A stretch of 61,644 nucleotides of DNA. It comes from Clostridia bacterium (GTDB lineage: Bacteria > Bacillota_A > Clostridia > Christensenellales > Borkfalkiaceae). Below the pieces are notes generated by a model that was given only the letters and a program-made list of their open reading frames with translations, ran no database searches and was not told where the DNA came from. Every line of letters starts with the position of its first letter. The stretch's first letter is position 1. Shown here piece by piece: positions 1-61,644 of this stretch. Both the position numbers and the translations under genes were made by a program. Where the stretch lies: NCBI GenBank assembly GCA_017621955.1, contig JAGASB010000266.1, positions 1 to 61,644 of the forward strand, given 5' to 3'.

Positions 1-228
1 ACGTTCGATGAGGCTTGTAAATTTCAAGGCATGAAATTTCATCGTTATCAGTTAACCGATATAAAAGATGATGAGAAGGATTGCTTGTATGAAAAAGGAA
101 AACAAAGAGCCGAACGCCTTTTAGAAAGACATAGAACTTTAATAGGCAAAAAAATAGGACGAAATGAACCTTGCCCTTGTGGTAGTGGTAAAAAGTATAA
201 AAAATGTTGTGGTGGCAATAAAAATTAA
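1..228 (+). CDS. SEC-C motif protein, C-terminal part (5' end outside window)
   Basis: The reading frame is open from base 1, so this is the C-terminal end of a longer protein; an ATG at 31 lies in frame but has no clear ribosome binding site. The visible 75 residues end in a SEC-C zinc-binding motif, [16 protein letters not shown], as at the end of SecA and in many small metal-binding proteins. A basic helical stretch precedes it ([14 protein letters not shown]). SEC-C supplies three cysteines plus Cys/His to one zinc ion, but says little about function by itself. A strong terminator follows directly. The parent family cannot be judged without the missing N-terminus. Confidence 0.7.
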
Positions 229-230
229 AT

Positions 231-270
231 AAAAACGTCACAGTTTCGTTCAGAAACTGTGACGTTTTTT
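231..270. terminator. bidirectional rho-independent terminator
   Basis: A 17-bp stem (231-247 with 253-269) with a five-base loop, flanked by A and T runs on both sides. It ends the SEC-C gene on the plus strand and could also stop leftward transcripts from the lipoprotein gene. Confidence 0.9.
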
Positions 271-350
271 AGTCCTACTCGGTTAGTGTGATTTCTTCGT
301 TAAGAACATCACGCTTTACGGCGAGGGATTTGTTATGATTTCATTATTTG

Positions 351-2273
351 TTATTTTGCTTCAAAAAACTTTTCTGCTAATTGATAGTAATATTTAAGGT
401 TATCATTAATATATCCGTCAACAATTCCCCTATCTTCCGAAGCCTTGAATTCTTCAATTTTATCTTTCATTTGTTCGTAAGCAGTTTTAAAGTTTTCAGG
501 GATATTGTCTGCGGTATGGTCCTTTGTGTTGTAATTTTCTATACCTTTGAGTTTATTATATTCATTTGCAATTTCAATCGCTTTAACATAATCGTTAAGT
601 GTTTCAATAGAGGTTGCATTAACAAGGTTTTTAACTTCTTGGTCGGTAATCGCATCGTAAAGTGCTTTTACTTTGTCAACCGATTCAACCACAAGTTTGC
701 CGTCCTTTTCTTCAAAATCAAGCGTGCTGTCAACAAGTTCGTTTGAAAGATTGTCTATCATCGTCGTAATGTATTTTGCTTGGTCAGCTTTGGTCTTTTG
801 TCCCAAGAACGTAATTTTTTCAGGATTGATATAGAATAAATCGTTTACGCCATCATCATCGGTATCTTCTTCTATAATACCACCGTTATCAACTGTCTTG
901 TTGTTTAAGTCAACGTATTTAACGTAAGAATTGCCAAGAGCAGAGTTATCAAGATAGAACAAATATTTTGCTTCACCAACCGTTATTACTTGGGGTTTAT
1001 ACCAAGCAGAAGCAACCGTGTCTTCGGATATGCGAATTTCGTTTACAACCTTATCCTTTTCGCCAGCCTGAACGTCTTTAAGTTCCACTTTTGCAATTTT
1101 GGTTGAAGAGTTTAAATAATAAAGTTCGTTTCCATCAACAAACAACATCGTGCTTATGCTATCTGATTTAGCAACAGGATTTTTGATTTGGTTGTCCGCT
1201 TTTATCAACGTTGTTTTATACACCACACCACTCTCTAAAACGTAAACGCTTTCAAGTGTTTCAATTATAGCAGAATCGGTAACGTAAGCATCGTTTTTAA
1301 TAGCAGTTGCAACTTTCTTTTCCAAAAGGTCAGTTAAGGTTATACCATAAGTTTTGGTAGCACCGTTTTCATTTGCAGTATAGAAAACGTAGCCGTTTTT
1401 AATCAACTTAAACGAATAGCTTGCATCGTCAAGTGCATCTTCTTTGTTTTGAATTCCGTCAAGAACAAGTTCGCCACTTTCAGCACCAACCTTATAAGCA
1501 TAAAGTTGATTGTAGGTTGCAGTTTGTCTAACGTAATCTTTCTTTTCAGCCTTTACCTCATCATACGCTTCGGTATAAACGGTTGTTGTGTAAAGAACAA
1601 CTGCGCTATTCTTATAACCATCTTCAACAAACTTGTACGTTGCAAGAGAGAGCGTTTCGGCCTTAGCGTCAGTCTTAATTATTTCTTTCGCTTCTTTGGT
1701 TGATGTGTTGTAACTGATAAGTGCAGAATCATCACTGTTGTAATAAACGATATAAACTGCATTTTCACCTTTAACTATTCTGTATTCGGTTGAGTGTGCG
1801 CCCACGGTAAAGAAAACGTCCGTTTGTCCACTTCCGTCAAGCTTAGTTCTCATAAAGGTCATTTCTGAGGTTGCAACTTCGCCAGAAGAGTTCTTTTCTG
1901 TGTTGGGCGTTCCGTAATAAACGTATCCACCGTCAATAAACAATCCTGCTTTGTAGTCGGTTGCAGAAAAGATTTTAGGAACGACTATTTCAGTTTCGGG
2001 GTTAGCCGTATTTAGCGTGTCCTTTTTAACAGCCATTAAAGAGCCTTTAACGGGAACGCCGAACGCATTGTCATCAGCAACCGAAGTTGAACCGTTGATA
2101 TAGTAAAGGTATTTTTCGGTTTCGGCAATAAAGCCAGAAGAAGAAACAACTTCCCCACCGTCTTTAAGTTGCCCTGCTTGCCAACCAGAAGCACCGCCGC
2201 AAGCGATAAGCCCCGAACAAAGCATACATAGCGCAAGAGCGCCACCAATAATTTTTGTCAATAGTTTTTTCAT
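351..2273 (-). CDS. large uncharacterised lipoprotein, propeller-like
   Basis: A 640-residue exported lipoprotein. The N-terminus is a type II signal peptide: KK, a hydrophobic core and a lipobox LIAC with Cys25 as the lipidation site. The body is rich in short beta strands with repeated pieces such as YVYYGTP, LYYLNSS and YLFYLDN, resembling DUF5050-type extracellular beta-propellers. Around residue 470 there is an acidic DTDDDGVND stretch that could bind calcium. The last 130 residues look helical. A consensus promoter lies upstream (2345-2373) and the gene diverges from the small gene at 2414. I cannot name a function; a surface sensor or adhesion role is only a guess. Confidence 0.75.
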   Translation of the reverse strand: MKKLLTKIIGGALALCMLCSGLIACGGASGWQAGQLKDGGEVVSSSGFIAETEKYLYYINGSTSVADDNAFGVPVKGSLMAVKKDTLNTANPETEIVVPKIFSATDYKAGLFIDGGYVYYGTPNTEKNSSGEVATSEMTFMRTKLDGSGQTDVFFTVGAHSTEYRIVKGENAVYIVYYNSDDSALISYNTSTKEAKEIIKTDAKAETLSLATYKFVEDGYKNSAVVLYTTTVYTEAYDEVKAEKKDYVRQTATYNQLYAYKVGAESGELVLDGIQNKEDALDDASYSFKLIKNGYVFYTANENGATKTYGITLTDLLEKKVATAIKNDAYVTDSAIIETLESVYVLESGVVYKTTLIKADNQIKNPVAKSDSISTMLFVDGNELYYLNSSTKIAKVELKDVQAGEKDKVVNEIRISEDTVASAWYKPQVITVGEAKYLFYLDNSALGNSYVKYVDLNNKTVDNGGIIEEDTDDDGVNDLFYINPEKITFLGQKTKADQAKYITTMIDNLSNELVDSTLDFEEKDGKLVVESVDKVKALYDAITDQEVKNLVNATSIETLNDYVKAIEIANEYNKLKGIENYNTKDHTADNIPENFKTAYEQMKDKIEEFKASEDRGIVDGYINDNLKYYYQLAEKFFEAK

Positions 2274-2344
2274 AAATTCTCCACTTTTATTCGGTAAACT
2301 TTTAAGCGCTCACCGAATATAATTAGTTATATATACGCTATTAT

Positions 2345-2373
2345 ATTATATACTATTAAGTAAAGTTTTGCAA
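2345..2373 (-). promoter_or_regulatory. sigma-A-type promoter of the lipoprotein gene
   Basis: On the minus strand, TTGCAA (2373-2368), a 17-base spacer and TATAAT (2350-2345). It reads toward the lipoprotein start at 2273, leaving a leader of about 65 bases. Confidence 0.7.
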
Positions 2374-2413
2374 TGATTTTTTTAAGGTTTTTTGTTTTTT
2401 CGGGGGTAATAAA

Positions 2414-2728
2414 ATGGATAAATTCGGCATTTTTAAACTTTTAAATTCTTTTTTTCAACTAAACGGACAGCAAAAAGAGCAAAACACACCCGAATCTAAA
2501 CAAAGCGGAACTTCCATTAGCGATATTTTATCCGCATTAAATAGTGGTTTTTCTTCATTGAAAAACACGTCTTCTCCCACACCACCAAATAATACTGAAA
2601 ATCAAACTACCAAAACAAACATTAAGCAAACCAACAATTCTCACCCACCACTGCAAGCGTCTATGCTTTCAGTAATGAACAACCACGACGATTTTATAAG
2701 ACGAGTTAAGCAAAAACATAAGATTTAA
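2414..2728 (+). CDS. small hypothetical protein, Ser/Thr/Asn-rich
   Basis: A 104-residue protein preceded by a G-rich ribosome binding site (CGGGGGTAA, seven bases before the ATG). A hydrophobic amphipathic start (MDKFGIFKLLNSFF) is followed by a low-complexity middle rich in Thr, Asn, Pro and Gln, then a short conserved-looking end with MLSVMNNHDDFIRRV and a basic tail. There is no signal peptide or long membrane helix. It is divergent from the lipoprotein gene and ends just before the rpsI terminator. Family unknown. The RBS and residue composition make real coding likely, but a small regulator or a spore-associated protein would only be a guess. Confidence 0.55.
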   Translation: MDKFGIFKLLNSFFQLNGQQKEQNTPESKQSGTSISDILSALNSGFSSLKNTSSPTPPNNTENQTTKTNIKQTNNSHPPLQASMLSVMNNHDDFIRRVKQKHKI

Positions 2729-2747
2729 TCACCAACACAAACAACAA

Positions 2748-2783
2748 AAAGCCCAAAGGCAAATACCTTTGGGCTTGTTTTGC
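2748..2783. terminator. terminator downstream of rpsI
   Basis: Stem AAGCCCAAAGG (2751-2761) with CCTTTGGGCTT (2768-2778), A-rich on the left and T-rich on the right. It can stop both the rplM-rpsI transcript and the convergent small gene. Confidence 0.85.
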
Positions 2784-2807
2784 AAATCTTTTTCTGAAAA
2801 AGAGAAA

Positions 2808-3221
2808 TTATCTCTTTGAGAATTGCGGTGCACGACGTGCTTTCTTTAAACCGTACTTCTTTCTTTCCTTCATTCTTGAATCTCTAGTTAAGAAGCCAGC
2901 CTTTTTAAGCGCTGCCCTTGTTTCAGGTTCAGCCTGTAAAAGTGCACGAGCAATACCGTGACGAATTGCACCAGCTTGACCGGTGTAACCACCACCGCAA
3001 ACGTTTACAGCAACGTCATACTTTGCAACTGCATCAACAAGAACTAACGGTTGACGAACGATGAACTTCAAGGTGTCAAGGCAAAGATATTCGTCAATGC
3101 TCTTGCCGTTAATGGTGATAGTACCGTCACCAGCGGGAATAAGACGAACACGAGCGATAGCTTTCTTTCTTCTGCCCGTACCCCAATATTGAACTTTCTT
3201 TTTACTTGTAGCTTTTGCCAT
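2808..3221 (-). CDS. rpsI: 30S ribosomal protein S9
   Basis: A 137-residue S9/uS9 protein of the small ribosomal subunit. The N-terminal 10 residues are basic, followed by the family core [16 protein letters not shown], the glycine-rich [21 protein letters not shown] segment (by position about 77-97) and the universally conserved end [12 protein letters not shown], whose last residues reach the P-site tRNA. Length and ends are typical. It lies 12 bp downstream of rplM, the normal order, so the two should be one transcript. Start chosen because an SD-like GAGG precedes it in the gap. Confidence 0.97.
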
Positions 3222-3233
3222 AATTACACCTCA

Positions 3234-3665
3234 TTAAACCAATTTAAGCACTTCGGGCTTTTGAGCCTGATGATTGTGTTCTGCACCACGGTAAACTTTG
3301 AGTTTGGTGAGCATCGAACGGCCTAAACTGTTCTTGGGAAGCATGCCTTTAACAGCTTCATAAACAGCAACGTCTGCTTTGTTTGCCATAAGGGTTTTGT
3401 ATTGGATAGATTTAAGGCCACCAATGTGACCCGTATGATATCTGTAATATTTCTTTTCAAGTTTCTTACCCGTTAAAACTACTTTGTCGCAGTTTACGAT
3501 AATAACGAAATCACCCGTATCAACGTTAGGTGTAAAGGTCGGTTTGTTTTTGCCACGAAGAACTGCTGCCACTTTTGAAGCAAGTCTACCAAGAACAACG
3601 CCTTCGGCATCAACAACATACCACTTTCTGACCACGTTATCGGCGTGAGCCATATAAGTTTTCAT
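3234..3665 (-). CDS. rplM: 50S ribosomal protein L13
   Basis: A 143-residue uL13 protein of the large subunit. Family features visible in order: KWYVVDAEG near the N-terminus, [18 protein letters not shown], the [12 protein letters not shown] strand and the TGKK...[11 protein letters not shown] segment, then [17 protein letters not shown] near the C-terminus. An AAGGAG ribosome site lies just upstream of the ATG. In Firmicutes rplM-rpsI commonly follows the ECF-transporter/truA block, and here truA ends 275 bp upstream on the same strand, with a long structured leader between, so rplM probably also has its own regulated promoter. Confidence 0.97.
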
Positions 3666-3800
3666 GAGTATTTTCTCCTTAATATTTAATGTAATGGTTT
3701 TTCAAGGACTGTCCGACGCTTATTTTACACGATTATTAAGCGCTGACGGGAGGGCTAATCCCGAAAAAAACGAACTTTTCCTTATAAACGCCTAAATATA
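3666..3800 (-). promoter_or_regulatory. candidate L13 leader (structured 5' UTR of rplM)
   Basis: The leader before rplM carries two possible hairpins in transcript order: CGGGA...TCCCG (around 3749-3765) and CGCTTA...TAAGCG (around 3719-3742). Rfam knows L13 leaders in Firmicutes, where free L13 represses its own operon. Position and hairpins fit; identity with that family is inferred and not checked against a covariance model. Confidence 0.35.
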
Positions 3801-3892
3801 TTAACTTTTTTTTAATTTTAAGTCAAGCGTTTTTCACAGGTTTTAAGCGTTTTTTGTATTGTTTTTTATTCTTTTTAAATGTTTTAAAACTC

Positions 3893-3912
3893 AACCACAA
3901 CATATTGTGGTT
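3893..3912. terminator. candidate terminator after truA
   Basis: Perfect 8-bp stem AACCACAA/TTGTGGTT with a four-base loop, 28 bp beyond the truA stop; on the minus strand it is followed by GAGTTTT, a short U tract. It would separate the ECF/truA unit from rplM-rpsI. Confidence 0.45.
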
Positions 3913-3939
3913 ATCTTTATTAAACATCGCAATCAACTT

Positions 3940-4671
3940 TTAATACTCTACGCTTGTTAGGCATAAGCCTTTTGCGGAGAGCGTTTTTATTGATTGTGGT
4001 CTTTTACCCGTTGTTAGCATTTTTTGAACGTCGGCTTTGTCTATTTCGTTTTTGCTAACACCTATGAGTGTGCCGACAATTATTCTAACCATATTATATA
4101 AAAAACCGTTGCCTGTTACTAAGATTTTTATTCCACCGTTTACGTTTTCTATATTAATGTTGTATATTGTTCTAACCGTTGTCTTTGCTCCACTACCCGA
4201 AGCGCAGAACGCCTTGAAATCGTGTTCACCAACTAGTAGTTTAGCGACTTCTTTCATTTTTTCAATATTTATATTTTCATCAACCCTTACTGCGTAACGC
4301 TCTCTTAACGGATTTTCGACTTCTGACATATAAAGCGAATAGGTATAAGTTTTTTTCTTTGCGTTGTTGCATGCGTGAAAATGGTCGTCTGCAAGTTCAC
4401 TTTTTATAACTTTAATATCTTCGGGCAAACGTGCATTTAATGCTTTATAAAATTTTTCGGGCGGAATTGAACTTTTAGTTTCAAAATGCGCAACTTGACC
4501 TTGTGCGTGAACGCCTGCGTCCGTTCTGCCGCTGCCCGTTATCCTTGTACGTTCGCCCGTGGCTAAAAACAAAGCGTCTTCAAGCACTTGCTGAACGGTT
4601 ATTCCGTTTGGTTGGACTTGCCAACCGCAATAGTTTGTTCCATCGTAACTGACGGTCAGTTTTATCTTCAT
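3940..4671 (-). CDS. truA: tRNA pseudouridine(38-40) synthase TruA
   Basis: A 243-residue TruA, which converts uridines 38, 39 and 40 of the tRNA anticodon stem-loop to pseudouridine. The N-terminus has VSYDGTNYCGWQVQPN, typical of the family, and the catalytic aspartate sits in GSGRTDAGVHAQGQ (about residues 47-60). The second half has KAFCASGSGAKTTVRTI and NGFLYNMVRIIVGTL, both characteristic. The start overlaps the ecfT stop by four bases, so the two are translationally coupled. Clustering with ecfA1-ecfA2-ecfT and rplM-rpsI is the standard Firmicute arrangement. Confidence 0.96.
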   Translation of the reverse strand: MKIKLTVSYDGTNYCGWQVQPNGITVQQVLEDALFLATGERTRITGSGRTDAGVHAQGQVAHFETKSSIPPEKFYKALNARLPEDIKVIKSELADDHFHACNNAKKKTYTYSLYMSEVENPLRERYAVRVDENINIEKMKEVAKLLVGEHDFKAFCASGSGAKTTVRTIYNINIENVNGGIKILVTGNGFLYNMVRIIVGTLIGVSKNEIDKADVQKMLTTGKRPQSIKTLSAKGLCLTSVEY

Positions 4672-5492
4672 ACAACCACCGCCAAAAAGCCTGTGATATT
4701 TAGAAATACTACGCCCGTGATAAGCCCTGCAATGACAACCGTGCCGATAAGGTCACGCCAAGTAAGTTTTAATTTTTTATACTTGGTTCTATTTTTACTG
4801 CCCGAATAACAGCGTGCGTCCATAGCGTCGGCAAGTTCGTCTGCACGGCGGAACGAACTTATTAGTAATGGTATAAGCACGGGGATAAGCGCCTTGGCTT
4901 TTTTAAAGATATTACCGCTTTCAAAGTCAGCGCCCCTTGCTTTTTGCGCCTTTATAATTCTATCCGTTTCGTCAAGAAGCGTTGGAATAAAACGCAAAGC
5001 AATACTCATTATAAGCGCAAACGCATGCACGGGGAATTTAATCAGTTTTAACGGAGCCATAAGGCTTTCTATGCCGTCGGCTAGTTCAACGGGTGAAGTG
5101 GTAAGCGTTAAAAGGCTTGCGCCCAAAACGATTAAAGTTATGCGTGCAATGATAAAGCCTGCATTAAGAAGTCCTAAGTCGGTTATTCTTATAAACGCAA
5201 GTTCCACGACCACTTTGCCGTCAGCGTTAAAAAACAACTGCAATATTGCAGAGAGTATTATAAAGAACATTATACCCTTTATGCTTCTAAAAACCTTAAA
5301 GAAAGGTACTTTTGCAAATATGGTAGTTAGCACAACGAATATTAAGCACGCCAAAAAGCCCATAAACTGAAAGGACTGAACTAAGAACACCGCAACTATA
5401 TATGCGATTACCGCCAAGATTTTAACCCTTGCGTCCATATTATGAACGAACGATTTAGTTGGATAATACTGCCCAAAGGAAACGTCTTTCAT
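4668..5492 (-). CDS. ecfT: ECF transporter transmembrane protein EcfT
   Basis: The 274-residue membrane coupling subunit of a group II energy-coupling factor vitamin/metal importer. Several hydrophobic segments are visible (about residues 27-70, 75-95, 110-135, 150-170, 235-270). The two cytoplasmic coupling-helix motifs that contact the ATPases are present: KAQKARGAD and DAMDARCYSG. It shares one base with ecfA2 upstream and four with truA downstream. No substrate-binding S component is next to it, as expected for group II systems where one ECF module serves several dispersed S proteins. Confidence 0.93.
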   Translation of the reverse strand: MKDVSFGQYYPTKSFVHNMDARVKILAVIAYIVAVFLVQSFQFMGFLACLIFVVLTTIFAKVPFFKVFRSIKGIMFFIILSAILQLFFNADGKVVVELAFIRITDLGLLNAGFIIARITLIVLGASLLTLTTSPVELADGIESLMAPLKLIKFPVHAFALIMSIALRFIPTLLDETDRIIKAQKARGADFESGNIFKKAKALIPVLIPLLISSFRRADELADAMDARCYSGSKNRTKYKKLKLTWRDLIGTVVIAGLITGVVFLNITGFLAVVV

Positions 5493-6361
5493 TACGCACC
5501 CCCTTTAAGCGTTTTTGTTACGGCTTCAATAAATCCGTTCACGGTTAAATCACTGTCAACTTCAACGCCAACGCTTTTAAGTTTTTGAGTTAAGTGTGCG
5601 GTTAGCGGAAGTTCTAAACCAAGCGCTTCAATCTGCTTATAAGACGAAAAAACTTCTTTTGGCGCACCGACCGAAACTATTTTTCCGTGCGAAAAAATCG
5701 CACAACGTGTGCAATATTCACTGACAATGTTCATATCGTGCGACACTAAAATTACCGTTTTAACAAAACTTTTGTGTAGGTTGTGTAAAAGCGCTAAGAA
5801 CTCTTTTTTACCAACGGGGTCAAGTCCTGCGGCTGGTTCGTCTAAAACCAAAACTTCGGGTTTTGTTACGATAACGCCTGCTATTGCAACCCTACGTTTT
5901 TGACCGCCAGAGAGTTCAAACGGCGATTTTTCTTTTACTTTATTATAGTTTAGTCCTACCGTTTCAAGCGCTTCTTTAACACGAACTTCAATTTGTTCGT
6001 CAGTTAAATCGGGTGCAAAATTTTTCAAGCCGAAAGCAACGTCATCAAACACCGTTTCTGCAAAAAGTTGATATTCGGGATATTGAAAAACCATACCGAT
6101 TTTTGAACGCAACGCCCTAAAATCGCATTTTTTATCGCTTAGGTCATAGTCGCCAACCGTAACCGTTCCCTTGTCCTTACACACTTTAATAAGTCCGTTA
6201 AGGTGCTGAACGAACGTGGTTTTGCCACTGCCTGTCTGACCGATTATACCGAAAAACTCGCCCTCTTCAATGGTTAGGCTTACTCTGTCAAGCGCCTTGA
6301 CAGAAAGCGCTTTTGAACCTTCACTGTAAACGTAGGTTAAATCTTTTGTTTCAATGCGCAT
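5492..6361 (-). CDS. ecfA2: ECF transporter ATPase EcfA2
   Basis: A 289-residue ABC ATPase. Walker A is GQTGSGKTT (about residues 41-49); the Q-loop has VFQYPEYQLFAETV, a signature of EcfA2 rather than EcfA1; the ABC signature is LSGGQKRR; Walker B is VLVLDEP; the H-loop is ILVSHD. The C-terminal segment after about residue 230 is the usual ECF dimerisation extension. It overlaps ecfA1 by 25 bases and touches ecfT, so the three are one translational unit and should form the A1-A2-T complex at the membrane. Confidence 0.94.
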   Translation of the reverse strand: MRIETKDLTYVYSEGSKALSVKALDRVSLTIEEGEFFGIIGQTGSGKTTFVQHLNGLIKVCKDKGTVTVGDYDLSDKKCDFRALRSKIGMVFQYPEYQLFAETVFDDVAFGLKNFAPDLTDEQIEVRVKEALETVGLNYNKVKEKSPFELSGGQKRRVAIAGVIVTKPEVLVLDEPAAGLDPVGKKEFLALLHNLHKSFVKTVILVSHDMNIVSEYCTRCAIFSHGKIVSVGAPKEVFSSYKQIEALGLELPLTAHLTQKLKSVGVEVDSDLTVNGFIEAVTKTLKGGA

Positions 6362-7170
6362 AATTCCTCCGCAAGCCTATTTGCGTCAAATATGCCGTCG
6401 GGCAAATTAACGCCGTTTTCTTTTAGTTTAATGGCAACTTCTGTGGCAAGCGGAAGTTCTAAGCCAAACTGTTTTATCTTGTCTTTTTGCTCAAATATTT
6501 GTTGTGGGGTGCCGGATAGTGCAATTTCACCGTCGTTAATAACGTACACTTTGTCCGCACAAACGACTTCGTCCATATAATGCGTTATGGTAATTACCGT
6601 AACGTTTTGCTCTTTATTTAATTTTTCCACCACTTTAAGCACTTCTTTTCTGCCTTGCGGGTCAAGCATTGCAGTAGATTCGTCAAGCACTAAAACGTCG
6701 GGCATAAGCGCAAGAACGCCTGCGATTGCTATCCTTTGTTTTTGTCCGCCCGAAAGCCTTGTCGGTGATGAGTGGCGGAACTTTTCCATACCCACGGCTT
6801 TTAGCGCAAAGTCTATTCTTTTACCTATTTCTTGACGTGGAACGCCCAAGTTTTCCGGACCGAAAGCAACGTCGTCTTCCACAATAGAAGCAACTAACTG
6901 ATTGTCGGGGTTTTGAAAGACCACGCCCACACGCTTTCTTATTTCAAAAAGGCTTTTTTTGTCGTGCGAACTAAACCCGTCGACAGTAATAGTGCCACTG
7001 TCGGGTTTAATAAGCCCGTTAAAAAGTTTAGCAAGCGTGCTTTTACCGCTTCCGTTATGCCCGATAATAGCAACGTATTCGCCCTTTTCGACAGAAAGTG
7101 TAACGTTTTTTACCGCATCGGTTTGTTTGTCGTAAGAAAAACTTACGTTTTGTGCTGTAAGTAGTGCCAT
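6337..7170 (-). CDS. ecfA1: ECF transporter ATPase EcfA1
   Basis: A 277-residue ABC ATPase, first gene of the ECF block. Walker A GHNGSGKST (about residues 37-45), Q-loop VFQNPDNQLVASIV typical of EcfA1, signature LSGGQKQR, Walker B VLVLDEST, H-loop TITHYMDE. A degenerate Walker B ending in Glu-Ser is common in EcfA1. The start was kept at 7170 because an SD-like GGAG lies about eight bases upstream. It diverges from the pyruvate:ferredoxin oxidoreductase gene across a 213-bp gap. Confidence 0.94.
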   Translation of the reverse strand: MALLTAQNVSFSYDKQTDAVKNVTLSVEKGEYVAIIGHNGSGKSTLAKLFNGLIKPDSGTITVDGFSSHDKKSLFEIRKRVGVVFQNPDNQLVASIVEDDVAFGPENLGVPRQEIGKRIDFALKAVGMEKFRHSSPTRLSGGQKQRIAIAGVLALMPDVLVLDESTAMLDPQGRKEVLKVVEKLNKEQNVTVITITHYMDEVVCADKVYVINDGEIALSGTPQQIFEQKDKIKQFGLELPLATEVAIKLKENGVNLPDGIFDANRLAEELCALKQKI

Positions 7171-7302
7171 TTGCGCTCCAAGTTAAAATTTATAAACAGC
7201 ATTATTTTACCACATTGAAATTTTTTTTACAAGCGTTATCACGCCTTTAAGATGTTAGAAATGTTAAAGTTGAAAATAATTTAAAATTTTTTCCGTTTAG
7301 CG

Positions 7303-7331
7303 TTGACTATTTTTTGTCAAGAATGTATAAT
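7303..7331 (+). promoter_or_regulatory. promoter of the pyruvate:ferredoxin oxidoreductase gene
   Basis: TTGACT (7303-7308), 17-base spacer, TATAAT (7326-7331). The transcript would start near 7338, leaving a leader of about 45 bases with the GGAGG ribosome site before the ATG at 7384. Confidence 0.85.
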
Positions 7332-7347
7332 AAGATAGTTAAAATAA

Positions 7348-10883
<3,536 letters not shown>

Positions 10884-10910
10884 TTGTTAAGTTTTTAGTT
10901 ATTAAATATT

Positions 10911-10944
10911 AAACGGCACTCTTAATTTGAGTGCCGTTTTTTGT
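10911..10944 (+). terminator. terminator after pyruvate:ferredoxin oxidoreductase
   Basis: Stem AAACGGCACTC (10911-10921) with GAGTGCCGTTT (10929-10939), then a T run. Confidence 0.92.
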
Positions 10945-10946
10945 TG

Positions 10947-10975
10947 TTGACTTTTTTTGTGCTTTATAATACAAT
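10947..10975 (+). promoter_or_regulatory. promoter of the 11003 gene
   Basis: TTGACT (10947-10952), 17-base spacer, TACAAT (10970-10975). A TATAAT at 10965 is too close to the -35 (12 bases). Confidence 0.65.
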
Positions 10976-11002
10976 ATATATATTAATACGTTTTGGTGAA
11001 AT

Positions 11003-12037
11003 ATGAAAGGTACTGTAAAAAAGAAAAAAATGAAACCGCTTGTTAAACTCGGTGTGATTTTAGCAAGCATCGTGTTGTTTTTTGGCATAATTTTGGGCGG
11101 TGCGATAGGCTATTTTAGACTGTCTGTCAACTCTTACTATTTAGCAAGCCAAACAGCGTTTTTAATTCCAGGGCTTAACGACGGATATATCCCGCAAGGT
11201 TTATGCTATGACGATAAAAGTCAAACTTTTATTTTATCGGGATATAAAAACAACCACTCTCCGTCGCCCGTTTATCTTGTTAAAAACGGTGAACTTGTTA
11301 AATCAGTTACCCTTTTAACGCCCGATAAAAAAGATTACACGGGGCACGGTGGCGGAATTGATATTGGTGGTGATTTCATTTACCTTGCAGGCGGTGGCGA
11401 CTGCTGTATTTACGTTTATTCTTACTCTGATTTGATGAGCGCAAAAAATGGCGATAAACTAAACTGTCTTGGCAAAATACCGCTATTAGTTAGTGAAACT
11501 GATTATTTAGGCAACGCTTTCGTTACGGTTGTTGGCGATAGACTTATCACGGGTGAATTTTATAGGGACGGAAATTATCCAACGTTAGACACTCATAAAA
11601 TTACCACATCGGCAGGCGACTATAATCAAGCGCTTGCCCTTGAATATAAACTTGACCCGAATAAAGAGTTTGGCATTGATTTAACGCCCGTAAAAGCGTA
11701 CTCTATGCCCGACTTAGTTCAAGGGTTTACCATACACGATGGAAAAATTTACCTTTCAACGTCTTGGGGATTATCCTTTTCTACTATTTACGAATACGAC
11801 CAAAGTAAACTTACTAAGGAAAAGAATATAACCGTTTTAGGCTCAACCGTTCCCCTTTACGCCTTGGACAGTACAAGCCTTACAGCGTCTTATAAAATTG
11901 CACCTATGAGCGAAGAAATCGTGTTTGTTGATAATCTTTTATACGTCAACTGTGAATCGGCTTCAAGTAAGTACATATTCGGCAAGTTCACAGGCGGACA
12001 ATATCTATACAAAACCGACCTTTCTAAAATGAAATAA
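11003..12037 (+). CDS. membrane-anchored extracellular protein, propeller-like
   Basis: A 344-residue protein with a very basic N-terminus (KKKKMK) followed by one membrane helix (about residues 13-35, LGVILASIVLFFGIILGGAIGY) and no lipobox, so it should be anchored with the rest outside. The outside part has repeated beta-strand segments: GLNDGYIPQGLCYDDKSQ, TFILSGYK, GGDFIYLAGGGD, GKIYLSTSWGL, LLYVNCESA. This is the pattern of a beta-propeller or related sheet repeat. It has its own promoter and terminator, so it is a single-gene unit. Function unknown; it resembles proteins described only as hypothetical. Confidence 0.7.
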   Translation: MKGTVKKKKMKPLVKLGVILASIVLFFGIILGGAIGYFRLSVNSYYLASQTAFLIPGLNDGYIPQGLCYDDKSQTFILSGYKNNHSPSPVYLVKNGELVKSVTLLTPDKKDYTGHGGGIDIGGDFIYLAGGGDCCIYVYSYSDLMSAKNGDKLNCLGKIPLLVSETDYLGNAFVTVVGDRLITGEFYRDGNYPTLDTHKITTSAGDYNQALALEYKLDPNKEFGIDLTPVKAYSMPDLVQGFTIHDGKIYLSTSWGLSFSTIYEYDQSKLTKEKNITVLGSTVPLYALDSTSLTASYKIAPMSEEIVFVDNLLYVNCESASSKYIFGKFTGGQYLYKTDLSKMK

Positions 12038-12040
12038 CTT

Positions 12041-12071
12041 AAAGGCACAATCAAAATTGTGCCTTTTTTCT
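12041..12071. terminator. terminator between convergent genes
   Basis: Stem AAGGCACAAT (12042-12051) with ATTGTGCCTT (12056-12065), then a T run; it serves the 11003 gene. Confidence 0.88.
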
Positions 12072-12978
12072 ATCCTATTATTTTACACTTGACATTCTTA
12101 GAAATAAAATAACTTTTTATCTCTTTCATCTTTTGTTTGTCGGGCGACCACTCTTTTTTGCCAAAATATTCTTTGTTTAACCCTATATATTTGCCTTGAC
12201 CTAAGTCGTGATGTGCAAAAATCTCAACACGCTTACAGTTTTTTAAGTCATTATATATTTTTATAACGTTGTCGTAATGTTCTTTGTTATCGTTTATTCC
12301 CTGAACGATAATGCACCGAAGTATAGTTTTAATACCAATATTATCAAGTGCAAAAAGATTTTTTATAATTTTATCCGTTTTTACGCCCGTGTACTTTTCG
12401 TGCCTATACTCATCGGTATCTTTTATATCAAAAAGGCACAAATCGACCTTTCCTTTCATTTCTTGTATCAATTTTTCATCAAAATATCCACAAGTTTGAA
12501 TTGCTACGTTTAGTTTTTCTTTTTTAGCACAGTTAATAAGGTCAATCGCATTTTTTCCGTGGAATAACGGCTCACCACCCGACAATGTTATGCCACCCGT
12601 TTTGCCGTAAAACGCCTTGTCTTTTTTAACAGTTTCTATAATTTGTTCAATGCTCATTTTATTAGAACACTTTTCAATAGCACCCGTTAAACAAACTTCT
12701 GAACAATCCATACACTCATTGCACTTACTTCTATCAAAAACCTTTTTGTTATTAATTATACTATGTGCGCCCGTTTTGCAAACTTTTTCGCACGCCCCAC
12801 ACGCAACACATAAGTTCGGTGTATAAAAGAATTCTTCTTTTATCGACTGCGTTTCGGGGTTATGACACCACAAGCATTTAAGTGGACAACCTTTAAAAAA
12901 CACCGTCGTTCTTATCCCAGGTCCGTCGTGTACACTGAATCTTTGAATTTTTGCTACGGGCAGAATCGTTTTATCCAT
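12070..12978 (-). CDS. glycyl radical enzyme activating enzyme (radical SAM)
   Basis: A 302-residue radical S-adenosylmethionine protein that installs the glycyl radical on its partner. The cluster motif is CPLKCLWCHNPE (CxxxCxxC) near residue 31, preceded by SVHDGPGIRTTVFFKGC, the activase signature. Two further [4Fe-4S] motifs follow in an insert: CVACGACEKVC and CNECMDCSEVC. That ferredoxin insert is typical of activases for dehydratases, decarboxylases and related enzymes and is absent from classical PFL activase. The TLSGGEPL motif binds SAM. The gene overlaps the end of the glycyl radical enzyme by eight bases, so the partner is clear. Confidence 0.92.
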   Translation of the reverse strand: MDKTILPVAKIQRFSVHDGPGIRTTVFFKGCPLKCLWCHNPETQSIKEEFFYTPNLCVACGACEKVCKTGAHSIINNKKVFDRSKCNECMDCSEVCLTGAIEKCSNKMSIEQIIETVKKDKAFYGKTGGITLSGGEPLFHGKNAIDLINCAKKEKLNVAIQTCGYFDEKLIQEMKGKVDLCLFDIKDTDEYRHEKYTGVKTDKIIKNLFALDNIGIKTILRCIIVQGINDNKEHYDNVIKIYNDLKNCKRVEIFAHHDLGQGKYIGLNKEYFGKKEWSPDKQKMKEIKSYFISKNVKCKIIG

Positions 12979-15085
12979 TGTGTTCAGTCCTTTGAATTAT
13001 CATATCTTGCCACTCTTTCGTTAGCGTTATAAATCTTGCGTTCCAACCCGACACCCTAACGGACAACGTTTTAAAGTCCTTGGGGTTTTGTTGTGCTTTT
13101 TTTAGAGTTTTGGCGTCAACAACGTCTATTTGAACAAAATATCCACCAAGTATAACGAACGCTTTTATAAGTTGTATTAGTGCATTAAGTCCTATCTCCC
13201 CATCAAGCGTGTTGGGTGAAAGTTTTAAGTCAAGCGCAGTGCCCGTAACCATCTTTTTTAAATCTGCTTTGCAGTACGATTTTATTACGGCAGTCGCACT
13301 CTCCGTATCCGTGCCTGGCGTGGGCGAAGAGTTACTTGATAAAATTTTGCCTTGCTTTTCGCCAAACGGTGCGCTCAGCCTATTTTTAGCCCAGTCAATC
13401 TCTCTGCCGAAAGTCGATATCCCCGCAGGAAACTTTACGCCGTGGACGTTATCTTGCTCTTTACAAGCGCTGTAAAAATCGTCTATAAATCTTTTATATA
13501 TTTTGTCAACGTCATCGTTATCAGTGCCATAAAACTTTAACTGTCTAACTTTATTTAGCAACGTTTCGTGTCCTTTCCAATCATCTTTTAAGACTTGCAT
13601 AAACTGCTCAAAACTAACAAGTTTTTGGTCAAAAACGATTGTTTTAATAGCATAAAGTGAGTTTACGGTATCAGCAACGCCCCCGGCGTGTGGCGAATAA
13701 ACGTTATAGATAGGTCCGCATTCGTTATATGCACGCGCTTTTTCTATACAGCCGTCCACGAACAGCGATATAACAGACGTTGGCGTGTTTATATTTTGCT
13801 CTTTTTCGGGGTCTAAAACTAAGCCTTCTTTAACACGGTCGCAAATGGCTTTGACCTGACTAAATAAGTCCTTTTTATACGCTTGATATAAATCTTCAAA
13901 CGAAGAAAAGTTCACGCTTTCAAACGAATTTAGAGTTGTTTTTTGTAGTAATGCTAACGTATCGAACGGATAATACATAAAATACGTTCTGCCAGGTATC
14001 TGAACTTCCCAACATCCGTCGTTGGCAAAGTTTGTAGCTTCACTTTTTTCGTAGCCGTAATCGGTAAGCGCTTGTAAAATGAGTTCTTCATTGTATATTG
14101 CCACCGTTCCGCCACCGTGACGGATAACCCGTGCAACCTTGTTTAATAGTTTAGCGCTAGTTTTTCGGTTAATCCTGACCGTTATAGGAAAATCGGATAT
14201 GGAAAGTTCTTCAACAATATCTAAGACAAGGTAAGTTACTTGGTTTGTAACGTCTTTGCCGTTTTTGTCAATACCCGATAAAACTATGTTTTGGTAATGC
14301 TGTGCATCGCCCGACCCTAACGGAGTGTCCTTTTCTATCCATTCCGTTCCCTTTATAAAAAACGACGCTAATATTTCACGGGCTTGTTTTATTGTAATCG
14401 TGCCGTTTTTTAAGTCGTTTTCTAAATAATCACCTAAAATAACGTCTATTCTGCCAATCCCCGGCCAGTTGCCCGTAAGTCTTAAAAACGAAAAGATAAA
14501 CCACAGCGATTGCACCGCTTGATAAAAGTTTTGTGCTTTCTTAAAAGGAACTTGCAATAAGTTTTGATAAATTTCAGGCTTTGCCGTCTTGGTTGCTTCT
14601 AAATAGCGTGCGTGATAAATACGCATACAGTCAATTACGTTAAGTAGGCTCTTCAAAAACTTTATCTGTCCGTCCTTTAAGCCTTTTTCGCTAAGTTTTT
14701 TATTTATTTGCTCTTCATAATACACAATGCCTTTTTCTATTGCAGTCTTGTAGTTTACGGTAAGGTGGCTAATACTCCAAAAAACGTATTCCCCCTTATA
14801 CGTTACGGGAATCATATGCTTTGTTGCGCCAAAAAGCGTTGCCGAACCAGAAACCATTTCGTTTTCAGTAATGCGAATAGGTGCTTTTTCCACGATTTGC
14901 CTTATCATAAAATCATATTGTTCAAGATTGCTTAATCTTTCAAAACTTTTGTCGGTTATGTCTATATTTACCGTGCTTTTAATTTGTTCACCGTACTTTC
15001 CCGAAAGTGATTCGTAGGCAAATTTACGAGTTTTTGCTTTAAGTCTTTTGGGTCGGTTTTGGTACGAGGCTGTTGGAAATTCCAT
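12971..15085 (-). CDS. glycyl radical enzyme of unassigned substrate
   Basis: A 704-residue PFL-superfamily enzyme. The C-terminal glycyl radical loop is present as RVSGWNARF (about residues 679-687), where G is the radical site. The active-site cysteine loop is NDGCWEVQIPG, that is GCxE, the thiyl cysteine plus the glutamate base found in C-O and related eliminases (diol, choline, hydroxyproline dehydratase types) rather than the CC pair of pyruvate formate-lyase. The Trp after the Cys is unusual; most eliminases I know have GCVE. It is shorter than most dehydratases (about 790-850). Expression is probably controlled by the divergent AraC regulator. No microcompartment genes are nearby. Substrate unknown. 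Confidence 0.85.
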   Translation of the reverse strand: MEFPTASYQNRPKRLKAKTRKFAYESLSGKYGEQIKSTVNIDITDKSFERLSNLEQYDFMIRQIVEKAPIRITENEMVSGSATLFGATKHMIPVTYKGEYVFWSISHLTVNYKTAIEKGIVYYEEQINKKLSEKGLKDGQIKFLKSLLNVIDCMRIYHARYLEATKTAKPEIYQNLLQVPFKKAQNFYQAVQSLWFIFSFLRLTGNWPGIGRIDVILGDYLENDLKNGTITIKQAREILASFFIKGTEWIEKDTPLGSGDAQHYQNIVLSGIDKNGKDVTNQVTYLVLDIVEELSISDFPITVRINRKTSAKLLNKVARVIRHGGGTVAIYNEELILQALTDYGYEKSEATNFANDGCWEVQIPGRTYFMYYPFDTLALLQKTTLNSFESVNFSSFEDLYQAYKKDLFSQVKAICDRVKEGLVLDPEKEQNINTPTSVISLFVDGCIEKARAYNECGPIYNVYSPHAGGVADTVNSLYAIKTIVFDQKLVSFEQFMQVLKDDWKGHETLLNKVRQLKFYGTDNDDVDKIYKRFIDDFYSACKEQDNVHGVKFPAGISTFGREIDWAKNRLSAPFGEKQGKILSSNSSPTPGTDTESATAVIKSYCKADLKKMVTGTALDLKLSPNTLDGEIGLNALIQLIKAFVILGGYFVQIDVVDAKTLKKAQQNPKDFKTLSVRVSGWNARFITLTKEWQDMIIQRTEHNG

Positions 15086-15144
15086 TTCTTTCCCCCCTTA
15101 TTTTTATTTTTATTATATTATACTGTAATAAATTGTAAAATTCA

Positions 15145-15173
15145 TTGACTATTTTATTTGTTTTTTGTATTAT
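15145..15173 (+). promoter_or_regulatory. promoter of the AraC-type regulator
   Basis: TTGACT (15145-15150), 17-base spacer, TATTAT (15168-15173). A start of transcription six to eight bases later falls at about 15180, only a few bases before the ATG at 15183. Confidence 0.6.
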
Positions 15174-15182
15174 ATTATTATA

Positions 15183-15983
15183 ATGAAAAATATCAAAATA
15201 GAAAACGTTTATGTAAAATCAGTTTTTCACGGCAGTCTTGACGGAAGTTATGACGGCGTGTTTCACCAAAAAATTTTATCCACCTTATCCGTAGTGCAAG
15301 CGTTAGAGGGTAGTTATGAAGTTTCAATAGATGGCTCTAAGGTGTTTTCGACGGGAGAGGGCGGTGTCTTTATTGCACCTAAGTCCACCGTGCAAAAAAT
15401 TATGCACCGTAACGGACAAAATGGTAAAATGACTGCACAATGGGTATTTATTGACGCTTTTTTAAACGACGGACTTAGTTTTGACGAAATCTTTTCTTTC
15501 CCCGTTATTTTGGATAAAAAATATAATCAACGTATTGAACGGCTTATCAAGAGCATAAGGTTTGAATCCGACTGCTTTGAAAAAACTAAACACGCAATAT
15601 CTATTCTTAAAATATTATATGAAAACGCTTCTTTTAGCAAAAAAAGAAATTCTATAAAAGATAAAATAGAAAAGTTTGTTGACCAAAACTATCGTGAAAA
15701 TATTACGGCAACCGATATTGCAAAAGCGCTTTACTGCTCACCTTCACAAGTTTTTAAGCATACTAATAAGTTTTTTAATCTTTCCCCTGCAAATTACATA
15801 AACGGCATTAGACTTGCAAAAGCAGAAAAAATGCTTGCCTTTTCTGATGATGACGTTACAAAAATTGCTCTTTCCGTCGGGTTTTATGACGTTTGTTATT
15901 TTTCAAAACTCTTTAAAAAGCGTTACGGGTTAAGTCCATTAAATTATAGAAAAGATTTTATTGTAAAAAACAGTATAAAATAA
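15183..15983 (+). CDS. AraC-family transcriptional regulator
   Basis: A 266-residue regulator. The first half looks like a cupin ligand-binding domain (LEGSYEVSIDG, GGVFIAPKSTVQKI). The last 100 residues carry the two helix-turn-helix motifs of AraC/XylS proteins: ITATDIAKALYCSPSQVFKHTNKFF, and KIALSVGFYDVCYFSKLFKKRYG followed by SPLNYRK. ATG 15183 was preferred to the TTG at 15165, which lies inside the promoter. No ribosome site is seen, so it may be translated from a leaderless message. It is divergent from the glycyl radical enzyme, the arrangement expected for a dedicated regulator, and probably responds to that enzyme's substrate. Confidence 0.85.
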   Translation: MKNIKIENVYVKSVFHGSLDGSYDGVFHQKILSTLSVVQALEGSYEVSIDGSKVFSTGEGGVFIAPKSTVQKIMHRNGQNGKMTAQWVFIDAFLNDGLSFDEIFSFPVILDKKYNQRIERLIKSIRFESDCFEKTKHAISILKILYENASFSKKRNSIKDKIEKFVDQNYRENITATDIAKALYCSPSQVFKHTNKFFNLSPANYINGIRLAKAEKMLAFSDDDVTKIALSVGFYDVCYFSKLFKKRYGLSPLNYRKDFIVKNSIK

Positions 15984-15997
15984 ATTCATATAACGAC

Positions 15998-16036
15998 AAA
16001 TGCGTTCGCTTGTAAGCGAACGCATTTATTTTTTTT
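15998..16036. terminator. terminator between araC-type gene and HAD gene
   Basis: Perfect 14-bp stem (15998-16011 with 16014-16027) followed by T runs; it lies between two convergent genes. Confidence 0.88.
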
Positions 16037-16049
16037 GTTGCTTTTTCTT

Positions 16050-16772
16050 TTACAATAATTCTTTTACTGCGGTTGGGAAGTCTAAATAGTTATCTATTTT
16101 TATAAAGTTAAAGTCTGAGTTGTAAACGCTTTCATCGTTTCCACCTAAACCGTAATCATCGCCAACAAAAACGACTTGGTTGTGATTATATCCGTTTTCC
16201 TTGCAATATAGGTCAAGCGCATAATATTTATTAAAGGGCTTTGGTGCCATATCGAACGATGACGAACCACCCACGAAAACGTGATAAGTTGGGAACGCAC
16301 TAGCAACTTCGTTATAAATTTTTCTACGTTTTGACCTATCGGGGTCAAAGGAAAGTTTATCTTCAAGTTGTGCTTTCGTGCCAAGTATTGGGAAAGTTAT
16401 TGCTCCCGATGGGTGAAATTCTACGTTGTTTCCGCTAAACGTGGTGAAGTTGAATTTTTTTCTAAGCTCTGTTATTTTTCTTTCGGCATCTTCTTTATCG
16501 CACGGTAAAACTTCGTCTCTAATTATATCCATTTCGCCCGTAACTGCATTATATTTTCCGTATTGAAGACCGTAATTACCTATTATATCAATGGGGTAAC
16601 GTTCCATTTGATTAAATATTCGCATTACTTGTCCTGCGCCCACCATTAGCAGTTTATACTTTTTATTAAGTTTATCAAGCGTCTCTCTATTCGCAGTGCA
16701 AAGTGGTTGCTTATGTTGGGTAAGTGTTCCGTCAAGGTCAAGTGCTACTACTTTTATGCTTTTTACGTCCAT
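16050..16772 (-). CDS. HAD-superfamily phosphatase, phosphomannomutase-like
   Basis: A 240-residue HAD hydrolase. Motif I is ALDLDGTLT (nucleophile Asp13 or so), motif III/IV is VFVGDDYGLGGNDESV, and the cap region with FNQMERYPIDIIGNYGLQY and FHPSGAITFPILG resembles the eukaryotic-type phosphomannomutase/sugar-phosphatase subfamily (Cof/IIB type). Substrate is probably a sugar or polyol phosphate. Its ATG overlaps the stop of the sn-glycerol-1-phosphate dehydrogenase gene (TAATG), so the two are coupled and may act on one pathway. A mutase activity is not supported beyond the fold. Confidence 0.75.
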   Translation of the reverse strand: MDVKSIKVVALDLDGTLTQHKQPLCTANRETLDKLNKKYKLLMVGAGQVMRIFNQMERYPIDIIGNYGLQYGKYNAVTGEMDIIRDEVLPCDKEDAERKITELRKKFNFTTFSGNNVEFHPSGAITFPILGTKAQLEDKLSFDPDRSKRRKIYNEVASAFPTYHVFVGGSSSFDMAPKPFNKYYALDLYCKENGYNHNQVVFVGDDYGLGGNDESVYNSDFNFIKIDNYLDFPTAVKELL

Positions 16773-18034
16773 TATAACTGCCCACCGTTAATATCGTAAT
16801 TCATCCATAAAACAGTATATCTATCTTTAAGGTCTTTTGCGTATCTTATCGCATCGTTTATTTTTTGCTCTCCGTAAAAGGAATAAAACTCATTTATATC
16901 GTATCCAACAGGACTTAAAATATCCAAAATTTGTTGTGATGACGGCATTTCTTTTAATACTTTTTTAATTTCTTGTTGCTTTTCTTTGTATATAATTGCT
17001 CTATTTTTTGAATACGTACCTAATTTTTCTTGCAATTTTATACAACCGCTTGCAACAGAGCCGTAAACTCTGTTTAACTCGTTTTCTTTTTGCTCTTTTT
17101 CTTGAACGTATTGCACACCGTCATACGCTTGATTTAAAAGTTTTTCCCTAATCTGTGCGGTTATCACGGTTGAATAAGCTACGTCTATTCCGTGCGGAAA
17201 ATATTCTTGTCCTTTAACAATGCCCGTGATTTCAAAAAAGTGTGAAAGATGGTGTTCACTGCCAGACGCTGGACGTGAAGAGCCTGCAAAACTAATCATA
17301 ATTCCAACAACTACAAGCGCTTCCATAAGAATTTTTACACTTTCTCTATCCCTATTTATTATGCCTTGCGCCACCGACATAGTCTTTTTAACCATATCAA
17401 AAGTAACGTTATAAATGTAGTCGCAAATATATTCACCGTTGACAAGAGCGGAAAGTTTCCAGTCGTTAAGTGAAGAAAATTTTCCTATTATATCGCCGTA
17501 TCCTGCTTTAATCATTTCCATAGGCGCATCTTTAAGAACGTTTACGTCTGCAATGATAGCAAGCGGAAGTCCAACTGAGTACGTTACTTTCATACCGTCC
17601 GTTATCATTGCTGCACCCGTTGATGCGTATCCGTCCATACTTGGCGCAGTTGCAACGATTATATATGGAACTTTTTTATCAAACGAAACGTATTTGCAAA
17701 GGTCCTGAATTACACCCGAACCTATCCCAACTATTAAATCAGCATCTTTAAGGTCGCTTTCAACACGTTCTATTGCGCTTTCGTTAGGAATAAGAATTGT
17801 TTTTCCACTAAATACCGTCTTAAAAAATACTTTTTCGCCTAAAACTGCACTTACCTTTTCGCCCGAAACGTTATAAGTGTTTTGGTCGGCTACGATTAAA
17901 ATCTTTTTATATGGTGCACAAATATCTTTTAATCTTTGTATTGCACCATCTTCAATATAAACGTACTTAATATCGCAAGTGTGGTTTTTCCCACATTCAC
18001 ACTTTTTGCCTTTTAAAAATGAGTTGATATCCAT
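16772..18034 (-). CDS. sn-glycerol-1-phosphate dehydrogenase (AraM/EgsA-like)
   Basis: A 420-residue protein of the iron-dependent alcohol dehydrogenase fold resembling AraM/EgsA, which reduces dihydroxyacetone phosphate to sn-glycerol 1-phosphate with NAD(P)H. Supporting segments: GSGVIQDLCKYVSF (nucleotide site), ATAPSMDGYASTGAAMI (typical of the family), KAGYGDIIGKFSSLNDWKL and the metal-binding GSEHHLSHFFE. The N-terminus has a CECGKNHTCD cysteine segment often seen in AraM. Start placed at 18034 (MDINSF) because AAGGGGAT precedes it; a longer frame begins at 18070 without such a site. It is upstream of and coupled to the HAD phosphatase. The lipid or teichoic-acid use of G1P cannot be seen here. 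Confidence 0.85.
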   Translation of the reverse strand: MDINSFLKGKKCECGKNHTCDIKYVYIEDGAIQRLKDICAPYKKILIVADQNTYNVSGEKVSAVLGEKVFFKTVFSGKTILIPNESAIERVESDLKDADLIVGIGSGVIQDLCKYVSFDKKVPYIIVATAPSMDGYASTGAAMITDGMKVTYSVGLPLAIIADVNVLKDAPMEMIKAGYGDIIGKFSSLNDWKLSALVNGEYICDYIYNVTFDMVKKTMSVAQGIINRDRESVKILMEALVVVGIMISFAGSSRPASGSEHHLSHFFEITGIVKGQEYFPHGIDVAYSTVITAQIREKLLNQAYDGVQYVQEKEQKENELNRVYGSVASGCIKLQEKLGTYSKNRAIIYKEKQQEIKKVLKEMPSSQQILDILSPVGYDINEFYSFYGEQKINDAIRYAKDLKDRYTVLWMNYDINGGQL

Positions 18035-18251
18035 ATTTAATCCCCTTTGTTTATAGCTTAATGATATCATAATATATCTTTTTTTGTCAAAATTTTATAT
18101 GATTATTTAAATCTTTTCAATATATTTTCCATAATAGTCGGTTTTTACGCACAAAACTTTTTCTTTTGAGCATTATTTTGAAAAAATACGTTATTTATAT
18201 AATGTTTATATATAAAAAAATAAAAATATTTTAAAAACCCCTTAATTTTGC

Positions 18252-18280
18252 TTTACAACTTTTGTTTTATCAAGTATAAT
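18252..18280 (+). promoter_or_regulatory. promoter of the ABC importer operon
   Basis: TTTACA (18252-18257), 17-base spacer, TATAAT (18275-18280). The transcript would begin near 18287. Confidence 0.75.
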
Positions 18281-18284
18281 ACTA

Positions 18285-18353
18285 TTACTTTATCGCTTTA
18301 CCGTGATAAAGTAATAAAAAGTAAAGTTTGGGTGAAAGAAAATTTTTGCACCC
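18285..18353 (+). promoter_or_regulatory. hairpins in the 5' leader of the ABC importer
   Basis: Directly at the predicted transcript start there is a perfect 10-bp inverted repeat TTACTTTATC/GATAAAGTAA (18285-18294, 18305-18314). A second pairing GGGTG/CACCC (18330-18334, 18349-18353) lies just before the AAAGGAG ribosome site. The first could be an operator or an mRNA-stabilising hairpin. I recognise no riboswitch. The gap 18035-18250 upstream is AT-rich and shows nothing else. Confidence 0.4.
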
Positions 18354-18370
18354 ACAAAGGAGAAACATTT

Positions 18371-19228
18371 ATGAAAAAACTATTTGCACTTTTAATCACG
18401 GCTGTGATGACGCTTACCGCTTGCTTTGGTTTGACCGCTTGTTCTAAACCGCTTACTGGTTATGATATTGAACTTGCAAGAAAGGTTGTTTCGTATCTTA
18501 ACGAAGAATATGATACAAATATTGAAATTGAATTTCAAGAAATCGAATGGTCAGCAAAAGAAGCATTGCTTGAAAACGGAACTATCGACCTTGTATGGAA
18601 TGGTATGACAATTACCCCAGAAAGATTATCTGAAATGTGTATTTCTGTTCCTTATCTTTACAACAAACAAGTTGCTGTTGTAAGAGTTGCTGATGAAGAT
18701 AAATTTTCGGGTTCTTCGGTTAATAACTTAATTCAATTTGCAGCTGCTACTATTGGTGCAGAAGCTGGTTCTGCTGGTGAAGATGTAACTAAAACTTTGT
18801 TTGCCCGTAACGAATATATTCCTTCAACAAGTCAATTAGATGCTTTAACTAGCCTTGACAGTGGTAACATAGACGTTGCTATTATCGATTCAGTTATGGC
18901 TGGTTACTACACTTCTAAGGGTGTTTATAAAGATAAACTTGTTGTTGTTGACGGTCTTGTTCTTGCTCAGGAATCTTACGGAATCGCTGCTAAAAAAGGT
19001 AATTTTGCTCTTGTATCGAAAATAAACGAAGCACTTATTGAACTTCGTACAACCGATTATGCTAAGGTTGCTGATGATTTTGGTTTAACCGATTCTATTG
19101 CAATTACTGAAAACACTACTAATCCATTTGCTTTGGCAACTGATTCTAGTTGGGACAATGTTGTTGCTTCTAAAAAGCTTGTTATCGGTTATACTGTATT
19201 TGCGCCTATTGCTTATACAGCAGAATAA
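18371..19228 (+). CDS. amino-acid-type ABC substrate-binding lipoprotein, circularly permuted
   Basis: A 285-residue periplasmic-binding-type protein (SBP_bac_3 family) of a polar amino-acid importer. The signal peptide ends in a lipobox LTAC (Cys24). In normal relatives the mature protein begins with a strand like KLVIGYTVFAPIAY followed by GYDIELA. Here the mature part starts directly with LTGYDIELARKV and the missing strand is at the very C-terminus, WDNVVASKKLVIGYTVFAPI, before the stop. The middle (EIEWSAKEALLENGTIDLVWNGMT, AGSAGED, DVAIIDSVMAGYY) is complete and in normal order. ATG 18371 has GGAGAAAC upstream; the longer frame from 18248 overlaps the promoter. Confidence 0.88.
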   Translation: MKKLFALLITAVMTLTACFGLTACSKPLTGYDIELARKVVSYLNEEYDTNIEIEFQEIEWSAKEALLENGTIDLVWNGMTITPERLSEMCISVPYLYNKQVAVVRVADEDKFSGSSVNNLIQFAAATIGAEAGSAGEDVTKTLFARNEYIPSTSQLDALTSLDSGNIDVAIIDSVMAGYYTSKGVYKDKLVVVDGLVLAQESYGIAAKKGNFALVSKINEALIELRTTDYAKVADDFGLTDSIAITENTTNPFALATDSSWDNVVASKKLVIGYTVFAPIAYTAE

Positions 19229-19244
19229 TTAAAGGATTTTACTA

Positions 19245-19931
19245 ATGTCACAATTCGTTTCTATAATACTCGAATTATTACAAGGGTTCGGCACAACACT
19301 TTTGTTGTTTGCCGTAACCCTTATAGTTTCTTTACCGTTAGGACTATTAATTTCTTTCGGGAGTATGTCAAAATTAAAACCTATAAAACTTTTTTGTAAA
19401 GGACTTATTTGGGTTATAAGGGGCACACCTTTAATGTTGCAAATTTTATTGGTAAGCTTCTTACCAAAATATATTTTTGGTGTGCTTAATAAAGACGTTG
19501 CTTTGTTTTTAGGAATAAGCACTAAATCCTTGCTGTTTATTTTCGTTGCTATTGCCTTTATAATCAACTACGCCTGCTATTTTTCTGAAATTTTCCGTTC
19601 AGGTATAGAATCAATTTCACAAGGTCAATATGAAGCAGGCAAAGTTTTAGGAATGAAAAAATCACAAGTTTTTACTAAAATTGTTTTAATGCAAGTTGTT
19701 AAACGTATTGTTCCGCCTATGAGTAATGAAACTATTACTTTGGTTAAAGATACCGCTCTTGCGCAGATTTTAGGTGTTGTAGACTTGCTTAACGCAGCAA
19801 ACCACGCCGTTAACGAATTTGTTGTTTTAACACCTCTTGTTTATGCTGCAATTTTCTATTTGATATTCAACGGTCTTTTAACACTCCTTTTTGGAAGATT
19901 AGAAAAAAAACTTTCTTATTATAAGGTGTAA
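19245..19931 (+). CDS. amino-acid ABC transporter permease
   Basis: A 228-residue membrane permease of the HisM/GlnP type, with several hydrophobic helices. The amino-terminal half has LELLQGFGTTLLLFAVTLIVSLPLG and RGTPLMLQILLV, characteristic of the HEQ family, and the EAA loop contacting the ATPase is QGQYEAGKVLGMKKSQVF. The end (TLVKDTALAQILGVVDLL) is conserved too. It starts 16 bp after the binding protein and ends two bases before the ATPase start, so the three genes form one operon for import of a polar amino acid or related solute. Confidence 0.93.
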   Translation: MSQFVSIILELLQGFGTTLLLFAVTLIVSLPLGLLISFGSMSKLKPIKLFCKGLIWVIRGTPLMLQILLVSFLPKYIFGVLNKDVALFLGISTKSLLFIFVAIAFIINYACYFSEIFRSGIESISQGQYEAGKVLGMKKSQVFTKIVLMQVVKRIVPPMSNETITLVKDTALAQILGVVDLLNAANHAVNEFVVLTPLVYAAIFYLIFNGLLTLLFGRLEKKLSYYKV

Positions 19932-19932
19932 T

Positions 19933-20787
19933 ATGGCATATTTAACTGTTGAAAATTTTTATAAATCTTTTGGGGAAACCGAAGTTTTAAAAGGAATAGA
20001 CTTTTCACTTAATAAGGGTGAAGTTTTATCTATTATAGGCTCTTCTGGTAGCGGTAAAACAACACTTCTTCGTTGCATCAACTTTTTAGAACAGGCGGAT
20101 AAAGGCACTATGACCGTTGATGGACAAGTGCTTTTCGATGCGCAAGATGATAAAAAAGATAACGATAAGATTTTAAGGGAAAAACGCCTAAACTTTGGGC
20201 TTGTTTTTCAGTCTTTTAACCTTTTCCCGCAATATAACGTGTTAGATAATATTGCGCTTGCACCAAGGCTTTTACTTAAAGATAAAATTAAAAATTATAA
20301 AAAAGAACTTAAAAAACAAAAAGATTTATCAAGAAAAGATATAAGAAACAAAATTGCTGAATTTAAAAAGACTGAACTTGAAAACATTAAAAACGAAAGT
20401 CTAATTCTTCTTGAAAAAATCGGTCTTACTGAAAAAATTAACTCTTATCCTTGTGAACTATCGGGTGGACAATGTCAGCGTGTTGCTATTGCAAGGGCTC
20501 TTGCATTAAAGCCTAAAATTTTGTGCTTTGACGAACCTACTTCGGCACTTGACCCAGAACTAACGGGCGAAGTATTAAAGGTTATCCGTTCACTTAAAGA
20601 CGACGGCAGAACTATGATTATAGTTACTCACGAAATGGCGTTTGCAAAAAACGTTTCGGATAAAGTTATTTTTATGGCTGATGGTGTTATTGAAGAAGCA
20701 GGCAAGGCAAAAGATATTTTTGAAAAGCCAAAGTCGGAAAAACTTATTCACTTTTTATCTTCCGTTTCTAATAAAGACGGTAAATAA
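19933..20787 (+). CDS. amino-acid ABC transporter ATPase with a lysine-rich insert
   Basis: A 284-residue GlnQ/HisP-like ATPase. Walker A is GSSGSGKTT (about residues 36-44), Q-loop VFQSFNLFPQ, signature LSGGQCQRVAIARAL, Walker B ILCFDEPTSALDP, H-loop VTHEM. Relatives are about 240 residues. The extra length is a highly charged stretch of about 35-40 residues (KDKIKNYKKELKKQK...NIKNES) between the Q-loop and the signature motif, probably a helical hairpin on the helical subdomain. It is the last gene of the importer operon and is followed by a terminator. Confidence 0.93.
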   Translation: MAYLTVENFYKSFGETEVLKGIDFSLNKGEVLSIIGSSGSGKTTLLRCINFLEQADKGTMTVDGQVLFDAQDDKKDNDKILREKRLNFGLVFQSFNLFPQYNVLDNIALAPRLLLKDKIKNYKKELKKQKDLSRKDIRNKIAEFKKTELENIKNESLILLEKIGLTEKINSYPCELSGGQCQRVAIARALALKPKILCFDEPTSALDPELTGEVLKVIRSLKDDGRTMIIVTHEMAFAKNVSDKVIFMADGVIEEAGKAKDIFEKPKSEKLIHFLSSVSNKDGK

Positions 20788-20823
20788 TCTAAAAATTATA
20801 TAACGTATTATTAAATTTAAAAC

Positions 20824-20850
20824 AAAAGCACCAAAAAGGTGCTTTTTTAT
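20824..20850 (+). terminator. terminator of the ABC importer operon
   Basis: Stem AAAAGCACC (20824-20832) with GGTGCTTTT (20838-20846), then T run. It also faces the convergent SLOG gene. Confidence 0.85.
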
Positions 20851-20865
20851 TTTTACTATACTTGT

Positions 20866-21336
20866 TTAATATTTTAATACCATTATTCCCTTTTTTACGG
20901 CGTAATCTACGGTTTTTTTAGTTCCACCATAATCACGGGTTAAATAATATAGTACCAAAGAACTTCTATCGACCATATATTTGTTGCGCTTCATCATACA
21001 ATAATTATCGTACTCTATACTGACATAAACTTTTTCATCAGCACAATCAATCATTCTTTCGTATTCTGCTTTTTGAATTTTATTAAACCTATCGGCTTGG
21101 CTTACGCACGGTATACACGCAATGATTTTTATTGGTGTTTTTTCCCTAATCTTTTCAAGCGCCTTAAAACATTCAGTATCAAACCCCAAAGCCATACCAA
21201 CCATAAAGGTATCGTAACCGATATTTACAATTTGTTCTAAACGCTTTTTTAAGCGTTCTTTATCAAAATTATACGGAAGCACTCTATGCCCTGTAACAGC
21301 GCACGTTTTTGCAGGATTTATTAACAGTTCTTTCAC
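20866..21336 (-). CDS. SLOG-family (DUF1273/YpsA-like) protein
   Basis: A 156-residue protein with the start CAVTGHRVLP, the nucleotide-binding loop seen in the YpsA/DUF1273 branch of the SLOG (SMF/DprA-LOG) Rossmann superfamily. Further family-like segments are FMVGMALGFDTECF and KRNKYMVDRSSLVLYYL, which line a presumed ligand pocket. SLOG proteins are thought to bind nucleotide-related ligands; some act in DNA uptake or signalling. Its start overlaps the rsmG stop by four bases, so it is the second gene of an rsmG operon. A second SLOG gene lies at 27332. Exact function unknown. Confidence 0.75.
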   Translation of the reverse strand: MKELLINPAKTCAVTGHRVLPYNFDKERLKKRLEQIVNIGYDTFMVGMALGFDTECFKALEKIREKTPIKIIACIPCVSQADRFNKIQKAEYERMIDCADEKVYVSIEYDNYCMMKRNKYMVDRSSLVLYYLTRDYGGTKKTVDYAVKKGIMVLKY

Positions 21337-22013
21337 AGCGGATTCTTCCTTTCCTTTCCGTTTCCCCTTGGATATTTTTTATCCGTTGGTTTTTCTTTTT
21401 TAATTACTATTAGCGAACGCTTTGCCCCGTCAAGTAAATAATTTTTTACTTCTATTACCTTTCCACCTAAAATTTTAACGGCGTTTTGTGCTTCTAATAC
21501 TTCATCGGTTGAATCGCCCTTATAAGAAACAAATTTTCCACCAACTTTTACAAAGGGCATACAATATTCTAAAAGAGTATTAAGTCTTGCCACTGCTCGT
21601 GCTGAACACAAATCAAAACTTTCCCTATATAACGGGTCTTTTGCTAAAATCTCAGCACGATTGTTGATAACTTCTATATTTTCAAGATTTAACTCTTTTA
21701 TAACAGTTTTTAAAAATTCACACTTCTTTCCCGTGGCTTCAAGCAATGTTACCGACAAGTCGTTTTTCATAATTTTAATAGGTATTGCGGGAAATCCACC
21801 ACCAGAACCAATATCTATCAACTTATTACCAACTAAGTTATCCACACCCAAAACGCTGTCAATAAAGTGTTTTTTAATAACTTCTTCACGCTCAGTTATT
21901 GCGGTTAAGTTAAATTTTGAGTTATAAAAAACAAGTAAATCGTAATATTTTTCAAACGATTCTAATTGTTTATCCGATAACTCTATTCCATACTCTAAAA
22001 AATATTTTTTCAT
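21333..22013 (-). CDS. rsmG: 16S rRNA (guanine527-N7)-methyltransferase RsmG
   Basis: A 226-residue SAM-dependent methyltransferase (GidB) that makes m7G527 in 16S rRNA. The SAM loop is LIDIGSGGGFPAIPI (about residues 64-78), and DLCSARAVARLNTLLEY and GGKFVSYKG are typical of the family. The N-terminus (YGIELSDKQLESFEKYYDLL, NLTAI) also matches. The last 25 residues are basic and lysine/proline-rich, longer than usual. It faces away from dnaN across the AT-rich gap. rsmG near the origin is normal in Firmicutes, though mnmG is elsewhere in this window. Confidence 0.96.
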   Translation of the reverse strand: MKKYFLEYGIELSDKQLESFEKYYDLLVFYNSKFNLTAITEREEVIKKHFIDSVLGVDNLVGNKLIDIGSGGGFPAIPIKIMKNDLSVTLLEATGKKCEFLKTVIKELNLENIEVINNRAEILAKDPLYRESFDLCSARAVARLNTLLEYCMPFVKVGGKFVSYKGDSTDEVLEAQNAVKILGGKVIEVKNYLLDGAKRSLIVIKKEKPTDKKYPRGNGKERKNPL

Positions 22014-22489
22014 ATATATAGTATAACATATAAATCGTTAATTAACAAATAAATTATTTATCAACTTTTCATTTTGTTAAAAAGTTTATAACTTAATTTT
22101 TTTCTTTACTTTTATCAAAAATAAATTTTTTTTTCTTAATTTTTTAATCAGTTTAATTTTTTTTATCTACTTATAAAAAACTTGTCCACTTTTACTCAAC
22201 AATTAATCAACAATGATTTTGACCATTAAAATGCTAACATTTTTCACCTTTTCCACATTTACACATCACTCTATTATTAATACGACTTTTTTTTAAATTT
22301 TAAATAATAAAAATAACATATCTATAACCACGCAAGCGACGATGCGTTTTAATTTAAATATATATTTAAATAAAATTACTAATAAAGATAAAAATTCTTG
22401 ATTTTTTTCTTCATTTCGTATATAATACAAACAGTTGATTTTTTGATATTTTTTTATAAAAGGTAATTTTTAGTTTTGGAGAAGTATTT
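22014..22489. other. candidate replication origin region (oriC) between rsmG and dnaN
   Basis: A 476-bp gap with no gene, very AT-rich with several T runs. Between about 22055 and 22265 there are same-strand sequences resembling the DnaA box TTATCCACA: TTATCAACT, TTATCAAAA, TTATCTACT, TTGTCCACT, TAATCAACA and TTTTCCACA (one mismatch for the last, two for the others). The flanking genes diverge (rsmG left, dnaN right), as expected if replication starts here. dnaA is not adjacent (32 kb). None of the boxes is a perfect match, so this is a candidate only. Confidence 0.45.
22398..22426 (+). promoter_or_regulatory. promoter of dnaN
   Basis: TTGATT (22398-22403), 17-base spacer, TATAAT (22421-22426). 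Confidence 0.75.
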
Positions 22490-23590
22490 ATGAAACTTAT
22501 TTGCGACGGTCTTGATTTATCTGATGCAGTGTTAAAGGTATCGAAAGCGTTATCAGTTAAAGCTGCAAATCCCGTTCTTGAAGGGATAAAGATTACGGCA
22601 AAGGGCGATTCGCTTACCCTTCTTGCTACCGATATGGAACTAACCATTGAAAAGAAGATTAAAGCTGACGTTTTAATGGAAGGTGAAACTGTCGTTGTAG
22701 GTAAATATTTCGTTGATTTTGTTAAAAAGCTTGAAAAAGAACAAATTGAACTTTGTAGGCTTTTTGACGGTGGACTTCAAATTAAGTACGCTGATTCTGA
22801 ATCAGAACTTCAAGTATTTCCTGCTGAAAACTTCCCAAAAATTGAAAAGGATATTGATGGAAGTTACTTTGAAATTTCACAAGCGGATTTTAAGGAAGTT
22901 GTTGAAAAATCAGCATTTGCTTGTTCTATCGACGACAGTAGACCGATACTTAAAGGTTGCTTATTTGAAATTCAAAACAACGAATTAACTTCGGTTGCTC
23001 TCGACGGGTTTAGAATGGCTGTTGTAAAAAAGAATATTTCAGCAAGTTCTGATATTAAAGCAGTTATTCCGTCAAGGGCACTTTCTGAAATAACAAGGCT
23101 TCTTGATAAAGACGAAAATACCGTTAAAGTATATTTACAGAAAAATTCACTCTTTGTTGAAGTGGAAAATACCTGTTTAATCAGTAGACTTATTGAGGGT
23201 GAATTCGTTAAATATAATCATATTCTTCCAAATTCTTTTGAAAATAAGGTTACGGTTAATCGCCAAGCATTACTCAGCAGTATTGAAAGAGCGTCAATCG
23301 TTGCAAGGAACGATAGATATAACGTAGTCAAGTTTGATATTAAAGAAGAAGTTATGACAATTTCTGCTAAATCCGAAGTAGGTAACGTAAACGAAAACGT
23401 GAATGTTATACTTACCGGAAAGGATATTCAAATAGCGTTTAACGGCAAATATTTAGCAGAATATTTAAAAATAGTAAACGATGAGTTTATTGAACTAAAC
23501 TTAAATACGCCTATCGACCCGTGTATAATTACAGCCGTTGGAAACCAAGGATTTTTATATTTAGTGCTTCCGGTAAGAATAAACGCTTAA
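22490..23590 (+). CDS. dnaN: DNA polymerase III beta subunit (sliding clamp)
   Basis: A 366-residue beta clamp that tethers polymerase III and other repair factors to DNA. Three homologous domains of about 120 residues follow in order; typical segments are AANPVLEGIKITAKGDSLTLLATDMELTI at the start, SIDDSRPILKGCLFEI, ALDGFRMAVVKK in the second domain and the last residues YLVLPVRI, which form the protein-binding cleft. GGAG lies eight bases before the ATG. It is separated from dnaA and recF by about 8-9 kb here, instead of the usual dnaA-dnaN-recF order. Confidence 0.97.
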   Translation: MKLICDGLDLSDAVLKVSKALSVKAANPVLEGIKITAKGDSLTLLATDMELTIEKKIKADVLMEGETVVVGKYFVDFVKKLEKEQIELCRLFDGGLQIKYADSESELQVFPAENFPKIEKDIDGSYFEISQADFKEVVEKSAFACSIDDSRPILKGCLFEIQNNELTSVALDGFRMAVVKKNISASSDIKAVIPSRALSEITRLLDKDENTVKVYLQKNSLFVEVENTCLISRLIEGEFVKYNHILPNSFENKVTVNRQALLSSIERASIVARNDRYNVVKFDIKEEVMTISAKSEVGNVNENVNVILTGKDIQIAFNGKYLAEYLKIVNDEFIELNLNTPIDPCIITAVGNQGFLYLVLPVRINA

Positions 23591-23673
23591 TTTAATTGAC
23601 AAAATTAAAAAATATCTATACAATATATAAACGCAAAAAGAAAAAAATATCTTGCAAATAGGAGACATATAAA

Positions 23674-23808
23674 ATGAAACAGACTTATCAACCCAAGAAA
23701 AGACAAACTAGCAAAGTTCACGGATTTAGAAAGAGAATGAAGACCCGTTCAGGAAAGAACGTTTTAAAAAGACGTCGTAACAAAGGTCGTCATAAACTCT
23801 CTGCTTAA
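23674..23808 (+). CDS. rpmH: 50S ribosomal protein L34
   Basis: A 44-codon gene read directly: it begins [11 protein letters not shown] and contains the L34 hallmark [13 protein letters not shown] and [13 protein letters not shown] at the end. GGAGA lies upstream. L34 is a short, arginine- and lysine-rich component of the large subunit. It lies six bases before rnpA, the universal bacterial arrangement, and downstream of dnaN on the same strand. Confidence 0.97.
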
Positions 23809-23814
23809 TTTAGT

Positions 23815-24141
23815 ATGACCTTTGATTATAGGTTAAAAAAAGAAAAAGATTTCAATCTGGTTTTTAATAAAGGTAAAAGATTGTTTACACGGAATTTGAC
23901 GGTTGTATTTTTTCCGTCAAATTCTTTAAAAGCCGGTTTTGCCGTTAGCAAAAAGCACGGCAAAAGTGTGCAGAGAAATAGGATTAAACGTCTTTTAAGG
24001 GAATCTTTCAGAAGTTTTATGCCGGAATTCCGTCAAAACTTCTTTTTTGTTTTTATACCGAAAGTAACAGAAGAATATACGCTAAACGCATTTAAAGAGA
24101 GTATGGGTTTTCTTTTTAAAAAGGGCGGATTTATAGACTGA
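23815..24141 (+). CDS. rnpA: ribonuclease P protein component
   Basis: A 108-residue basic protein that binds the RNase P RNA (rnpB, found here at 36707-37061) to process the 5' ends of pre-tRNAs. The start [18 protein letters not shown] and the signature [17 protein letters not shown] (about residues 50-66) with the RNR motif are family marks. It sits between rpmH (six bases) and yidD (ATG overlaps its stop), so translation is probably coupled. Confidence 0.96.
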
Positions 24142-24374
24142 TGTTAAAGTTTTTAAGTATTAAACTTATAAGGTTTTATCAAAAATATTTATCGAAAGGA
24201 ACTTGTATGTATTTTCCTACTTGTTCTCAGTACATGATTGAAGCAATTTTAAAACACGGCTTTTTTGTCGGGTCTTTTTTGGGTATAAAAAGGATTTTAC
24301 GCTGTCACCCTTGGTGTAAAGGTGGGTTTGACAAAGTGCCTGATAAAAAAAGCGTAGTTAAGTGGGTATATTAA
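24141..24374 (+). CDS. yidD: membrane protein insertion efficiency factor YidD
   Basis: A 77-residue protein with the YidD pattern: an N-terminal amphipathic helix ([12 protein letters not shown]), then [20 protein letters not shown] and [20 protein letters not shown]. The cysteines in CSQY and CHPW contexts are conserved. YidD assists YidC-dependent membrane protein insertion. Its start overlaps the rnpA stop and it ends one base before the yidC start, the standard rnpA-yidD-yidC arrangement. Confidence 0.96.
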
Positions 24375-24375
24375 T

Positions 24376-26043
24376 ATGGAATTAGGAATTATCAATTTTA
24401 CACCGCCGTCAGTTGCGGGTGACTTTTTTGCTAGTATTATTTATTGGCTTGTTGGAATTGTTGGTGTCGTTGGTGGAATAGTTTTATTTACTTTATTACT
24501 AAAACTTGTAACTTTCCCCTTTGATTACGTTTCAAGAGCGTCAATGCGTAAAAATTCAGTTAAAATGGAAGAAATGCGTCCCGAACTTGAAAAGTTACAA
24601 AAACAATACGCTGATAATAAAGACTTATATAACCAAAAAATGATGGCGCTTTATAAAAAGAACGGCTATTCTATGTTCGGTGCTTGTTTACCGACCATTA
24701 TCACGCTTGTTATCTTTATTATTGCACTCAATGGTTTCCAAGCATATTCACAATTCCAAAATAAACAATATTTTTATGATATGAGCGTTGCTTATAACAG
24801 TGTTGTTTATGATGGTTTTGAAAGCGATAATACTTATATTATTGAAAAAGACGGTAAACTTGTATTTAATTATGACCAAATTATCGCTAACGGCGAAGGT
24901 ACTGACAAAAGTATAGAAAATACTAACATAAAATATACTTTCACTACCGAAACTGACGAAGATAATAAAAAGACTGGTAAACTTACTGTTTCAACTGACG
25001 GATACGTTAAAATGGTAAATACTTGTACCTTTAACGGCGAAACAGTTATTTGGAACAATACCCCTAACTTTTATTTAATCGACGGCGCAGATTTAAGCAG
25101 TTTAACTATTGTTAGAACTGAAAACGGTAAAGAAGTAAAATATGCGGTTGCCGAAGAAAAAACGGCTGAAATTTTATATAACGAAAGAGTTCAAAAGTAC
25201 GTTGCTAATAATATTGATGCAGAATATAAAAATTATAAAGAAACCGCTGGCGACAGTGCAAAATCAAAAGAAGAATATAAAGTTGACCTTGCAAACGCTT
25301 ATAAGGCTGACGTAAAAACTTCTTATGAAACTTTCAAATCACAAGAATACAAAAAGGCGTTCGTTGAAGACGTTCAGCAACAAAGGTCTGCCGATAAGTA
25401 TAGAAGTACTGAAAAATCTTTCCTTTGGGTTAAAAACGTTTGGGTTGCCGATAAATCAACCGACCACCCCGTTCACTCTTCTTGGGAAGCATTTACAAGT
25501 GCTTACGGTCAAAGTGAAAACAATATAGGTGAAATAGCATATAATAATTTAACTGCTAAACTTGACGCTGAAAAGAATGCACCTAACGGATACTTTATCC
25601 TTGTAATTTTAACCGCTGGTTCTTCACTTTTAATGCAAATTATTATGGGTAAGAGCCAAAAAGCGCAAATGGAACTTCAAACGGTTGACGGACAAGGCGC
25701 TCAAACCCAAAAGATAATGAAATGGATGATGCCGATTATGATGGCAATATTTGCCTTTATGTATACGGCGGCGTTCTCAATCTATATCGTGCTAAGTTCT
25801 ATAATTAGTATGTTGACAACTTTCCTTATAAACTTTATTGTTGACAGAAAACTTAAAAAGAATAAAGCAGTAACCGAAACAGGACGTATTCACGGCAGAG
25901 TTTATACCCCTAAACAAGAAGAAATCGCTCAGCCCAAAAAACAAGAAAAGAAAAAGAAAGACGACAAGTTTGCTCACGCAACGGGTGAAGATTTCCTTTC
26001 GGGTAAAGCGGACAAAAAGCACGTTCGTGGAAGAATTAAGTAA
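24376..26043 (+). CDS. yidC: membrane protein insertase YidC with a large extracytoplasmic insert
   Basis: A 555-residue Oxa1/YidC/Alb3 insertase. The five-helix core is recognisable: FTLLLKLVTFPFDYVSRASM (with the groove arginine), the coiled cytoplasmic hairpin KMEEMRPELEKLQKQYAD, LPTIITLVIFIIALNGF, FLWVKNVWVADKS, and MKWMMPIMMAIFAFMYTAAF. A stretch of about 215 residues (roughly 130-345) of hydrophilic sequence is inserted between the second helix and the FLWVKNVW segment, on the outer face. Gram-positive YidC proteins are normally about 260-300 residues and lack this; the Gram-negative P1 domain sits elsewhere, before the core. The C-tail is basic, as in YidC proteins that bind ribosomes. 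Follows yidD directly. Confidence 0.93.
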   Translation: MELGIINFTPPSVAGDFFASIIYWLVGIVGVVGGIVLFTLLLKLVTFPFDYVSRASMRKNSVKMEEMRPELEKLQKQYADNKDLYNQKMMALYKKNGYSMFGACLPTIITLVIFIIALNGFQAYSQFQNKQYFYDMSVAYNSVVYDGFESDNTYIIEKDGKLVFNYDQIIANGEGTDKSIENTNIKYTFTTETDEDNKKTGKLTVSTDGYVKMVNTCTFNGETVIWNNTPNFYLIDGADLSSLTIVRTENGKEVKYAVAEEKTAEILYNERVQKYVANNIDAEYKNYKETAGDSAKSKEEYKVDLANAYKADVKTSYETFKSQEYKKAFVEDVQQQRSADKYRSTEKSFLWVKNVWVADKSTDHPVHSSWEAFTSAYGQSENNIGEIAYNNLTAKLDAEKNAPNGYFILVILTAGSSLLMQIIMGKSQKAQMELQTVDGQGAQTQKIMKWMMPIMMAIFAFMYTAAFSIYIVLSSIISMLTTFLINFIVDRKLKKNKAVTETGRIHGRVYTPKQEEIAQPKKQEKKKKDDKFAHATGEDFLSGKADKKHVRGRIK

Positions 26044-26078
26044 ATAATTTATGCGCAGTGGCGCACGGAGGAATAAAA

Positions 26079-26894
26079 ATGCAATTTACAGGTAAGATGG
26101 TGGAAGAAGCTAAGTCAATCGGACTTAAAGAGCTTAATATCACCGAAGAAGAGGCGAAAATCACAGTTATTGAAGAGCCGGTTAAGGGGCTTTTTGGTAG
26201 ACTAAAAGGCAAAGCAGTTGTTGAAATCGAAATTATTAAAAAAGAAAATGACGAACAAAGGGCGCTAAACTTTGTACAAGGCATTATTGACATTATGGAA
26301 TTAAACGCTACGACCGAACTTTCTGAAAAGGACGGCAGTACGGTTATAACCTTAGTTTCAAACGATTCTTCAAGCGTTATCGGATACCGTGGTGAAATTC
26401 TTGACGCAATTCAAGTGCTTGCAGGCGCTGCAATGAACATCGGCAATAAAGAATACAAAAAAGTTGTAGTTGACTGTGAAAATTATAGAACTAAACGTGA
26501 AGAAACACTCATTAAACTTGCTAAAAAACTTGAAGAAAAAGCAACTGAAATGAGACGTGAAGTTATGCTTGAACCGATGAGTCCGTATGAAAGAAGAATT
26601 ATTCATACTGCCCTATCAAGTAGTGAAACGGTAACGACAAAATCTGACGGCAAAGAACCTAACCGTTACGTTGTAATCGTTCCTAACGATAAGGACGAAT
26701 TTGCTAAACCCTATAACGCAGGCAGAAATCATTCTGACCGTGGCGGAAAAAAAGACGGTGGAAGAAAAGGCGGAAACCGTGGCTCATTTAAGGGCGGACG
26801 TGGTGGCAGAAGAGATAACAAATCTTCTAGCGGAGCAAAGAAAAAAACCACCATTAGTTTTGGCACTTACTTAGGAAACAGCCTTAAAGACTAA
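26079..26894 (+). CDS. jag: RNA-binding protein Jag/KhpB
   Basis: A 271-residue cytoplasmic RNA-binding protein. ATG 26079 is used because GGAGG precedes it; an in-frame GTG at 26058 has no such site. Domains in order: Jag_N (about 1-52, FTGKMVEEAKSIGLKEL), a KH domain with VIGYRGEILDAIQVLAG, and R3H with EPMSPYERRIIHTAL and SDGKEPNRYVVI. The tail (about 215-270) is glycine, arginine and lysine rich. KhpB works with KhpA and small RNAs, and in clostridia and streptococci affects cell elongation. It is the normal neighbour of yidC. Confidence 0.95.
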   Translation: MQFTGKMVEEAKSIGLKELNITEEEAKITVIEEPVKGLFGRLKGKAVVEIEIIKKENDEQRALNFVQGIIDIMELNATTELSEKDGSTVITLVSNDSSSVIGYRGEILDAIQVLAGAAMNIGNKEYKKVVVDCENYRTKREETLIKLAKKLEEKATEMRREVMLEPMSPYERRIIHTALSSSETVTTKSDGKEPNRYVVIVPNDKDEFAKPYNAGRNHSDRGGKKDGGRKGGNRGSFKGGRGGRRDNKSSSGAKKKTTISFGTYLGNSLKD

Positions 26895-26913
26895 TACCAA
26901 AAAATAATAAAGA

Positions 26914-26948
26914 AAAAATCAGATTCCTTTCGGAGTCTGATTTTTTTT
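26914..26948. terminator. terminator after jag
   Basis: Long stem (26914-26926 with 26931-26945, one or two mismatches) and a T run. It separates jag from the convergent XRE gene. Confidence 0.85.
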
Positions 26949-27180
26949 AATCTTCAAAATCATTAAAATAATCTTTATCGAAAAATTGCGATAACGTTAT
27001 GTTAGCACCTTGACAAAACGCTTTAATTGTTGATACTTTGGAGCATTTTGTTCTTCCTTTAATTAAATCGTAAATTGCTGATGGCGATTTACCACCGTTT
27101 AGTGCCGTTTCACATACGTTTATTTTCTTTTCTTTGCAAATTTCTTCTATTCTTTTTATTATTGCTTCATTAATATTCAT
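26947..27180 (-). CDS. small XRE-type helix-turn-helix repressor
   Basis: A 77-residue DNA-binding protein (start at 27180, MNINEAIIK, preceded by AAGGTGAAC). The HTH core is CETALNGGKSPSAIYDLIKGR and KVSTIKAFCQGANITLSQFF, typical of Cro/C1-type repressors. It is divergent from the SLOG gene, and three related palindromes lie between and over both starts, which suggests autoregulation plus control of the SLOG gene. A longer frame from 27264 would begin inside an operator and is unlikely. Confidence 0.78.
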   Translation of the reverse strand: MNINEAIIKRIEEICKEKKINVCETALNGGKSPSAIYDLIKGRTKCSKVSTIKAFCQGANITLSQFFDKDYFNDFED

Positions 27181-27190
27181 ACGTTCACCT

Positions 27191-27317
27191 TCGTGGAATT
27201 CCATATAGGTATTCCACGAAAATATTATATGAATTATTTTATTTATTATCTCGTGGAGTTCCACGATATTGACAAAAGGTGATTAATGCTGATATAATTA
27301 TTTACGGAATTCCACGA
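27191..27317. promoter_or_regulatory. three operator palindromes controlling the XRE/SLOG pair
   Basis: Three related inverted repeats: TCGTGGAAT...ATTCCACGA (27191-27219, arms nine bases, spacer 11); TCGTGGAGTTCCACGA (27251-27266, perfect but for the central two bases); and a partial copy GGAATTCCACGA (27306-27317). The first lies over the XRE ribosome site, the second abuts the -35 of the SLOG promoter, the third covers its 5' leader. Consensus half-site TCGTGGAA. Confidence 0.8.
27269..27298 (+). promoter_or_regulatory. promoter of the 27332 SLOG gene
   Basis: TTGACA (27269-27274), 18-base spacer, TATAAT (27293-27298), directly after the second operator. Confidence 0.8.
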
Positions 27318-27331
27318 AAAAAAGGATTTTT

Positions 27332-27805
27332 ATGAAAGTTTGTTTTATAGGGCATAGAAAAGTTGAAGATAAAGAAAATCTTTTATTATTGTTAAATGAT
27401 ACTGTTGTATCACTCTTAAAAAAAGGTGTTACAACGTTTTTATTTGGGAGTAAAAGTGAGTTCGATGACTTATGTTGGCAAGTTGTTACTAAGTTAAAAA
27501 AAGAATTTCCTTATATAAAAAGAATATACGTTAGGTCAGCCTTTCAAGTGATTGATAAAGATTATGAAGATTATTTATTAAAATCTTATGAGCAGACGTA
27601 CTTTCCGCCCAAAATTGAAAAGGCAGGTAAATTTTCTTACGTTGAACGTAACTATGAAATGATTGATAATTCTACTTATTGTGTATTTTACTATAATGAA
27701 AACTATTCACCACAACCTGTAAAGAATTTAAAAAAGAATAAAATTTTATCAGTAAAGCGTAATAGCGGAACAAAAATTGCTTATGAGTACGCTATGAAAA
27801 GATAA
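27332..27805 (+). CDS. SLOG-family protein under XRE control
   Basis: A 157-residue protein starting VCFIGHRKVED, the GHR nucleotide-binding loop of the DUF1273-like SLOG group. A second supporting segment is TTFLFGSKSEFDDLCWQVV and near the end YVERNYEMIDNSTYCVFYYNE, matching the pattern KNxxMVDxS seen in the 20866 paralogue (KRNKYMVDRSSLVLYY). AAAGGA precedes the ATG. The base composition is lower in G+C than the neighbours, and the module sits between jag and the ZIP gene where mnmE would often be, so it may be a late insertion. Ligand and role unknown; a link to phage or mobile-element signalling is inference. Confidence 0.7.
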   Translation: MKVCFIGHRKVEDKENLLLLLNDTVVSLLKKGVTTFLFGSKSEFDDLCWQVVTKLKKEFPYIKRIYVRSAFQVIDKDYEDYLLKSYEQTYFPPKIEKAGKFSYVERNYEMIDNSTYCVFYYNENYSPQPVKNLKKNKILSVKRNSGTKIAYEYAMKR

Positions 27806-27930
27806 AAGCAAATTATAAATTTATATAAAAGTAAGTTGTCATAGAAATTTTTAGAAAGTTTGACATATTCTATTGATTTTAAATTTAAATATATGTTACA
27901 ATCATAAAAAGGAAAATTTCGGGAATAATT

Positions 27931-28692
27931 ATGTTGACGGTATTAATGACGGCGCTTGGCGTTGGCGGTGCAACTGTTATCGGCGCTTGTATTGGGTTTA
28001 TTTTTAAGAAAGTTTCGCATAGGTTTAGCGATATAGTTTTATCTTTTGCGGCAGGCGTTATGCTTGCTGCCGCTGTGCTTGGTCTTATTATTCCCTCAAT
28101 CGAATACGGCGGAAGCAATTTGACCGCAGTGTTAATAACTGTTTTAAGTATTTTTCTTGGTGCAGTATGCTTAAACTTTATTGATAAACTTGTTCCCCAC
28201 TTACATAAACTTGCAGGCGGAGATATTGAAAAACATAAGGAAAACGTTAAACTAAATAAAATACTTTTATTTGTTATGGCTATTGCCATACATAACCTAC
28301 CCGAAGGCATTGCGGCAGGCGTTGGGTTTGGTTCGGGCAATACCACGGGTGCATTTATTATTGCAGGCGGTATTGCACTTCAAAATATCCCCGAAGGTAT
28401 GGTTATAATCGGACCTATGCTATCTGCGGGGCTATCAAAAAAGCGCACCTTTATCTATGCAATGATAACGGGACTTGTTGAAGTTTTAGGCACGTTTATT
28501 GGATATTTTGCAGTATCAATTGCATCGGCAGTTTTGCCTTTTGCCCTTGCTTTTGCAGGCGGAACAATGCTTTACGTTATAAGTGATGAAATGATTCCCG
28601 AAACTCATCTGCACGGCAGTCAGCGTGGCGCAACTTATGCGTTGCTTGTAGGTTTTTGCTTGATGCTTGCAGTCGACGTACTTTTAGGATAG
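27931..28692 (+). CDS. ZIP-family metal transporter
   Basis: A 253-residue integral membrane protein with about eight helices. The metal-binding helix motifs are AIHNLPEGIAAGVGFG and IALQNIPEGMVIIG, which define ZIP transporters of zinc and related divalent metals; a histidine-rich loop is small (HLHKLAGG). The C-terminal helix contains SDEMIPETH. It takes up Zn2+, Fe2+ or Mn2+ from outside; which metal cannot be told. A TTGATT-18-TACAAT promoter is possible upstream near 27870-27900. The FTR-like gene follows 11 bases later. Confidence 0.88.
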   Translation: MLTVLMTALGVGGATVIGACIGFIFKKVSHRFSDIVLSFAAGVMLAAAVLGLIIPSIEYGGSNLTAVLITVLSIFLGAVCLNFIDKLVPHLHKLAGGDIEKHKENVKLNKILLFVMAIAIHNLPEGIAAGVGFGSGNTTGAFIIAGGIALQNIPEGMVIIGPMLSAGLSKKRTFIYAMITGLVEVLGTFIGYFAVSIASAVLPFALAFAGGTMLYVISDEMIPETHLHGSQRGATYALLVGFCLMLAVDVLLG

Positions 28693-28703
28693 GAGAAAAT
28701 ATT

Positions 28704-28901
28704 ATGAAAATTACGCTTAACCCTGATAAAGAAGTAGTTAAGACTATTAAAGAAGGCTTAAAAAGAACGGGTGGATATTGCCCGTGTAGATTAAGCAGAA
28801 CGGAAGAATATAAGTGTATGTGCGAAGAATTTAAACAGCAAATTGCAGACCCTGAATTTGAGGGGTTTTGCCATTGCTTGTTATATTATAAACAAAAATA
28901 A
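28704..28901 (+). CDS. ferredoxin:thioredoxin reductase-like catalytic protein
   Basis: A 65-residue protein; ATG 28704 has AGGAGA upstream. It has three CxC motifs: CPC (26-28), CMC (38-40) and CHC (56-58). Ferredoxin:thioredoxin reductase catalytic subunits carry the CPC...CPC...CHC pattern holding a [4Fe-4S] cluster beside a redox disulphide (the last CPC and CHC Cys). The spacing here (9 and 15 residues between motifs) differs from plant enzymes (16 and 8), and the protein is shorter, as in some anaerobe proteins annotated FtrB-like. The next gene is thioredoxin, supporting electron flow from ferredoxin to thioredoxin. Confidence 0.7.
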   Translation: MKITLNPDKEVVKTIKEGLKRTGGYCPCRLSRTEEYKCMCEEFKQQIADPEFEGFCHCLLYYKQK

Positions 28902-28915
28902 AAGGAGCAATAAAA

Positions 28916-29230
28916 ATGGAAGTAATATTGACCAAAGAAAATTTTGAAAACGAAGTTATTAAAAGCGATATCCCCGTAATCGTTGATTTTTGGGCGACGT
29001 GGTGCGGACCGTGCAAAATGATTGCACCTGTTTTAGAAGAAATCGCAAAAGAGTACGACGGCAAAGTTAAAGTTGCAAAAGCCAACGTTGACGATGAGAT
29101 GCAACTTGCCCTTGAATACAAAGTGGAAGTTATCCCCACCCTATTCTTCTTTAAGGACGGAAAGGCAGTTAAAAAGACTGTTGGCGTTCAAACCAAGCAA
29201 GAAATTTTACAAACGGTATTCAGTTTGTAA
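28916..29230 (+). CDS. trxA: thioredoxin
   Basis: A 104-residue thioredoxin with the active site WATWCGPCKM (Cys at about residues 30 and 33), the cis-proline region VEVIPTLFFFKDGK, and the normal fold length. It reduces protein disulphides in the cytoplasm. The adjacent FTR-like gene (gap 14 bases, RBS AAGGAG) suggests that it is reduced by ferredoxin rather than by an NADPH flavoprotein; no trxB is seen nearby. A terminator follows. Confidence 0.94.
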   Translation: MEVILTKENFENEVIKSDIPVIVDFWATWCGPCKMIAPVLEEIAKEYDGKVKVAKANVDDEMQLALEYKVEVIPTLFFFKDGKAVKKTVGVQTKQEILQTVFSL

Positions 29231-29234
29231 GCAA

Positions 29235-29263
29235 AAAAGACTAAACAAAACGTTTAGTCTTTT
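29235..29263. terminator. terminator after thioredoxin
   Basis: Perfect 12-bp stem (29235-29246 with 29252-29263), loop of five, ending in T's; shared with the convergent HNH gene. Confidence 0.85.
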
Positions 29264-29271
29264 CTAATGTA

Positions 29272-30099
29272 TTAATAATTATCACTTTTATTTTTATTAC
29301 ATGTACTACAAAGAGTTTGTAAATTGTCATAAGTACTTTTTCCACCCTTTGCAATGGGTTTGATGTGGTCTATTTCTAAATTTTCAAATTTATCACTACG
29401 CCCACAAAATCTGCATCTATACCCATCTCTCTTATAAATTGAGAAGCGCATTTTGTTTGAAACCTTGCCTCTTTCAACACGACAAATAGCGTCCCAAATG
29501 CCCCTATCATTATAGAAAGTACCATTTTTGTCATTTAACCTGTCAATAAGCAAAGAAATATGTTCTAAGGAAAAAGTTTGATGTTTTCGCATATAAATAG
29601 AGCCGTTAATTTTTGAACAATATAAATGAACAGGAATATTAAAATTTATTATAGGTTTTAATATATTTTTATCAAACAAGGCTTTTTCTTTTGATATTAG
29701 TCTATGTATATTTAACTTATTATTTGGTTGAATAAAATTACCGAACTGTTTAAGAGTAGATAATCTTTTACAATAGGAATTGTATTTAATTCTATTTGAG
29801 CAAACAAAGTTTATTTGTTCTACAATTTTATATTTTTTAAACTGTAATTGATATATTAAATAATCTTCACAAGAAATATTATTATAAAAATTTTTATTAT
29901 CGTAAGTGTGTTGTTCATTAAAATAATCAATTTTCGTGTAGAATTTATACTCTTTATTTAAATTAAATAGATTATTGAGAGCAATACTATTTTTCAGAAT
30001 ATACTGTAAATATTTCTTGTTGATAGTATAAAAAAAATAACTTATAAATGCGGTACAAAAAGCAATTATTAAACAAATACAAGTAATTAGAAGTTCCAT
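29272..30099 (-). CDS. membrane-anchored HNH endonuclease
   Basis: A 275-residue protein. Start at 30099 (MELLITC) after AAGGATAAG; an in-frame TTG at 30120 is weaker. One membrane helix covers about residues 2-28 with the remainder inside. The middle (about 40-215) matches nothing I recognise. The C-terminus is a complete HNH domain: RFSIYKRDGYRCRFCGR, LEIDHIKPIAKGG, DNLQTLCSTCNKNK, with two CxxC zinc knuckles and the catalytic histidine in DHI. Membrane tethering of an HNH nuclease is unusual. It lies alone, low in G+C, between thioredoxin and pgsA. A role in foreign-DNA defence or in cell-surface DNA degradation is inference only. Confidence 0.75.
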   Translation of the reverse strand: MELLITCICLIIAFCTAFISYFFYTINKKYLQYILKNSIALNNLFNLNKEYKFYTKIDYFNEQHTYDNKNFYNNISCEDYLIYQLQFKKYKIVEQINFVCSNRIKYNSYCKRLSTLKQFGNFIQPNNKLNIHRLISKEKALFDKNILKPIINFNIPVHLYCSKINGSIYMRKHQTFSLEHISLLIDRLNDKNGTFYNDRGIWDAICRVERGKVSNKMRFSIYKRDGYRCRFCGRSDKFENLEIDHIKPIAKGGKSTYDNLQTLCSTCNKNKSDNY

Positions 30100-30158
30100 T
30101 TTTTTTCTTATCCTTACCAAATTTTACATTTTAACAAAAGTTATAATTAAACTAAAAA

Positions 30159-30190
30159 GAATTGAAAAAATATAAATTTCAATTCCTTTT
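30159..30190 (-). terminator. terminator after pgsA
   Basis: GAATTGAAA (30159-30167) with TTTCAATTC (30177-30185); the minus-strand transcript then has a T run. Confidence 0.6.
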
Positions 30191-30193
30191 CTA

Positions 30194-30763
30194 TTAACTA
30201 TTAAAAAACTTTTTATAAAACATTCCGTATAGAACGGTGGATATTACTACAAATACAACACACAAGCCGATTAATATGTATGCAACGAATTCGGGGAAAA
30301 GTATTATCGGGCGTAAAAATAGAACGAATAGCGATAGATAGATAAAGAGCGAACATAACTTTCCGAACCATTTTGAACTGTTGACCTTTTCCCTTTCGTG
30401 AAAGGCTTTTAGCCCCCACTTTAAAAGTAACAGTTCTTTTACCGCCATAAGCACGACAAGCCCAACGACCACAAGATACTGCGGAATAAGACAGCAAATA
30501 AGCGCCGCTTGCGTTAGTTTATCTGCAATGGGGTCGACAAGTTTGCCGAAATCGGTTACCATATGAAACTTTCTTGCAATAAAGCCGTCAAGCACGTCCG
30601 TAAAGCCTGATGCAATAACCAAAATTGCAGCGGTTACGGGCAATGAAAGTGACAAGTAGCACACGACGATTATCGGTATCATTAAAATTCTTATGTAGCT
30701 TAATATGTTCGGCAAAGAGAAAATCTGCCCTGCCGTAAGCCTTTTTCTATAACGTTCGTCCAT
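30194..30763 (-). CDS. pgsA: CDP-diacylglycerol-glycerol-3-phosphate 3-phosphatidyltransferase
   Basis: A 189-residue integral membrane enzyme of phosphatidylglycerol synthesis, transferring the phosphatidyl group from CDP-diacylglycerol to glycerol 3-phosphate. The CDP-alcohol phosphotransferase motif DVLDGFIARKF...FGKLVDPIADK is intact with all four aspartates. The N-terminus SLPNILSYIRILMIP is also characteristic, and about five membrane helices are visible. In the same direction recF lies 50 bp upstream, so the two may be transcribed together. Confidence 0.93.
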   Translation of the reverse strand: MDERYRKRLTAGQIFSLPNILSYIRILMIPIIVVCYLSLSLPVTAAILVIASGFTDVLDGFIARKFHMVTDFGKLVDPIADKLTQAALICCLIPQYLVVVGLVVLMAVKELLLLKWGLKAFHEREKVNSSKWFGKLCSLFIYLSLFVLFLRPIILFPEFVAYILIGLCVVFVVISTVLYGMFYKKFFNS

Positions 30764-30812
30764 AATTACCTAATATAAAGTATAGCACATAAAATCGCTT
30801 TTGTCAAAAGGG

Positions 30813-31910
30813 TTATTTGCCCTTTTTAATTTTGCCGTTTTCTATTATTATACGGTTATAATTTTTATCCTTAAACACCGTGCGGTCAAGCCCCGTTGCA
30901 GTGAACACCGTTTGAATATGTTCTACGGCTGAAATTAATTTTCTTTGACGCTTTTTGTCAAGTTCACTCAGCACGTCGTCTAAAATTAGTATAGGATATT
31001 CGTTAAAACGGTTATAAAATATTTCCGCTTCGGCAAGTTTAAGAGAGAGTGCAACCGTTCGCTGTTGACCTTGTGAGCCGAACACCCTAACGTCATCGCC
31101 GTTTAGGGTGAATTTAACGTCGTCACGGTGCGGACCGATTGTGGTAAAGCCAAGGCGCATATCACGTTCTAAGCCTAATTTAAGGTCTTCTTTTAGGGCG
31201 TAAGCAATTTCTTCTTCCGTGCCGAAATAACCGCTTTCGGTTTTCATTTTAAGCGTTTCTTTGCCGTCTGATAAAAGTGCGTGCTTTTGCTCTGCAATGG
31301 GTGATAATTCTTTAAGCAAATCGTTCCTTGCTTTAATTATCTTGCCTGCTTCTTTTGCTAGCTGAGTGTCCCAAATAGGCAAAGTTTCACGGATAATATA
31401 AGAATCGGGGTCTTTAAGAAGATTGTTTCTTTGCGATAAAATTTTATTGTAGCGTTGGAGAGCGTAAAAATAGGCTTTGGACATTTGCGATAGTGAAATG
31501 TTCATAAACCTACGCCTATCTTCCGGACTTTCTTGGACAAGTTTAAGTTCGGACGGGTTGAAAAACACGCTGTTTATGTTGCCCATAAGTTCGCCGATTT
31601 TTAGAACTTGAAGTTCGTTGATATAAATACTCTTTTTATCCGATTTATTAAACTCTATTTTAACCGATACGTCGCCGTAGCGTGAAACTGCAACGCCTTT
31701 AATCTCAGCGCTGTCTTTATCGTGTTTTACCACGAGTTTATCACGGTTGGCACGAGGCGAATAACCCGTGCAGAGATAAAATATCGCTTCTGCCGCATTG
31801 GTTTTGCCCTGAGCGTTTGCACCCGTTAAAATATTTATTCCGCCATTAAAAGTAAATTCTTCTTCAACGTAGTTACGGAAATTTTTTAAGAATAATTGCT
31901 TAATATACAT
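30813..31910 (-). CDS. recF: DNA replication and repair protein RecF
   Basis: A 365-residue SMC-like ATPase that loads RecA at single-strand gaps and DNA ends. Walker A is GANAQGKTN (about residues 29-37), the signature motif GSQGQQRTVALSLKLAE, and Walker B ILILDDVLSELD. The N-terminus YIKQLFLKNFRNY is family-typical. It diverges from dnaA by only 105 bp and is not beside dnaN, which is 8 kb away. The shared intergenic space is AT-rich with a TATAAT-like sequence near 31970. Confidence 0.95.
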   Translation of the reverse strand: MYIKQLFLKNFRNYVEEEFTFNGGINILTGANAQGKTNAAEAIFYLCTGYSPRANRDKLVVKHDKDSAEIKGVAVSRYGDVSVKIEFNKSDKKSIYINELQVLKIGELMGNINSVFFNPSELKLVQESPEDRRRFMNISLSQMSKAYFYALQRYNKILSQRNNLLKDPDSYIIRETLPIWDTQLAKEAGKIIKARNDLLKELSPIAEQKHALLSDGKETLKMKTESGYFGTEEEIAYALKEDLKLGLERDMRLGFTTIGPHRDDVKFTLNGDDVRVFGSQGQQRTVALSLKLAEAEIFYNRFNEYPILILDDVLSELDKKRQRKLISAVEHIQTVFTATGLDRTVFKDKNYNRIIIENGKIKKGK

Positions 31911-32018
31911 CTTATTTTTAAAATTTTTAAAATAGTCAGCCGAAAAACTTTATTTTATTTTTAAAATATTATATAATGTTTTTTACTTAAAAGCAACTGA
32001 TAAAGAGGATTTGTTTTG

Positions 32019-33365
32019 ATGGAAAAGGAAAATTACGAGATTTTATGGGAGCAGACCTTTTTGCCTGAACTAGAAAAAACGGTCAGCGCAATAGCTTTTG
32101 AAACTTACGTTAAAAAGCTTAAACCCGTAGCAATCAAGGGCAATAAGATTATTTTGGCGTCCGATACGCAGTTTTTTGTCGATTCGGTTAGGGAAAATAA
32201 GAGCATAGGGCTTAAAATCAAAGAAGGGCTTACTAAGTGCAATACCTATATTACCGATTTTTCCGTCGTCCTTGCTGAAAGCAGAGAAGATTATCTCCGT
32301 CAACTTGGCGAAGAGGACCGTGAAAAAGTGGAAAACCAAGGCTCGCCCGTAAACCCCAAGTTTACTTTTGAATCGTTCGTTGTGGGTTCTTCTAACGAAT
32401 TCATTTATGCTGCCGCAAAAGCCGTTGCAGATAACCCTGGCGAAGCGTATAATCCCCTTTTCATACACGGCGGTACGGGGTTAGGTAAAACGCATATCCT
32501 TATGGCTATTGCTAACTACCTTAAAATTCATAAGCCACGCTTAAACGTTTTGTACGCAACGTGCGAACATTTTACCAACCAAATGGTTGAAAGTTTAAGT
32601 AAAGGTAAACTTACCCCTGCCGATTTTAGAAGAAAATACCGCAACGTTGACGTGTTACTTATCGACGACGTGCAGTTTTTGGCAAAAAAACAGAGTACGC
32701 AGACTGAATTTTTTAACACGTTCAACGAACTTGTTGCTCAGAACAAGCAAATTGTTTTAACTTCTGACCGCCCACCACACGAAATTGAACTGTTAGAAGA
32801 AAGGCTTAGAACTCGCTTTGAAGGCGGACTTCTTGCCGACGTACAAGAACCGGACGTTGAAACTAAAATCGCTATTCTTAAAAGAAAAGCCGAAGAACAA
32901 AAATGCGTTGTTGATATTAAAGTTTTATCGTACATTGCCGAAATGAGCGATTGCGATATTAGAACGCTTATAGGTAAACTTACAAAAGTTGTGTTTGCAA
33001 GCAAACTTCACGAAAAGCCTATAACCATTAGTCTTGTAAACGATGCGCTTAAAGAAAGTGCAGGCGAAAAACAAGAAGAACTTCAAGCCGATGATATTAT
33101 AAATTGCGTTTGTGATTTTTATAAGGTTAGCAAGGCAGAACTTTTATCAAAGAAAAAAACTAAGGAAATTGCGCTTGCAAGGCAAGTGGGAATGTACTTA
33201 GTTCTTGATATGATGAGTTTACCGCAACTTACCGTTGCAAAGTGCTTTGGCAGAGACCATTCAACCGTTATCTATGCTCGTGATAAGATGATTGAGCAGA
33301 TGGAAACGGATACTAAACTTAGAGTGGAAATTAACGATATTAAGAAAAAACTTTTAAAACAATAA
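32019..33365 (+). CDS. dnaA: chromosomal replication initiator DnaA
   Basis: A 448-residue initiator that melts oriC. Four domains: I (about 1-85, SAIAFETYVKKLKPV), a linker, AAA+ III with Walker A GGTGLGKTHIL and Walker B VLLIDDVQFL, and DNA-binding IV with the helix-turn-helix and the signature FGRDHSTVIYARDK. GAGG precedes; either ATG 32019 or the TTG at 32016 could start, ATG is preferred. In most Firmicutes dnaN follows; here mnmG follows four bases later. The 105-bp gap before it has no DnaA box, so this is not the obvious origin. Confidence 0.97.
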   Translation: MEKENYEILWEQTFLPELEKTVSAIAFETYVKKLKPVAIKGNKIILASDTQFFVDSVRENKSIGLKIKEGLTKCNTYITDFSVVLAESREDYLRQLGEEDREKVENQGSPVNPKFTFESFVVGSSNEFIYAAAKAVADNPGEAYNPLFIHGGTGLGKTHILMAIANYLKIHKPRLNVLYATCEHFTNQMVESLSKGKLTPADFRRKYRNVDVLLIDDVQFLAKKQSTQTEFFNTFNELVAQNKQIVLTSDRPPHEIELLEERLRTRFEGGLLADVQEPDVETKIAILKRKAEEQKCVVDIKVLSYIAEMSDCDIRTLIGKLTKVVFASKLHEKPITISLVNDALKESAGEKQEELQADDIINCVCDFYKVSKAELLSKKKTKEIALARQVGMYLVLDMMSLPQLTVAKCFGRDHSTVIYARDKMIEQMETDTKLRVEINDIKKKLLKQ

Positions 33366-33369
33366 CTAT

Positions 33370-35235
33370 ATGACACGTTTTACCGAAGGAAAATTTGATG
33401 CGGTAGTAATCGGCGCAGGACACGCTGGTTGCGAAGCGGCACTTGCCCTTGCAAGAACGGGCTTTAATACGGCTATGCTCACCTTAAACTTAGACAGCAT
33501 AGCCTTTATGGCGTGCAATCCGTCAATCGGTGGAACGGCAAAAGGTCAGATAGTGCGTGAAATAGACGCTCTTGGCGGTGAAATGGGCGTTAATGCCGAC
33601 GGTGCGTTGTTGCAGATTAGAATGCTTAACCGTGGCAAAGGCGCTGCCGTACAGTCACTTCGTGGTCAAGAAGATAAGAACTATTATCATACCTTGATGA
33701 AAAAGACGCTTGAAAACACGCCCAACCTAAAAATTCTTCAAGGCGAAGCAGTTGAAATTTTGACCGATGAGTCGGGCGAAAAAGTTACGGGCGTTTTAAC
33801 CTCTTTCGGTGGCGTTTTAGAGTGCAAGGTTGCCATAATCGCTACGGGTGTTTACTTGAACGGTAGCGTTATTGCTGGCGAGTGGCGACAAAATTCTGGA
33901 CCAAGCGGATTCCAAGCGGCAAATAACGGTTTAACTGAAAATCTTATTAAGTTAGGGTTTAAGGTTAGACGGTTTAAGACGGGTACGCCTGCAAGGGTGG
34001 ACGCAAGAACCATTGATTTTTCGGCGTTAGAAATTCAAGACGGTGAAAGGGATATATATCCGTTCAGTTTTATGAGCGAACGTGTTCCCGAAAAACAGCG
34101 TCCGTGTTATCTTACTTATACCAACGAAAGAACGCACGAAATTATTAGAGCAAACTTGCACCGCTCTCCCCTTTACGGCGGACTTATTAAGGGAACGGGT
34201 CCAAGGTATTGCCCGTCTATTGAAGATAAGGTCGTAAGATTTTCTGATAAAGAGCGCCATCAACTGTTCTTAGAACCCGAAGGTGCTGACACTAACGAAA
34301 TTTACGTTCAAGGTATGTCAACGTCACTTCCCCACGACGTTCAAAAGGCTATGTATAGGACGGTTAGGGGGCTTGAAAATTGCGAAATTATGCGCTATGC
34401 TTACGCTATTGAGTACGATTGCATTGATTCGCTTGACCTATACCCCACGCTTGAATATAAAAAGATTAAAGGGCTTTATACCGCTGGGCAAATTAACGGC
34501 ACAAGTGGATACGAAGAAGCGGCTGCGCAAGGGCTTATTGCAGGGCTTAACGCTTCGCTTGCTATGCGCAATGAACAACCTTTAATTTTAAGCCGTGATG
34601 ACGGTTATATCGGCGTTTTAATTGACGATTTGGTTACAAAAGGGACTAACGAACCATATAGAATGATGACCAGTCGTGCAGAGTATAGAATTGTTTTAAG
34701 ACAGGATAACCCCGACTTCCGTTTGACTGAAAAGGGAAGAAAAGCAGGGTTAGTATCCGATGAGCGTTGGCAAAGATTTTTAAGTAGAAAAGCCGAATAC
34801 GAAAAGGCAACCGCCCAAATGAACGTTACCATTAAACCCAAAGACGCTGAAAATATTTTAGTTAAGCACAATTTTACTAAACCGCAAAGTGGCGTTACGG
34901 TGGCTGACCTTATAAGAAGGGGTATTTCACTAACTGAAATAATAGAAGAATTTGGCGGTTTTGAAGATATTAGTAAAGAAATTTTAGATACGGTTGAAAT
35001 TGATGCTAAATACGAAGGGTATTTGCAAAAGGGCTTAGAGCAGATTGAAAAGGCAAAGCGTTTGGAAGAAAAACTTTTGCCCGACGATATAGATTACCTT
35101 TCCATTAAAGGATTAAGAATAGAAGCGCAACAAAAACTTGATAAAATCCGCCCACGCTCTTTGGGACAAGCAGGAAGAATTTCAGGTGTTTCACCAGCAG
35201 ATATTGCAGTGCTTATGGTATATCTTAAAAAATAA
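33370..35235 (+). CDS. mnmG: tRNA uridine-5-carboxymethylaminomethyl modification enzyme MnmG
   Basis: A 621-residue FAD protein (GidA) that with MnmE makes cmnm5U34 in several tRNAs. FAD-binding GAGHAGCEAALALAR at the N-terminus; GGTAKGQIVREIDALGGEMG, then YLTYTNERTHEII, PRYCPSIEDK and AGQINGTSGYEEAAAQGL are signatures. The C-terminal helical domain ends normally (SPADIAVLMVYL). Starts four bases after dnaA, probably one transcript. mnmE is absent from this window. Confidence 0.97.
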   Translation: MTRFTEGKFDAVVIGAGHAGCEAALALARTGFNTAMLTLNLDSIAFMACNPSIGGTAKGQIVREIDALGGEMGVNADGALLQIRMLNRGKGAAVQSLRGQEDKNYYHTLMKKTLENTPNLKILQGEAVEILTDESGEKVTGVLTSFGGVLECKVAIIATGVYLNGSVIAGEWRQNSGPSGFQAANNGLTENLIKLGFKVRRFKTGTPARVDARTIDFSALEIQDGERDIYPFSFMSERVPEKQRPCYLTYTNERTHEIIRANLHRSPLYGGLIKGTGPRYCPSIEDKVVRFSDKERHQLFLEPEGADTNEIYVQGMSTSLPHDVQKAMYRTVRGLENCEIMRYAYAIEYDCIDSLDLYPTLEYKKIKGLYTAGQINGTSGYEEAAAQGLIAGLNASLAMRNEQPLILSRDDGYIGVLIDDLVTKGTNEPYRMMTSRAEYRIVLRQDNPDFRLTEKGRKAGLVSDERWQRFLSRKAEYEKATAQMNVTIKPKDAENILVKHNFTKPQSGVTVADLIRRGISLTEIIEEFGGFEDISKEILDTVEIDAKYEGYLQKGLEQIEKAKRLEEKLLPDDIDYLSIKGLRIEAQQKLDKIRPRSLGQAGRISGVSPADIAVLMVYLKK

Positions 35236-35239
35236 AACA

Positions 35240-35272
35240 AACCCCACAAATCTTGTGATTTGCGGGGTTTTA
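35240..35272 (+). terminator. terminator after mnmG
   Basis: Stem AACCCCACAAATC (35240-35252) with GATTTGCGGGGTT (35257-35269), one mismatch, then T's. Confidence 0.82.
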
Positions 35273-35283
35273 AATTAAGCAAA

Positions 35284-36009
35284 TTAGTGGCGCTCTTCAT
35301 CGGTGAAACATTCGCAAAACCTTGCGGCAAACGACGGCTTTTCATCGTTTGCGTAAAGGTGAGAAATATCACCTATACTGCTTGCACGGAAAGAAGCAAT
35401 ACCTTGTTTTCTTTCTTCGGTGTAAATGGTGGTAACGGATGTGGGCAAGGTGCAAACGTGTTGCCAAATGGAATATGGTGAACAGTTCATTAAGTGTGCC
35501 AAAAGAACGGCTGTTAAACCAAAGTGACAAACGAAAACAAGCGTGTCGTGATTGCTGTTTTCAACCTTGTAATTATAACCATCTCTAACGTAGCCGTGTT
35601 TTGCAAGAACTTTGTCAAAGTTTTCAATAACGTAGTCATAACGGTCGCAAACGGTTGAATTTTTAACAAAATCTTCTTCTCTCCACTTTGTTGGGTGATA
35701 AATATTTTCTAACGTATTCATATATTCTGGTAAAATATCCCAGCAAACGTCAGTTGTTTCTTGATAAGGAAGTTCCACTTGGTACTGCAAAAACTCTTTA
35801 AGCCACTCACAATATTCTGCCTTGATGCCAAGGCTATCTAAAAAAGGTTGTGCAGTGTGGCGTGCCCTGCCGTGCATAGAGCAGTAAACGTTGGTTATGT
35901 TTTCTTTAACCATGCGCTGTCTTAAACACTCAACTTCAACTTTACCTTTTTCGGTGATAGTGTCATTTTCATAATCGGGGTCGCCGTGGCGAATAATGAT
36001 TATTTTCAT
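35284..36009 (-). CDS. histidine phosphatase family protein
   Basis: A 241-residue protein of the phosphoglycerate-mutase-like phosphatase family. The RHG motif is IIRHGDPDYEND (catalytic His10 or so); the second histidine lies in FVCHFGLTAVLL near residue 170. The start MKIIII at 36009 was chosen over a longer frame from 36093, whose added part has no conserved residues. Substrate unknown; cobalamin, sugar-phosphate or nucleotide phosphatases are possible. A similar gene (46201) is the other family member in the window. Confidence 0.85.
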   Translation of the reverse strand: MKIIIIRHGDPDYENDTITEKGKVEVECLRQRMVKENITNVYCSMHGRARHTAQPFLDSLGIKAEYCEWLKEFLQYQVELPYQETTDVCWDILPEYMNTLENIYHPTKWREEDFVKNSTVCDRYDYVIENFDKVLAKHGYVRDGYNYKVENSNHDTLVFVCHFGLTAVLLAHLMNCSPYSIWQHVCTLPTSVTTIYTEERKQGIASFRASSIGDISHLYANDEKPSFAARFCECFTDEERH

Positions 36010-36069
36010 AAAAAACCTTGTCGACAAAAAATTTTTTAAAAGTATAACACAATGAGAATTAAAAGTAAA

Positions 36070-36102
36070 TAAAAAACGATTGCCTTTTTGCAACCGTTTT
36101 GT
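36070..36102 (-). terminator. candidate terminator of the zinc-ribbon gene
   Basis: AACGATTGC (36075-36083) with GCAACCGTT (36090-36098), with one G-T pair, followed by T's on the minus strand. Confidence 0.55.
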
Positions 36103-36109
36103 GTTTTTG

Positions 36110-36592
36110 TTACTGATATAATGGAGCGTTAAGCAGTGCGCAAGTAAGGGCGCAAGTTGTGCACATAAGTATAAACATTATAAAACAGCCGACAGCGCCA
36201 ACCGCAACGCCAGCGATAGCAAAGCCTTTAAGTTTATACTTATTAGGATTTTTGTTGAACTGAACAAGAGCAACGATAGAAACTATCATACCGGCAGTAG
36301 CAATTAAACCTAAGTCAAGAAAACCGATAACGAAGCTTGCGCACGCTAAAATAAAACCTACAAGCCCCATAACTTGAAGTTTTTTGGGTTCGGCACTTTC
36401 ATTTACAGGCTGAGAAGCGGGCTGAGTTTGAACGGAAATAGGTTGACCATTCGTTTCAGTTACAACGGGGTCTTCTGAAATGGCAGTTTCTTGAACGTTG
36501 TCGTTAACGGGCGTAGTAGAAATAGAACTGCCACAGAAAGAGCAAAAACGTGCGCCGTCGGGAAGTTCTTTTCCACAATGAATACAAAACAT
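36110..36592 (-). CDS. zinc-ribbon DUF4190-like membrane protein
   Basis: A 160-residue protein. The first 24 residues form a zinc ribbon, MFCIHCGKELPDGARFCSFCG, with two CxxC pairs. A Gln/Pro/Val-rich linker follows, then two membrane helices (about 88-110 and 120-150, LVGFILACASFVIGFLDLG and GFAIAGVAVGAVGCFIMFIL) separated by KFNKNPNKYKLKG, as in DUF4190 proteins. Function unknown; such proteins may sense or regulate at the membrane. Good ribosome site AAAGGAG. Confidence 0.75.
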   Translation of the reverse strand: MFCIHCGKELPDGARFCSFCGSSISTTPVNDNVQETAISEDPVVTETNGQPISVQTQPASQPVNESAEPKKLQVMGLVGFILACASFVIGFLDLGLIATAGMIVSIVALVQFNKNPNKYKLKGFAIAGVAVGAVGCFIMFILMCTTCALTCALLNAPLYQ

Positions 36593-36669
36593 AAACTTTT
36601 TCTCCTTTTACAAATCTTTAAATTTATTATATCACTAACATAGTATATTGTCAAGGGGTAAAAAGAAAG

Positions 36670-36700
36670 CACCCTATAAGGTTTTGCCTTACGGGGTGCA
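36670..36700 (-). terminator. terminator of the RNase P RNA gene
   Basis: GCACCCTATAAGG (36670-36682) with CCTTACGGGGTGC (36688-36700), nearly perfect, followed on the minus strand by TTTCTTTTT. Confidence 0.85.
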
Positions 36701-36706
36701 TAAATC

Positions 36707-37061
36707 TTTTTAAGACGGTCGATAAGCCGAGTTCTGTCGTGTACGGTCATTTATCTACGAATAACGTTACCGTTATCCCCCAGCGATGTTTGTTAAACGG
36801 CTTCGGTGAAACTCCCAAATGAAACCGTTTGTCAATCTTGCGTCGGGTGGGGTTTACAATGCCACTCACGTTACCGTGAATGCGGTGCGCTCTTACCGCA
36901 CCCTTTCAGCCTTACCGAAAATTCGGCGGTTTACTTTCTGTTGCACTTTCCTTAAAGTCGCCTTCACCGGGGTTTCTCCGGCACCCTGTTTCTATAACGC
37001 TCGGACTTTCCTCATTGACAGGCTCTCCCTGCCCCCGCGACCGTATAACCGACTTAAAAAG
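36707..37061 (-). ncRNA. rnpB: RNase P RNA
   Basis: Catalytic RNA of RNase P. On the minus strand the universal P4 strands are present: GAGGAAAGTCCGAGC near the 5' end and ACAGAACTCGGCTTATCG near the 3' end. The ends pair as an extended P1: CTTTTTAAG (37061-37053) with CTTAAAAAG (36715-36707), continuing into CGGTT/GACCG. Length about 355 nt fits the family. Strong promoter upstream and terminator downstream. It works with RnpA (23815). Confidence 0.95.
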
Positions 37062-37068
37062 TAAGGTT

Positions 37069-37097
37069 ATTATATATCAAAATTTCCGTTTTGTCAA
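37069..37097 (-). promoter_or_regulatory. promoter of rnpB
   Basis: Perfect TTGACA (37097-37092), 17-base spacer, TATAAT (37074-37069) on the minus strand; start expected near 37062. Confidence 0.9.
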
Positions 37098-37106
37098 CAA
37101 TAAACA

Positions 37107-37142
37107 AAAAAAGACGGTTATAAATATAATCGTCTTTTTTCT
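37107..37142. terminator. terminator between the mini-gene and rnpB
   Basis: AAAGACGGTTAT/ATAATCGTCTTT with one G-T pair, flanked by A and T runs, ending the leftward mini-gene at 37167. Confidence 0.7.
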
Positions 37143-37166
37143 TTTTCAAGGTTCTAATTAAGATTT

Positions 37167-37326
37167 TTATAAATCGTCAGCATCTTGCACAGGCACTTCG
37201 TATTTATCATAAGCGTCTACACCCGTGTAAGAACCTTGTACGTCAAAGTTGCTTTTATTATTTACAATTCTTTGCGTTTTGATTCTGACTTTTGCTGGTC
37301 GTTTTACTTTTCTTCTTATCTTTCAT
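37167..37326 (-). pseudogene. short conserved-looking protein with a one-base frameshift near its start
   Basis: Minus-strand frame ending at 37167 encodes about 51 residues: RRKVKRPAKVRIKTQR, then IVNNKSNFDVQGSYTGV and ending EVPVQDADDL, a basic half followed by an acidic end. It has no usable start codon. The ATG at 37326, behind a strong GGGGGAAAA ribosome site, is in the other frame and gives only 22 residues (MKDKKKSK...). Removing one A from the AAA after the ATG would join ATG and the long frame as MKIRRKVKRP. Either a sequencing error in the A run or a decayed gene. Looks like small unnamed clostridial proteins. Confidence 0.5.
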
Positions 37327-37468
37327 AATTTTCCCCCTTGAAAATATTGTGTGTAGAAAAGCGTACGTTATACTAAAATAATTAAAAATATAAAAATTTT
37401 TCAAATACCGCTTTACAACTTATAAAAAAAATTATATAATTAAAGTATAAAAATTAAGGAGATTTTTT

Positions 37469-38182
37469 ATGAAAAGAAAACTTTTAAGCATTATTTTAGC
37501 ACTAAGCGCACTTTTTACTTGTACGTTTAGCGTTTTTGGTAGCGGTTGTAACCTTTTGCCACAAAAGGACGATTTTACCAAAAGAGTTGAAGCAATTGAA
37601 AACAGTTGCGTTATTGGGGTAAACGGCGTTGCACCTTCAACCAACAAAACGGAAATTATGTATATGATTTCTAAAACGAGATTGTATTTGTATGTCGATA
37701 ATGGTTATACGCCGTCGCAAACTGCTGTATGGGTTGCAGAAAACAACGCATATAAGTATTGGGTATTTAACGAAAACACCGAATTGTTTGAAGAAGTTCC
37801 TGGTAAAAGCAAAGCAGAATATGAAAATGCAAGAAAGAACATGTTCTATCTTATGTTCGGTTGCTTTGCCAAAAACTCAAAAGAATTTGAATACAACGAA
37901 AAAGATCTTATATATACGAATAGCAAACCGCTTGTTTATACCTATAACAACACAGATATTAGTTCTGCATTAGGTCAACCAGCAGGTACTACTTTTGGTA
38001 CGGTATATCACACTTTTGATGATATTGTAATCCAAATTGATAGTGATGGAAAGATTACTGAGGCAGAATATAAGTGGGTTGAATCTTATGATGCTACTAG
38101 CGTAACGTTCACTTATGAGTGTGAATTATCTTATAACGAATATGAAATTCCACACCCTGACGAAATGAACGCCCAAGAATAA
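37469..38182 (+). CDS. uncharacterised lipoprotein
   Basis: A 237-residue protein with a signal peptide (MKRKLLSIILALSALFTCTFSVFGSGC); the lipobox is FGSGC with Cys27. The mature part is a beta-rich domain without a motif I know; segments YMISKTRLYLYVDNGYTP and TVYHTFDDIVIQIDSDG could be strands of a sandwich. An AAGGAG ribosome site precedes the ATG. Single-gene unit between two terminators. Function unknown; surface or secreted role inferred from the lipobox only. Confidence 0.65.
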   Translation: MKRKLLSIILALSALFTCTFSVFGSGCNLLPQKDDFTKRVEAIENSCVIGVNGVAPSTNKTEIMYMISKTRLYLYVDNGYTPSQTAVWVAENNAYKYWVFNENTELFEEVPGKSKAEYENARKNMFYLMFGCFAKNSKEFEYNEKDLIYTNSKPLVYTYNNTDISSALGQPAGTTFGTVYHTFDDIVIQIDSDGKITEAEYKWVESYDATSVTFTYECELSYNEYEIPHPDEMNAQE

Positions 38183-38198
38183 TCAAAACACAAAAACT

Positions 38199-38228
38199 AA
38201 ACCGCATCGGTATTCCGATGCGGTTTTT
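38199..38228. terminator. terminator between convergent genes
   Basis: Perfect stem AAACCGCATCGG (38199-38210) with CCGATGCGGTTT (38215-38226), then T run. Confidence 0.9.
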
Positions 38229-38243
38229 GTATGCCTAAAATTC

Positions 38244-39068
38244 TTATTTAACGCCTATTCTTGTTGCTTTTGCGTTGCCCGATAAAATATCTTTTATAGA
38301 GTATTTTGCCGAAGCGATTATAACGAAAGTGCCTTGTTTAACGGCGTCTTTAATATATTCAAGTTTTGCCCTTGCGCCGTTTGCGCCTACCCTTGAAGCA
38401 CCGTTGCAGTAGTTTTCACACTCGGTGATATTATCTAACACTTCGTAAACGTCTTTTCCGCTAATTTCTTCAATAAGCGTATCTGGGTTTTTACTATCTC
38501 TGTAAATACCCGTTGCGCTTGTTAAAATCAGTAACGTTTTAGCTTTTACAAGACAAGCGATTTGAGAAGCCGTTTCGTCGTTATCCACGCACTCAACCAC
38601 TTTTTTGTTTTTGTTTTTGAGTGACTGAATTTCAAAACGACGGCTTTCTTCTGTACTTATAGCGTCGTTATAGTTAATTATGGGAATAGCGTTTTGGTCT
38701 TTACAGCGAAGAAGCATTGCTTTTAGGTGTTCCCTTTTTTGCGGGTCGTTAAAGTGTTGGTGTTCAACAAGCACTTGGCGAAGCGAATACTTAGGGTCAA
38801 CGTATTGGCGGTAGGTGGACATTAAAATTGACTGACCTTGCGCAGAATAGTCGGTTTTTACGTCTTCAATATCGCCTTTAAGTTCCCTGCCGTTTCGTTT
38901 TATATAGTCAAGCCTACCCGTTTCGGTAGCACCGCTAGTAACCCAAACGTAACCCGGTTTAAGTTCAGAAGATAGCCTTGCGATAAGCGTATAGTCAAGA
39001 ATATTACTCTCTTTGTCAATGAGTGCCATTGAGCCGATTTTGCCGACAAGTTCGGTATCGAATTTCAT
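38244..39068 (-). CDS. amino-acid kinase, glutamate 5-kinase-like
   Basis: A 274-residue protein of the carbamate/aspartate/UMP kinase fold. GKIGSMAL near the N-terminus is a phosphate-binding GS loop; VTSGATETGR matches the VSSGAxxxG motif of glutamate 5-kinase; IPIINYNDAIS and CVDNDETASQIACLV correspond to the NENDT and DND-SA motifs; LLILTSATGIYR to LLILTDxxGLY. The C-terminal PUA domain of ProB is missing, and no proA is nearby. The family is clear, the substrate is not; glutamate is only the closest guess. Confidence 0.65.
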   Translation of the reverse strand: MKFDTELVGKIGSMALIDKESNILDYTLIARLSSELKPGYVWVTSGATETGRLDYIKRNGRELKGDIEDVKTDYSAQGQSILMSTYRQYVDPKYSLRQVLVEHQHFNDPQKREHLKAMLLRCKDQNAIPIINYNDAISTEESRRFEIQSLKNKNKKVVECVDNDETASQIACLVKAKTLLILTSATGIYRDSKNPDTLIEEISGKDVYEVLDNITECENYCNGASRVGANGARAKLEYIKDAVKQGTFVIIASAKYSIKDILSGNAKATRIGVK

Positions 39069-39261
39069 TTTTCTTATTCCTTAATGTAATTTATAACGTT
39101 ATTATATATCAAAATAAAAAATTTTACAACAATTTTTAGACAAAGATATTAAAGTATATAAATTACACTATTTAAATTGTTGCATAAGATATATGTAATA
39201 TTGTATAATTATTACATAGTTTGCCAAAAAAATAGGCAAAAAAGAGGGTTAGGAGAAAATT

Positions 39262-40806
39262 ATGGAAGAGAAACAAACTCAACAAACACCAGTACAGGTG
39301 ATTAAAAGTATAATCGCTTCAAACAAGATTATGTTCGTTACGATAGTAATGAGTATAGTCGCACTGTTCACGGTAATAGACTTATTTGTGAATAAACCCG
39401 ACTTGGGCGGTATGGCATTTTTTGGAATGTCCGTAGGCGACCTATTTGGTGAAGAAGTAGTTGCCATACTAGACACCATAAGCACTATAATTTTTGTGTT
39501 TAGTATAATCGGCGCATTGCCAACTATTGCAAAAGCAGTTGGGTTTTGGCTTATTAGACAAGGCGTTAAAGATGATTACGCTAGCCAAAAGAAAATGCAC
39601 GTTGGATTTTTGCTTATTAAAATCCCCCTTTACTATGCGGCAGTATTAAGTGCGCTTTATGGTTTAGGCGTTATTATAATTGGCGTTATAATCGGCATAT
39701 CATCGGGCGTAGTAATTTTAATGTTTTTGGGATTACTATTCTCTATGTATTTCTTGCTTATAACAAAGTACCAAATGGGACTTGTTGAATTGCTTGCAGG
39801 TGCAACCAACACTATGCGTACGGGTATCAATATGGTTGAAAAGAGAACGTTAGTTACCGTGCTTATGTGGATATCTGCAATATTTGCATTTTTGGGTATG
39901 TTTGGTGGCGGATTTACAGGACTTTTAATTAGTCTTTGCAACGGCTTATATTTAATATTTATCGTTACGTCCTTTTCTAACTTTGATAAAGCGTACGGAT
40001 ATATTAAAAAACCCGAAATGGTTGAACTTAAAAAAGCATTTAAGACCGACCCGTCTATGCGTGCAGTTGCGCTTACGCTTGGTTATACTGAAAACCCAGC
40101 AAACCCCAACGAACTTACTTTAACTTTTAGCGGATACTTTAAGGTTTTATTCGGCACAAGGTTAATGGATGGAAGTGCACCAAGAACGGCTGTTAAACGT
40201 CCCGTTCCCGTAAGGCAACAACAAGTTCAACGCCCCGTTTATCAAAAACAGACTTATGCACCCACGCGCCCTGTAAACTACAACGCACCTATTGCAACGA
40301 CGGCGATTGACAACGACCAAAAGTTAGCCGTGCATTTGCTTTCAATTTTCACTGACGATATTGAAAGTTTTGACCAAAGGTTTAATAGTCTTGGTAAAAA
40401 GGTTTACAGGGGCGATATTGAATGCCCGATTAAACCCGTATGTTCACAAGTGTTTAAAGATACCGTTACCGAAAAGAGCATATTAAGAATTGAATTTATA
40501 AACAAAATCAATTCGGCTATTAAAAAGATTAAATACGACGTTATTCCTTGCGTAAACGACGGAAGCGCGCTTGGTGTTATTGAGGGTGTTGAAGTTGCTT
40601 TTGACAGCGCTATTGAAAATGACCAAAAGGCTTGTGCTAAATACGGCTTAGTTATCCCCGACGGCGCTTCTAACGGTAGAGTTAAGGTTACTTTTGTTGA
40701 GTTTAGCGACGGACTTTTCTGGGATAAGGGTAGCAACGATTTCTACTTTACCACCGAAGAAAAGACCGATTACGATATGAACCTTTATCTTTCAATTAAC
40801 GGGTGA
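39262..40806 (+). CDS. multi-pass membrane protein with large C-terminal domain
   Basis: A 514-residue protein. Its first half has five or six membrane helices (from about residues 20 to 240, for example YYAAVLSALYGLGVIIIGVIIG and LISLCNGLYLIFIVTSF). A linker rich in Pro/Gln/Arg (about 305-345) leads to a soluble C-terminal domain of about 160 residues (SIFTDDIESFDQRFNSLGKKV..., ending FTTEEKTDYDMNLYLSI) which I do not recognise. Good AGGAG site. It is coupled to the next gene (ATG nearly overlaps the stop). Function unknown; the pairing suggests a membrane complex. Confidence 0.65.
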   Translation: MEEKQTQQTPVQVIKSIIASNKIMFVTIVMSIVALFTVIDLFVNKPDLGGMAFFGMSVGDLFGEEVVAILDTISTIIFVFSIIGALPTIAKAVGFWLIRQGVKDDYASQKKMHVGFLLIKIPLYYAAVLSALYGLGVIIIGVIIGISSGVVILMFLGLLFSMYFLLITKYQMGLVELLAGATNTMRTGINMVEKRTLVTVLMWISAIFAFLGMFGGGFTGLLISLCNGLYLIFIVTSFSNFDKAYGYIKKPEMVELKKAFKTDPSMRAVALTLGYTENPANPNELTLTFSGYFKVLFGTRLMDGSAPRTAVKRPVPVRQQQVQRPVYQKQTYAPTRPVNYNAPIATTAIDNDQKLAVHLLSIFTDDIESFDQRFNSLGKKVYRGDIECPIKPVCSQVFKDTVTEKSILRIEFINKINSAIKKIKYDVIPCVNDGSALGVIEGVEVAFDSAIENDQKACAKYGLVIPDGASNGRVKVTFVEFSDGLFWDKGSNDFYFTTEEKTDYDMNLYLSING

Positions 40807-40811
40807 TTAAT

Positions 40812-42215
40812 ATGAACGATATTATAGGAAAATTAATTTATCCCGAAAGCGCTTTTGATGCGGAAATTTATCAAAGCTCGCTCTACTTAACGGATAATGG
40901 AAACCAACTTGTTTTTAATATTATAAATAGGTCAAGCGTTGCTGTTACCGCTTTTCACGCAGACGTTATTTACTTTGATAATGAAGAACAAAAGAAAATC
41001 AGCGTGGAAAAGCGTGATTGCTACATTGAACCCAACGGCGTTTCTGGCGATTTTACCGTTTTATTGCCCAAAGGCATTGAAGAAGGCAGAATTGCTCTCC
41101 CCGTAGTTTTATATGATAATTTAACGGCATCACAATCTTACATAAACGTTCCGTTTGCAAGTTTTGACGTGGTGTCTAAATTTGCCGTAAATTACCTTTC
41201 GGGCGCAGTTTCCCCTGCCGTTCAGTACAAGGCTAAACCGCAAACTACTGTAAGCGTTGAGCCGATTGCTAAGCCAATAAATGCTAATGTAGAAAAGGTT
41301 AATAATGCTAAACCCGTAGTTGAAGAAAAGATTAAACAGCCTTTGACCGACGAACAAAGAAAGAAGAAAACCACCAAACAAGTTTTATCCTTGGTGTTTA
41401 TGGGCGTAGCACTTATTTTTATGTTTATCGCTCCGTTATGGTTGGCAAACTTGTCGCGCGGAGAAGATAATGTTTGGGGAGAAAGATATATTGCCCAAGG
41501 AAAAATATTGTTCTTTTATTTTGCGATGCTTGTCGCTATCGCTTGTGCGTTCGTTTCTTCGCTTGAAAGAAAGGGGTTTGATAAAGGACGTTGGGCAATT
41601 ACCTTAGCAAACAGTTTTTCAGGTAGTGTATGTTGGGCAACAAGCGTGGTTTGTTTAATAATGTACGGTTCGTGGATTACTTTGTTTTTAACCTTTGTTT
41701 ATCCTATTGTGATTGCCGTTATTGCAAGGTTTATAAATAAAGAAGCCGTACCAACCGTACTTTTAATAATGGCATTTGCATTATCTTGGTTAAGTTATGG
41801 CAGTGTACTTGGTCGCGGTCTTGAAATGGCTATTCCGATAATGAGTATGTTGGAAGTTGCAATGATGTTAGTTGCAGGACTACTGACTAAATGCAAAAAA
41901 GGCAAAAGATTAACGTCTTCAAAAGTATTTGCTATACTTACAACGGTAATATTCTGTATTTCGTTAGTGATGATATTTATAGGTGGCTTTTTAAGTATAA
42001 CAGGAAGAAACTTTGGGGATTTTATGGAAGTGTTTGCTTTCTGCTTATTTTTCTTAATTCCGTTTATTGTAGGATTTATCGTTGCGTTGGTTAGAAAAGA
42101 CCGCTTTGCTTGGATATTGCTTTTATGCTTAATCGTGATAACGCTTTTATTACCTTTGGTAATGCTTATAGCACCGAATGCGCGTTTGACTGCGCCAGCC
42201 GAACCACCACACTAA
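40812..42215 (+). CDS. membrane protein with beta-sandwich-like N-terminus
   Basis: A 467-residue protein (start at ATG 40812 after GGGTG; a GTG at 40803 is in frame). The first about 125 residues look like a beta-sandwich (QLVFNIINRSSVAVTAFHADVIYFD). A charged linker (about 130-190) is followed by about eight membrane helices up to the end (for example VFMGVALIFMFIAPLWLANL, FWTTSVVCLIM-like segments, LLLCLIVITLLLPLVML). It begins six bases after the 39262 gene and is its probable partner. No name can be given. The MITE-like element follows directly. Confidence 0.6.
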   Translation: MNDIIGKLIYPESAFDAEIYQSSLYLTDNGNQLVFNIINRSSVAVTAFHADVIYFDNEEQKKISVEKRDCYIEPNGVSGDFTVLLPKGIEEGRIALPVVLYDNLTASQSYINVPFASFDVVSKFAVNYLSGAVSPAVQYKAKPQTTVSVEPIAKPINANVEKVNNAKPVVEEKIKQPLTDEQRKKKTTKQVLSLVFMGVALIFMFIAPLWLANLSRGEDNVWGERYIAQGKILFFYFAMLVAIACAFVSSLERKGFDKGRWAITLANSFSGSVCWATSVVCLIMYGSWITLFLTFVYPIVIAVIARFINKEAVPTVLLIMAFALSWLSYGSVLGRGLEMAIPIMSMLEVAMMLVAGLLTKCKKGKRLTSSKVFAILTTVIFCISLVMIFIGGFLSITGRNFGDFMEVFAFCLFFLIPFIVGFIVALVRKDRFAWILLLCLIVITLLLPLVMLIAPNARLTAPAEPPH

Positions 42216-42240
42216 TAAATAATTAAATAACAATTCAAAT

Positions 42241-42590
42241 AAAAAAGGTAGCGAAAGGTCTCTTCTCTTAGGGATTTTTACTTTAATACAAAAGTGTAGC
42301 CCACTATACTTCGCAAAAAGCGAAATATGGTGGGCTTTATCTTTGCACAAAAGATCAGGTTAATATAGTTATATTTTTAGCCTTGTGGCTAAAAGTGATA
42401 TGCAAAACAAGTTTTGCGTTAGATTGCGACTTGCAGTCGCAGTTATATTAAATAAATCCTTAACTCGCCGTAGGCGAATATCACTGTCGTAGGCAATATA
42501 ACTTGCGTAAGCAGATATAACAAATCCGTTCACGGATTTATTTAGTTGTCGCAATTCCCTATAGGAAGAGCGACAATGCTACCTTTTAAT
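42241..42590. mobile_element. MITE-like element: hairpin array bounded by imperfect inverted repeats
   Basis: The ends form inverted repeats: AAAAGGTAGC at 42243-42252 and GCTACCTTTT at 42579-42588, with similarity continuing inward for about 30 bases (shared CTCTTC and TAGGGAAT-like pieces). Inside lie several separate hairpins: 42298-42336 (GCCCACTATA...TATGGTGGGC), 42375-42394 (TTTTAGCC/GGCTAAAA), 42402-42418 (GCAAAAC/GTTTTGC), 42425-42440 (GCGACT/AGTCGC), 42464-42478 (CGCC/GGCG), 42521-42541 (AAATCCG/CGGATTT). Short GATAT or ATATAAC-type spacers separate them. No coding frame. Either a non-autonomous transposon or a structured RNA; the inverted ends favour the first. Confidence 0.55.
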
Positions 42591-42603
42591 TTTTTGTTAA
42601 AAG

Positions 42604-43878
42604 TTAATTTTGGGCAAGGGCAAAAATGGCACGCTTATAAATTTCATAAGAGTCTAATAGTTCTTTAATAGAAACGTGTTCGTTTGCGTCGTGAATGCCG
42701 TTATTGCCCGTCATAAAGTCAGGACCGAACGCACAACCTTTGTTGAACGCACGGGAAAAGGTGCTTCCCCCCATACTTATAGGTTGACTAACTTTGCCCG
42801 TAACCGAATCGTGCGCACTAAGTAGCGTTTTAACAAACCAACCGTCTTTTTCAACTAAAACGGGGTCGTGGCGAACTTTTGTTTTAACCGAAAGATTAAA
42901 CTTTTCAAAAGTGGGCATAAGGCCGTTTAAGGATAGCGGAGCAGGTATTCTTAAATCACAAGTAATATTAAGTTTTCCGTCCTTTTCATATATAAGGTTT
43001 GGCGACATTGTAACGTAGCCTTGCTCAGTTTTAAGTTTACCAACACCAAGTTTATCTTCAAAAAGGTATTCGATAAAAGGCAAAACGAATTCGCCTAAAT
43101 CATACATATAATTAAGCAGTGGTTTTATGGCGTTTTTTCCTAAGTGTGGCGTTGAACCGTGTGCGGCTTTTCCAAAACTTTGGATAACGTTGCCGTTTTT
43201 TAGTGTCAAATTATGCTTTTTAATTAGTTCTAAGTTTATTGCACTATCCTTTACGGTTGCCTCTGCAAAGTCGCAAACGGCGTTTATAACCGTACCACCT
43301 TTTATGGAAGAAAAATTTTTAGGAAGTGGCAGTGAGAACGTTGCTTCCACTATCCCCTTTTCTGCATACGATAGTGGGAAGTTTCCGTCGGGCGAAAAGC
43401 CGTATTCGGGTAGTGTGGTTTTATTTTTAAGGTATTCAACGTCACGCCAACCACTTTCTTCATCACAGCCTGCAATCAAGCGAATCTTTCTTTTTGGGCA
43501 AATTCCGCTGTCTTTAAGTTCCTTTAAGGCAAATAGACAAGAAAGTAATGGCGACTTATCGTCCATTACCCCACGCCCGAAAAACGTGCCGTCAATTTCT
43601 GTGAGCGTCCACGGGTCAGTGTTCCAGCCTAAGCCTACGGGGACAACGTCAAGGTGACCGATTATGCCTATTTCTTCGCCTTGACCGAAAATGACTTCGC
43701 CTGCGTAATTATCATAGTTTACCGTTTCAAAACCCATAGTGTTTGCTAAATCTAAAAAATAGTTAAGCGCGTTTTTAATTTCCTTGCCGAACGGAGCGTC
43801 GTCCGTTGGCTTATCAATAACGCTTTTATAAGAAATGAGTTTTGTTAGGGCGGTTAAAAACTGTTTATAATCTTTCAT
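42604..43878 (-). CDS. PepV-like M20 family dipeptidase
   Basis: A 424-residue zinc metallopeptidase of the Sapep/PepV (carnosinase-like) group. Metal ligands appear in GHLDVVPVG (His/Asp), GRGVMDDKSP, GCDEESGW (catalytic Glu pair) and the C-terminal NGIHDANEHVSI (last His). A lid domain sits between (about residues 185-340). Probably cleaves dipeptides inside the cell for amino-acid use. Single gene; diverges from radC. The length is slightly below PepV (about 470). Confidence 0.88.
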   Translation of the reverse strand: MKDYKQFLTALTKLISYKSVIDKPTDDAPFGKEIKNALNYFLDLANTMGFETVNYDNYAGEVIFGQGEEIGIIGHLDVVPVGLGWNTDPWTLTEIDGTFFGRGVMDDKSPLLSCLFALKELKDSGICPKRKIRLIAGCDEESGWRDVEYLKNKTTLPEYGFSPDGNFPLSYAEKGIVEATFSLPLPKNFSSIKGGTVINAVCDFAEATVKDSAINLELIKKHNLTLKNGNVIQSFGKAAHGSTPHLGKNAIKPLLNYMYDLGEFVLPFIEYLFEDKLGVGKLKTEQGYVTMSPNLIYEKDGKLNITCDLRIPAPLSLNGLMPTFEKFNLSVKTKVRHDPVLVEKDGWFVKTLLSAHDSVTGKVSQPISMGGSTFSRAFNKGCAFGPDFMTGNNGIHDANEHVSIKELLDSYEIYKRAIFALAQN

Positions 43879-44026
43879 TTTTTACTCCTAAACGTCTTTG
43901 CGTTGCTATTATTATATCACAATTCCTTATTATTTTATAATATTTTAAATAATATTGTGAACATATTTGTAAAAACAAACTTTTTATTTTGCTTTTTAAG
44001 AAAATTATGTTAAAATATTTGTTAGT

Positions 44027-44761
44027 ATGGAAGTTAAAAACATTCACGAAGGACATCGTGAAAGAATGCTAAATAAATTCATTCAAGCACCGGAAATGTT
44101 TTCCGAGCACGAGATTTTGGAAGTGCTTTTGTTTTACGTTATGCCAAGAAAGGACACCAACGCATTAGCACATAAAATCTTAAAGATGTTCGGCGGATTA
44201 AAGGGAGTGTTTTCGGCAAAAGAAGAGCAACTTGTTAAGGTTGACGGCGTTGGCAAGCGAACTGCGGCGTTTATTTTGGCTATCGGTCAGGCGATTTTAA
44301 GGGTGAGTTCATTAAAAGATGAAAAGAAAGAATATCTAAACACGCCCGAAAAGTTGGCTTTGGCTATATCGCCTTGCTTTTATGGTCAGCAAACTGAAAC
44401 GTTCGTGCTTGTGCTACTTGATAAAAATTATGGATTAATCGCAAAGGTTATGTTTAGCGATAAAAACCGCAGTCAAGTGCGAGCAGATATTCCCGAAATT
44501 ATAACGGCACTTGAAATGCATCGTCCTGATTTTGCTATAATTGCGCACAATCACCCAAGTTATAATATAAAGCCAAGCAGAGAAGACGACTTTACTACTA
44601 AAAAGATAAACGTTATTTGCGAACTGTACGACGTTATACTTGCCGACCATCTTATTTTTGCAGGCGATAACGTTTATAGTTATAAAAATGAAGGCAAAAT
44701 TGATGAAATTAGACAAACTGCTGTTTTAAATAAACTTTTTGAAAAGATAAAGGAGAATTAG
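44027..44761 (+). CDS. radC: RadC-family JAB-domain protein
   Basis: A 244-residue protein. Helix-hairpin-helix region in the first 80 residues (VDGVGKRTAAFILAIG) followed by the metal-dependent JAB/MPN domain with AHNHPSYNIKPSREDD (HxHPSxxxxPSxxD, zinc ligands His-His-Asp). RadC proteins are widespread and their role in repair is unproved. The gltX ATG lies one base after the stop, so it is coupled to gltX. Start has only a weak ribosome site. Confidence 0.88.
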   Translation: MEVKNIHEGHRERMLNKFIQAPEMFSEHEILEVLLFYVMPRKDTNALAHKILKMFGGLKGVFSAKEEQLVKVDGVGKRTAAFILAIGQAILRVSSLKDEKKEYLNTPEKLALAISPCFYGQQTETFVLVLLDKNYGLIAKVMFSDKNRSQVRADIPEIITALEMHRPDFAIIAHNHPSYNIKPSREDDFTTKKINVICELYDVILADHLIFAGDNVYSYKNEGKIDEIRQTAVLNKLFEKIKEN

Positions 44762-44762
44762 T

Positions 44763-46199
44763 ATGGATAAGGTAAGAACACGTTTTGCACCTAGCCCCAC
44801 AGGATACTTGCACATCGGCGGTCTTAGAACTGCACTTTATGGGTATCTTTATTCCAAAAGACACGGCGGGGATTTTATTTTGAGAATTGAAGATACCGAT
44901 ACCGCACGTTACGTTGACGGTTCGGTTCAAATTATATACGACACTATGCGTGATTCGGGCATTATGTACGATGAAGGTCCGGACGTTGGCGGAAATTACG
45001 GACCTTACGTTCAGAGCGAAAGAAAAGATATTTATACCGAATATGCTAAAAAATTAGTAGAGCTTGGCGGTGCGTATTACTGTTTCTGCACGCCCGAAAG
45101 GATTGCATCATTAAAGGACGATGCGGGCAACGTTCGTTACGATAAGCACTGCTTAAAACTTTCAAAAGAAGAGATTGAACAAAAAATTAAAAACGGTGAG
45201 CCTTACGTTATCCGTCAAAACGTTCCGTCAGAAGGTACGGGAACGTATCACGATTTGGTTTATGGCGATATAAGCGTGGACTACAAGGACATTGAAGACG
45301 GTATTCTTATTAAAAGCGACGGCATGCCTACCTATAACTTTGCCAACGTTATTGACGACCACCTTATGGGTATTACGCACGTTATTCGTGGTACGGAGTA
45401 TCTTTCTTCTACGCCTAAGTATAACCTTATGTACGATGCGTTCGGTTGGGAAAGACCTACTTATATCCACTTGCCACCTATTATGAAAGATGCGCAGCAC
45501 AAACTTTCAAAAAGAAACGGTGATGCAAGTTACGAAGATTTTGTTAAAAAAGGTTACGTTAAAGAATCAATCGTAAACTACATTGCGCTTCTTGGTTGGA
45601 GTCCTAAGTCAAATACTGAAAAAATGAGCCTAAAAGAACTTTCAGAAAACTTTTCGCTTGAAGGAATAAACAAATCACCGTCTATTTTTGACGAAACCAA
45701 AATGAAATGGCTTTCGGGTGAATATATAAAAGCGATGACTAACGAAGAGTTTAAGGAACTTGCTCTTCCTTTCTTAAAAGCAAGTAAGACTTATGGCAAG
45801 TACGACGAAGACAAACTTTTAGCCGTTGCAAAGGGCCGTGTGCAAATTTTTTCTGAAATTCCCGAAAAGGTTGACTTTTTAGAAGAATTTGATAAATACG
45901 ACCTTGCGCTTTTTGAAAATCAAAAGCAAAAATCTTCAATAGACCTTGCAAAGAAAATTTTGCCTGAAATAAAGGATACTTTAATGAATATTGACGAATG
46001 GTCAAATTCTAATTTATTTACTGCACTTGTTGAGCTTTCGGCAAAACTTGAAATTAAAAAGCAAGCGCTTTTATGGATTATGAGAATTGCCATAACGGGC
46101 AAGGAAGCAACCGCCGGCGGTGCTACCGAAGTTGCCGATATTTTAGGCAAAGAACAAACGTTAAATAGAATTGATTATTCAATGGAATTGTTGAAATAA
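44763..46199 (+). CDS. gltX: glutamyl-tRNA synthetase
   Basis: A 478-residue class I synthetase charging tRNA-Glu (and perhaps tRNA-Gln in non-discriminating form). HIGH motif PTGYLHIGGLR at residues 11-21, the KMSKS equivalent KLSKRNGD, and the zinc-region segment YYCFCTPE. The anticodon-binding helical domain occupies about residues 320-478. A good AAAGGAG site. Lies between radC and the phosphatase gene, two bases from the latter, so the three form one operon. Confidence 0.96.
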   Translation: MDKVRTRFAPSPTGYLHIGGLRTALYGYLYSKRHGGDFILRIEDTDTARYVDGSVQIIYDTMRDSGIMYDEGPDVGGNYGPYVQSERKDIYTEYAKKLVELGGAYYCFCTPERIASLKDDAGNVRYDKHCLKLSKEEIEQKIKNGEPYVIRQNVPSEGTGTYHDLVYGDISVDYKDIEDGILIKSDGMPTYNFANVIDDHLMGITHVIRGTEYLSSTPKYNLMYDAFGWERPTYIHLPPIMKDAQHKLSKRNGDASYEDFVKKGYVKESIVNYIALLGWSPKSNTEKMSLKELSENFSLEGINKSPSIFDETKMKWLSGEYIKAMTNEEFKELALPFLKASKTYGKYDEDKLLAVAKGRVQIFSEIPEKVDFLEEFDKYDLALFENQKQKSSIDLAKKILPEIKDTLMNIDEWSNSNLFTALVELSAKLEIKKQALLWIMRIAITGKEATAGGATEVADILGKEQTLNRIDYSMELLK

Positions 46200-46200
46200 A

Positions 46201-46869
46201 ATGGTAAGATTTTTATTTTTAAGGCACGGGCTTTCAGTTACGAACAAATCGGGGTGTTTCTGTGGGCAGATGGATGCACCGCTTACGGCAGAAGGACACG
46301 TTCAAGCCGAACAAGCGGCGGAATATATTTGCGCAAATTATAAAATTGACGCTATTTATTCAAGCGACCTTACTCGTGTAAAGCAAACGGTTGCCCCTAC
46401 CGCTAAAAAACTTAATCTTCCCATTACTTATACTAAATATATTCGTGAAGTTGACGTTGGAACGTGGATGGGACATACGCTTGATGAAATTAAAGAAAGA
46501 GAGCCGGAAAAATTCGCCAGATATTCAAGTGGAGACACGAGTGTTGTTTTAGGCGATGGAGAGAGTTTTAATGACGTTTTGGTTCGTGCCGAAAAGGAAA
46601 TAAAAAGGATAGCCTGCGAAAACGACGGAAAAACACTTCTTATTGGAACGCACGGCGGAGTTATTAGAATGCTTTGTGGAAAATGGCTTAATCTTTCCGA
46701 CGTTGAAATGAGAGTTAAATATCCAACTAATAACGCAGCGCTAACCGTTGTTGATTTTGAAAACGGGGTTGGCAAAATTGTTGAGTTTGGTATTGACAAT
46801 TACTTGTCTAATCCAACCATAGATTTTAGTGTAAAGGATTTTGCCCCTAACCTAAAAAAGAACAAGTAA
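46201..46869 (+). CDS. histidine phosphatase family protein (CobC/GpmB-like)
   Basis: A 222-residue phosphatase. RHGLSVTNKSG carries the catalytic histidine (about residue 8), DAIYSSDLTRVKQT the second conserved Arg, and IGTHGGVIRML the distal histidine. Proteins of this type include alpha-ribazole phosphatase and small phosphoglycerate-type phosphatases; the substrate is not readable. Starts one base after the gltX stop. A strong terminator ends the unit. Confidence 0.88.
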   Translation: MVRFLFLRHGLSVTNKSGCFCGQMDAPLTAEGHVQAEQAAEYICANYKIDAIYSSDLTRVKQTVAPTAKKLNLPITYTKYIREVDVGTWMGHTLDEIKEREPEKFARYSSGDTSVVLGDGESFNDVLVRAEKEIKRIACENDGKTLLIGTHGGVIRMLCGKWLNLSDVEMRVKYPTNNAALTVVDFENGVGKIVEFGIDNYLSNPTIDFSVKDFAPNLKKNK

Positions 46870-46891
46870 TTTTATGTTGTAATTAACCTAA

Positions 46892-46925
46892 TTAAAGCGC
46901 CCTATCGCTAGGGCGCTTTAATATT
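46892..46925. terminator. terminator after the gltX operon
   Basis: Perfect 13-bp stem (46892-46904 with 46909-46921) around TCGC, with A's before and T's after. Confidence 0.9.
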
Positions 46926-47004
46926 ATAATGCAAAAAATATTTACGATATTATATTTATATCGGCTTAAATTGAATAAAAAAACTTATGCGCCTACTATA
47001 AATT

Positions 47005-47562
47005 TTATGCGCCACAAGCATTATTTTTGCTTTCTATATAATTTATATATTTTTCTATACCGTCGGCAATTTGGTTTGCCATTTTATAAATAAGGTTTAA
47101 GCGTGTGGCGTTAAAAAGATTATAGTTTTGTATAGACTTACTTGCTACAACGCCTATTATGGAAATATCCCCTACTACGCCTAAATTTTTTTCAACGCCA
47201 AGACCAGGCTTTAAGCCCATGTCTAAAACTCTAATTAAACCAACGTCATCAGAACTTCCTATTGCAGCATCGATGGCGATTGATATGGATTTTGGATGAG
47301 CTTCTTTTAAGTATGTTTTTGCATAACTTACTTCTTTTGCTGTTATAGGATAATTTAACGTGCCATAAATATAAGAGCGAATATTGCGTTTCCTTAAAAG
47401 TGTTCCAACAAGTGGACCTAAACTGTCCCCCAACACTAAATCACTGCCGATACATATAAATATTGGCGTTTTCTGCTCTTTATTGCATTCCATTAAAGAT
47501 TGGGATATTCCCATAGCACAATGTTCGTTAAAAGCGTTAAAAGAAAAATTTTTATTTGTCAT
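47005..47562 (-). CDS. yyaC: YyaC-type sporulation protein (DUF1256)
   Basis: A 185-residue protein of the YyaC family, related to the germination protease Gpr fold and linked to spore-forming Firmicutes. Family marks: ICIGSDLVLGDSLGPLVG, YGTLNYPITAKE, IAIDAAIGSSDDVG and KNLGVVGDISIIGVV. In Bacillus yyaC also lies close to parA/parB (soj/spo0J), as here. Presence supports a sporulating lineage but does not prove sporulation. Convergent with the gltX operon, diverging from the CvpA-like gene. Confidence 0.9.
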   Translation of the reverse strand: MTNKNFSFNAFNEHCAMGISQSLMECNKEQKTPIFICIGSDLVLGDSLGPLVGTLLRKRNIRSYIYGTLNYPITAKEVSYAKTYLKEAHPKSISIAIDAAIGSSDDVGLIRVLDMGLKPGLGVEKNLGVVGDISIIGVVASKSIQNYNLFNATRLNLIYKMANQIADGIEKYINYIESKNNACGA

Positions 47563-47729
47563 AATATACCTACGGTTAGTTTTGCATTAATTATGAACCA
47601 AAATTTATTTTTTATTCATTTTTATTAAAACATTGATTAAAAATTATATTTGTGGTATTATTTATATATGAAGCTTGTTAAATAATTTTATATTAGGCAA
47701 GCAAAAAAATAACATACTTGGTGAAAAAA

Positions 47730-48485
47730 ATGAACTTACTTCTCACAACAAACCTGAGCGCCACCGTCGATATTGTTGCGCTAATATTTGTCGGTGTGTT
47801 TGCGCTATGGGGATTGATACGAGGCTTCACTAAAACGTTCTTTTCTGCTTTCGGTACAATGCTAAGCTTATTGTTTGCTGTTTTGCTTTGTAGTACGGTT
47901 GCTAACTTCTTGCAAGAAAAATTTGCCCTAGTTACAACTGTATCCGAAAATGTTAGCGTGGCACTTTCAGATGCGTTTGGTGCAGAACTTATGAACGCTA
48001 CGCTTAGAGACGTTTCTGCGGGTTATCTTGAAAATGCAGGGCTCAATGGTCTTTTAGTTGAACTTATTTTATCAATGCAAACAGAACTGCCACTTGATAC
48101 AACGCTTAATATGATTATATGCCCTACCGTATCTTACTATATTGTTTTAATAATAAGCGTAATTGCCCTATTCATTATATTTAAGATTATATTCTTCTTA
48201 ATCGGTGAAATAGTTAAAAAACTATACAAAAACCGCACAATTGCTACTTTTGATAAGTTTTTTGGCTTTGCGCTCGGGCTATTACACGGAATAATCAGCC
48301 TTGAACTGTTGATAATGGCAATAAGTGTTATACCTATTCCTATGTTACAAGACGTATATTCTGCAATTCAAGTTTCTGCTTTTGCTAATTTTATAGAAGA
48401 TATTAACTTATTCAACCTTATTATTAATGCGGTAATAAAATCTGATGTATTTGATTTCGTAAAAGGTCTAATCTTAAAGAATTAA
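47730..48485 (+). CDS. CvpA-family membrane protein
   Basis: A 251-residue protein (ATG 47730 after GGTG; an upstream TTG at 47718 is in frame). Four to five membrane helices; the start DIVALIFVGVFALWGLIRGFTKTFFSAFG matches the CvpA family (colicin V production protein homologues, likely membrane homeostasis proteins). The middle has a soluble loop (about 60-110). Exact function unknown in Gram-positives. A promoter-like ATATATG region lies upstream. Followed by a terminator and then the parS cluster. Confidence 0.72.
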   Translation: MNLLLTTNLSATVDIVALIFVGVFALWGLIRGFTKTFFSAFGTMLSLLFAVLLCSTVANFLQEKFALVTTVSENVSVALSDAFGAELMNATLRDVSAGYLENAGLNGLLVELILSMQTELPLDTTLNMIICPTVSYYIVLIISVIALFIIFKIIFFLIGEIVKKLYKNRTIATFDKFFGFALGLLHGIISLELLIMAISVIPIPMLQDVYSAIQVSAFANFIEDINLFNLIINAVIKSDVFDFVKGLILKN

Positions 48486-48554
48486 AAGGTTAAAATCTTT
48501 GCGAAAACCATAATTTAATGGTAATTGACGTTAAAAACTCGATAATTTTACTAA

Positions 48555-48582
48555 AAAACCCACTTTTTAGTGGGTTTTTCTT
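48555..48582 (+). terminator. terminator after the CvpA-like gene
   Basis: AAAACCCACT (48555-48564) with AGTGGGTTTT (48569-48578), then T's. Confidence 0.82.
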
Positions 48583-48646
48583 GTGTTTTATGCAAAATGC
48601 CTAGATTTTGCTTTATTGCATTTGTTTTTTAATACAAAACTGTAAT

Positions 48647-48759
48647 TGTTTCACGTGAAACATTGTTTTTCAAATGCTTTGTTTCACGTGAAACATTGTT
48701 TGGTTGTGTTTTGTTCCACGTGAAACATTATCTAATGATATTTTGTTCCACGTGAAACA
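48647..48759. promoter_or_regulatory. cluster of four parS centromere sites
   Basis: Four perfect 16-bp parS palindromes matching TGTTNCACGTGAAACA: TGTTTCACGTGAAACA at 48647-48662 and 48680-48695, and TGTTCCACGTGAAACA at 48712-48727 and 48744-48759. Their starts are 33, 32 and 32 bp apart, about three helical turns, so all lie on one DNA face. ParB (52128) should bind here with CTP and spread; parA-parB lies 2.6 kb away. Confidence 0.97.
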
Positions 48760-49042
48760 AAAGCCTCAAAAAGACCTTTCGGTGAGACAAAATGACATAA
48801 ATTTTGTCCGCCAAAAAAATTTACCCATTCTGTCTCAGAGCGTTAAAATGCGATTTTTTAAAACTAAATTTTTTGCTTAAATTTGTTAAAATTTTTGGTG
48901 ATGTGTAGTATAACTCTTGATTTTTCCATATGAAAGCTGATAAGAACTAAGTATGTGTTGCGGGCATAGGTTTTTTTTGTAATGTTAGCGTCTATAATTT
49001 ATAAAAAATTTAATATATACGCAAAAAATTTTTAGTATTTTA
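48760..49042. other. gene-free gap with competing hairpins
   Basis: No gene is supported here. It holds an inverted repeat TGAGACA/TGTCTCA (about 48782-48788 and 48830-48836) and an overlapping one GACAAAAT/ATTTTGTC (about 48785-48792 and 48802-48809) that cannot form at the same time; the rest is AT-rich up to the ftsH promoter. Confidence 0.4.
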
Positions 49043-49071
49043 TTGTAATTTTTTTCATATTGTTGTATAAT
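49043..49071 (+). promoter_or_regulatory. promoter of ftsH
   Basis: TTGTAA (49043-49048), 17-base spacer, TATAAT (49066-49071). Confidence 0.75.
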
Positions 49072-49174
49072 AATATATATAATGGTAAAGTTGTTTTTAA
49101 TAGGTTTATTCAAGGTTTTTTAAATCTATATAATGTATAATCGTTTTACCGAACAAAAACAAGGAGACATAATA

Positions 49175-51265
49175 TTGAAAACGAAAAGTAACAAGACATT
49201 ATGGATAGTGCTTGGCGTAATTATTGCAATTATTGCTGCACTATCACTATCAACGTGCATTAACACTAGCACTTCGGTCAACACCTCAGAGTTTGATGAA
49301 ATAGTTGCGTTAATGCAAGATGACGGGAAATTAACCAAAGAAGAAATTAAAGAGTCTAAGAATATTAAAGTTCTTAAATCAATGCTCAATAGTGCAAACT
49401 ATACTGACGTACAAATGCAAAACGTAGTTTTTGACAGTTACGTTATCAGCTTTGAATTAAAAGTTAATGGCGCAAGCGGTAACAGTGTGGGCGCGTTTAC
49501 AACTAACTATTCAAGGAATGATTCTAAAATAGAGCAAATTGAGTCGGCGCTAAGAAAAGCAGGGGTAGATTACAGTTATACTGACCCCAATGCAGGTTCA
49601 ATTTGGTCGTCGCTTTTACCGCTTGGCGGTTGCGTTCTAATTGCGATTGTGTTCTTTATAATAATGATGCAAACGCAAGGCGGAACAAAGAGCGCTATGA
49701 ACTTTGCAAAGACAAACGCAAGATTAAACCAAAACTTAAAAGTTCGCTTTACTGACGTTGCTGGCGCAGAAGAAGAAAAAGAAGAACTTGCAGAAGTGGT
49801 AGACTTCTTGAAAAACCCCAAAAAGTTCTCTGACTTAGGTGCTCGTATTCCTAAGGGTGTGCTTTTAGTAGGACCTCCTGGAACAGGTAAGACGCTATTT
49901 GCAAAGGCGGTTGCGGGTGAAGCGGGTGTTCCGTTCTTCTCAATAAGCGGTTCAGACTTCGTTGAAATGTTCGTTGGCGTAGGTGCGTCTAGGGTAAGAG
50001 ACTTGTTTGACGTTGCTAAAAAGAGTATGCCTTGTATAGTGTTTATTGACGAAATCGACGCAGTTGGTCGTCAACGTGGTACAGGTATGGGTGGCGGACA
50101 CGACGAAAGAGAACAAACGCTCAACCAATTATTAGTACAAATGGATGGTTTTGAAACTAACGACGGTATTATCGTTATGGCGGCAACAAACCGTGCTGAT
50201 ATTTTAGACCCTGCATTGCTCCGTCCTGGCAGATTTGATAGGCAAATTTACGTTAACGTGCCTGACGTGCGTGGTCGTGAAGCCATATTAAAGGTTCACG
50301 CAAGAAATAAACCTTTTGCAAAGGACGTAAACTTTAAGACTGTTGCAAGAATGACGAGTGGTTTTTCGGGCGCTGACCTTGAAAACCTTTTGAACGAAGC
50401 TGCAATTCTTGCTGCAAGAGCAAACAGAAAGTTTATTAACAACAAAGACCTTTACGAAGGTATAAATAAGGTTATAATGGGGCCACAGAAGAAGTCAAGG
50501 CTTGTAACCGAAACAGATAAGCGCATTACGGCTTATCACGAATCGGGGCACGCTGTTCTTGCAAGACTGTTGCCACATTGCGACCCCGTTCACGAAGTTT
50601 CGATTATTCCCCGTGGTCAAGCGGCAGGGTATACTATGACTAGACCCGATACCGATGACAACCACCTTACAAAAGCAAAATTATTAGACGATATCGTTAT
50701 GACGCTTGGCGGTAGGGTTGCCGAAGAATTAATTATTCAAGACATATCGGCTGGGGCTTCGGGCGATATTCAAGCGGTAACAAAACGTGCAAGGCTTATG
50801 GTAACCGAATGGGGTATGAGCGAAAAGGTTGGTCCTATTTCTTACGGTTCTGATAAAGAAGTGTTTATCGGTAGAGATATGGCTTCACACGTTTCGTATA
50901 GTGAAGAAACGGCGGCTATTATCGACGAAGAAATTAGAAGCATTATTGACGGTGGCTTGCAAAAAGCAAGAGAACTTTTATCTAAGAACAAAAAATTACT
51001 AGATAATATGGCAAGGCTTTTGGTTGAACGTGAAACGATTTTTACCGAAGAAGTCGATATGCTTATGGAAGGTAAATCTGTTGAAGAAATAATGGCGTTT
51101 ATGGACGAAAACGAACGTATTTTAAGGGAAAATCCATTTAATAGAAAGGGTGTTATAATTTCCGAGAAGAAAGTTAAAGCGGAAAAGGAAATGCAGGAAA
51201 AAACCGAAGAAACGCCAAAAGAAAATTTGGAAGATAGTACTAGCGACAAAAAGGACCAAGAGTAA
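49175..51265 (+). CDS. ftsH: ATP-dependent zinc metalloprotease FtsH
   Basis: A 696-residue membrane protease that degrades misassembled and regulatory proteins. A TTG start at 49175 is preferred because AAGGAG lies eight bases upstream; an ATG at 49133 lacks a ribosome site. First helix about residues 8-28, outer domain, second helix about 140-160; AAA+ with [10 protein letters not shown] and [16 protein letters not shown] region, then the zinc motif HESGH (about residue 450) and the family segment GGRVAEELI. The tail is rich in Glu and Lys. Single gene after the parS cluster. Confidence 0.96.
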
Positions 51266-51326
51266 CAAAAAAACTAATACGGAATAGAAAAAAAGAGCAA
51301 TCTATGGCTTTACAAGGAGAGAAAAT

Positions 51327-52103
51327 ATGGGAAAAATAATTGCTTTTTCTAATCAAAAGGGTGGCGTGGGAAAAACCACAACTTGTGTGAATATGGCAGC
51401 ATACCTTGCAACGAAAGGCTACAAATGTTTAGTTGTAGACCTTGACCCGCAAGGTAACGCAACTAGCGGATTAGGCTTTGCAAAAAGCGAAGTTAAAAAT
51501 TCCGTTTACAACGTAATGATAGACGATATGCCGATAGAAGATGCTGTCGTTAAAACTCAGATTGACGGGCTTGATATATTACCGTCAAACATTGACTTAG
51601 CGGGTGCAGAAGTTGAACTTGTGTACGTTAAAGACCGTGAACACGTTTTGAAAAAAGTTCTTGAAAAAGCCAAGGCAAGTTATGATTTTGTTACCATTGA
51701 CTGTCCGCCATCTCTTGGGCTTTTAACCATAAACGCACTTGCAAGTGCCGACACGGTTATTATACCTATTCAAAGTGAATACTACGCTCTTGAAGGGTTA
51801 AGTCAACTTATGAACACTATTAAACTTGTCGTAAAGCATCTTAACCCGTCGTTAAAAATCGAAGGCGTTGTTCTAACGATGAACGATAACCGTGCTATAA
51901 TTTCAAGACAAATAAGTGCGGAAATCAAAAAGTTTTTTGGCAAAAGAGTTTTTGAAACGGCTATTCCAAGAAACATAAGGCTTGCAGAAGCACCAAGCCA
52001 CGGCGTGCCTATTATGTTACACGACACAAGGTGTTCGGGCGCAAAGGCATACCTATCTTTAACAGAAGAATTTTTAAGCAGACAGCCTGCAAAAAAGAAT
52101 TGA
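51327..52103 (+). CDS. parA: chromosome partitioning ATPase ParA (Soj)
   Basis: A 258-residue deviant-Walker ATPase. The P-loop is SNQKGGVGKTTTCVN with the signature lysine, Walker A' VVDLDPQGNATSGLG, and TIDCPPSLGLLTINAL the switch II region. In complex with ParB it drives segregation of the origin and can affect initiation through DnaA. Small type without N-terminal HTH. parB follows 25 bases later with its own AGGAG-like site, so they form an operon. Starts after GGAGAG. Confidence 0.96.
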   Translation: MGKIIAFSNQKGGVGKTTTCVNMAAYLATKGYKCLVVDLDPQGNATSGLGFAKSEVKNSVYNVMIDDMPIEDAVVKTQIDGLDILPSNIDLAGAEVELVYVKDREHVLKKVLEKAKASYDFVTIDCPPSLGLLTINALASADTVIIPIQSEYYALEGLSQLMNTIKLVVKHLNPSLKIEGVVLTMNDNRAIISRQISAEIKKFFGKRVFETAIPRNIRLAEAPSHGVPIMLHDTRCSGAKAYLSLTEEFLSRQPAKKN

Positions 52104-52127
52104 TAAAAACTAACGGAGAAAGTATCA

Positions 52128-53036
52128 ATGAAACCAAACAGAGGATTAGGTAAAGGTTTATCCGCATTATTTTCGGAAACCGAAGAAGATTACGGCAAAA
52201 GCTTGTTGTTTGATGAAGAAGCACCATCGTCAAAAGGTGAGGGTGTAACTGAAATAGACGTAAGTTCTATTTTTGCAAACCCCAACCAACCACGAAAGGT
52301 ATTTGATGAAACTGCACTTAAAGAGCTTGCAGACTCTATTTCAAAGCACGGCGTAATTATGCCGATTATCGTGAACAAGAGCGGTGACCGCTATATGATT
52401 ATTGCGGGCGAACGTCGTTTCCGTGCAAGTAAGATTGCAGGGCTTAAAAAAGTTCCCGTAATAGTAAAAACGTATAACGAACGCCAAATAAAAGAAATTT
52501 CACTTATTGAAAACTTACAAAGGGAAGACCTTAACCCGATTGAAGCGGCAACGGCTATGCGTTCGCTTATGAACGACTACGGTATGACGCAGGAAGATTT
52601 GGCGGATAGAATCGGTAAGTCCCGTCCGGCAATAGCAAACACGCTTAGGCTTTTAAGTTTATCGCCCGAAGTAATCAAAATGGTTGCAAACGGCAACCTT
52701 TCTGCTGGGCATGCAAGGGCGCTTATTTCCGTTCCTAACGTTGACCAACTTAAAATTGCAGAAGAAGCAATAAAGGGCGGACTTTCGGTGCGTGACGTTG
52801 AAAAGAAAGTTAAAGATTATTTTGCTCCGCCCGAAGAAAAGGCGAAAAAGAAAGTCAAAATGGAACTCTCTGCCGAACTTAAAGAACTTATCGGCGATAT
52901 GCAAAGGGTGCTTGGAACAAGAGTAAATGCTATCGGTAACGATAAAAAAGGCCGTATTTATATTGATTATTATACTCGTGACGACCTCGATAGATTAAGT
53001 GAAATTATAGAATATCTTAAAGCGAATAAAAAATAA
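52128..53036 (+). CDS. parB: chromosome partitioning protein ParB (Spo0J)
   Basis: A 302-residue centromere-binding CTPase. N-terminus GLGKGLSALFSE is the ParA-contacting region; IFANPNQPRKVFDE and AGERRFRASKIAGL form the CTP domain (boxes I and II); the HTH that reads parS is around ATQEDLADRIGKSRPAIANTLRLL; the C-terminal dimerisation domain follows. Binds the four parS sites at 48647-48759. Co-transcribed with parA. Confidence 0.96.
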   Translation: MKPNRGLGKGLSALFSETEEDYGKSLLFDEEAPSSKGEGVTEIDVSSIFANPNQPRKVFDETALKELADSISKHGVIMPIIVNKSGDRYMIIAGERRFRASKIAGLKKVPVIVKTYNERQIKEISLIENLQREDLNPIEAATAMRSLMNDYGMTQEDLADRIGKSRPAIANTLRLLSLSPEVIKMVANGNLSAGHARALISVPNVDQLKIAEEAIKGGLSVRDVEKKVKDYFAPPEEKAKKKVKMELSAELKELIGDMQRVLGTRVNAIGNDKKGRIYIDYYTRDDLDRLSEIIEYLKANKK

Positions 53037-53048
53037 TGGGTAGACTTT

Positions 53049-53483
53049 ATGGAATGGATATTTTTTTGGCTAGCAATAACGGTAGTTGCTCTAATAGTTG
53101 AATTTTCAACGGCAAATATAGTGTCTATATGGTTTGCCGGCGGTGGATTAATTTCGCTGATATTATCTGCGTTTAATCTTGCTTGGTATATCCATATTCC
53201 TGCGTTTATAATAGTGAGCGCAGTGTTATTGTTGTGTTTCAGAAAGCTGGTTATAAAAAAATTTAACAAAGTCCAAGTATCTACAAACGCGGAACAGTGC
53301 GTGGGACAACAATTTAGATTACTGTCAGAAATAGGCTTTAACAAAGCGGGTAGTATTAAAATAAACGACGTAGTTTGGAGTGTTGAAACCGAAGAACAAA
53401 CGGGCGTAATACCAGAAGGCAGTTTAGTTAAAATAGTAGGAATTAGAGGGAATAAATATATAGTAGAGGAGATAAAAGAATGA
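53049..53483 (+). CDS. NfeD-like membrane protein
   Basis: A 144-residue protein with an N-terminal helix pair (about residues 2-25 and 30-65, IWFAGGGLISLILSAFNLAWYI) and a C-terminal OB-fold (KINDVVWSVETEEQTGVIPEGSLVKIVGIRGNKYIV), as in the short NfeD family. NfeD proteins act with SPFH/stomatin proteins in membrane microdomains. Starts 12 bases after parB and overlaps the SPFH gene by four bases, so this is a typical NfeD-SPFH pair. Confidence 0.85.
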   Translation: MEWIFFWLAITVVALIVEFSTANIVSIWFAGGGLISLILSAFNLAWYIHIPAFIIVSAVLLLCFRKLVIKKFNKVQVSTNAEQCVGQQFRLLSEIGFNKAGSIKINDVVWSVETEEQTGVIPEGSLVKIVGIRGNKYIVEEIKE

Positions 53484-54364
53484 TACAACCACTAACTTTG
53501 GCATTAATAATATTAGCCGTGATAGTATTAATAATAATTATCGCATCAATAAGAATAGTTCGTCAATCTACGGCGGTTATAGTTGAAAGGTTGGGTAAAT
53601 TTCACCGTCAACTTAACACGGGGATACACTTTATAATTCCGTTTATCGATAGAACGGTTAACGGAGCGATTAGCTTAAAAGAAAGAGTGGCCGATTTTGA
53701 CCCGCAACCCGTGATTACGAAGGATAATGTTACAATGCAAATTGACACAGTAGTCTATTTTCAAGTTACAGATGCAAAACTTTTCACTTATGGTGTTGAA
53801 AAACCAATTCGTGCAATTGAAAATTTAACCGCAACCACTCTTCGTAATTTGGTCGGGGAATTAGAGCTTGATGGAACGCTTACTTCAAGAGACACTGTAA
53901 ATAGTAAAATGCGTGTAATATTGGACGAAGCTACTGACCCTTGGGGAATTAAAATAAACCGTGTTGAACTTAAAAACATACTTCCACCCAAAGATATTCA
54001 GCAGGCGATGGAAAAACAAATGAGGGCGGAACGTGAAAGACGTGAAGCAATTTTAAGAGCTGAGGGGGAAAAGCGCAGTAATATTCTTGTTGCGGAAGGC
54101 GAAAAAGAAGCAATGATTTTACGCGCAGAAGCGAAAAAGGCAGCGGTTATTGCCGAAGCAGAAGGTACTGCAAACGCAATTAAACTTATAAACGAAGCAA
54201 ATCCTAATGCTGCATATTTAACACTTAAAGGTTACGAAGCGCTTAAAGTTATGGCAGACGGTAACGCAACAAAAATTATAGTGCCAAGCGAAATTCAAAA
54301 TGTAACGGGATTATTGTCTAGTTTAAAAGCTGTTGTGGAAGACGAAAAATCACCAAAAAAATAA
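53480..54364 (+). CDS. SPFH/stomatin-like membrane protein
   Basis: A 294-residue protein: one N-terminal helix (about residues 5-25), then SPFH/band 7 domain (GKFHRQLNTGIHFIIPFIDRT, SLKERVADFDPQPVITKDNV, LRNLVGELELD) and a coiled-coil with ERERREAILRAEGEKRS. It matches the QmcA/stomatin group. Oligomerises in membranes, possibly regulating FtsH-type proteolysis and membrane fluidity; the partner NfeD gene overlaps. A terminator follows. Confidence 0.9.
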   Translation: MIQPLTLALIILAVIVLIIIIASIRIVRQSTAVIVERLGKFHRQLNTGIHFIIPFIDRTVNGAISLKERVADFDPQPVITKDNVTMQIDTVVYFQVTDAKLFTYGVEKPIRAIENLTATTLRNLVGELELDGTLTSRDTVNSKMRVILDEATDPWGIKINRVELKNILPPKDIQQAMEKQMRAERERREAILRAEGEKRSNILVAEGEKEAMILRAEAKKAAVIAEAEGTANAIKLINEANPNAAYLTLKGYEALKVMADGNATKIIVPSEIQNVTGLLSSLKAVVEDEKSPKK

Positions 54365-54382
54365 ATAAAAAACAAATTATTT

Positions 54383-54410
54383 AAAAGAGCGAACTTTATC
54401 GCTCTTTTTT
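54383..54410. terminator. terminator after the SPFH gene
   Basis: Stem AAAAGAGCGA (54383-54392) with TCGCTCTTTT (54399-54408), then T run. Confidence 0.85.
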
Positions 54411-54423
54411 ACCGTGGAAGAAA

Positions 54424-55818
54424 ATGCTTGAATTTACCAAAATAGAAAAAGACGTATTAAAAATTAAAGATTATCTTAACTTGACCGACGGTAAAATTTG
54501 CGATTTATCCGTCGGGGTAAGATACATGTGGCGTGATGAATACGTCAATGAATACGCTGTTTATAATAATACTCTTATCTTAAAAGAAACAGGACCAGAC
54601 TATCAAGAAGTTTTCTATTTTCCTATCGGAAGCGACGTTGAGGGTGCATTAACAAAGATAGAAGAGTTTGCTCGTTCAAAAAACATCACACTGTCTTTTG
54701 GGTGTTTAACCGAAGAGCAAGCGAACTTTATTAAGAACAGGTACACTTTTGTCGATATTTCTTTTGACCGTGATTGGTGTGATTATATTTATGAAGCCGA
54801 AAAGTTTAAGACCTATTCGGGCAAAAAACTTAGTGGACAGAGAAACCACGTCAACAAGTTCAAAAAATTGTATCCCGATTATAAATTTAAGGTCGTTACA
54901 AAAGATGACCTTGAACGAATAAAAGAGTTTTTTGTTGAGTTCAAAAAAAGTAGAACGCTTAGCGATGAAGAAAGTTCAGAACTGTGTGAAGCAATAGATT
55001 TAACTGAAAACATGTTTGAACTTGACCAACTTGGCGGATTTATAGAAGTGGACGGAAAAATTGTAGCGTTTTCGCTTGGTGAAGTGGTTGGTCAAACGCT
55101 TATTGTTCACGTTGAAAAAGGACTTACTTGCTACGAAGGGGTATATCCTACTATGGCAAAAGAATTTGCCACGGCTTTTGCAAGCGATTCAGTTAAATAT
55201 ATGAATCGTGAAGAAGATTGTGGGGATACGGGACTTAGAACAAGTAAAATGCAGTATCGCCCGTTAGAACTTGCTAATAAAAATTATGCAGTAGTAAATA
55301 CGCTGTTTGACAAAATTTCCGCACCCGTTTATATAAAAACTGAACGAATTACCATTTCGGATATAGAACAAAGTGATAAACTTCTCTATCAAAAACTCTA
55401 TCTTGATGATGAACTCAATAAGTGGTGGGGGTATGATTATAGGGAAGATTTAAATGGCAAAGAGCCTACGGAAGATTATTTTTTCAATTTTCAAAATTCG
55501 CTAAAAAGTGAAAAAGAAGAATATGATTTTGCAGTAAAAAAAGACGGATATTTAATAGGAGAATTAGCACTGCATAATTTTGATTATTTTGGCGGTGTAG
55601 AGATAGGGTTTAGATTTTTTAAGAAATATCAAGGTAAAGGTTTTGCCTATGAAAGTGCAACGGCATTAATTAATTACTGTAAAACCACACTTGGTGTAAA
55701 AACCATAAAAGCAAAGTGCTTAAAAGAAAACTTACCATCAAAACGCCTTATTGAAAAGTTAGGTTTTTTAAGCATAAATGAAGATAAAAAGTATTTTTAC
55801 TTTGAAATAAAACTTTAA
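54424..55818 (+). CDS. DUF2156 (LPG synthase-like) and GNAT acetyltransferase fusion
   Basis: A 464-residue two-domain protein. Residues about 1-295 resemble the C-terminal aminoacyl-transferase domain of phosphatidylglycerol lysyltransferases, DUF2156 (YMWRDEY, YEAEKFKTYSGKKLSGQRNHVNKF, FIEVDGKIVAFSLGEVV, YMNREEDCGDTGLRTSK). Residues about 315-464 form a RimJ/RimL-type N-acetyltransferase, with GIGFRFFKKYQGKGFAYESA-type acetyl-CoA loop (KYQGKGFAYES) and ENLPSKRLIEKLGF. There is no membrane segment, so it would act in the cytoplasm. The transfer substrate is unknown; the fusion suggests two coupled acylations. Confidence 0.75.
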   Translation: MLEFTKIEKDVLKIKDYLNLTDGKICDLSVGVRYMWRDEYVNEYAVYNNTLILKETGPDYQEVFYFPIGSDVEGALTKIEEFARSKNITLSFGCLTEEQANFIKNRYTFVDISFDRDWCDYIYEAEKFKTYSGKKLSGQRNHVNKFKKLYPDYKFKVVTKDDLERIKEFFVEFKKSRTLSDEESSELCEAIDLTENMFELDQLGGFIEVDGKIVAFSLGEVVGQTLIVHVEKGLTCYEGVYPTMAKEFATAFASDSVKYMNREEDCGDTGLRTSKMQYRPLELANKNYAVVNTLFDKISAPVYIKTERITISDIEQSDKLLYQKLYLDDELNKWWGYDYREDLNGKEPTEDYFFNFQNSLKSEKEEYDFAVKKDGYLIGELALHNFDYFGGVEIGFRFFKKYQGKGFAYESATALINYCKTTLGVKTIKAKCLKENLPSKRLIEKLGFLSINEDKKYFYFEIKL

Positions 55819-55848
55819 CTTAAATATAATTATTGTTATAACAAAATA

Positions 55849-55886
55849 CAAACACGGTTGCAAAAAATGCAACCGTGTTTGTGTTT
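55849..55886. terminator. terminator between convergent genes
   Basis: Perfect 13-bp stem (55849-55861 with 55869-55881) followed by T's; shared with coaE. Confidence 0.88.
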
Positions 55887-55901
55887 TTATGTCTTTTTTC
55901 T

Positions 55902-56480
55902 TTATAAACTGTTTGCAAACGATAATACCTTTTCTTTTAACTCTGTTAATGTTTGGTCGTTATTGATTAAGGTAAAAGACGAAAGGTCGTTATTGTCATA
56001 GTCGAACTGTTTAGCCATTCTTGCAAGAATTTCTTGCTCTGATAAGTTAGAACGACTCTTAACGCTTTCAATGCGTGAATTTTTATCACGATAGATTATA
56101 AGCACTTTGTCAAACTTATCTTGATAACCGCACTCAAAAAGTAGCGGGACTTCAACAAAAACGTTACCCTTAATGGTTTTTGCTCTTTTTAAAACTTCTT
56201 TTAATACTAAGGGGGTAATGGCGTTTGTAAGTGCAGAGTGCAGAGCGTCATCGTTAAATGCAAGTGAAGAAATTTTTTTACGGTCGATTTTTAACAAAAG
56301 TTTTCCGCTTACTGCGGTGGGGAAAATGCGCTTTAATATTTTCTTAACGCCGTGCTTTTTGTATAGAAAACTTACCACTTGGTCGCACGAAATGGTGTTA
56401 AAGCCGTTTTCGGATAAAATTTTTAGAGCGCAAGATTTGCCACTGCCTATCCCGCCTGTTATCGCTATTATTTTTTTCAT
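55902..56480 (-). CDS. coaE: dephospho-CoA kinase
   Basis: A 192-residue kinase, last step of coenzyme A synthesis. The P-loop is ITGGIGSGKSCAL at residues 5-17, and SCDQVVSFLY, TNAITPLVLKEVL and VEVPLLFECGYQDKFD are family segments. ATG 56480 lies one base after the polA stop; a longer frame runs into polA and is not used. In-operon position after polA is standard in Firmicutes (polA-mutM-coaE). mutM is missing here. Confidence 0.9.
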   Translation of the reverse strand: MKKIIAITGGIGSGKSCALKILSENGFNTISCDQVVSFLYKKHGVKKILKRIFPTAVSGKLLLKIDRKKISSLAFNDDALHSALTNAITPLVLKEVLKRAKTIKGNVFVEVPLLFECGYQDKFDKVLIIYRDKNSRIESVKSRSNLSEQEILARMAKQFDYDNNDLSSFTLINNDQTLTELKEKVLSFANSL

Positions 56481-56481
56481 A

Positions 56482-59046
56482 CTATTTTGCATCGAACCAA
56501 GTCTTTCCTTCACCTAAGCTTACGGTGAGTTTAACGGAAAGTTTAACAGCCCCCTCCATTTCTTCAACAAGGATTTTTTGAACTTGTTCTTTTTCTTCGA
56601 TAAACGTGTCTATAATAAGTTCGTCGTGAACTTGTAAAATAAGTTCTGATTTAAGATTTTCATCTTTCAAGCGTTTGCCAACCGCAAGCATTGCAATTTT
56701 AATTATATCCGCACTGCTACCCTGTAATGGCATATTCATAGCAACTCTTTCGCCAAACTGACGAAGATTGTAGTTAGAAGAATTAAGTTCTCTTATATAA
56801 CGCTTTCTTCCAAGTAGAGTTGTGGCGTATCCGTTTTCTTTTGCGAAAGCCACGTTTTTATCCATATACTCTTTTACTTCTGGGTACTCTTTAAAATAAG
56901 CGTTAATATAATCCCGTGCTTCGTTAGCAGAAATTTTAAGGGTTTTTGCCAAACCGTACTCACTCATTCCGTAAATAATGCCAAAGTTTACCGCCTTTGC
57001 ACTGCTACGCATTGCAGGCGTAACCTTTCCGTCAACGGGGGCAAAGACTTTAAGTGCTGTATCGCTGTGAATATCCTTTCCACTATTAAACGCATCAATT
57101 AAGCTCTTACAACCCGAAAACGCAGCAAGCAACCTAAGTTCAATTTGCGAATAGTCTGCGCCTAGAAGAATTCTATCTTCTGACTTTGGCACGAAAAATT
57201 TGCGAAGTTCTCTTCCTTCGTCATCACGCACGGGAATATTTTGTAGGTTAGGTTCTTTGCTTGAAAGTCTACCCGTTGAGGTAAGCGTTTGGTTAAAAGT
57301 AGTGTGTACTAGCCCTGTTTTCTTATCGATTAACGGCTTAAAACCTTCAATGTAAGTTGAGTAGAGTTTTTGCACTTGTCTATAACGCAAAATCAATGGA
57401 ATAACGGGGTGAGCGTCTTCAAGTGGTTCTAAAATTTCAGCCGTTGTTGAATAGCCGTGCTTAGTTTTCTTGCCTTTGCCAAGCCTTAATTTTTCAAATA
57501 TTAAATCGCCAAGTTGTTTGGGTGAGTTGACGTTTAAGTTTTGGTCTTTGGCGTAATCTTTAATAAGCTGCTCTAATCCGCTTAAAATTTCACGGTATTT
57601 TTCGCTAGCAACCGATAGCGCATTGTAGTCAACCTTAAACCCCGAAACTTCCATTTCGTATAAAAGGTCGGATAGTGGAAGTTCAACGTCATAGTAAAGG
57701 TCTTGTAAATTTTGTTCTTTAAGACTTGCGCTAAGCGTATTGTATGCTAAAAGAAGAGCGGTTGCAGGTGCGTTTTCAGGTAAGCCGTAAACGGTTATAA
57801 GTTCAGATAAAGTTTCTTCTCTACCTGAAAAATCCACAAGATATTTTATGATTGCAACGTCTTCACTTGGCGCTGTCAAGGTTACGCCAATGCTGTCTTT
57901 TAAGTAATGTTTTAAGTCCTTTTTATTAAAAAGCACAAGTGGAGTTTTGCCCGTAAATAAATATTTAAGTGCAGATAAAACTTCGGAAAGATTAAATCCG
58001 TCGTCAAGTAAATTTTCTTTAATTTTGATAACGTATTCAGTTTTTCCGTCACAAATATTAACCGTTCTTGAATTTATGCAAAAAGAAACTTTATTTTTTC
58101 CGTCAAAAATGGGAAGAGTTGAAAGGTCTTCAACTTCAACGGTCTTTGTTGAAAGGGTGGCACTTTCTTTTTGAGTGTTATCACTTTCTGAAAGGTCAAA
58201 CCAATCGTCTTTTTTAACAAGCGACCTGAATTCAAGCTTGATGAACTTGTTTTTTACTGCGCTTGAAAATGGCAAAGAAATTTTCATTTTGTTAAGGTCG
58301 GTGTCAACACCGCAGTTGCAGTCTATTGTTGCAAGTTTTTTTGAAAGAATTGCCGATTCTTTTCCGTCCATAATTTTTTCGCCAAGTTTACCTTTAAACT
58401 GTTCTGCATTATTTAAAACGTTTTCAACCGTACCGTATTCTAATAAAAGAGTTTTTGCAGTCTTTTCGCCAATACCCTTAATTCCAGGGATATTGTCCGA
58501 AGAATCACCCATAAGCGCTTTTAGGTCAACTATTTGAGCAGGGGTGATGTCTGTTTTTTCCTTAAAATTGTCAAAGGTGTAAACTTCTATATCGCTAATT
58601 CCACGCTTGGTGAAATGCACTTCGGTCTGTTCGTTTACAAGCTGAAAAGAGTCCTTGTCGCCCGTGATTATTATGGTTTTAACGTCGGTCGCCTTTGCAA
58701 TCGTGCCGATAATATCGTCTGCTTCCGACCCTTCTTTTTCAAACGTCTTAACGCCCATATCAAAAAGCACTTCTTTAAGAAGCGGAATTTGTGGGCGAAG
58801 TTCTTCGGGCATAGGCTTTCTTGTGCCTTTATATTCACTGTACATTTTATGGCGGAAAGTTGGTGCTTTAAGGTCAAACGCCACGGCAACGTAAGTTGGG
58901 CGCTCATCGGATAGCATCTTAAAGAACATATTCATAAAACCGTAAACGGCGTTGGTGTAAGAGCCATCTCTTGTAGTAAGCAAGGGCATAGCATAGAAAG
59001 CACGGTTAATTAAACTGTTTCCGTCAATTAAAACTAATTTTTCCAT
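56482..59046 (-). CDS. polA: DNA polymerase I
   Basis: An 854-residue family A polymerase for Okazaki-fragment and repair synthesis. The 5'-3' exonuclease domain (about 1-290) has LIDGNSLINRAFYAMP, EADDIIGTIAK and MGDSSDNIPGIKGIGEKTA. The 3'-5' exonuclease-like middle (about 295-470) lacks the DxE residues, so proofreading is probably lost, as in Bacillus. The polymerase domain shows LLGADYSQIELR, RSSAKAVNFGIIYGMS and LQVHDELIID. Ribosome site AAGGAT before the ATG. coaE follows directly. Confidence 0.97.
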   Translation of the reverse strand: MEKLVLIDGNSLINRAFYAMPLLTTRDGSYTNAVYGFMNMFFKMLSDERPTYVAVAFDLKAPTFRHKMYSEYKGTRKPMPEELRPQIPLLKEVLFDMGVKTFEKEGSEADDIIGTIAKATDVKTIIITGDKDSFQLVNEQTEVHFTKRGISDIEVYTFDNFKEKTDITPAQIVDLKALMGDSSDNIPGIKGIGEKTAKTLLLEYGTVENVLNNAEQFKGKLGEKIMDGKESAILSKKLATIDCNCGVDTDLNKMKISLPFSSAVKNKFIKLEFRSLVKKDDWFDLSESDNTQKESATLSTKTVEVEDLSTLPIFDGKNKVSFCINSRTVNICDGKTEYVIKIKENLLDDGFNLSEVLSALKYLFTGKTPLVLFNKKDLKHYLKDSIGVTLTAPSEDVAIIKYLVDFSGREETLSELITVYGLPENAPATALLLAYNTLSASLKEQNLQDLYYDVELPLSDLLYEMEVSGFKVDYNALSVASEKYREILSGLEQLIKDYAKDQNLNVNSPKQLGDLIFEKLRLGKGKKTKHGYSTTAEILEPLEDAHPVIPLILRYRQVQKLYSTYIEGFKPLIDKKTGLVHTTFNQTLTSTGRLSSKEPNLQNIPVRDDEGRELRKFFVPKSEDRILLGADYSQIELRLLAAFSGCKSLIDAFNSGKDIHSDTALKVFAPVDGKVTPAMRSSAKAVNFGIIYGMSEYGLAKTLKISANEARDYINAYFKEYPEVKEYMDKNVAFAKENGYATTLLGRKRYIRELNSSNYNLRQFGERVAMNMPLQGSSADIIKIAMLAVGKRLKDENLKSELILQVHDELIIDTFIEEKEQVQKILVEEMEGAVKLSVKLTVSLGEGKTWFDAK

Positions 59047-59194
59047 AAAAAATCCTTAAAATATGCTTGCTATTTAATTGAAATTATGATATTATCTTAT
59101 AGCAAGTGAGTGGTAACAAATAACCTTTTAATTATTTTACCATTTAATTTTAACAAAAATACGTTAAATTTGCAACAATAAATGAATAATATTT

Positions 59195-59281
59195 GCCTCT
59201 GTGGTGAAATTGGCAGACGCGCTGGACTCAAAATCCAGTGGTAGCGATACCGTGCCGGTTCGACTCCGGCCAGAGGCACCA
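59195..59281 (+). tRNA. tRNA-Leu (anticodon CAA)
   Basis: Acceptor GCCTCTG pairs with CAGAGGC, D-loop GTGAAATTGGCAGACGC, anticodon loop CTCAAAA with CAA at 34-36, a long variable arm (class II, GGTAGCGATACC) and T-loop TTCGACTC, ending in encoded CCA. The sequence is a normal bacterial tRNA-Leu reading UUG. It is the only tRNA in the window and is immediately followed by a terminator and by repeats of its own 3' end. Confidence 0.96.
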
Positions 59282-59283
59282 TC

Positions 59284-59321
59284 AAAAAGAGAAGATAGCA
59301 AGCGCTAACTTCTCTTTTTGC
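59284..59321 (+). terminator. tRNA-Leu terminator
   Basis: A long stem AAAAAGAGAAG / CTTCTCTTTTT with an inner TAGC/GCTA pairing around AAGC. Confidence 0.85.
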
Positions 59322-59458
59322 GTTACTTCGTAACGGAGTCGAACCTTTCGGTTCGATTTCCTAGCGGAAGACGGCAACCCTTTTGTCTTGAAAGAAAGTC
59401 AAGACGGCATTGCAAGACATTTCCCCTAACAGGGGAATCCCCGGCCAGAGGCACCAAA

Positions 59459-59486
59459 CAAAAAAGCACCTATACGGTGCTTTTTT
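59459..59486 (+). terminator. terminator after tRNA 3'-end copy B
   Basis: AAAAAAGCACC/GGTGCTTTTTT around TATAC with T run, directly after copy B. Confidence 0.85.
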
Positions 59487-59641
59487 GTTTGGTTGTCAAT
59501 AACGGGGGTGACTAAAATAGGGCTCCCAAAAATTGTCGAAGAAATTTTTGGGAAAAGGAGCAATCGCTGAAAAATCAAGCAGTTTATTTATCATAAACTG
59601 CTGATAAAAGGGCGAATTGCGACGTGGCCAGAGGCACCATC

Positions 59642-59690
59642 AAAAAGGGAGTAAGTCGAAACAATCGGTTTACTCCCTTTTCTTTACAAA
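59642..59690. terminator. terminator after tRNA 3'-end copy C
   Basis: AAAAGGGAGTAA paired with TTACTCCCTTTT around an 18-base loop, then TCTTT. The AAA+ gene ends at 59727 and converges on it. Confidence 0.75.
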
Positions 59691-59726
59691 AAATTAAGGG
59701 TAGGACATAAATCCTACCCGTAGTTT

Positions 59727-61484
59727 TTAAAGTTCATTACAATATTGTTCAACGTCTTCAATTCTTATTATACGCTCAGTATCATTTTCAGGATTTTCAT
59801 CTTCCATTGTTCTAACAGCCTGTATTTCTACTAATCCATCTAAAATGTTTCTAACAGTTCTAGCATTTGCAAAATGTTGGCTTTTAGATTGTATTGCAAA
59901 AATTTCCAAAAGTTTACTTTTTGCATCTTCCGTTATTTCATAATTCTTTTTATTTAACATTATATTGAAAATTTGAAATTGCTCATCAATGGAATAATCG
60001 GGAAAATCTATTTTTCTATTTATTCTTGAATCAAAACCTGGGTTAAGGGCAATCATTTTTTCCATTTCTTCTTTATATCCCGCAAGAATAACACAGAATT
60101 TGCCTTTATAATCTTCCATATCTTTTAGAAGAGCAGCGATTGCTTCCTTGCCATAATCTTCTCCATTTGAATCAGCACATAAAGTATATGCCTCATCAAT
60201 AAATAAAACGCCGCCCATAGCCTCTTTAACTTTCTTATGGGTAAGTGGTGCTGTTTGTCCAACGTATTGACCACAAAGACCGCTTCTATCCGTTTCAATC
60301 AATTTATTTGTTGGTAAAACGCCTGCCTCATAAAAAATATTAGCCATTAATCTTGCGACAACTGTTTTGCCTGTACCAGGATTACCATAAAAGCACATAT
60401 GCAAGTTTAATTTTTCGTTAGAATCTTTATTTTTCAACAAAATGGCTCTTATGCGTTTTAATTGGTTTTTTACACTCTCCAAACCAATCAGTTTATCTAA
60501 CGCTTCCAAAGAATTTACTTTTTTATTAACTGCTTTCGATTGGTTACATTTTTGAGTTTCCTTTTGCGTACAATCAGTAGATGTTATTAAATCAATTAAT
60601 TCAGATTTATTTAACTTAGAATATCCTCTTAAATTATTTTCTTGACAATATTCTCTTATCTGTTGCACGGTAAATAGAGAAAGTTTTTCAGGCTCATTGA
60701 CGTAATCATAAATATTTTCTATTTGATTGTCAAAAAATTCTTCATCCTCTTTTTCTAAATATTCTTGGTTTGACCTGCCACAAAAACCACCATAAGAACA
60801 CTCTTCAATTATGTATTTTATCAAGTGTGCAATTAAACTTAATAAAATAAAAGCAATCAATGCTCCTACAACAATTAAAACGGGAACCCAATGTGACGAA
60901 ATTATTCCCCAAATAGCACTACCCAATGGAATAAGCAAACAAAAGGCAATCCAGCCGTGTTCTTCAAAGAAGTCGGCAATAGCGTCAACAGTATCGGATA
61001 ACTCCAAATCTTCTATAATCATAAATATTAAATAAATGATAAATGCAATAGAAACTAATATAATGGAAACGATGAACCAAATCTTATATGTTTCCCAAAA
61101 TGAACTATAATTTGCTGTCCAAGAAACATACTCTATGGAGTCTATTTGTCCGTTTGCATAGAAATTAAAATTTCCAGTATAACTATCACCATTTTTTACA
61201 CCCAAATCGTAATTATATATTTCAGTACCTATAAGAGTCGAATCATTATAAAGATTAAGCTTAATAGAAAAACTATCGAAATTATAAATTGTACCATTGG
61301 TTAGTGTTGTGCTAAATATAACTTTTGTTTTATTTGTTTGGTTGTCATATTCAAAAATTGCTTGTTCAAAATTACTGGAATTTAAAAACGAATCGCTTTT
61401 ATCCGTACTTTGACAACCACTAACACAAAAAACGCAGAGTAATATTAATAAAATAATAGAAAAAAACTTAATTTTGTTTTTCAT
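59727..61484 (-). CDS. lipoprotein/transmembrane/SAP-like/CbbX-type AAA+ ATPase
   Basis: A 585-residue composite. Signal peptide with lipobox VSGC (Cys24); an outer beta domain (about 35-125) resembling FxLYD; three membrane helices (about 130-160, 175-200, 200-225); a cytoplasmic linker with a SAP/Rho-N-like helix pair SLFTVQQIREYCQENNLRG and KLNKSELIDLI; then AAA+ of the CbbX/SpoVK class with Walker A GNPGTGKT, Walker B VLFIDEAY and the pore-side region MIALNPGFDSRINR. Such a mix is rare: the ATPase would sit inside, a lipid-anchored domain outside. It overlaps the stop of the ERF fragment and follows the tRNA repeats, so it likely belongs to an integrated element. Confidence 0.8.
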   Translation of the reverse strand: MKNKIKFFSIILLILLCVFCVSGCQSTDKSDSFLNSSNFEQAIFEYDNQTNKTKVIFSTTLTNGTIYNFDSFSIKLNLYNDSTLIGTEIYNYDLGVKNGDSYTGNFNFYANGQIDSIEYVSWTANYSSFWETYKIWFIVSIILVSIAFIIYLIFMIIEDLELSDTVDAIADFFEEHGWIAFCLLIPLGSAIWGIISSHWVPVLIVVGALIAFILLSLIAHLIKYIIEECSYGGFCGRSNQEYLEKEDEEFFDNQIENIYDYVNEPEKLSLFTVQQIREYCQENNLRGYSKLNKSELIDLITSTDCTQKETQKCNQSKAVNKKVNSLEALDKLIGLESVKNQLKRIRAILLKNKDSNEKLNLHMCFYGNPGTGKTVVARLMANIFYEAGVLPTNKLIETDRSGLCGQYVGQTAPLTHKKVKEAMGGVLFIDEAYTLCADSNGEDYGKEAIAALLKDMEDYKGKFCVILAGYKEEMEKMIALNPGFDSRINRKIDFPDYSIDEQFQIFNIMLNKKNYEITEDAKSKLLEIFAIQSKSQHFANARTVRNILDGLVEIQAVRTMEDENPENDTERIIRIEDVEQYCNEL

Positions 61485-61644
61485 TTTCTACTCCTATACA
61501 AATAAGAATATATTTTATATTCTTTCTCCATTTCTTTAACAGCTTTCAAAACATCAGCTTCACCAACTGCTTTATAACTAGATTTTCCTTCACCAACTAT
61601 TAAGTTTTTATTAACATTTCCTATCTTACTTGTTATTTCTAATA
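61481..61644 (-). pseudogene. ERF-family single-strand annealing protein, truncated fragment
   Basis: The minus-strand frame from the window edge gives KIGNVNKNLIVGEGKSSYKAVGEADVLK, typical of the N-terminal half of phage ERF recombinases (KxxYKAVGEADVL), then VKEMEKEYKIYSYLYRSRK and a stop. Intact ERF proteins continue for another 100 or more residues. The stop codon overlaps the ATG of the AAA+ gene (ATGA). The 5' end lies outside the window. A degraded prophage gene is likely; a short functional form is less likely. Confidence 0.65.

Follow-up and report, generated by a model that had tools for sequence, protein, structure and literature searches.

A probable amino-acid-importer lipoprotein with its first strand at the C-terminus, and a family in which the chain ends have probably moved repeatedly

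In the window, by which we mean the whole stretch of 61,644 nucleotides of Clostridia DNA that was analysed, an open reading frame encodes a substrate-binding lipoprotein whose parts follow one another in an unusual order, and this gene is followed by those of an ABC permease and an ABC ATPase. To describe the order, the domain was divided into three pieces, each with its own HMM: piece A is the former N-terminal strand, piece B runs through the GSAGE segment and piece C is the remainder. The features are the following:

18356..18362, plus strand: ribosome-binding-site-like AAAGGAG, 8 bases 5' of the ATG, read from the sequence
18371..19228, plus strand: ORF of a 285-residue SBP_bac_3 lipoprotein with the order B-C-A (type T1), from sequence, piece and ring HMMs and model
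18371..18442, plus strand: signal peptide and lipobox (residues 1-24), last residue Cys24, from sequence
18452..18781, plus strand: piece B (residues 28-137), second strand of the hairpin and, presumably, the core of lobe I, the hinge and the first part of lobe II through GSAGE, from piece and ring HMMs
18782..19120, plus strand: piece C (residues 138-250), presumably the remaining lobe II, the return to lobe I, the C-terminal helices and the start of the linker, from piece and ring HMMs
19091..19150, plus strand: linker (residues 241-260) bridging the old C- and N-termini, from sequence and model
19151..19225, plus strand: piece A (residues 261-285), former N-terminal helix and first beta strand WDNVVASKKLVIGYTVFAPIAYTAE, now C-terminal, from sequence, 3hv1 alignment, piece HMM and model
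19245..19931, plus strand: ABC permease of the same operon (BPD_transp_1, Pfam 2e-18), with a relative 3' of all arrangements
19933..20787, plus strand: ABC ATPase of the same operon (Pfam 6.2e-33), with a relative 3' of all arrangements

The start codon is the ATG at 18371 and the stop codon lies at 19226-19228, so that the coordinates of the first-pass annotation are correct. That annotation had read a lipobox followed at once by LTGYDIELARKV, with the displaced strand segment WDNVVASKKLVIGYTVFAPIAY at the C-terminus, and both are indeed present in the translation, at residues 28-39 and 261-282, respectively. Piece B begins three residues past the lipobox (…LTAC24), whose Cys24 is the expected lipidation site and is invariant among 40 aligned T1 proteins. 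Pfam SBP_bac_3 (PF00497), the only family found at E <= 0.001, matches residues 26-235 (1.2e-20, 74.1 bits against a gathering score of 26.4), and this match opens at profile position 19, which means that the first profile positions are left unmatched at the N-terminus. The closest PDB sequence matches are the binding proteins 3hv1 and 4ohn; the N-terminal part of 3hv1 aligns to residues 254-283 (weakly when taken alone, 0.3 bits) and the remainder to residues 29-235, which is a rotated order. The names of these two proteins, the second of which was solved with histidine, suggest by analogy that the ligand is a polar amino acid. A first strand at the N-terminus is typical of SBP_bac_3 proteins, albeit not required by the profile, and here this strand is found at residues 269-274.

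About the surroundings, the GC skew changes sign near 22-24 kb of the window, and positions 20800-33400 are a probable replication origin region. It holds ORFs that we take to be rsmG (21333-22013, minus strand), dnaN (22490-23590, plus), yidC (24376-26043, plus), jag (26058-26894, plus), recF (30813-31910, minus) and dnaA (32016-33365, plus), the last of which starts about 8.4 kb past the dnaN-like ORF. DnaA-box-like sites are not enriched over the window (8 found, 10.6 expected). The same region has two short similar-looking ORFs, at 20866-21336 (minus) and 27332-27805 (plus), which are presumably SLOG-like.

The permuted order was examined in relatives with the three piece HMMs and with a ring HMM, that is, a doubled HMM of the 253-position unit that locates both ends of every protein on a ring. 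On this ring, the window protein spans 26 to 277 and thus carries the pieces of its homologues in a cyclically shifted order, while T0 relatives have the usual one. A protein search (E <= 1e-10) gave 5826 matches; among the 120 listed, 45 have the order B-C-A including the window's own protein, 74 have C-A-B and one, P0061, has C-A-B-C-A. Seven C-terminal residues (I272, G273, Y274, T275, F277, A278 and P279) are moreover invariant over the 40 aligned T1 proteins. With the order shared by 44 of the 119 other listed proteins and the C-terminal segment conserved in this way, it cannot be put down to chance. The circular permutation first proposed from the window alone is therefore backed by conserved relatives, by the alignment to normally ordered proteins and by a confident predicted model, and related genomes keep both the permuted ends and the operon. 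An assembly deletion in a tandem duplicate, initially held to be the main alternative, is very unlikely because many other assemblies show the same order.

The AlphaFold2 model of the window protein (pLDDT 91.8) predicts a bilobed fold of the SBP_bac_3 class. Piece A is modelled as a helix (260-267) and two strands (269-274 and 281-283), with pLDDT values of 98, 92 and then 84 toward the end of the moved segment, and the linker is mostly coil with values of 95-98; one of the five T1 models has a pLDDT of 74.8. The model is thus confident and has strands where the moved segment lies, but the packing of the C-terminal strand on lobe I, which the first-pass annotation wanted to see in a structure prediction, is read from pLDDT and secondary structure. 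The fold searches are sequential, and the VIA alignments span the model range 23-246, so they stop short of this strand and do not bear on where it packs. The top structural matches include the GlnPQ domains 4la9, 4kpt, 4kr5 and 6h30; sugar binders such as MglB are not among the fold-search rows listed, which is no proof of absence.

The arrangements vary more than the window alone suggested. For the main gene of 68 genome-contig loci and the window, the piece HMMs give C-A-B in 51 and B-C-A in 13 including the window, with one A-B-C (L004), one C-A-B-C (L018) and three B-C without a detected A (L064-L066), which are of the usual order by the ring HMM. The 12 T1 loci come from several MAG projects. 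In addition to the usual ends (T0), the ring shows four recurrent break sites, with starts more scattered than ends because the HMM runs into the signal peptides:

T1, ring position about 24: hairpin turn after the first strand, the type of the window
T2, ring about 132-140: after the GSAGE segment
T3, ring about 175-184: after SVMAGYY or similar, in L018, L104, L105, L107, L150 and L157, with the distant L133 at 170-173
T4, ring between about 106 and 120: at the hinge, in L165, L166, L168 and L169

The ends of T2 and T3 relatives thus fall at the edge or in the interior of the stretch that is piece C in the window protein. T4 is known from four genomes, two found first and two later, and G375 and G404 might be further cases. 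A class-level search added 20 loci, in which L069 is T1, L189-L193 are T2 and L194-L207 have the usual order; L191, which is cut by a contig end and was automatically called T4, was excluded from use, and eight of the usual-order loci were set by hand from '?' or T3 on account of an N-terminal overhang. The weaker SBP_bac_3 paralogues of the same genomes (L091-L098, 22-72 bits) have the usual order as far as they are matched, in 8/8. Relatives with an intact N-terminal strand had been named beforehand as speaking against the permutation: they do exist in the same operon (T0), but they refute nothing, and show only that the arrangement varies within the family.

The neighbouring genes, on the other hand, stay. 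Relatives of the window's permease and ATPase follow the gene in 35/35 T1 and 10/10 T3 rows, in 87/90 T2 rows (of the other three, two reach the permease and then run out of sequence, and one has no room) and in 19/21 T0 rows, the exceptions being two copies of L004, where 184 bases of room are left; these counts include repeated loci of one genome. They also follow in 2/2 of the true T4 rows then in the set, since L037, which was counted as T4 in this tally, is a T2 gene truncated by a contig end. Strong family members occur once per genome in 16/16 genomes, which were chosen through their loci. Matches, which include usual-order relatives in each case, were found in 70/201 genomes of the taxonomic family of G001, in 39/396 of its order with a T2 query, in 59/391 of its class and in 31/46 of the family of a T4 genome. 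Most genomes in which the family is seen are those of Clostridia and come from animal guts, the relatives of the window being mostly Clostridia MAGs and many of them from this source, and the window probably encodes a nutrient-capture protein of a gut bacterium. Some loci carry a second binding-protein gene: in L030 a diverged one of T2-like order (5304-6273, plus strand; ring 150 to 138, 56 bits) lies directly 5' of the T2 gene, and in L025 a weakly similar ORF of usual order (4779-5718, plus strand; 24 bits) has the same position. The latter is also found in L103 and L138, apparently in one and the same place.

How often the order changed was addressed with trees built on proteins rotated to one common order. 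From 413 ring matches, 15 were left out (below 100 bits or 190 residues) and then near-copies, so that 157 remained; 59 of these were not taken into the 98-row tree, which was built by IQ-TREE with a mixture model. It needs at least 13 changes of arrangement, against a mean of 41.3 when shuffled. A 104-row tree with more T0 and T4 relatives (the 98 rows less ten, plus 16) also needs 13 (shuffled mean 50.6); nine loci with an N-terminal overhang, of which five are in it, were set to T0 by hand (L188, L194, L195, L197-L199, L203, L204 and L207). With the break-adjacent and linker positions removed, a 161-column tree needs 17 (shuffled mean 50.7), and a first tree that included P0061 and L037, both absent from all later ones, needed 15. 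Change counts alone cannot tell gain from loss, and nesting does so only by parsimony.

In the 104-row tree, the T1 clade of the window (11 rows, 100/97*) lies inside a 56-row set of 36 T2, 14 T1, 5 T3 and one T0 (100/99*). L002, another T1 protein, groups with the T2 proteins P0073, P0110 and P0074 (100/90*), and the T1 proteins P0042 and P0043 group with three other T2 rows (89/83), while still other T1 rows fall outside the principal T2 group. Because the window clade is inside T2 and L002 is among T2 genes, T1 would most simply have arisen several times. Forcing all 26 T1 rows into one clade costs 213.7 log-likelihood units, and 102.8 for the 14 nested rows; for L002, P0042 and P0043 the cost is 44.8 (p 0.022, a weak rejection), and such p-values are too small because the groups were chosen after the tree was seen. 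T4 appears in two places (L165 with two T0 rows, 100/96*; L166, L168 and L169 elsewhere, 100/98*), as does T3 (once as L133 beside T0 rows, 97/91*, and once as five rows within the T2 part, 84/87). The nesting of the window clade also means that its nearest precursor was probably a T2 permutation and not, as one would first think, the usual order. L004 (3762-4548, plus strand), which is T0, lies inside the T2 part, in a 56-row set of the 98-row tree (100/97*) and a 51-row set of the 104-row tree (81/93); it is possibly a return to the usual order.

The linked genes tell a partly different story. In a permease-only tree (13 changes), L002 and L003 belong to a nine-row set whose other seven members are T2 (96*), and the window pairs with L001, another T1 (96*). 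A concatenated permease-ATPase tree (17 changes) separates the window from L001 and also places other rows differently, for example the T1 rows L118 and L120 with the T2 row L011. This conflict with the binding-protein tree points to an operon that seems to be partly exchanged, that is, mosaic.

Taken together, we favor, with a probability of roughly 0.82, the reading that the window encodes a working, lipid-anchored, T1-permuted binding protein for polar amino acids, in a family whose ends have repeatedly been moved while the permease and the ATPase remained fixed. The first-pass reading was therefore correct and understated the case, since the window protein is one member of a family with moved ends. 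Most likely, judging from fold, conserved residues and operon, it is the binding protein of an ordinary amino-acid importer. The chain would have been opened at the hairpin turn that follows beta strand 1, with a linker of about 20 residues bridging the old ends, and the moved strand would refold into its usual place in lobe I, as the model predicts. A polar amino acid would be bound between the two lobes and passed to the permease, as is thought for relatives of usual order, so that nothing beyond the lipid anchor and the ends of the chain would have moved, with binding and transport unchanged.

The route was probably the one already proposed from the window alone, in which a gene is duplicated, the copies fuse end to end and the product is trimmed. 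Some recent T1 proteins (P0042, P0043 and P0045) have new junctions that read as if a T2 head had been attached to a T2 tail, which is the trace expected from the end-to-end fusion of two T2 copies. The B-C junction of P0042, GSAGETVIKGEDENATALLVGKEY, resembles T2 tails like GSAGETVIVGEEE and T2 heads like ..SDLKVGKEY, and that of P0045, GSAGESVIDKLDVGKEYVVAPSQ, can be set beside the tail GSAGESVIKD and the head ..GKDKLNVGKEYVVAPSQ of P0073; these comparisons were made by eye, with no statistic, and the pattern is not clear in the window's own junction. No fetched ORF holds two full domains, and nothing longer than 442 residues is found among the 120 matches listed of the 1972 for P0061. This 442-residue protein was itself considered as a duplication intermediate and rejected: its residues 1-290 are 86% identical to the T2 protein P0121 and its residues 169-442 are 83% identical to the T1 protein P0122 (94.7% over the last 152), with a switch in the conserved WNGMTI stretch, placed by eye. 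It is a T2/T1 chimera that may be a product of assembly. A W..I motif in the linker was also tried as a sign of one ancestral fusion, and dropped, as the T0 proteins L164 and L115 carry a similar motif N-terminally.

As for why the ends move, they would shift among the four surface loops T1-T4, next to a permease and an ATPase that stay, by near-neutral drift among loops that tolerate ends, provided that a signal peptide and lipobox lie upstream. We would put such drift first and selection on the position of the anchor second. The moves might be selected, the anchor shifting between lobe I (T0 and T1) and lobe II (T2 to T4) and thereby altering the seating at the membrane and the docking to the permease. 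In the proteins displayed, a short head of about 3 to 10 residues separates the Cys from the core, and at such a length the point of anchoring should make a difference; the parts of PMC4990184 that we draw on raise anchoring as a possible reason for the permuted protein described there; drift among tolerated loops nevertheless fits the pattern equally well, and we find selection rather unlikely. A broader claim, that the chain-end position evolves freely and hops among the four loops at about 20% protein divergence, perhaps selected through the anchor, is one we hold tentatively and would sooner doubt than adopt.

A single, old origin of T1 and of T2, with later recombination that swapped pieces and made T1 appear nested, is in our opinion improbable. 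The chimera P0061 suggests that exchanges of this kind occur, at least in assemblies, the operon genes are partly mosaic, and piece B of L002 is equally near to the T1 protein P0043 and the T2 protein P0110 (79% each). However, a crossover between differently ordered genes would be expected to yield repeats or losses and no clean T1 gene. Moreover, mutual matches aside, L002, P0042 and P0043 are best or tied-best to T2 in every piece: L002 is 100% identical to P0110 and P0073 over window residues 150-180, 86% to P0074 over residues 190-240 and 92% to P0053 in piece A, all of them T2, and 64-75% to the window by piece. The linked permease puts L002 and L003 in T2 too, and T4 and T3 each stand in two far-apart parts of the tree.

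Three further explanations were considered and rejected. A programmed, reversible DNA rearrangement that switches the order within a population might account for the recurrence of the same few breaks, but we regard it as most improbable, given one strong member per genome in 16/16 genomes and an order that clusters strongly on the tree (13 changes in each of the 98-row and 104-row trees, against their shuffled means). Hardly more credible is a dying, functionless duplicate, which has no observation in its favor, with the permease and ATPase present in every T1 row (repeated loci counted), invariant residues in 40 T1 proteins and a confident model. An assembly or tandem-collapse artefact in the window contig deserves next to no weight in view of the 44 further listed proteins, the 12 T1 loci from several MAG projects and the conserved C-terminal segment.

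To our knowledge, most known natural circular permutations are ancient pairs whose members are only distantly related. Here, one gene that keeps its neighbours is found in five orders, some of them at little divergence, so that one can study directly by what path, how fast and at what cost a protein is permuted. The family is thus a natural experiment in protein rewiring, with its tolerated loops, its young junctions and its anchor positions to be set against transport. It is also a warning that a search built on a single order will cover such proteins incompletely: Foldseek, given a T2 model, matched only 83-101 columns of the full-length relatives 3hv1, 4ohn and 4zv1. Neither a permuted SBP_bac_3 protein nor repeated permutation in a binding-protein family is reported in the literature covered, which was seen in part, with few subscription papers and no bioRxiv.

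Among known systems, 3hv1 and 4ohn are Streptococcus SBP_bac_3 binders of polar amino acids with the first strand at the N-terminus, unlike the window protein. The GlnPQ domains SBD1-SBD2 share the fold, and their tandem fusion makes the first step of permutation by duplication feasible; they are, however, complete domains of usual order, whereas the fetched ORFs of the window family hold no tandem form. Circularly permuted DNA methyltransferases are intracellular enzymes. They, too, are natural permutations within a family, and they are cited for their documented duplication intermediates in the part we used of PMC3320104, which reviews permutation by duplication; the window family differs in that its protein is anchored, serves transport and is encoded in a fixed operon, with no intermediates found. 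A parallel in kind is TpMglB-2 (Tp0684) of Treponema, a circularly permuted glucose-binding protein that, in the parts of PMC4990184 consulted, is proposed as 'Type Ic / Cluster Bc', with a topology termed hitherto unknown for such proteins. Like the window protein, it is a natural, lipid-anchored and permuted binder of an ABC importer, and it has relatives in Gram-positive gut bacteria (PMC4990184). It belongs, however, to the Type I / Cluster B sugar-binding class, to which the window protein with its sole PF00497 match does not, and one permutation is described for it there, whereas the window protein is an SBP_bac_3 member of a family with four.
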